Virus record (IMG/VR): IMGVR_UViG_3300021197_000416
Span: 1-24,837 of that record
Strand: one strand, 5' to 3'
From: a virus
DNA: 24,837 nucleotides
In this document: piece after piece, positions 1-24,837 of the stretch
Numbering within the stretch: the first letter of the stretch is position 1
Layout: each line of letters begins with the position of its first letter
The notes under the pieces: model-generated
The model's database searches: none
Seen by the model: only the letters and a program-made list of their open reading frames with translations
Told to the model about the DNA's origin: nothing
Made by a program: the position numbers and the translations under genes

Positions 1-158
1 TCCTCACGCCACCGGCAGCTTCAGCAGCAAATCTACCAAAGGCTGATGCTTACAACATGTCGAAGAAACGTCGTGAAAATTCTACGCCTGTCCGTTCAAC
101 ATTGCAGATCCCTCTGACGTCAGGTAGAGGCGGAAGCGGTGTGAATACAAACCGCTAA
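1..158 (+). CDS. Partial: C-terminal end of a gp7.3-like tail/virion assembly protein
   Basis: An open frame runs in from the left edge (first whole codon at 3) and stops at the TAA at 156-158, which shares its last base with the portal ATG. The 51 visible residues begin Ala/Pro-rich, then carry a basic patch (SKKRRE) and end in a Gly/Ser/Asn-rich tail (TSGRGGSGVNTNR). T7 gp7.3, the gene directly before the T7 portal, also has a basic patch followed by a short hydrophobic stretch and an SSGGGINI-type end. T7 gp7.3 is a small virion protein needed for adsorption-competent particles and leaves the particle on infection. Position and tail style support the same role here, but the N-terminal part lies outside the window and a 51-residue low-complexity match is weak. 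It could be an unrelated small protein. Confidence 0.55.
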   Translation, partial: LTPPAASAANLPKADAYNMSKKRRENSTPVRSTLQIPLTSGRGGSGVNTNR

Positions 159-1702
159 TGGCAAACTACGAAAGCTGCTCGGCTCGCTACGAAGCCCTTC
201 GCAGAAAGCGCGATCCGTTCCTTCGCCGCGCTCGCGAATGTGCTGAACTAACGATCCCGTCGCTCATGCCACCCGAAGGCCATTCCGACGCCACCCTTTT
301 ACCTGAGCCGTTTCAAGGTCTCGGCGCACGGGCTGTCGTCAGTTTGGCGTCAAGGTTGATGGTGGCAATGTACCCACCAGGCAAACCATCGTTTCGGTTA
401 GACATACCGCCAGAAGTTCGTATCCAACAAGGATCGATGGATATCGAGACCGACGTCGAGCAAGGTCTGATACTTTCGGAAAAACTGATCCAATCAGAGA
501 TTGAACGAAAAGAGTGGCGACCAGTCACTAACTTGGTGCTTCAGTACCTAATCGTAACCGGCAATGCGCTTGAGGTTATGCAGCCGGACAACACCATGCG
601 TGTCTTCCGTCTGGATCAGTACGTCGTCAGCCGCGATATGCAAGGCCAAGTTCGAGAGATCATCACTGAAGAGCATATGGCTCCTGAGAGCCTGCCGGAC
701 AACATTAAGCCGATGGTGTCGGCTGAAGACTACAGCGGTGATCGTGTTCAAATACTGACACACATTCAACGTGAGCAAGACGGAACTTACAGCGGATACC
801 AGGAGGTAAACCAAAAGAAAGTTCCTGGTTCTGATGGCACTTATGACCGCCTACCGTACAACGCTCTGACTTGGACCAACGTCATCGGCGAGGACTATGG
901 GCGCGGAAAGGTCGAAGAGCATCTGCCTGACTTCCGTGCCGTCGATTCACTGTCAAAGGCTATGCTGGACGGTGCGGCAATGGCGTCTCGAAACGTCACG
1001 ATGATCCGGCCAAATGCTGCTGGTGGTCTAAACCTTCGGCGACGGCTGGCCCGTGCCAACAACGGTGACATCATCGTCGGTAATCCTGAAGACATCGCTA
1101 TGCTTCAATACCAGAACCAAGGTGGTCTCCAGCTGACGGCACAAGAACTTGACCGGCAGTCCCGCGAGCTAGGTCTAGCGTTTCTATTAGGCTCCGCTGG
1201 TATCCGAGACTCCGAACGCACGACCGCCTACGAGATCCAACGCAATCAAGAGGAACTCGAAGGTGCTTTGGGCGGTGTCTATTCGCAGCTGAACCAGACC
1301 ATGCAGTTCCAACGTCTCAGTCGTTTAGTTGTTCAAATGCGTGAGAACGAGCAGCTGCCTCAGTGGCCCGACGGCATGGTCGAGCCAACCATTCTGACAG
1401 GTCTCGAAGCGTTAGGTCGTGAGGCTGATGTCAGCCGAGTGCAGGCCGCGCTCCAGTTCCTGCAAGGAATGCCGCCGGAAGTTCTCGGCTACGTCAAGTG
1501 GAACGAGCTGCTCGGCAAAGCGTTCTACGGATTGAACTTGCCTGACGCTGTCCGCACTGAACAAGAAATGCAAGAGCAGCAGCAACAGCAGCAAATGATG
1601 CAAGCTGGTGGTCAAGCGATGGCTGCTGGTGGTCAGGAAATGGCAACTCAGGCCGCACAACAAATGATGGCGGCGGCTCAACAACAACCAACCGAAGGAT
1701 AA
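158..1702 (+). CDS. Head-tail connector / portal protein (T7 gp8-like)
   Basis: Forms the dodecameric ring at the unique vertex of the procapsid through which DNA is packaged and ejected, and on which the tail is built. The 514 residues are close to T7 gp8 (536). Family landmarks appear in order: an N-terminal YE-x-R segment followed by CAELTIPSLMPP, then GLGARAVVSLASRLMVAMYPP near residue 55, YVVSRD near 150, the SDGTY loop, EDYGRGKVEEHLPDFRAVDSL around 245-265, the NGDIIVG/PEDI segment, and GLEALGR near 420. The last 50 residues are Gln/Met/Ala-rich with a run of six or more Gln, a low-complexity tail that T7 portals also have in milder form. The start ATG overlaps the upstream stop by one base (TAATG), so translation is probably coupled; no strong Shine-Dalgarno is visible. 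Confidence 0.97.
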   Translation: MANYESCSARYEALRRKRDPFLRRARECAELTIPSLMPPEGHSDATLLPEPFQGLGARAVVSLASRLMVAMYPPGKPSFRLDIPPEVRIQQGSMDIETDVEQGLILSEKLIQSEIERKEWRPVTNLVLQYLIVTGNALEVMQPDNTMRVFRLDQYVVSRDMQGQVREIITEEHMAPESLPDNIKPMVSAEDYSGDRVQILTHIQREQDGTYSGYQEVNQKKVPGSDGTYDRLPYNALTWTNVIGEDYGRGKVEEHLPDFRAVDSLSKAMLDGAAMASRNVTMIRPNAAGGLNLRRRLARANNGDIIVGNPEDIAMLQYQNQGGLQLTAQELDRQSRELGLAFLLGSAGIRDSERTTAYEIQRNQEELEGALGGVYSQLNQTMQFQRLSRLVVQMRENEQLPQWPDGMVEPTILTGLEALGREADVSRVQAALQFLQGMPPEVLGYVKWNELLGKAFYGLNLPDAVRTEQEMQEQQQQQQMMQAGGQAMAAGGQEMATQAAQQMMAAAQQQPTEG

Positions 1703-1708
1703 ACATTT

Positions 1709-2524
1709 ATGGCTCTTGAAGCCGAACAGGAAATCATCCCAGGCAGCGATGAATACAATCAGCAGATGGCTGATCGTTTCAACAATCCAGTGGACCCAGA
1801 AGAAGACGAAAGTCCGCAAGTCGCAGGACTGCCAAAAGGCGGTCAGGAAAAGTTTTACAACGCTGAAACAGGACTTTACGACTGGGAATCCCATGCGCGA
1901 GAACTTGAATATAACGCATCAGGTCGTCGTAAACCTGAAGCGGAAAACGAAGATCAACCGGAACTCAAGCAACCGCAAATCGAGCAGCCTGAAGCCGAAC
2001 AGGTCAACAGCATCGTCAACGCAGCCGGATTGGATGAAACCGCACTTCAAGAGAAAATTAGATCCAACGGTGATCTAAGTGAAGACGACTATGCAGCGCT
2101 TGCGAAGGTCGGTGTGCCGGAAGGTTTAGCTCGGACGTATGTCGAAAACCTGACGTTCCGTATGCAGGCCGAACGAGCCAGTGCGTATGAGTACGCGGGT
2201 GGCGAAGAGAACTGGCAGAAGATGTCTGCTTGGGCTTTGGAAAATATGACCGAGACTGAAGTCAACGGTCTCAACAATATGCTCGACGGTCCCGATTGGA
2301 AGCTCGCCATGGACGCCATGAAGGCGCGGATGGGACCGACGTTGGTCGAGACAGAACCACAGTTTCTCAAAGGCGAGCCGGTTCGTGGGTCTTCATTTGG
2401 GTATCGTTCAAAGAACGAGATGAAGGCCGATATGGCGCGTCAGGAATATCAAGATTCACCGGCATTCCGTCAGCAGGTCATGCAGAAAATGCAAGCAGCG
2501 ACTTGGGATCTCGATGACGTTTAG
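1709..2524 (+). CDS. Capsid assembly scaffolding protein (T7 gp9-like)
   Basis: Scaffold that directs assembly of the major capsid protein around the portal and leaves before or during DNA packaging. The 271-residue protein is acidic and largely disordered in its first 100 residues (many E, Q, P). The family core follows: DYAALAKVGVPEGLARTYVE near 130-150, AYEYAGGEENWQKMSAWA near 160-175 and TETEVNGLNNML near 182-193. The C-terminal helical part contains YRSKNEMKADMARQEY and SPAFRQQVMQKM, typical of the capsid-binding end of T7 gp9. It starts six bases after the portal stop and is followed by a strong terminator. It ends in an amber TAG; the same frame stays open for a further 53 codons to the TAA at 2684-2686 (see findings). 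Confidence 0.93.
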   Translation: MALEAEQEIIPGSDEYNQQMADRFNNPVDPEEDESPQVAGLPKGGQEKFYNAETGLYDWESHARELEYNASGRRKPEAENEDQPELKQPQIEQPEAEQVNSIVNAAGLDETALQEKIRSNGDLSEDDYAALAKVGVPEGLARTYVENLTFRMQAERASAYEYAGGEENWQKMSAWALENMTETEVNGLNNMLDGPDWKLAMDAMKARMGPTLVETEPQFLKGEPVRGSSFGYRSKNEMKADMARQEYQDSPAFRQQVMQKMQAATWDLDDV

Positions 2525-2530
2525 TTTCCC

Positions 2531-2556
2531 CTAACCGTTTTCCTCCCTGCGGTTAG
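2531..2556 (+). other. Small hairpin just upstream of the scaffold terminator
   Basis: A perfect 7-bp stem, CTAACCG (2531-2537) with CGGTTAG (2550-2556), around a 12-base pyrimidine-rich loop. No U tract follows, so it is not a terminator by itself. It lies between the scaffold stop and the main terminator hairpin and could protect an mRNA 3' end or be a processing site. The function is inferred only. Confidence 0.4.
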
Positions 2557-2563
2557 TAACTTG

Positions 2564-2600
2564 CAGAGACGGTTGTTCAATCAGCCGTCTCTGTTTTTTT
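2564..2600 (+). terminator. Strong rho-independent terminator between scaffold and capsid genes
   Basis: CAGAGACGG at 2564-2572 pairs perfectly with CCGTCTCTG at 2585-2593. A G-U pair and two more pairs extend the stem to 12 bp around a 6-base loop, and seven Ts follow directly (2594-2600). In T7 the main late terminator lies after the capsid gene; here there is also one before it. Some polymerases must read through for expression of later genes unless the capsid gene has its own promoter. Confidence 0.9.
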
Positions 2601-2707
2601 CGACAAGGCTTCTGCCGCTGAAACCAAGCAAAGACCCGGATAAGTCCGATAATCTGAGTGAGATCAAACGGCGCATTGAAAATTAAACCTGAAATTGGAG
2701 AAAACTT
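2601..2707 (+). promoter_or_regulatory. Capsid leader: inferred promoter region plus Shine-Dalgarno
   Basis: This 107-base stretch separates the upstream terminator from the capsid ATG. Because a strong terminator precedes it, a promoter for the capsid transcript is expected here, presumably one read by the phage's own RNA polymerase. I cannot identify that promoter from one copy: there is no T7 consensus, and the only sigma70-like element is GATAAT at 2648-2653 without a matching -35 box. The ribosome binding site is clear: GGAG at 2697-2700, seven bases before the ATG at 2708. Part of the stretch is also open in frame with the scaffold gene. Confidence 0.4.
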
Positions 2708-3700
2708 ATGGCGTTAGGTGACGCTTCAAGTCCAGTACGGTTTGGTAAAGGCGCATCGTCCCCAGTCGATAATCGTGAGCTGTTCCTCTCGATTGCCGGT
2801 GGAGAAATCTTGACCGCGTTTGATTCCGCTACCGTAACTTTGGACAAACACTTCGTTAAAGCCGTTCCCGGCGGTGCGAAAAGTTATCGCTTCCCGAAAA
2901 CCTGGAAGGCCGCTGCGGAGTATCATGTTCCCGGCACTGAACTGCTTGGGAATGACCTTTCGACATCGGAACAGGTCATCACAGTGGATGATATCCTGGT
3001 CTCGCATTACGCAATCGCGGACCTTGATCGCATTCTCTCTCACTTCGATATGCGTTCCGTAATCACGAAAGAAATGGGTCGTGCACTTGCCAAAGTGTTC
3101 GATCAAAACGTGTTCCGTCAGCTTATCCTTGCGGCTAACACAGCGGCTGCTTCGCCGTTCCCCGGCGGCACTGTAACGACCGACACCGGCCTTGCGGCCT
3201 CTGGCGGCGTCTATAGTGGCATCGAGTACATCGAAGCTATCCGCACCGCAAACATTGGGTTGTTCAACAAAGACGTTCCAGAAGACATGCCGCGCTATGC
3301 AGCAGTCAGCGTCGAGGTCTTTGATGCAATCAAATATGCGAAAGACAGCTCGAACAACTACCTCGTACTGAACCGCGACTTCGGTCACGGCGGTGCTGGT
3401 GGTGTCGACGCTCGTTCTGAAACGATGAATATCGACGGTGTGACTATCGTGAAGAGCCGGAACATTCCGACGACTAACGAGACGTCTACAGCGACGGTGT
3501 TCTCGAAGTACCGCGCTAACTACAGCAATACCGCTGTGGTCATGTGGTGTCCGCAAGCGGTCGCTACCGTGAAAATGCTTGATATCTCGCTCGAAACTGA
3601 GCGCGACGTCCGGCGACTTGAAGATTTCATGGTCTCGAAAATGTTCGTGGGCCACGGCGTTCTTCGTCCAGAAATGGCTGTTGTGCTGAAGTCCGCATAA
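2708..3700 (+). CDS. Major capsid protein (T7 gp10A-like)
   Basis: HK97-fold shell protein of the icosahedral head. The 330-residue length is close to T7 gp10A (345). Family landmarks: ELFLSIAGGEILTAFDSATVTLDKHFVKAV at the start, the E-loop region rich in FPKTW/AEYHVPGTEL, ITVDDILVSHYAIADLDRILSHFDMRSVITKEMG around 97-130, and the C-terminal MLDISLETERDVRRLEDFMVSKMFVGHGVLRPE, which corresponds to the LRDLALERARRANFQADQIIAKYAMGHGGLRPE end of T7. Translation starts at the ATG with GGAG seven bases upstream. The gene is flanked by terminators at 2564-2600 and 3714-3752 and so is probably transcribed largely as its own unit at high level. No extended 3' frame for a T7 10B-type frameshift product is apparent. 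Confidence 0.97.
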   Translation: MALGDASSPVRFGKGASSPVDNRELFLSIAGGEILTAFDSATVTLDKHFVKAVPGGAKSYRFPKTWKAAAEYHVPGTELLGNDLSTSEQVITVDDILVSHYAIADLDRILSHFDMRSVITKEMGRALAKVFDQNVFRQLILAANTAAASPFPGGTVTTDTGLAASGGVYSGIEYIEAIRTANIGLFNKDVPEDMPRYAAVSVEVFDAIKYAKDSSNNYLVLNRDFGHGGAGGVDARSETMNIDGVTIVKSRNIPTTNETSTATVFSKYRANYSNTAVVMWCPQAVATVKMLDISLETERDVRRLEDFMVSKMFVGHGVLRPEMAVVLKSA

Positions 3701-3713
3701 CAATCAACCAACG

Positions 3714-3752
3714 CAGAGGCCAGCCGTTCATTCGGTTGGCCTCTGTTTTTTT
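3714..3752 (+). terminator. Strong rho-independent terminator after the capsid gene
   Basis: A 13-bp stem, 3714-3726 with 3733-3745 (one G-U pair), closes a 6-base loop (TTCATT) and is followed by seven Ts at 3746-3752. The position matches the T7 T-phi late terminator after gene 10. The AAGGAG ribosome binding site of the next gene (3755-3760) begins two bases after the T tract, so the downstream genes appear to rely on polymerase read-through. Confidence 0.93.
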
Positions 3753-3765
3753 ATAAGGAGTTCAG

Positions 3766-4365
3766 ATGGGTCTATCCAAGCTCGAAGCCGTAAATATCAT
3801 TCTCGATAGCATCGGTGAGACACCAGTATCTAGCCTGGACTCTGGCCTTCCTGATGCCGAAGCAGCTGAGACGAAGCTCAACGAGATCAACAAAACCGTC
3901 CAAGCCAAAGGCTGGCACCAGAACACTGAAAAGAGCTTGAAGCTCACGCCGGACAGCAACAGCAACATTGTCGTTCCACCCAGCTATCTGCGGATAGACA
4001 CAACAGATAATTCGAAAAGCATCAATGTGACGCCGAGAACTTTCGATAACAAATCGATGCTCTACGACGTCAAAAAACAATCTTACGTTTTCACAAATGA
4101 TCTCTATTGCGACATCGTTTTGTTGCTGGACTACGAAGATCTAACGCTTGAGTTGTCGAATTACATTGCGTACCGCGCAGCTCGAAAGTTCCAGGAAGCG
4201 CAGATGCAGTCCACCACGCTCGACGGGTTCACTGTCCGAGGCGAAATGGAGGCATACGCTGCGCTGATGGATGCTGAGACTGAAAACGAAGACACCAACA
4301 TCCTGACCGACAATGAACACTGCTGGTACACGACCAATCGCAATCACCGGATGATAGGCTTCTAA
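3766..4365 (+). CDS. Tail tubular protein A (T7 gp11-like)
   Basis: Gatekeeper ring protein that attaches below the portal after packaging and carries the nozzle and fibres. The 199 residues match the T7 gp11 length (196). Visible family features: an N-terminal LEAVNIILDSIGETPVSSLD helix, then EAAETKLNEINKTVQAKGWHQNTEKS, VPPSYLRID, YDVKKQSYVF, and the helical LSNYIAYRAARKFQEAQMQS segment. AAGGAG at 3755-3760 is an excellent ribosome binding site five bases before the ATG. Its stop overlaps the next ATG by one base (TAATG at 4363-4367). It sits immediately behind the post-capsid terminator. Confidence 0.95.
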   Translation: MGLSKLEAVNIILDSIGETPVSSLDSGLPDAEAAETKLNEINKTVQAKGWHQNTEKSLKLTPDSNSNIVVPPSYLRIDTTDNSKSINVTPRTFDNKSMLYDVKKQSYVFTNDLYCDIVLLLDYEDLTLELSNYIAYRAARKFQEAQMQSTTLDGFTVRGEMEAYAALMDAETENEDTNILTDNEHCWYTTNRNHRMIGF

Positions 4366-6683
4366 TGGGTAGACTCGTCGAGCAATCGATTAAAACACTA
4401 TATCAAGGGGTATCGAGACAACCAGATTCCGTTCGACTAGCCGGACAGGTTGAAGAAGCAACAAACGTTTTAATGTCTGTCGTAACCGGTGGTTTCGAAA
4501 CGAGACCAGCAAGCCGTCACGTAGCGGAAAACACGTTCGTCACAAGTGCTGCCGATAAGCCGTGGGTCTACAGCTATGCTCGCGATACCGCCGAGAAATA
4601 CATCATTGTTGTTAAAAATGGTGATCTAAAGATCTACGATACCGATGGTGTCGAAAAGACCTGCACGTTCCCCGATGGCAAGACCTATTTAAATACGACA
4701 GACCCCAGCGTAACCTTTAGCGCCGCGACGATTGCAGACCGCACGATCATAGCGTCAAACGCTGTGGTCCCTGCTATGACAGCCAGCACGTATAGTGAAA
4801 GTCCTGCGCGCGGTTTGATTAACTGCCGGACGACAAACAGCGCTACGGCTTATTCGATCAGTATCGATGGTTCGAGCGTCTGGACCTACAGCGGCGCTGC
4901 CAAGTCCGCCACCGAAATAGCCGATAACATCGTCGCGAACATCTCGTTACCAACGGGCGTGACGATGACGCGAGATGACCTGACTTTGGTTCTATCGAAG
5001 TCGACGGCGTTCACACTGACACAGACCGGATCTGACGATACCTATGGACCCCTTGCGATCCGGCAGACAGTTCCCAAGCGGACCCACCTGCCCGCGTCTG
5101 CTCCTGATGGTTATCTCGTTAACGTTGGCGCTACTATTGACGGCAATGCGTCCGGCTACTGGTCAGTGTTTTCAACATCGACGAACACATGGACGGAAGC
5201 AGCGGACCCCGGCGCTAACAACGCATTTGCCGCCAGCACGATGCCGCATTGGCTCACTCGTCAGGCGAATGGAACCTTTGTGTTTGAAGAAGGGTCATAT
5301 GTTTCTCGTATTGCAGGCGATGCCGTTACGTCACCGGAGCCTGATTTCATCGGGTTTCCAATCAATGAAATTGTGTTCCATCGTAATCGCTTGGCCTTTG
5401 TGTCGGGCGAACACGTAACGTTCTCTCAGTCGTCAAACTACTTCACGTTCTGGTCGGACTTCAGCACAGAGGCGCTGGACAGCGATAGTTTCAGTGTGAC
5501 TGCCAGCAGCACCTCGGTAAACAAACTGACTAACGCACACGCTTTCCGCAAAGCTCTCTTCGTCTCCAGCGATAAGAACCAATTTGAAGTTAGCGGTGAG
5601 GAAGTCCTAACGCCGTCTAAGGCATCCATCGATCTGACAACGACGTATCTAGCGGAACCTAATTGCCAGCCGTTCAACCTCGGCAATACGCTTTATTTTG
5701 CAGCAAAGTCTGGAAGAGACGCTGTCGTTTATGAGTATCAATACTCCGACGACACGTTGTCGAATAAGGCAGCGGACATCACGCTACACGCTCTCGGATA
5801 TGTACCCGCACCAGTTGTCAAAATGACCGGCGATCCATCGTCCGACATGCTGTTTCTCATTAGTAACAAAGATCGCAGCCGGATCTATCTGTACCGGATG
5901 TACATCGACGGTGACAAAAAGGCTCAGAGTGCCTGGCATTGCTGGGACTACGGTGGAGCGACAACTCACGTCCATTGGATCGAAGTGATCGAAGGTGATC
6001 TCTACATGCTGATCACCCGTGGATCGAAGACCTTCTTGGAACGTTCAGTCCTGCGATACGAAACGTCTGATGAAAAACACCCGTATCAAGTCGCTCTCGA
6101 CCAGCAGACAAACGTCACCGGCAGCTACAACGCTGGCACCAACTTAACCACGTGGACCACTCCGTATCCTCATGGGTCAGCGGCAACTGTTGTTCTGTCG
6201 ACCGACTTTGCTGTTGGTCAACAAGGCGAGCGTCTAACGGTCAGTTATCCAACGACCACGACGATCACAGCAACAGGTGACTACAGTGCCGGTGCGTCGA
6301 TCATTGGAGTTCCGTTTGATCAAACGGTTCAGTTGTCAAAGATTTATGTGCGAGAAGCTGCGAACCAGGCCGAAACGATTACGACAGGTCGCTACCAGCT
6401 TCGCCGGATTCAAGTGAACTACCAGAACACCGGTAACTTCAACGTGAACGTGACGCCACGCTTCCGAGATCCAATGTCCTTCAACTTCAGCGGTCGCATC
6501 ATTGGAGCCGGTGAAAACCTGGTTGGTACAACAGCGATCTCTGGTGTGGGTACGTTCAAAATCCCAGTTCAAACAGACGCAGCGACAGCTGTAATTGAAA
6601 TCAAAAACAGCACGGAGAAACCAATGACGATCACGTCTATCGATTTCGTTGGTTTCTTCAACGAATTGTCGAGGGCTGAATAA
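4365..6683 (+). CDS. Tail tubular protein B / nozzle (T7 gp12-like)
   Basis: Forms the hexameric nozzle of the short tail. The 772 residues compare with 794 in T7. The N-terminal signature SIKTLYQGVSRQPDSVRLAGQVEEATNVL (residues 8-36) is the hallmark of this family. Next come FETRPASRHV and the beta-rich body, including DFIGFPINEIVFHRNRLAFVSGE near 340, LFVSSDKNQFEVSG near 395 and HWIEVIEGDLYMLITRG near 540. The C-terminal beta region ends in TITSIDFVGFFNELSRAE. It overlaps the gp11-like stop by one base and is followed two bases later by the gp14-like ATG. Confidence 0.97.
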   Translation: MGRLVEQSIKTLYQGVSRQPDSVRLAGQVEEATNVLMSVVTGGFETRPASRHVAENTFVTSAADKPWVYSYARDTAEKYIIVVKNGDLKIYDTDGVEKTCTFPDGKTYLNTTDPSVTFSAATIADRTIIASNAVVPAMTASTYSESPARGLINCRTTNSATAYSISIDGSSVWTYSGAAKSATEIADNIVANISLPTGVTMTRDDLTLVLSKSTAFTLTQTGSDDTYGPLAIRQTVPKRTHLPASAPDGYLVNVGATIDGNASGYWSVFSTSTNTWTEAADPGANNAFAASTMPHWLTRQANGTFVFEEGSYVSRIAGDAVTSPEPDFIGFPINEIVFHRNRLAFVSGEHVTFSQSSNYFTFWSDFSTEALDSDSFSVTASSTSVNKLTNAHAFRKALFVSSDKNQFEVSGEEVLTPSKASIDLTTTYLAEPNCQPFNLGNTLYFAAKSGRDAVVYEYQYSDDTLSNKAADITLHALGYVPAPVVKMTGDPSSDMLFLISNKDRSRIYLYRMYIDGDKKAQSAWHCWDYGGATTHVHWIEVIEGDLYMLITRGSKTFLERSVLRYETSDEKHPYQVALDQQTNVTGSYNAGTNLTTWTTPYPHGSAATVVLSTDFAVGQQGERLTVSYPTTTTITATGDYSAGASIIGVPFDQTVQLSKIYVREAANQAETITTGRYQLRRIQVNYQNTGNFNVNVTPRFRDPMSFNFSGRIIGAGENLVGTTAISGVGTFKIPVQTDAATAVIEIKNSTEKPMTITSIDFVGFFNELSRAE

Positions 6684-6684
6684 A

Positions 6685-7254
6685 ATGTGTGGACCCATTG
6701 CAAGCATCGGCTTGGCAATCGCATCGTCGGCAGCAAATTTCGCGATGGCAAGCAGCCAAGCCGCGCAGCAAGAAAAGATAGCAAACGCACAGGCACAAGA
6801 AGCCTATCGAGCAGCCAACGAACGTGTTCTTGCGGAGTACGCTGAAGCTAACCGACAAATTAGTGAAGCGCAGCAAAAAGAAATTGAAGACGCATCTGAC
6901 CTGATCTCCCAAGCACGTAACGATCTTGCGGTACTAACAGTCGCCGATAATGGCGCTCTGTCGGATAGCGCTCTCGGAAACATATACGGCGCAGCCTACT
7001 ACGATCACTCTTCCGATCTACAGCGTCTCGACGAGAACACTGACAAGCAGATCGCGTCTATCGAGTCCAACAAAGGAGCTGCACAGCAGAACTATTTGAA
7101 CTCCGTTAATGCTGCCAAAAATCAGACACAGAACGTCTTGATGCAGACAAATGCAAACCGCAACTCAGCAATGCTGCAAATCGGAACGTCAGTCGCCAGT
7201 GCCGGTACGAGCGCCTACAGGCACCAAGAAACGATTAAAGCGTTAAAGGCGTAA
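6685..7254 (+). CDS. Internal virion protein (T7 gp14-like)
   Basis: Core protein thought to be ejected first and to form the outer-membrane part of the DNA translocation channel. I chose the ATG at 6685, giving 189 residues, rather than an upstream in-frame ATG at 6649 inside the previous gene: 6685 has GAGGG about a dozen bases upstream and gives MCGPIASIGLAIASSAANF, matching the MCW...-plus-hydrophobic-helix start of T7 gp14 (196 residues). After the N-terminal hydrophobic segment (residues 4-24) the protein is Ala/Gln-rich and helical, with many short coiled-coil stretches and a Gly/Ala-containing end. It sits directly between the nozzle gene and the gp15-like gene, as in T7. Confidence 0.88.
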   Translation: MCGPIASIGLAIASSAANFAMASSQAAQQEKIANAQAQEAYRAANERVLAEYAEANRQISEAQQKEIEDASDLISQARNDLAVLTVADNGALSDSALGNIYGAAYYDHSSDLQRLDENTDKQIASIESNKGAAQQNYLNSVNAAKNQTQNVLMQTNANRNSAMLQIGTSVASAGTSAYRHQETIKALKA

Positions 7255-7265
7255 GGGGTCGAAAA

Positions 7266-10028
7266 ATGAAAGATCAATTTAGGCGTTTTAGCAGCGCAAT
7301 GCCGCGTTTTACTCAAGGTCGCGTAACAGCCGCCGGGGTATCACAACAAGCTGTTCCTGACTTTCAGTCATCTATGCGCGGTCTAAACCCGATGGCTGGT
7401 GATATGACCGGCGCGTTCCAAAAGTTCTTTGGGTCTCTTAATGAGTCCGCTCAGTCGATTGTGGACACCCAGAACAGGATCGAAATTCAGCGCGAAAAGG
7501 ACATCAATAAGTTTGCAGCACTAGCCGGAGAAGTCGCTGGTCAGCGTGTTGTTAACGATCCTGCCAACAAAGATAAATCACCGACTGAACTCGTGGCGCT
7601 CAACCCAGACCGGTTTGACTACAAAGGCGAATCAATTACCGGAAGACGCTCGTTTAGTGAAGAGTTCTCGAAAGCAGTTGGACGGCAGACAGGCACCGCC
7701 GCTTTCCTTCAGTTTCAAAGTTATCTTGACGAAAACCAAATTCCGTTAGAGCAAGCTGAAGCTGAAAAAGACAAATGGTGGACTGCCAATTTTGGCGAAG
7801 GCACCGGGAACCCGCACCACGATCTTTACGCTCAAACGACGTGGGCGAATAACATTGAGCAGTGGAGTTTCGACACTCAAAAACAACTCACAGCACAATC
7901 AAGAGAACGACTACAAACGACGGCAAATCGCAACGTTGCTCGGTTATTTGATACTCCTACTTTTGGCCTTAAAGAGATGGCCGAAGCGAATGCTATAATT
8001 GCAAAGGCGTTTCCTAATTTATCGGTCGGTCAAGTTCAGTCTCATGTAGTCGGCAAGATGCTCGATACCGCGTATAAAAAACCTGCTTTAGCTCATCGCG
8101 CTATACAACTGATGAACGAGCCTCCAGAAATAAATGACGACGGTGAGCTTGGTCAGAGTTTCCGTGAACGGTTTCCAAATGAATACCAGAAACACGCAGC
8201 CGTCTTAAAACAACGGTCAGACCAGCATATTACTCACGAAGGCGCGAGAGCAGTAGCAGCGGTGGATGCGAAAGTAGCCAGCATCGGGGCAATGCCGAGC
8301 GAAACGATAGCTGAGTTTAACGCTAAATATCAGGCACTCATTAACGCTGGGCTTGATATTGGCCTGCTTAACAACACGTCCGGCGTAGGTGGTAAAAACG
8401 TAAAAAAACTTAGCGCTAAAATTACTGAAATATTCACTGATCTAGGCATTAAACAGACTAACGCCAACATAATGCGAAGAGCGATGTTTGGCGCTGGACC
8501 ACCACTCCTTCCGCAGACTGATGCGTCACTGGAGGGTATGGGCGCGAACGAGGACTTTGAAAAACGTGCGCAGGAAATAGCTAGAAGAAACGTACCATCC
8601 AGCAGGCTTCCTTCCTGGATGACACCAGAGCAAAGGAACAACGCGTGGAATCAGGAGACGAGTAGTCTGGACCCATTGGGAAATGACGATGATGCTGCAA
8701 AATATGGTCAAGCCGGTCGTAATCTCTATCTGGGTAATGGAGGATGGATTGCAGAAGAATTTACAAATACGATGTACCAAGGCATTAACTCTAAAGATGT
8801 AAACCAGATTAAGCGAGCAATAAAAATTCTTGCTATAGTTGACGAAAAAGGAGAATGGTACGCTGCCAAACACTTTAAGAAAGACCCTTTAACTCTTCTT
8901 AAATACGAGGCGTATTCAATACCCGGCGCGCAGTTACAAGAAAAAATCGATCTATTTTCTAGTGACGACTTTCAAGCCGCAGTGAAAGATTTTAGCTTAG
9001 AGCGGTTAGTTAAAGCCGAAGATAGTGATGTTAAAAGTAAAGACGACATAAATGCTTGGCTGAACAAAAACTTCTACGGGGACGGCGAATATAGTAAAAC
9101 GATGGGCGAGCTTGTCCTCAACAATAATTATCGGCTTAGCAAGGATCCTGTACTTTCACCGGCAGTCAAAGCTGCTGTACCCGCCATTGCCAGGGTCGTT
9201 TACGCGACGCACCTGGTGCAAAACCGCGAGCTTGGCATTAAAGATCTCAGAGAAGAGGTCGCAAAATATCTAAGAAAGATTACGGTTCCAGGCATCGACG
9301 ATAACCCAGAGTTTGCTGATGCCACACCATTTGACCCATCGATCCCCGATGAAGCGAACCGCCGTAAGGTACGGTGGGGTCTGCACGTCGTTAATCCTTT
9401 AGGCAAGGTTGAAAACACGATTGCAAACACCCGGCGCGCCGTTGATGAAATCACAAGTACCGGCATCACCGGTCTTAGAACCGATGGCGAAATTCCAGAT
9501 TTATACACGATACCAAGCGACACCATAGCTGGACCTGCGCGGTTAATTATGGACCGCAATACGAGCGGCCCGTACATACTTCCGATAGGCGTACCGTTTC
9601 AGACGCAAAACGTCTACGACGAAGACGGTGAACGTTACCAACTTGCTGATCAATTTAACCTCTTCAGTCCAGGCTTCAAAAACGTCGACGTAAAGTTCAC
9701 TGGAGAAGAAGCCGCAGACAAAGAACTCGCATCCCGTTTTCTGCACAAATCAATCACTTTGCACCCTTTTGTACGAGGTGGAGAACTTCTCGGATACAGC
9801 ATGTCGATCATGCCTCATTTCCGCCAGTTATCTCCTAGCGATGAGGATCTCATACAACAGGCGCTAAACCCAGGACCACTTGTCTCACCGCCAGTCTCTG
9901 GTGTTGCGCAACCAGTTGAACGTCCACTCGCAGCAGCGACAGCAGAACAACGTCTTGAAGACGCAAACCAACGTGAACAGCGTCGATTAGAACAAATGCG
10001 AAGACTTAACGACGAGGGATTAAACTAA
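7266..10028 (+). CDS. Internal core / ejection protein (T7 gp15-like)
   Basis: Probable middle component of the ejectosome, which spans the periplasm during DNA entry. The 920 residues are longer than T7 gp15 (747). The N-terminus (QGRVTAAGVSQQAVPDFQSSMRGLNPM) is flexible and leads into helices with GAFQKFFGSLNESAQSIVDTQNRIEIQREKD, the layout seen in gp15 proteins. The C-terminal 50 residues are Pro- and then Gln/Glu/Arg-rich. I find no enzymatic motif. The assignment rests mainly on gene order, size and helical composition. The ribosome binding site is AAGGGG, about ten bases upstream. The part from about 7900 to 9250 looks richer in A+T and uses more ATA, TTA and AGA codons than its neighbours. 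The stop overlaps the next ATG by one base. Confidence 0.75.
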   Translation: MKDQFRRFSSAMPRFTQGRVTAAGVSQQAVPDFQSSMRGLNPMAGDMTGAFQKFFGSLNESAQSIVDTQNRIEIQREKDINKFAALAGEVAGQRVVNDPANKDKSPTELVALNPDRFDYKGESITGRRSFSEEFSKAVGRQTGTAAFLQFQSYLDENQIPLEQAEAEKDKWWTANFGEGTGNPHHDLYAQTTWANNIEQWSFDTQKQLTAQSRERLQTTANRNVARLFDTPTFGLKEMAEANAIIAKAFPNLSVGQVQSHVVGKMLDTAYKKPALAHRAIQLMNEPPEINDDGELGQSFRERFPNEYQKHAAVLKQRSDQHITHEGARAVAAVDAKVASIGAMPSETIAEFNAKYQALINAGLDIGLLNNTSGVGGKNVKKLSAKITEIFTDLGIKQTNANIMRRAMFGAGPPLLPQTDASLEGMGANEDFEKRAQEIARRNVPSSRLPSWMTPEQRNNAWNQETSSLDPLGNDDDAAKYGQAGRNLYLGNGGWIAEEFTNTMYQGINSKDVNQIKRAIKILAIVDEKGEWYAAKHFKKDPLTLLKYEAYSIPGAQLQEKIDLFSSDDFQAAVKDFSLERLVKAEDSDVKSKDDINAWLNKNFYGDGEYSKTMGELVLNNNYRLSKDPVLSPAVKAAVPAIARVVYATHLVQNRELGIKDLREEVAKYLRKITVPGIDDNPEFADATPFDPSIPDEANRRKVRWGLHVVNPLGKVENTIANTRRAVDEITSTGITGLRTDGEIPDLYTIPSDTIAGPARLIMDRNTSGPYILPIGVPFQTQNVYDEDGERYQLADQFNLFSPGFKNVDVKFTGEEAADKELASRFLHKSITLHPFVRGGELLGYSMSIMPHFRQLSPSDEDLIQQALNPGPLVSPPVSGVAQPVERPLAAATAEQRLEDANQREQRRLEQMRRLNDEGLN

Positions 10029-11794
10029 TGAGTCTGTTTGACCTCTTTTCAAACGAACCACTGAGCCTTGAGCATCTCGAAACCATTATGGACCCCGCCG
10101 AGTACAACAGAGAAGTTCATAATGCCATTCGTCAAAAAATGAAGGACGGCGGTTTTCTATCGCCGACCGAAAACGTCACAAATTTCAACATGAGCGATAA
10201 GGAAGATCCTGATGTATCTTTTGGCGACTGGATGCTTGGCATAATGCAGCGTGTCACAAACAAAGATCCGAGCGCACTTGATAAGCCCGGTGGCAAAGAC
10301 GCTTATTTCCAAAGGCGTTTCGAGTTCATCACGTCACACGAAGGTTGGCGTAAGAAGACATACAAAGATTCCCGGTTGCTGCGAACAGTGGGCTATGGCT
10401 TTAACCTTGAGGAACCGACAAACCGGGACGTTTATAAGAAAGCTCTGGGTAAGACCGACAAAGACTATGATGCACTTAGAGATGGTAAAACCACTCTGAC
10501 TAAGCGCGAAGGACGTATCCTTTTTGAAGCTGCGGCAGGTGCAGCGGAAACACTTATCTCAAACACTTTTGCCGACGTCGATCTGAAGGGATACCAACGT
10601 CTTGCGCTGGTTTCACTAGCGTATAACCACCCTAAGTTAATCGGTCCAAATCTGACAAAACATGTCAAAGCTGGAGACGCAGACGCCGTTATCGAAGAAA
10701 TACGCGAAAGATCCAATTTTCACAAAATACCCGGCATCGCGAACCGAAGAGCGGAAGAAGCGGATATGTTTTCTGGCATGTCTCCTGACGATGCAGAAGA
10801 GACCGAATGGTCACTTGGCAGTCTGTTAGGATTTAGCCGTGCTGAAGCCGCCACAATGACATCATCTGACGACCTGATTGAGAACGGTCGTGATCGTCAG
10901 CCGCCTCTGCCGCCTCGTCGTGAAGATTCGATCCAGCAAAATGAAGTCAACGAAGGTGTACCATTACCACCTCGTCGTGATCCACCAGAGGTTACGGAAC
11001 GTAAAAATCGTCAAATCAAACGCATCGCTGATTACCAGCAAATGAACCTCGAAGAAGGTGGAAGTGTCGAACCGCTTGAACAGGTTGCTCAGTCAGCTGC
11101 TACCAAACGCAATCCGATGGCTTACATCGTTGAAAAACTCATGGGAACGAAAGAAAGCACCAAGGAAGGCTCAGACACGCTTAAGGCTCTCTTCGAACAG
11201 CTTTTGCCGTCTATGGACTGGAAAAATATCAACCTTGATAGCGAAGCGAACCCGAAGACTTCTTTTGCATGGTGCGCGACTTTCATCAGTGCTGTGCTTT
11301 CAGCTACAGGTAATCTGCCAGAGAACGCACCGTCCATTGGTCAATTAGAGTCAGATTCTTGGCTAGTTCGTACTGCCAAAAAGATTGGTTTCAAGAACAA
11401 AAACGACGCCACTCGCGCTCTAGCGTACCAGTCCGTCGGCACAGACATACCGATGGATCGTAACGCACAATCCAGCAACGGCGCTCAACCCGTGGCAACA
11501 GCTGTACCAAAAGAGTTACCGATAGGTTCACTCGTTATCTTTGACTGGAACCTAAACAGTGACAAAAAAGGTGGTCATGTCGCGTTTTATGCTGGTCGAA
11601 CGCAGATGCGTCATTCCAAAAAGCTCGGCAAAAAGGTGCAGCATGTCCTCGTTCTTGGAGGAAATCAGGCAGACACAGTCAAGCTCTCATGGTTCCCTGT
11701 ACCTGACATTAAAAGCATGAAAAAGCTGAACTCAATTCCAGAAATGTCGGAACAGGAGCTGGCGCGTTTGAATGAACTTGTGGTCGCTTCATAA
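10028..11794 (+). CDS. Virion-associated bifunctional peptidoglycan hydrolase (GH24 lysozyme + CHAP/NlpC-like domain)
   Basis: A 588-residue protein with two separate cell-wall-degrading domains. Residues about 95-250 resemble T4-type lysozyme (GH24): FITSHEGW...YKDSRLLRTVGYGF places E105, D114 and T120 with the spacing of the T4 catalytic triad E11, D20, T26. Residues about 360-560 resemble the CHAP/NlpC-P60-like TIGR02594 family: WCATFISAVL (C416), PIGSLVIFDW, GGHVAFYAGR (H517) and VLGGNQADTVKLSWFP (N546). The linker (about 255-345) is disordered and contains PLPPRR twice. The first 80 residues have no signal peptide. One-base overlaps on both sides place it between the gp15- and gp16-like genes, so it is most likely an ejected virion protein that opens the wall during entry. 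A role in lysis cannot be excluded, as no other endolysin is in the window. Confidence 0.85.
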   Translation: MSLFDLFSNEPLSLEHLETIMDPAEYNREVHNAIRQKMKDGGFLSPTENVTNFNMSDKEDPDVSFGDWMLGIMQRVTNKDPSALDKPGGKDAYFQRRFEFITSHEGWRKKTYKDSRLLRTVGYGFNLEEPTNRDVYKKALGKTDKDYDALRDGKTTLTKREGRILFEAAAGAAETLISNTFADVDLKGYQRLALVSLAYNHPKLIGPNLTKHVKAGDADAVIEEIRERSNFHKIPGIANRRAEEADMFSGMSPDDAEETEWSLGSLLGFSRAEAATMTSSDDLIENGRDRQPPLPPRREDSIQQNEVNEGVPLPPRRDPPEVTERKNRQIKRIADYQQMNLEEGGSVEPLEQVAQSAATKRNPMAYIVEKLMGTKESTKEGSDTLKALFEQLLPSMDWKNINLDSEANPKTSFAWCATFISAVLSATGNLPENAPSIGQLESDSWLVRTAKKIGFKNKNDATRALAYQSVGTDIPMDRNAQSSNGAQPVATAVPKELPIGSLVIFDWNLNSDKKGGHVAFYAGRTQMRHSKKLGKKVQHVLVLGGNQADTVKLSWFPVPDIKSMKKLNSIPEMSEQELARLNELVVAS

Positions 11795-14700
11795 TGACAG
11801 AGATCATTGAACTGGACGTCGCGGGCGCAGAACGACGAGAGCAAATCCGAAATTTTCAAAATGCGGTAAACGGACATATTGATATCGCAAGGCCCGAAGA
11901 TGCCGGTGCGTTCGAGACTGCTGGCCTGATCTGGAGTCAAGAAACCATAATAGGCAGCGCGATTACTTATGGTCTTTCCAAAGACACACGCACTGGGTTC
12001 TACGAGTACGACAAAAACTTCAATCCGATCCGCCTTTGGAGCAATAATCGAGACCAATTTGACGACATTAGTCCGTATATCCGACAGGGCATGTTCAATG
12101 ACGTCATTAGCGAGCAGCAATTTCTGGACCGCCGTGAGCGTCTGCTCGACGAACAAAAGCGTCGGGAGCGTATAGCAAACGGCAGCGGCTGGGGTATGGC
12201 GTTGGGTATGGGTCTATCGCTGATAGACATCGCCACGCTCATGCCAATAGGCGGTTGGGTCTCAAAAGGTAACACCCTCGCAAAAGTCGGAAAGATGGCG
12301 TTTGCCGGTAGTACACTGACAGCTGCACAAGAAGCCGTTTTGCACATGCAGCAAGACCTTCGGACAAACGAAGAGTCCTTTATGAACATCGGCATCTCTG
12401 CGCCGATTGGCGGCGGCTTTGGTCTCTTTGCCAGCGCGTTAAACCCAGCGTCCAAGTTAAATATAAATCATCCTGAAAACCCGTTTCATAGAAACAATAA
12501 CATCGGAATGGGCTTCGCGAAGATCGGTGATGCCATCAGCGACAGTCTTATTTTCAAACGGACTGCAAAAGGGGTCGAGGTTGTACGCGACAGCAGTGTC
12601 GGTGCTGCAACGATTAAAACCGGAAAAGTTGTGAAAGCCGGTGTTGTCGACTTACCACTTCGAACGCTCGCCAAAGCACTCCCGGTCGGTCGGATGCTTT
12701 ACGCGCAATCCAACAAAGCACGCGAAATCGGTCAGAAACTTGTTGATGGCGGTGGAATACGCCTCGACACAGATGAGGTCGGTAAAGTGGTGTTGTCAGT
12801 CGATGACTATAAACCGTTCTTTATGAATGACTTTAATCAAACCTTTGAAAACGCGGCAGCTGCTTTCAACGAAATCCAAGAGAAACTTGCAGAAACCCTT
12901 GGTCAAACCCAAAACAGGACTGTACGTGCGACCGGTTCCTCAATGCGTCAAGCAGGTCGTTTCTTCACTGATCAAGCGGACGTTGTCCGGGGACGTGAGT
13001 CCGGCGGGCCGCAGACCGGTAGTCACTTCGAGGACTTTGAGTTCCAAGATGTCACTTACAAAATCTTATTCGAAGACCTCGATGAGAATACAATTAAAAA
13101 TCTGACAGATCGTTTTGGCGACAAGGGCGCAGACATTATTTTGAAGGCCGCTCGCAAGCAGGCGGGTGATATCCATCAGGTCAACCATCGTATGGAAAAC
13201 ATGATGGTTGAGGCAGGAATGATCACTGACAAGCAGCGAATGGGTGATGACTACGGCCTGGCTCAGTTGTGGAACCCTCGGTCAATGCGCGGTGGAAACC
13301 GTGAGGCCGCAGTAAATTTCTTTATGTCAAAGTTTCTCGACAAGCCGACAAATACACCTACGGATAAATATCCAAACGGTTATCTGATGGACGAGTTTGG
13401 AATCACCGAAGACCAGTACGCGATGCTTGGACGCGAAGAGGTCAAAGTTGGTGATGAAGTTTTGTCAGTTGATCAAGGCATAACAGCCAAACGCGAGATC
13501 CTCGAAGACTGGTCCGGTAACACCTACGACCGCGCAGTCCTGCAAGCTGAGATGGATCTCAAGGTTGCAGAGGCCAGTTTGGAAGCATCTCGTAAAGAAG
13601 CTGTATGGAGCAGCCGAGACCTCAGACGGAACGAAACGGAGTACCGTCATTCAACAGTCGAAGAAGCTAAGAAGATACTTGAGCATCGTGTGTTGGAAAG
13701 AGATCGAGCTGTTGCTGAACGCCAAAAGCTGACGCTTGAACGGCAGGCTAATGACGTTGAGATCCGTCAACAAGAAGCAGATCTAAAAGCTCGGATGGCT
13801 CAGTTTCACGACACTGGAAGCGCCACTAGGGAGTTAAGCAAAGACAGAGGTGCTGTAAAAGAAGAGGCACTGGGTGAGTTCAATGAAGCTGTAGAATCTG
13901 CCAGGACAAAATCTCGTCCAATCAACGTTGCGCGCTTTGAGGCTGAGCCACCTAACTTTAACACTAGAGCCATTAAAGCAGCCGGAAGAAAACGCAGCGC
14001 AGCAAATGAAGCAATCGCTGCAATTCCTGACGACGCCCTAGACGCAACAGTCGCTCAAGCGGCAACCCGTCCGATTAGAAGTGATGATCTAATTCGCTTA
14101 AAGGACCGTCAGGCACAGATTGCTCGGCAGCTGTCGAAGTTAGAAAGCCGTCTCGAACGACTGGACCCAAAGATTGATCGTGTTTCAAAAGCAGTCGAAG
14201 AGGCGACCGAAGCCAAACGCGCTGTAGTCAACGGAACAGCCGCTCTCAGGGATGCGAAAAAGGAAGCTAACAAAGCCTTTAACGCTGCGAAGAAAGATAA
14301 AAAGAAAGCTGAACGTGTTCTCAGAAGAGACTTTGGATTGTCAAGACGAGGCTCAACGCCAGACGACAGTTGGCTTGACGCAACCTATGGCATGAAACGT
14401 GAGGACTACCTAAAGCTCGGCAAAGAAGATGTCACGGTCGACGGTAAAGTCTATGACGTAGAGGCCGGTAAAGTTTTCCGAAAAGAAGTTATGGCTGCGT
14501 ACAAAGACCTACCGATGCAGAAGAAGACTGCCGGTCGTAAGTTGCCAGTCCATATGTATGTCGAAGACCTTGTCGACAAACTTGGAAATCAAAACAAAAT
14601 TCCGCGTGGTGTTCTTGAGTCAGAAGCGTTTGCGTCTAATCGAACCAAAGACCGGCAGATCCATCTGACCAAAGCAGAACGCCGTGAAGCTGTCCGGCTT

Positions 14701-16239
14701 GGTCTGCTGCGTAACGATTTGTACGGCGTCATGCACTCTGCACACGAAGATATAGCTGCACGTTTAGCTTTGCGAAAAGTCTTCGGAACGGAAAACGTAG
14801 ACGACATTATTCCAGACGTTAAGGCCGATTATCAAAGTCTTATCGATCAAGCCAGGAACCGCAAAGATCTCAAGAATCCTGCGAAATATATAAAGCGACT
14901 GGAAAAAGAGAGGGATGGTCGTATTAAAGACATCAAAGGTCTTTGGGACAGACAGCTAGGTCTACACGGTCTTCCTGAAGATCCTGATGACTTCTTTCAT
15001 TGGTCGCTCCAAAAGCTGCGAGCGGCCAACTTTATTAAATACGGCACGGGTTTCCTCGTCTCAAGCCTGACCGATCCGGCGTCCGTCGCCTTAACCGCTG
15101 GTTTCCACGCGCTCTCAATGAAAAATTATAGAGCAATGAAACGAGCAATGAAGGGGGCGAGTAGTGATGAGGTTCGCAGGATCGCTGTTGAGTCTGAGCG
15201 TGTCCTACATAACCACCGGACTTTAAAGATTGCTGACGTCGAAGACATCAGAACAATGGCCGGAATTGGTGACAGAGGAAGTATGAAACACAACGTTACT
15301 TCAGGCATCGACAGAGCGATGCAGGGAATGACGGATACCGCCAGCGTCCTTTCAGGAATGATCTGGTGGAACACTCGCCTTAAAGCAATGGCGGTAATGG
15401 AGATGCAGCACAACTTAGTTGGCTTGATGAAGCAGTACGACAGCCTATTTGCGAAGGCTTCTGCCGACAATAAGAAGGCAAAATTGGAAATTTCTAACCT
15501 TGCCAGCATCGGAATTGGGACAGAACAAGCACGTCGTATCAGTCAAATGATGCAGAAGCATCCACCGATAAAGGAGGATGGCGTCTTTGAGATCGAAATG
15601 AGCCGTTGGCTTGACGAAGGTGACATAGGTCAGAAAGCCTATACCGATGTTGAGTTTGCTATGCGTCGCGTCTCAAATCGAGCCGTAATGACGCCTGGCG
15701 TTGGTGAGACACCCTTGTTCATGTCCAAGGGTTTCGCCAAGACAATGATGCAATTCCAGACTTATGGATTTGTTATTCTCAATCGCTTCATTGTTCCCGC
15801 TCTGCAACGCGGAATTAGCTATGGCGACATGACAGCAATCTTGTCCATGGGTCTCGCAGCTATGCTTGGAACAGTCGTGGTTGGTGCAAAGGACTTGCTA
15901 CGAACCGGTGAGATCAAAGAGCGTAACGCTGCCGAATGGGCATACGATACTTTGGATCGCTCAGGATACTTGATGTACCTGACGGTTCCATCATCAATTG
16001 CGTTCAACGTAGCGAACGTAGCGTTTGGACTAAAGTCCGCGCCGTCGCGATACGCAAATCAAAATAACACTTGGGGCATACTCTTTGGCCCATCAGCGAA
16101 CACGCTCATGGACATCAGTGGTCTCGCTGGTGGTGTCGCTTATGGCAACGCTGACGCAATAGCGAAACACGGATCAAAACTATTGCCGTTCCAAATCCTC
16201 AAGCAAGTTGGGGATCGCGTTGTGGACTTCGGAGACTAA
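11794..16239 (+). CDS. Large internal core / ejection protein (T7 gp16-like, without transglycosylase domain)
   Basis: A 1481-residue protein, slightly longer than T7 gp16 (1318), in the gp16 position. It probably forms the inner-membrane part of the DNA ejection channel. The N-terminus shows no lytic transglycosylase (SLT) motif; wall-degrading activity is in the preceding gene instead. Hydrophobic segments lie near residues 130-155 (GMALGMGLSLIDIATLMPIGG), 1080-1105 and 1346-1369 (MTAILSMGLAAMLGTVVVGA), plus a further one near 1395. Residues about 575-850 are highly charged and predicted by eye to be coiled coil (many E, K, R, A). This coiled coil is bracketed by two diverged copies of a 36-residue motif at 534-569 and 864-899. 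The C-terminal section, with FMSKGFAKTMMQFQTYGFVILNRFIVPALQRG, resembles the membrane-active end of other podoviral gp16 proteins. The start overlaps the upstream stop by one base. Confidence 0.82.
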   Translation: MTEIIELDVAGAERREQIRNFQNAVNGHIDIARPEDAGAFETAGLIWSQETIIGSAITYGLSKDTRTGFYEYDKNFNPIRLWSNNRDQFDDISPYIRQGMFNDVISEQQFLDRRERLLDEQKRRERIANGSGWGMALGMGLSLIDIATLMPIGGWVSKGNTLAKVGKMAFAGSTLTAAQEAVLHMQQDLRTNEESFMNIGISAPIGGGFGLFASALNPASKLNINHPENPFHRNNNIGMGFAKIGDAISDSLIFKRTAKGVEVVRDSSVGAATIKTGKVVKAGVVDLPLRTLAKALPVGRMLYAQSNKAREIGQKLVDGGGIRLDTDEVGKVVLSVDDYKPFFMNDFNQTFENAAAAFNEIQEKLAETLGQTQNRTVRATGSSMRQAGRFFTDQADVVRGRESGGPQTGSHFEDFEFQDVTYKILFEDLDENTIKNLTDRFGDKGADIILKAARKQAGDIHQVNHRMENMMVEAGMITDKQRMGDDYGLAQLWNPRSMRGGNREAAVNFFMSKFLDKPTNTPTDKYPNGYLMDEFGITEDQYAMLGREEVKVGDEVLSVDQGITAKREILEDWSGNTYDRAVLQAEMDLKVAEASLEASRKEAVWSSRDLRRNETEYRHSTVEEAKKILEHRVLERDRAVAERQKLTLERQANDVEIRQQEADLKARMAQFHDTGSATRELSKDRGAVKEEALGEFNEAVESARTKSRPINVARFEAEPPNFNTRAIKAAGRKRSAANEAIAAIPDDALDATVAQAATRPIRSDDLIRLKDRQAQIARQLSKLESRLERLDPKIDRVSKAVEEATEAKRAVVNGTAALRDAKKEANKAFNAAKKDKKKAERVLRRDFGLSRRGSTPDDSWLDATYGMKREDYLKLGKEDVTVDGKVYDVEAGKVFRKEVMAAYKDLPMQKKTAGRKLPVHMYVEDLVDKLGNQNKIPRGVLESEAFASNRTKDRQIHLTKAERREAVRLGLLRNDLYGVMHSAHEDIAARLALRKVFGTENVDDIIPDVKADYQSLIDQARNRKDLKNPAKYIKRLEKERDGRIKDIKGLWDRQLGLHGLPEDPDDFFHWSLQKLRAANFIKYGTGFLVSSLTDPASVALTAGFHALSMKNYRAMKRAMKGASSDEVRRIAVESERVLHNHRTLKIADVEDIRTMAGIGDRGSMKHNVTSGIDRAMQGMTDTASVLSGMIWWNTRLKAMAVMEMQHNLVGLMKQYDSLFAKASADNKKAKLEISNLASIGIGTEQARRISQMMQKHPPIKEDGVFEIEMSRWLDEGDIGQKAYTDVEFAMRRVSNRAVMTPGVGETPLFMSKGFAKTMMQFQTYGFVILNRFIVPALQRGISYGDMTAILSMGLAAMLGTVVVGAKDLLRTGEIKERNAAEWAYDTLDRSGYLMYLTVPSSIAFNVANVAFGLKSAPSRYANQNNTWGILFGPSANTLMDISGLAGGVAYGNADAIAKHGSKLLPFQILKQVGDRVVDFGD
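13393..13500 (+). repeat. Internal protein repeat, copy 1 (gp16-like residues 534-569)
   Basis: The encoded motif FGxxxxxYxxLGxExVxV...V...V..G..xxE aligns without gaps to copy 2, exactly 330 codons downstream. By eye 11 of 36 residues are identical and about ten more are conservative. It lies just before the charged coiled-coil section. Confidence 0.6.
14383..14490 (+). repeat. Internal protein repeat, copy 2 (gp16-like residues 864-899)
   Basis: Partner of the copy at 13393-13500, with shared pattern (F/Y)G(I/M)...YxxLG(R/K)E(E/D)V and later V, V, G, E positions. It lies just after the coiled-coil section. The DNA similarity is low, so the duplication, if real, is old. Confidence 0.6.
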
Positions 16240-16264
16240 CTCAAAAAGGAAAATGAGGTAAAAT

Positions 16265-19200
16265 ATGGCAAATGCTCGGATCGCTCACCTTAATCTGGAC
16301 GGTTCGACAAACCAGTTCGATGTTACCTTCCCATACATTTCAAAGTCCCATGTGATCGTTAAGGTCGATGGTGCCGCAACGACAGCTTTTACCTTCCTTA
16401 CTGACACGCGGATTCAGATCACCTCAACGCCAGCAGCTGGCTCAGACGTAATCATCACGCGAGAGTCCTCTCCAGCCACTCGATTAGTTGACTACCAGAC
16501 CGGATCGATCCTGTCAGAAAGCGTGTTGGACACCGACAGTCTCCAAGCGTTCTACCTAGCGCAAGAAGCTAATGACGTGAAGGAACTGGTGCTGAACGTC
16601 AATGACGCGAACAACCAGTGGGACGCGACCAGTAAACGTATCACAAACGTCGCGAACCCAACGGCGGATCAAGACGCCGCGACGAAGGTCTATGCAGACA
16701 GTCAAAGCGCATTAGCCGCCGCTTCAGCAACTGCCGCAGCTGCTAGTGAAACAGCCGCAGCGTCAAGCGCAACCGCTGCTGCTTCCAGCCAAACGGCTGC
16801 TTCTGCAAGCGCGACATCCGCAGCCACCAGCGCCAATACGGCATCGACGTTTGCAGGAACTCAAACCGTTGACCGCTTTAGCGGAACCGGCAGCCAAACC
16901 GCTTTTACGATGTCATCTACGCCATCGACTGAAAACAATACCAGCGTCTATATCTCAGGCGTCTATCAGCAGAAAAACACCTACTCGATTAGCGGTACGA
17001 CGCTTACGTTCAGCACGGCTCCACCAGCGGCAACAGACAACATCGAGCTGGTACATCAGTCCACTATGTCAACTGGTGTTAATCCAACGATAGCGTCTGT
17101 AACCACAGGTGCGCCTGGATCAAATGCCGCCGTAACGTTAAGCGGCAGTACGCTAAGTTTTACTATTCCAAGAGGTGACACAGGTGCCGCTTCAACGGTC
17201 GCGGGGCCACAAGGCCCGGCTGGCCCGGCTGGGCCGACAGGTGCTGCTTCAACCGTCGCTGGCCCACAAGGCCCGGCTGGCCCGACTGGCCCGACTGGTC
17301 CTGCTTCAACCGTCGCTGGGCCACAAGGCCCACAAGGACCAGCTTCAACGGTCGCTGGACCCCAGGGACCGACGGGTGCTGCGGGACAGAGCGTTACCAG
17401 CGTAACAACATCCGCAGTTGCAGCCGGTGGTGCTCCAACAAGCAGTTACAATAGTGGAACAGGCGCGCTTGCACTTGGCCTACCAACCGGTGCTACCGGC
17501 AGTCAGGGCATTCAAGGCCAAGCGGCAACGATTGCTGCGGGTTCTGTAACAACTGGCGCGGCAGGTTCTTCTGCTTCTGTAAGCAACGCTGGTTCTTCGT
17601 CAGCAGCGACTTTTAACTTCACGATTCCAAGAGGTGACACAGGCGCTACAGGAGCAGCGGGCCAGAGCGTTACGTCAGTCACAGCCTCTGCTGTAGCAGC
17701 GGGCGGTTCTCCTACAGCGTCATACAACGCAGGAACAGGGGCTTTAACTTTAGGCATTGTCACTGGTGCTACTGGTGCGCAAGGGCCAGCAGGCTCAGGC
17801 TCAGGTGATCTTTTAGCGTCTAACAACCTATCTGACGTAGCTAACGCAGGTACAGCCAGAACTAACTTAGGCGTAGCCATTGGTTCAAACGTCCAAGCCT
17901 ACGATGCCGATCTGACAGCTTTAGGTTCACTAGCCAAAACTGACGGTAACATCATAGTAGGTAATGGCTCTACGTGGGTTGCCGAGTCAGGAGCTACAGC
18001 TAGAACTTCTTTAGGCGTAGACGCTGCTGGAACGATTAACTACACCCATCCAAACCACAGCGGTGAGGTAACCTCTTCAGCAGACGGTGCTACAGTAGTA
18101 GCCGACAATATCATCGACGAAGCTAACCTCAAAGTCAGCAACAGTCCAACCAATGGGTATGTATTAACAGCCCAGTCAGGAAATACTGGTGGACTAACGT
18201 GGGCTGCGGCTAGTGGTGGTGCTTCAGAAATTAACGATCTAAGTGATGGTGTTACAACAACAAACTCAGTTGGCCTAGGGTCAGGCGCTCTCGCTGCAAT
18301 AACTGGAACACCGAACGTAGTTGCCGTAGGAAAAGACGCACTAAAAGCTAGCACGTCAGGAACTAATAATGTAGCGGTTGGAAAAGAAAGCCTTAAAAGC
18401 CTTACTACTGCAAATAACAACGTAGCAGTAGGCCATGGGACTTTAGAACAAAATCTTTATGGTGCTCAAAATGTTGCTGTTGGAGCCTTTGCCGCAGGTG
18501 CAAATGTTAATTCCACTTACTTAAGTGCTGTTGGTTATGGCACTTTAATATCAAATACCACCGGCAGTAACAACACAGGTTTAGGGGGTAGAGCAGGTGA
18601 CAATATTACAACCGGGCAAAACAATACTGTAATTGGTTTCGATGCTGATGCTTCTTCTGCTACAGTTTCTAACGAAATTACTTTAGGCGATACGAATATT
18701 ACTAAGTTTAGAGTACCGGGTCTTAACTTCATTATTAAAGATTCTACTGCTACCGACAATTACGTTCTTACCGTTGACGCTAATGGCGAAGCTGGTTGGG
18801 AAGCTGCTGGTGGTGGTGGCGGCGGTTCCTCTTGGACAGTCATTGAGTCAGGCACATCGAAAGCAAGCGGCGCTTACATCGATATTAGCGGATACAAGCA
18901 CGTTAAAATGTGGGCGATTAACGATTCTGCAACAAATTCCGCAGCACTGAGCGCTTTTAATCTATCAACGAGCGGTTCGTCAAACACTGGAGTTAACACA
19001 GAGCATGGGTCATTTTTACGGCAAGGTTTGTCAGTAACTGCTGGTGAATACACTTCTTATGACGGCACATACTCGCCAGCTACATCAAGTCTCTACTGGG
19101 GGCCGAATGTAGCCGCCGACTTTGACCATCTGTACGAGGCTGAGTTCTGGGGAATGGACCAGACTAACGTAGGCATTCGCCTACAACAAAGAAGCGGTGG

Positions 19201-19321
19201 CGGCAGTCCCTCAGCCCTTAAATGGAATCAATGGATAGGAAGAACAACGTCTGGAAGCTCAAGCTGGTATCTATTAACGACAGGAGCCTGGCTTGGCTAT
19301 AGCATTTGGGGTGCAACATAA
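16265..19321 (+). CDS. Tail fibre protein (T7 gp17-like anchor, mosaic shaft and tip)
   Basis: A 1018-residue trimeric fibre for host recognition. Residues 1-145 are the T7 gp17-type anchor (LDGSTNQFDVTFPYISKSHVIVKVDG, then LDTDSLQAFYLAQEANDVKEL). Residues about 146-195 form an Ala/Ser/Thr-rich coiled stalk. Residues about 200-268 (FSGTGSQTAFTMSSTP...ISGVYQQKNTYSI) look like a second copy of the small anchor beta domain. Collagen-like GPQGPAGPTG repeats and two IPRGDTG modules fill 285-510. Residues about 685-790 carry YadA-head-like NVAVGK.SL / NVAVGHGTL repeats, followed by NEITLGDTNITKFRVPG. A Gly6 hinge lies near 849-855, and the last 160 residues are a distinct Trp/Tyr/Ser-rich tip, presumably receptor-binding. 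GAGGT at 16255-16259 is the ribosome binding site. The DNA between about 17800 and 18760 is more A+T-rich, suggesting module exchange. Confidence 0.93.
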   Translation: MANARIAHLNLDGSTNQFDVTFPYISKSHVIVKVDGAATTAFTFLTDTRIQITSTPAAGSDVIITRESSPATRLVDYQTGSILSESVLDTDSLQAFYLAQEANDVKELVLNVNDANNQWDATSKRITNVANPTADQDAATKVYADSQSALAAASATAAAASETAAASSATAAASSQTAASASATSAATSANTASTFAGTQTVDRFSGTGSQTAFTMSSTPSTENNTSVYISGVYQQKNTYSISGTTLTFSTAPPAATDNIELVHQSTMSTGVNPTIASVTTGAPGSNAAVTLSGSTLSFTIPRGDTGAASTVAGPQGPAGPAGPTGAASTVAGPQGPAGPTGPTGPASTVAGPQGPQGPASTVAGPQGPTGAAGQSVTSVTTSAVAAGGAPTSSYNSGTGALALGLPTGATGSQGIQGQAATIAAGSVTTGAAGSSASVSNAGSSSAATFNFTIPRGDTGATGAAGQSVTSVTASAVAAGGSPTASYNAGTGALTLGIVTGATGAQGPAGSGSGDLLASNNLSDVANAGTARTNLGVAIGSNVQAYDADLTALGSLAKTDGNIIVGNGSTWVAESGATARTSLGVDAAGTINYTHPNHSGEVTSSADGATVVADNIIDEANLKVSNSPTNGYVLTAQSGNTGGLTWAAASGGASEINDLSDGVTTTNSVGLGSGALAAITGTPNVVAVGKDALKASTSGTNNVAVGKESLKSLTTANNNVAVGHGTLEQNLYGAQNVAVGAFAAGANVNSTYLSAVGYGTLISNTTGSNNTGLGGRAGDNITTGQNNTVIGFDADASSATVSNEITLGDTNITKFRVPGLNFIIKDSTATDNYVLTVDANGEAGWEAAGGGGGGSSWTVIESGTSKASGAYIDISGYKHVKMWAINDSATNSAALSAFNLSTSGSSNTGVNTEHGSFLRQGLSVTAGEYTSYDGTYSPATSSLYWGPNVAADFDHLYEAEFWGMDQTNVGIRLQQRSGGGSPSALKWNQWIGRTTSGSSSWYLLTTGAWLGYSIWGAT
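17186..17391 (+). repeat. 57-bp tandem repeats encoding collagen-like segments
   Basis: Units starting with GCTTCAAC(C/G)GTCGC begin at 17189, 17246, 17303 and 17342, giving spacings of 57, 57 and 39 bp. Each encodes ASTVAGPQGP followed by PAGP/TGP triplets (19, 19 and 13 residues). The G-x-y pattern should form a collagen triple helix in the trimeric shaft. The near-identical units and in-frame length change point to ongoing expansion or contraction. Confidence 0.9.
17375..17500 (+). repeat. Fibre module repeat, copy 1 (GAAGQSVTSVT...)
   Basis: A 42-residue module in the fibre, 35 of 42 residues identical to the copy at 17651-17776, 276 bp (92 codons) downstream. It follows the collagen-like repeats. 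An IPRGDTG motif stands upstream of each copy, so a larger module of about 92 codons seems to have been duplicated. Confidence 0.85.
17651..17776 (+). repeat. Fibre module repeat, copy 2 (GAAGQSVTSVT...)
   Basis: Second copy of the 42-residue module at 17375-17500. Differences are mostly single conservative or third-position changes. It is followed by a short collagen-like GATGAQGPAG and then the change to A+T-richer DNA. Confidence 0.85.
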
Positions 19322-19719
19322 TGAAAACCATCCACGCATTTAAAGTAGACGGCAACTGGGGTTATGTTGACAATGCCAAAGACATTCCAACAGAAGCGTC
19401 CGTTAGTTTCCAACAAGACTTCGATTCACTAACAGCAGACGAAGAAACCTATTTCTGCACAGAAGTTCTGACGTTCAATGAATCAGAAAAGACCGTCACG
19501 TTCAGTCGAGAGAAGTTTAACTCAGACGTTCGTAATGTCATCTATATGGACATGGAAACTGATTTTGCACAGCAAGCAGATTGGCTGGAGCGAAGAATTG
19601 CAGCGTATCCATCTATAGGTGATCAAATGGACATGCAGTACAAGGACGCAATAAACGGGACAACCACTTGGGCTGACGCTATCGCAGCAGCTAAAACCTC
19701 AACACCGAAGGTGAATTGA
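19321..19719 (+). CDS. Small tail-fibre-associated protein (function not established)
   Basis: A 132-residue protein whose ATG overlaps the fibre stop by one base (TAATG); an in-frame ATG 15 bases upstream lies inside the fibre gene and is less likely. The N-terminal part (KTIHAFKVDGNWGYVDNAKDIP) is beta-like. The C-terminus ADWLERRIAAYPSIGDQMDMQYKDAINGTT...WADAIAAAKTSTPK is a recurring C-terminal motif of small tail-region proteins in marine phages (Y-P-S-I-G-D-Q-x-D, then W-x-x-A-I). Such proteins are often annotated as tail fibre assembly or tail proteins; I know of no proven biochemical role. Being translated in coupling with the fibre suggests a fibre chaperone or a small fibre subunit. 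Confidence 0.7.
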   Translation: MKTIHAFKVDGNWGYVDNAKDIPTEASVSFQQDFDSLTADEETYFCTEVLTFNESEKTVTFSREKFNSDVRNVIYMDMETDFAQQADWLERRIAAYPSIGDQMDMQYKDAINGTTTWADAIAAAKTSTPKVN

Positions 19720-19720
19720 T

Positions 19721-19948
19721 ATGTCAGACGAAGTAACACCTGAAAAAATTGCTCATCATTATTCCGCAGCAATGGACTCAGTAAATCTAATTCACGCTGT
19801 CATAGCGTCACCTGATGACTACTCAGACGACGAAACAATCTTAGAAAGAAACGTAGGACACCTTCAGATCGTAGTTGGTTGGGACTTCTGGACCACAGAG
19901 GACATGACGCCGATCACTGATGCTATCACAGCAGGTGAGGCTGCATAA
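19721..19948 (+). CDS. Small conserved-type phage protein of unknown function
   Basis: A 75-residue acidic protein starting one base after the upstream TGA and ending in a one-base overlap with the next ATG. It shows a helical middle (IAHHYSAAMDSVNLIHAVI), an RNVGHLQIVVGWDFWTTEDMTPITDAI segment and an EAA end. The RNxxHL...W(T/S)xED pattern recurs in small proteins next to phage fibre genes, but no function is known to me. It has no signal peptide or membrane segment. Its position in a coupled string of fibre-region genes suggests a virion or fibre-assembly role. Confidence 0.6.
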   Translation: MSDEVTPEKIAHHYSAAMDSVNLIHAVIASPDDYSDDETILERNVGHLQIVVGWDFWTTEDMTPITDAITAGEAA

Positions 19949-20340
19949 TGGCGCTAACGAAAGTCGCGTTTGATCTAGCATCCGGTGTTGAAGCCGCTGA
20001 TGCGGATATCCTCAAAGCCGATACCGCAGATACGCTGACCGCTGGCTTCGACGTTACAACACACAACGCTGGAACAAAGGCTTCTGGAACGTACACACCA
20101 GCGCCAGCAAGCGGAAACATTCAGCGCATCGTGAACGGCGGAGCGTTTACTTTGGCACCGCCTGCGAGCGATTGCACGATGATCATTCAGATCACGAACA
20201 ACGCAAGCGCGGGCGCAGTGACAACTAGCGGGTTCACAAGAACCGAGGGCGTTCTCACGACTACCAACGGTGATGATTTCTTTTGTTACATCACGAGGGC
20301 AAACAATTTCAGTCTGCTGACAATTAAGGCGCTTCAATAA
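19948..20340 (+). CDS. Putative small structural / fibre-associated protein
   Basis: A 130-residue protein with short N-terminal helix content (SGVEAADADILKADTADTLTAGF) followed by a Thr/Ser/Asn/Ala-rich beta section: GTYTPAPASGNIQRIVNGGAFTLAPP, ITNNASAGAVTTSGFT and a final NFSLLTIKALQ. The style (alternating small polar residues, NGGAFTLAPP) is that of beta-structured fibre or head-decoration domains found as separate proteins or as fibre ends in other phages. One-base overlaps with both neighbours put it in the fibre cluster. There is no signal peptide and no enzymatic motif. Confidence 0.65.
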   Translation: MALTKVAFDLASGVEAADADILKADTADTLTAGFDVTTHNAGTKASGTYTPAPASGNIQRIVNGGAFTLAPPASDCTMIIQITNNASAGAVTTSGFTRTEGVLTTTNGDDFFCYITRANNFSLLTIKALQ

Positions 20341-21026
20341 TGCTAATGCCTGTCGTCCAAGGCGGCGCGACTTCAACAATTAACATTTCGATCTTAACGA
20401 ACACCGCAGAGACAAACATCCTCACGCTTGCTCAGGCGGCAGGTTATAACGCTTCAATCGACGACACTCCAATAGTCGTAACCATCGCATCGGGCGTGAC
20501 GGTCAGCGGCAGTAGTACATATGCACTGCGCACAGGCGCGCTTCATGCCAACAGTCACCTCACAATTAACATTGAAGGCAGTATCGACGGGTTCACTGGA
20601 GCCGTAGGGCAATCGACAGGTGCTGCGGGTAGTCCTGGTGGCGACGCTATTTACTTTGAGACTGCGACCGGTGGCATAGGAACCTATGTCATTAACGTTG
20701 CATCAGGTGCAAACCTCAGATCAGGCGGTGGCGGTGGTGGTGCTGGCGGGTCCGCAGGGGTTCTCGCAACGTTGGTCTCTTCCGAGTCCGGTGATACCTG
20801 CGTTGTACCGCATTATACCGGATTAAACGGCGCAAACGGTACGTCTTCATTTGGACAAGCAGGCACCGCTGGTGCCAATGGCACTTACGCTGGTGGTTCA
20901 CTTAACTGCCTCGTGACAGCAATTGGCGCTGGTGGGGCCGGTGGAGCCGCTGGGTTCGCAGTCCGTAAAAACGGAAGAACCGTCACGGTTAACAACAGCG
21001 GTACTGTCGCCGGAACGATTGGCTGA
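20340..21026 (+). CDS. Glycine-rich putative fibre tip / adhesin
   Basis: A 228-residue protein with no signal peptide. Residues 1-125 are beta-rich with repeated hydrophobic/Thr alternation (TIASGVTVSGSSTY, HLTINIEGSIDGF, TYVINVASGANL), consistent with a beta-solenoid. Residues 128-140 (GGGGGGAGGSAG) and 196-205 (GAGGAGGAAG), with intervening NGANGTSSFGQAGTAGANGTYAGG, are glycine-rich in a way that recalls the polyglycine-II tip adhesins of some T-even phages (gp38 type). That is an analogy, not a detected homology. Cys154 and Cys190 could pair. The end, VRKNGRTVTVNNSGTVAGTIG, resembles one more beta-helix rung. An alternative start lies at 20346 (MPVV). It follows the fibre cluster, which fits a receptor-binding accessory. 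Confidence 0.65.
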   Translation: MLMPVVQGGATSTINISILTNTAETNILTLAQAAGYNASIDDTPIVVTIASGVTVSGSSTYALRTGALHANSHLTINIEGSIDGFTGAVGQSTGAAGSPGGDAIYFETATGGIGTYVINVASGANLRSGGGGGGAGGSAGVLATLVSSESGDTCVVPHYTGLNGANGTSSFGQAGTAGANGTYAGGSLNCLVTAIGAGGAGGAAGFAVRKNGRTVTVNNSGTVAGTIG

Positions 21027-21028
21027 TT

Positions 21029-21385
21029 ATGGAACTAGATGCCCGGATGCTGATCTCGCTTGGCGGGACGCTTTGTAGCGTAGCAGCAGCCGCAGCGATT
21101 GTCCGCGTTAAGCTCGCAACTGCGACCGAAACTTTGAAAGACCTGGAAAAGCGGTTGCGCGGCATGGACCGACGGCTGGATTCGTTAGACACGACTGCTG
21201 AGATCCAACAACAGCGAACCAAAGTGTTGTCTGAGATGTCGTCGCCAGAAAACTTACGACGAGACCATATGTCGATGGCCCGCCTCATACGGGAGTGCGA
21301 GCAGCTGCGTAAAGAAATGGATCACCTGGTTCACATTCATAATTCTAAACACATCCCTGTTTCCGACGTTAGAAAGGCGGACTAA
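21029..21385 (+). CDS. Membrane-anchored coiled-coil protein (possible lysis accessory)
   Basis: A 118-residue protein with one hydrophobic segment at residues 8-25 (LISLGGTLCSVAAAAAIV), then a long charged helical section (TETLKDLEKRLRGMDRRLDSLDTTAEIQQQRT and ARLIRECEQLRKEMDHL). The layout is that of a spanin inner subunit (Rz), which T7 encodes as 18.5 in this part of the genome. However, the residues after the membrane segment are positively charged (RVK) and those before it acidic (MELDAR), so the positive-inside rule predicts the coiled coil in the cytoplasm, against a spanin. It lies two codons upstream-coupled to small genes ending in the holin, so a lysis-module or membrane role is plausible. 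The identity is not established. Confidence 0.6.
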   Translation: MELDARMLISLGGTLCSVAAAAAIVRVKLATATETLKDLEKRLRGMDRRLDSLDTTAEIQQQRTKVLSEMSSPENLRRDHMSMARLIRECEQLRKEMDHLVHIHNSKHIPVSDVRKAD

Positions 21386-21594
21386 TGGAAGTCATTAAAC
21401 AACTGTTGCTGGTCATCGTTCTTTTGAACGCGGACGGTCAGTACACATCGAGTGCAATACCAGTCGTCGAGTGTCCCGAAGTCAGGTCTTTTCAAGCAGC
21501 GATGGAAGCCGGACGACGTTCTGGCGAGTTCAAAGCATGGATAGCTAATTGCACCACTGGTGAGTTTGTAATCACGAGGGATACACCAACATGA
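21385..21594 (+). CDS. Small putative exported protein of unknown function
   Basis: A 69-residue protein that starts with a one-base overlap and ends in an ATGA overlap with the holin gene. The first 15 residues (MEVIKQLLLVIVLLN) look like a short uncleaved or weak signal sequence. The remainder holds two cysteines, C30 and C56, that could form a disulfide in the periplasm. There is no lipobox at C30 that fits an outer-membrane spanin subunit well, because it is 10 or more residues beyond the hydrophobic stretch. Similar tiny proteins (hydrophobic start, VEC..., W-x-x-x-C) are common in marine phage lysis regions, function unknown. Confidence 0.55.
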   Translation: MEVIKQLLLVIVLLNADGQYTSSAIPVVECPEVRSFQAAMEAGRRSGEFKAWIANCTTGEFVITRDTPT

Positions 21595-21995
21595 TAGGTC
21601 TCATCAGTAGTCTGCTGCCCGTCGTTGGTAACGTGCTTGACCGCGTGTTGCCTGACACCGTGGAGAAAGACAAGGTCAAGGCAGAACTCCAAGCCCAGAT
21701 GTTGCAACACTCTGCAAGCATCGAGAAGGCAGCAGCCGACGTCGTCGTAGCCGAAGCCAAAGGCGAAAGCTGGCTTCAACGCAACTGGCGACCAGTGACC
21801 ATGATGTCTTTCGTGACCATCGTGGTGAACAACTACATCATGGTGCCTTGGTTGAATGTCTTTGGTTTACCAGCTGTCGCTTTGGATATACCGCCAGACA
21901 TGTGGTCCTTATTGCAAATCGGCATCGGTGGTTACATCGTCAGCCGGGGTGCAGAAAAAGGCATCAAGACGTGGCGCGATGGCGACAACAAGTAA
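21591..21995 (+). CDS. Holin, GTA-type 3TM family
   Basis: A 134-residue inner-membrane pore-former that times lysis. The architecture matches the 3TM holin family named for gene transfer agents: an N-terminal hydrophobic/amphipathic helix (MIGLISSLLPVVGNVLDRVL), a charged helix (EKDKVKAELQAQMLQHSASIEKAAADVVVAEAKGE), the family signature SWLQRNWRP at 60-68, then two hydrophobic segments at about 69-93 and 102-119, ending in a basic, Trp-containing tail (AEKGIKTWRDG). It overlaps the upstream gene by four bases (ATGA) and the next by 17. T7 also places its holin (17.5) between fibre and terminase, but that protein is unrelated in sequence. Confidence 0.88.
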   Translation: MIGLISSLLPVVGNVLDRVLPDTVEKDKVKAELQAQMLQHSASIEKAAADVVVAEAKGESWLQRNWRPVTMMSFVTIVVNNYIMVPWLNVFGLPAVALDIPPDMWSLLQIGIGGYIVSRGAEKGIKTWRDGDNK

Positions 21996-22143
21996 CCCAG
22001 TTCGCTTTGGTAAACCGGTTGATCCCAAATGCCCGAAGTGCGGTCTTTCATTCACAGAGGACTGTATGTTCCAGGCCTACGGACAGTGTCCATTAAATGC
22101 TGACACACCTTCAGAGAGTGATCAGCCCAGCTCAAGCAGCTGA
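21979..22143 (+). CDS. Small Cys-rich, zinc-ribbon-like protein
   Basis: A 54-residue protein that begins inside the end of the holin gene (17-base overlap) and whose own end overlaps the oxygenase gene by 47 bases. It contains KCPKCGLSF...DCMF...GQCP, four cysteines at residues 18, 21, 29 and 37, of which the CPxCG pair is a typical zinc-knuckle half; the tail is Ser/Asp/Pro-rich. The start at 21979 is chosen over in-frame upstream starts because those lie deep in the holin gene. The N-terminal SNPVRFGKPVD resembles the capsid start SSPVRFGKGASSPVD. Function unknown; metal binding is inferred from the cysteines only. Confidence 0.6.
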   Translation: MATTSNPVRFGKPVDPKCPKCGLSFTEDCMFQAYGQCPLNADTPSESDQPSSSS

Positions 22144-22501
22144 ACTATCGCAAACCGTTGGACCGCGTGAGTTCACCGAGCCTCTTATAGCTCCGCTCGT
22201 AGAACTCGTAAGGAACCATGCGCCTGTCGTTACAGCGTACCCGGCGTATTGTGTCGTCGAGCAGAAATCCAACGGCCACGGGTGGCACACAGACACTGGT
22301 AATCGTGACCACATGCAGTGGTGTACCTACAGCGCCTCTGTGTTGTTATCAGATCCATCAACGTTTCTCGGTGGATGCTTTCGCACACGAGATGATCAGT
22401 TCGTTCACTACTTAGACATGCTGCTTTTCAGCAGTGACGTAGAACATGCAGTCGATCCCAGCGACGGTGATCGACGTGTGTTGCTCATGTTCTTTGCATA
22501 A
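22097..22501 (+). CDS. 2-oxoglutarate/Fe(II)-dependent oxygenase (prolyl 4-hydroxylase-like)
   Basis: A 134-residue minimal double-stranded beta-helix oxygenase. Iron ligands are visible as H64-x-D66 in GHGWHTDTG and H117 in DVEHAVDPS; R127, ten residues after H117, is placed to bind the 2-oxoglutarate carboxylate. YPAYCVVEQKSNG before the HxD and SASVLLSDPSTFLGGCFR after it fit the family strands. The N-terminus LQRVISPAQAAELSQ matches the usual first helix, supporting the ATG at 22097 even though it overlaps the preceding frame by 47 bases (an in-frame GTG at 22118 is an alternative). The substrate is unknown: protein hydroxylation or nucleobase modification are both known in the superfamily. 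It lies between holin and terminase, an unusual place. Confidence 0.87.
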   Translation: MLTHLQRVISPAQAAELSQTVGPREFTEPLIAPLVELVRNHAPVVTAYPAYCVVEQKSNGHGWHTDTGNRDHMQWCTYSASVLLSDPSTFLGGCFRTRDDQFVHYLDMLLFSSDVEHAVDPSDGDRRVLLMFFA

Positions 22502-22516
22502 CCAGAGGAGACCTCA

Positions 22517-22627
22517 ATGCCTAAAGTCGGAAAGAAAACGTTCGCCTACACCAAGGCCGGTAAGAAGCAGGCCGCGACTGAGGCAAAGAAAACCGGAAAG
22601 AAAATGACCAAGAAGAAGGGGTACTAA
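22517..22627 (+). CDS. Lysine-rich 36-residue protein
   Basis: A very basic mini-protein (MPKVGKKTFAYTKAGKKQAA, then TEAKKTGKKMTKKKGY), with 14 of 36 residues Lys. GAGGAG at 22505-22510 is a strong ribosome binding site six bases upstream, which makes translation likely despite the size. Its stop overlaps the small terminase start by one base (TAATG). Similar MP-x-V-x-KK-x-F/Y-Y-T-x-x-GK proteins occur widely near terminase and tail genes of marine phages. The function is unknown; binding DNA or nucleoprotein during packaging is a reasonable guess from charge and position. Confidence 0.78.
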   Translation: MPKVGKKTFAYTKAGKKQAATEAKKTGKKMTKKKGY

Positions 22628-22857
22628 TGACCACACCTTCAGAACAGCTGCGCGATGCTCTCGGTTCTCGGCTGCTGACCATCGTTGCTGAAGAAGACGA
22701 GCTGTCACCCGCAATGGTCTCAGCGATGGTCAACTTTCTGAAACAGTTCCCACCTGCGGAGCAGCTCGAAGACCTGCCGACTGCTCAACGCATCAGCGAC
22801 ACTTTGAAGGACTACAGAGCAAACATGCCGTTCCTGAAGACCGTCAGCATTAGCTAA
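22627..22857 (+). CDS. terS: Small terminase subunit / DNA maturase A (T7 gp18-like)
   Basis: A 76-residue protein (T7 gp18 is 89) directly before the large subunit, as in T7. It is helical and acidic at first (SEQLRDALGSRLLTIVAEEDELSPAMVSAMVNFLKQFPP), then QRISDTLKDYRANMPFLKTVS. It recognises concatemer ends and stimulates the large subunit. Sequence conservation in this family is low; the call rests on size, position and the AMVSAMVNFLKQF helix typical of gp18-type proteins. The start overlaps the upstream stop by one base. Confidence 0.85.
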   Translation: MTTPSEQLRDALGSRLLTIVAEEDELSPAMVSAMVNFLKQFPPAEQLEDLPTAQRISDTLKDYRANMPFLKTVSIS

Positions 22858-22859
22858 TC

Positions 22860-24722
22860 GTGCTTCAGCCGCTTCAGTTAGACGGTAAGCCACACTGGCT
22901 TGAGACAATGCCGGAAGAGGTTCATCCGGCCTTTGAGGACTTTCGAAACTTCCTGTTTCTCGCGTGGAGCCATCTTGGCCTGCCCTCGCCCACAAGGGCG
23001 CAATACGAGATTGCCCACCGCTTACAGCATGGGATTGACTCGACAGAACCGAGCAGTGACCAGGGTCCACGCGGGGATCACCTACCACGAGAAGACATCA
23101 TCAGATGCTTCCGGTCGTTAGGTAAGTCTTACATCACCAGCGTCTACGCCATCTGGCGGCTCATGCGGAACCCCAGAGACGAAAAGATCATGGTCGTCAG
23201 TGCGACCGGCAGTAAGTCCAAGGAGTTCGTGGCGCAGACGAAGGGTATTCTGGAAAGCATGGAGCTGGTCCAGTGGATGCTGGAAGGTCCACGGGAGTCC
23301 GGTGCTACACGACGTGACATGGCTGACCAGTTCGACGTAGCTGGTGGCTCCTTGTCTCAGTCATACTCAGTTGCAGCCAGAGGTATCACAGGTCAGATCA
23401 CGGGTAGCCGTGCGACCCTGTTGATTGCTGACGACATTGAGGTCGAGCGTAACTCACTGACTGAAGACGCCAGGCAAAGGATCATCCGCATCGTTCAGAA
23501 TGACTTTGTGCCTATCACGAAGACTGAACACGGCAAGGGTGACATCATATTCCTTGGTACTCCGCAGACCGAAGAGTCCGTCTACAACGTGCTGGTCAAA
23601 GAGATGGACTTCAAGTGCTTTACGATACCCGTCAGGTATCCGACTGCTGACAAACTAGGTAACTACAAGCTGACCTACGTCAACAGCGGTGAAGAGACTA
23701 ACATCCTCGCACACTACCTGAGAGATCAGTTCGACAACGAAGAGATCTCGTATGGTCAATCAACAGACACACGCTTCGGTGACGACGAACTGACAGCTAT
23801 CGAGTCCAAAGGTCGTAGTGCTTTCGCTCTGCAATACATGCTGGACACAAGTCTGTCAGATGCCGAGCGTTATCCGCTCAAACAACATGACCTTCTGGTG
23901 ATGGCTTTAAGCCCACTCAAAGCTCCGCTCCAGGTCCAATGGGGCCGTGAGAACGACAAAGAGAACCTGGTGAAAGACATACCTAACATTGGGTTCTCAG
24001 GAGACCACTTTCTGCGACCACTGTTCGTGGACAAAGAGTGGGAACAGTACGAGTCGAAAGTTCTCTTCGTTGACCCATCAGGTCGAGGGGCTGACGAGAC
24101 GGCATGGGCCATCGTCGCTGCACTGAATGGCTTGCTGTACGTGCTGCATGTCGGTGGGTTCCCTGGTGATCCGACAGAGGCCATGACGCGAATAGCACTC
24201 GATGCCAAAAGGTTCGACGTGAACACCATCGAGGTCGAACCAAACTATGGTCAAGGCATGTGGATCGCTGCGTTCCAGCCGATACTCAGTGACATCTGGA
24301 AAGGCGGTTGCACTGTGGTGGAATCTGAGTGGGCCAAGGGCCAAAAGGAACTACGGATCATAGACACTCTAGAGCCGGTGATGACACAACACAGACTGGT
24401 GATCGATGAGACCCTGGCGAGACGTGAGGCCAAAGCTGATAACCATATGTACTCACTGCTGTACCAGCTGACACACGTCACGAGAGACCGTGGCAGTCTT
24501 AAACATGACGACAGACTGGATGCCCTGGCAGGAGCCGTGGCGACCTACCAGAGATCCATGGCACAAGACGTAGATCAAGCTGCAAAAGCTGTGGTGGACG
24601 CCAGGTTCGATGAGGAAATGGAAGACTTTGTCGAGTGGATGACAGGTGGTGCCAAGATGCGTCACGTGCGGGGTGTCAAACGGGGCGGTGAGCGGACAGA
24701 GACGCATCGGGTAGACATCTAG
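22860..24722 (+). CDS. terL: Large terminase subunit / DNA maturase B (T7 gp19-like)
   Basis: Packaging ATPase and nuclease that cuts the concatemer and pumps DNA through the portal. The 620 residues compare with 586 in T7. ATPase: Walker A variant FRSLGKS at 84-90 (T7 FRGIGKS), GITGQITGSRATLLIADDIEVERNS at 165-189 with Walker B ADD at 180-182 and E184, and IIFLGTPQTE near 226-235 as coupling motif. Nuclease: LFVDPSGRGADETAWAI with D405, VEPNYGQGMW near 460, and KHDDRLDALAGAV with D550/D551/D554. Relative to T7, about 17 acidic/Pro residues are inserted just before Walker A. Translation starts at a GTG two bases after the small subunit stop, with no clear Shine-Dalgarno, so coupling is likely; the first ATG would remove the conserved N-terminal region only in part (residue 17). 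Confidence 0.97.
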   Translation: MLQPLQLDGKPHWLETMPEEVHPAFEDFRNFLFLAWSHLGLPSPTRAQYEIAHRLQHGIDSTEPSSDQGPRGDHLPREDIIRCFRSLGKSYITSVYAIWRLMRNPRDEKIMVVSATGSKSKEFVAQTKGILESMELVQWMLEGPRESGATRRDMADQFDVAGGSLSQSYSVAARGITGQITGSRATLLIADDIEVERNSLTEDARQRIIRIVQNDFVPITKTEHGKGDIIFLGTPQTEESVYNVLVKEMDFKCFTIPVRYPTADKLGNYKLTYVNSGEETNILAHYLRDQFDNEEISYGQSTDTRFGDDELTAIESKGRSAFALQYMLDTSLSDAERYPLKQHDLLVMALSPLKAPLQVQWGRENDKENLVKDIPNIGFSGDHFLRPLFVDKEWEQYESKVLFVDPSGRGADETAWAIVAALNGLLYVLHVGGFPGDPTEAMTRIALDAKRFDVNTIEVEPNYGQGMWIAAFQPILSDIWKGGCTVVESEWAKGQKELRIIDTLEPVMTQHRLVIDETLARREAKADNHMYSLLYQLTHVTRDRGSLKHDDRLDALAGAVATYQRSMAQDVDQAAKAVVDARFDEEMEDFVEWMTGGAKMRHVRGVKRGGERTETHRVDI

Positions 24723-24771
24723 AGTATACCCCTGCCCAGCTTTATGTACTTCGTGTACGTCATGTAGTCCT
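24723..24771 (+). other. Post-terminase non-coding stretch leading into the repeat array
   Basis: No gene or terminator hairpin is visible. From about 24744 degenerate forms of the downstream 20-bp unit appear (ATGTACTTCGTGTACG, then CATGTAGTCCTTGTGTACTT with three mismatches to the unit). The degenerate edge next to perfect copies is typical of a tandem array growing by slippage. Confidence 0.6.
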
Positions 24772-24837
24772 TGTGTACTTTGTGTAGTCCCTGTGTACTT
24801 TGTGTAGTCCCTGTGTACTTTGTGTAGTCCCTGTGTA
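24772..24837 (+). repeat. 20-bp tandem repeat array at the window end (terminal-repeat region)
   Basis: The unit TGTGTAGTCCCTGTGTACTT repeats perfectly with period 20 from 24772 to the last base (about 3.3 units). Each unit itself contains two related 10-base halves (TGTGTAGTCC and CTGTGTACTT). The array starts about 20-50 bases after the large terminase stop. In T7 short tandem repeats also flank the terminal direct repeat beyond gene 19. The array is cut by the window edge, so the copy number is not known and assembly may have stopped here. Confidence 0.9.

Follow-up and report, generated by a model that had tools for sequence, protein, structure and literature searches.

The window, by which we mean the whole stretch of 24,837 nucleotides that was analyzed (the 24.8-kb viral fragment of IMG/VR record IMGVR_UViG_3300021197_000416), carries a T7-type late gene set. 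Pfam- and PHROG-based assignments are available for the portal, the scaffold, the capsid, a phrog_446 tail protein, a gp16-like protein, a 3TM holin, and the large terminase, and the gp12, gp14, and gp15 labels are given on the basis of position and synteny. The terminase resembles those of Autographiviridae, and its best matches (approximately 40%) are from phages of Limnohabitans, Rhizobium, Roseobacter, and Pelagibacter relatives. The virus, known solely via environmental DNA, is by its gene content and terminase a T7-like phage of the marine Autographiviridae group, and its host is presumably a Gram-negative bacterium, judging from the phage family. The contig end (24755–24837) is a tandem repeat with a unit of approximately 20 bases (CTTTGTGTAGTCCCTGTGTA). 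The features considered here are the following.

6685–7254, + strand: gp14-like internal virion protein, labeled by position and synteny; this neighbor is kept in relatives
7266–10028, + strand: gp15-like protein, 920 aa, labeled by position; conserved neighbor in relatives
10028–11794, + strand: virion-type lysin gene, 588 aa, from the ORF, domain matches, and synteny with relatives
10316–10777, + strand: predicted GH24 lysozyme domain, residues 97–250 (PF00959, AlphaFold2, Foldseek)
10340–10387, + strand: predicted GH24 triad codons E105 (10340–10342), D114 (10367–10369), and T120 (10385–10387), with T4-lysozyme spacing
10778–11098, + strand: linker, residues 251–357, with proline-rich stretches (LPPRRED, LPPRRDP) in the sequence, modeled with low confidence (pLDDT under 50)
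11099–11743, + strand: predicted NlpC/P60 (papain-like) peptidase, TIGR02594-like, residues 358–572 (profiles, alignment, model)
11273–11665, + strand: predicted peptidase residues C416 (11273–11275), H517 (11576–11578), and N546 (11663–11665), invariant in 36 aligned sequences
11794–16239, + strand: gp16-like ejection protein, 1481 aa (phrog_342, E=2.9e-54)
21591–21995, + strand: holin of the GTA_holin_3TM type (gene-transfer-agent 3TM; PF11351, E=2e-14)

The lysin gene is located inside the structural/ejection cassette, between the gp15-like and gp16-like ORFs, and it codes in this order for an N-terminal region, a GH24 lysozyme, a linker, and an NlpC/P60-like peptidase. It starts with ATG and shares one-base TAATG overlaps with both neighbors, at 10028 and 11794, so that the position and the double overlap described in the initial annotation are indeed found. 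For the upstream gp15-like protein, Pfam and PHROG searches give no match, and a tblastn search against known phages gives nothing.

The N-terminal half of the lysin is classified as a GH24 phage lysozyme by profile, catalytic triad, and predicted fold. PF00959 matches residues 103–244 with E=1.1e-11 (45.6 bits, above the cut-off of 22.3), and the endolysin family phrog_7 matches this half with E=5e-13. The E-x8-D-x5-T pattern, spaced as in T4 lysozyme, has a single occurrence in the lysin, at residue 105. The AlphaFold2 model of the lysin has blocks with pLDDT 61–92 across residues 91–250, and the top Foldseek matches of the GH24 half are T4 lysozyme and phage muramidases, with TMt up to 0.75 and E about 8e-5. 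The profile, the spacing, and the fold all agree with the GH24 lysozyme with E105, D114, and T120 that had been proposed for this gene.

The gp16-like protein appears to have no recognizable N-terminal lytic domain and is, judged by its profile matches, not a lysin of the T7 gp16 type. A search of its ORF for lytic Pfam domains finds none, and its residues 32–1467 align only to positions 218–1210 of the profile of phrog_342 ("internal virion protein with endolysin domain"). Because the transglycosylase of T7 gp16 comprises residues 1–156 (PMC8954989) and the phrog_342 match begins at profile position 218, the lytic part is the part that is missing, in agreement with its absence as stated in the initial annotation. 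It has been published that the peptidoglycan hydrolase can move from gp16 to the gp15 homolog (PMC8954989). Unrelated glycan cutters occupy the same cassette in other phages: an SLT domain in TL-2011b, a GH108 domain in ctHz2215, and a pesticin-type lysozyme in HTVC309P; in YIMV22061, the SLT domain is located at the gp16 N terminus. The HTVC309P protein, gp36 (L013:29040–30899), is annotated as hypothetical, and the pesticin-type lysozyme is at the N terminus of a gp16-like piece.

The C-terminal half of the lysin is, by sequence comparison and modeling, an NlpC/P60-like domain that resembles TIGR02594 without being a member of this family. TIGR02594 matches it with E=1.7e-5 and 25.1 bits, under the curated cut-off of 70.55, the Pfam profile NLPC_P60 with E=0.0016, also under the cut-off, and phrog_1259 with E=3e-10. 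W415, C416, H517, and VLGGN546Q are all invariant when 36 sequences are aligned; the relatives in this alignment were recruited by the VLGGNQ block, which holds N546, and therefore only the W-C pair and the histidine are independent evidence. The window domain is 22–32% identical to these relatives and is complete, from the N-terminal helices to the end. The first structure model is uninformative on the C-terminal half, because the C-terminal halves of the relatives of the lysin are not homologous to that of the window. The model built on the 36-sequence alignment has a pLDDT of 73.7 and a pTM of 0.76, and when this model is superimposed with VIA-align on the NlpC/P60 catalytic domain 7cfl, a Z of 10.3 is obtained, with 2.6 Å over 112 residues; the leading VIA-align matches (Z 10.3 and below) are mostly NlpC/P60 cell-wall endopeptidases. 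Foldseek gives weak matches for this half, the best being the LysK CHAP domain (E=0.025), and the clear fold signal comes from VIA-align. Thus, of the CHAP/NlpC-like (TIGR02594) domain with C416, H517, and N546 that had been proposed initially, the residues and the fold are retained, whereas the score of 25.1 bits does not place it in TIGR02594.

A tblastn search with the C-terminal half finds CRP-9 gp54 and EcP1 gp25 and, weakly, PM135 gp84, CRP-403 gp39, and CRP-804 gp40. TIGR02594 matches all five of these phage proteins, four of them above the cut-off. The peptidase domains of EcP1 gp25, PM135 gp84, CRP-403 gp39, CRP-804 gp40, and the CRP-9 gp54 N terminus share the invariant Cys, His, and GGNQ with the window domain. 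Unlike the domain in the window, they are either stand-alone proteins or, next to the portal, the N-terminal part of a large one, and none is fused to GH24. CRP-9 gp54 (L174:5815–10002) has 1395 aa, lies one gene past the portal, and begins with the TIGR02594-like peptidase; several marine contigs (L180–L191) share this arrangement, which suggests that virion peptidases exist elsewhere.

Neither the lysin nor the gp16-like protein finds a relative when used to search viral contigs directly. The relatives described here were reached via the terminase (48 IMG/VR loci, 63–92% identity), followed by an alignment-based search, by which the lysin domain was found in 48 relative loci (L104–L151) that are not independent, as several of them represent identical or nearly identical records. 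GH24 is present in all of them, either in a gene of its own or in a fusion to the gp15-like protein, and a gp16-like ORF follows the lysin in 45 of the 48; the other three (L104, L115, and L151) end within approximately 70 bases of the lysin. Five architectures are seen: (a) GH24 with the peptidase, in the window; (b) an intact E-D-T triad with another C-terminal domain (L104–L115); (c) in a larger set, a lysozyme that lacks the Asp and has the Thr replaced by His, followed by a homolog of the C-terminal domain of (b) (hhalign, probability of 98 and E=1.6e-14); (d) a protein of 298 aa without extension (L116–L119); and (e) a lysozyme that forms the C terminus of the gp15-position protein, which has 1130–1222 aa when full-length (L126, L128, L130–L135, L137, L139–L141, L143–L145). 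One member of (b), L064, matches the end of phrog_7348. The stand-alone relatives, of approximately 470–620 aa, have a conserved C-terminal domain other than that of the window, without evident catalytic residues. Of 24 distinct relatives, 10, the window included, have both the Asp and the Thr of the triad, and the other 14 have His for Thr and no Asp. These 14 distinct domains, in which Glu is kept, are those of L120–L125, L127, L129, L136, L138, L142, and L146–L151; the same Thr-to-His substitution has reportedly been engineered in T4 lysozyme as T26H. Since GH24 is present in all 48 loci and the architectures vary, the lysozyme is a fixed part of the cassette with modular surroundings.

The fusion of GH24 and peptidase is seen in one contig, the window. 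No counterpart of the peptidase half is found in the relatives of the lysin gene, no GH24 in the same frame is found in 55 further loci with this peptidase, and the usual C-terminal domain of the group, or a remnant of it, is absent across the whole window. L104 is the nearest lysin-bearing relative; its portal, capsid, and gp11 are 96%, 94%, and 92% identical to those of the window, and its gp15 is only 38% identical; the lysins match at 60%, over residues 1–306 only. For the nearest relative, the comparison of window positions 158–10028 with L246 (record G031) gives 92–96% for the portal, the capsid, and gp11, 66% for gp14, 38% for gp15, and 60% for the N-terminal half of the lysin. With the portal, the capsid, and gp11 at 92–96% and gp15 at 38%, the ejection cassette is changing much faster than the capsid genes, and this pattern of identities points to fast change or exchange of the cassette. 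By the same comparisons, the peptidase is seen as a replacement of the C-terminal slot in the window only, the rest of the group keeping the older domain. It follows that the design described as unusual in the initial annotation is so for its peptidase half; a lysozyme outside gp16 is, on the evidence of the 48 relative loci and the published move of the hydrolase, normal for this group, and the added peptidase is the oddity.

These observations on gene order, the two domains, their residues, and the domain replacement are best explained if this T7-like phage has a bicatalytic virion-associated lysin, which would cut glycan and stem peptide for cell entry; the probability of this reading is estimated at about 0.6. 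The lysin would be produced together with the ejection proteins, packaged alongside them, and ejected with gp14, gp15, and gp16 into the periplasm, ahead of the DNA. There, the MurNAc-GlcNAc backbone of the glycan would be cut by the GH24 half, and the stem peptide or the cross-link by the NlpC/P60-like half, generating a local opening of the cell wall for the gp15/gp16 tunnel. The protein would thus assume the task of the N-terminal transglycosylase of T7 gp16 that is missing in the gp16-like protein, and the peptidase would have taken the slot of an older, non-enzymatic-looking C-terminal domain. Packaging, ejection, and the activity and substrate of each half are suggested by the position of the gene, by the fusion with the gp15-position protein in relatives, and by the glycan cutters in the cassettes of other phages. 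The GH24 domain is tied to the gp15-position protein, as it forms the C terminus of that protein in some relatives.

The main rival reading, conceivable but unlikely, is that the protein is (also) an endolysin, acting in lysis from within, alone or besides entry, after release via the GTA-type holin (21591–21995). This holin is present in the window, in which no other lytic gene is recognized, the window being a fragment, but the lysin gene is far from it and is translationally coupled between structural genes, and relatives fuse the same domain to their gp15-position protein. An M15 peptidase, likely an endolysin, is found above the cut-off in ten relative records, and it is beside the terminase in all three that were inspected; these M15 peptidases count in favor of the virion-associated lysin as the role of the GH24 protein. 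Yet they are above the cut-off in ten records only, and all nine of these in which the lysin is seen carry the degenerate E..H lysozyme, whereas no M15 or T7-type amidase is found in those intact-triad (E-D-T) records that were searched. In a 43.8-kb relative with an intact triad (G029), the gp15-fused lysozyme is the sole cell-wall enzyme among the 25 listed of 32 Pfam families, and the stand-alone relatives of the C-terminal half include a holin-adjacent gene in PM135. A separate endolysin is not identified by profile searches of the fragments of the window's own subgroup, ORFs without a match in several fragments of close relatives yield no M15 or T7-type amidase, and second TIGR02594 copies or T7-type amidases are not found in the relatives. 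Against this, both the window and the contigs closest to it are fragments, most of which lack the early regions, and Pfam can miss endolysins. In L239 (1405–1812) and L243 (11310–11768), an M15 peptidase adjoins the terminase without annotation in those records. Quite improbable is the variant in which a single bicatalytic lysin, muramidase and peptidase, serves both entry and lysis, such that no separate endolysin would be needed.

The same doubtful standing is given to the idea that only the lysozyme works, the C-terminal half being structural, wall-binding, or a decaying acquisition. In the relatives, another domain, in which no catalytic residues are evident, takes the place of the C-terminal half, such that the slot may mainly serve attachment to the virion, and the peptidase of the window scores weakly against the profiles and contains a large insertion; but at 22–32% identity it still has the Cys, the His, and the GGNQ block, some of which decay would be expected to have removed. 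An assembly or binning artefact, joining the N-terminal half of a lysin to an unrelated peptidase, is very improbable. Although a second contig with the fusion is not seen (near-identical records may be hidden in the search), there is one open frame of 588 codons, the G+C fractions of the two halves are equal (0.482 and 0.479), the peptidase domain is whole, its N-terminal helices included, and the 3' end enters the expected gp16-like gene by a one-base overlap, as in L108–L112.

When the bicatalytic virion-associated lysin is compared with known systems, T7 gp16 shares the cassette and the inferred task, an ejected protein opening the peptidoglycan locally, but the enzyme of the window is a separate protein of the GH24 family with a second, peptide-cutting domain. 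Also in SP6 gp36, K1-5 gp38, and phiKMV gp36 (PMC5380687), and in K1E/K1-5 gp35 (PMC8954989), a lysozyme-type enzyme is carried by an internal protein that is not of the T7 gp16 type; these are likewise T7-like phages of Gram-negative hosts, in which the lysozyme is the sole lytic domain, inside a large ejection protein. The marine Autographiviridae lysins of L104–L151 have the same gene position and GH24 domain as the window but are all without the peptidase, having another domain, none (298 aa), a fusion to the gp15-position protein, or a triad in which Asp is lost and Thr is replaced by His. Glycan-cutting and peptide- or amide-cutting domains are combined in one virion protein in CwlP (SP-beta), HydH5 (phiIPLA88), gp61 (phiMR11), and gp49 (phi11) (PMC5380687, PMC3665550); all four are siphovirus tail proteins, from phages that infect Gram-positive bacteria, whereas the protein in the window belongs to the ejection cassette of a T7-like phage and has a fold pairing of its own. 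According to a 2017 review, the virion lysins with two lytic domains are all from phages of Gram-positive bacteria, and the sole demonstrated virion endopeptidase of a phage with a Gram-negative host is phi6 P5 (PMC5380687); a later counter-example was sought in the open-access literature and none was found. Hence, the placement of the lysozyme and the swapping of domains are already known, and the pairing with a peptidase in a T7-like ejection cassette, seen in one contig, appears to be new.

If the proposed function is correct, thin-walled hosts can likewise select for an entry step in which both types of bond are cut. The group is also a natural experiment on the C-terminal slot of an ejected lysin, which is filled by a non-enzymatic-looking domain, by nothing, or by a peptidase, with capsid genes that are nearly identical. 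The usual C-terminal domain of the group (L110:4395–4964) is also present in HTVC115P gp40, with weaker matches in CRP-4 gp36 and SIO1 gp23 (records MN698247.1, MK613346.1, and NC_002519.1), and it may therefore be a domain that marine podoviruses have in common.
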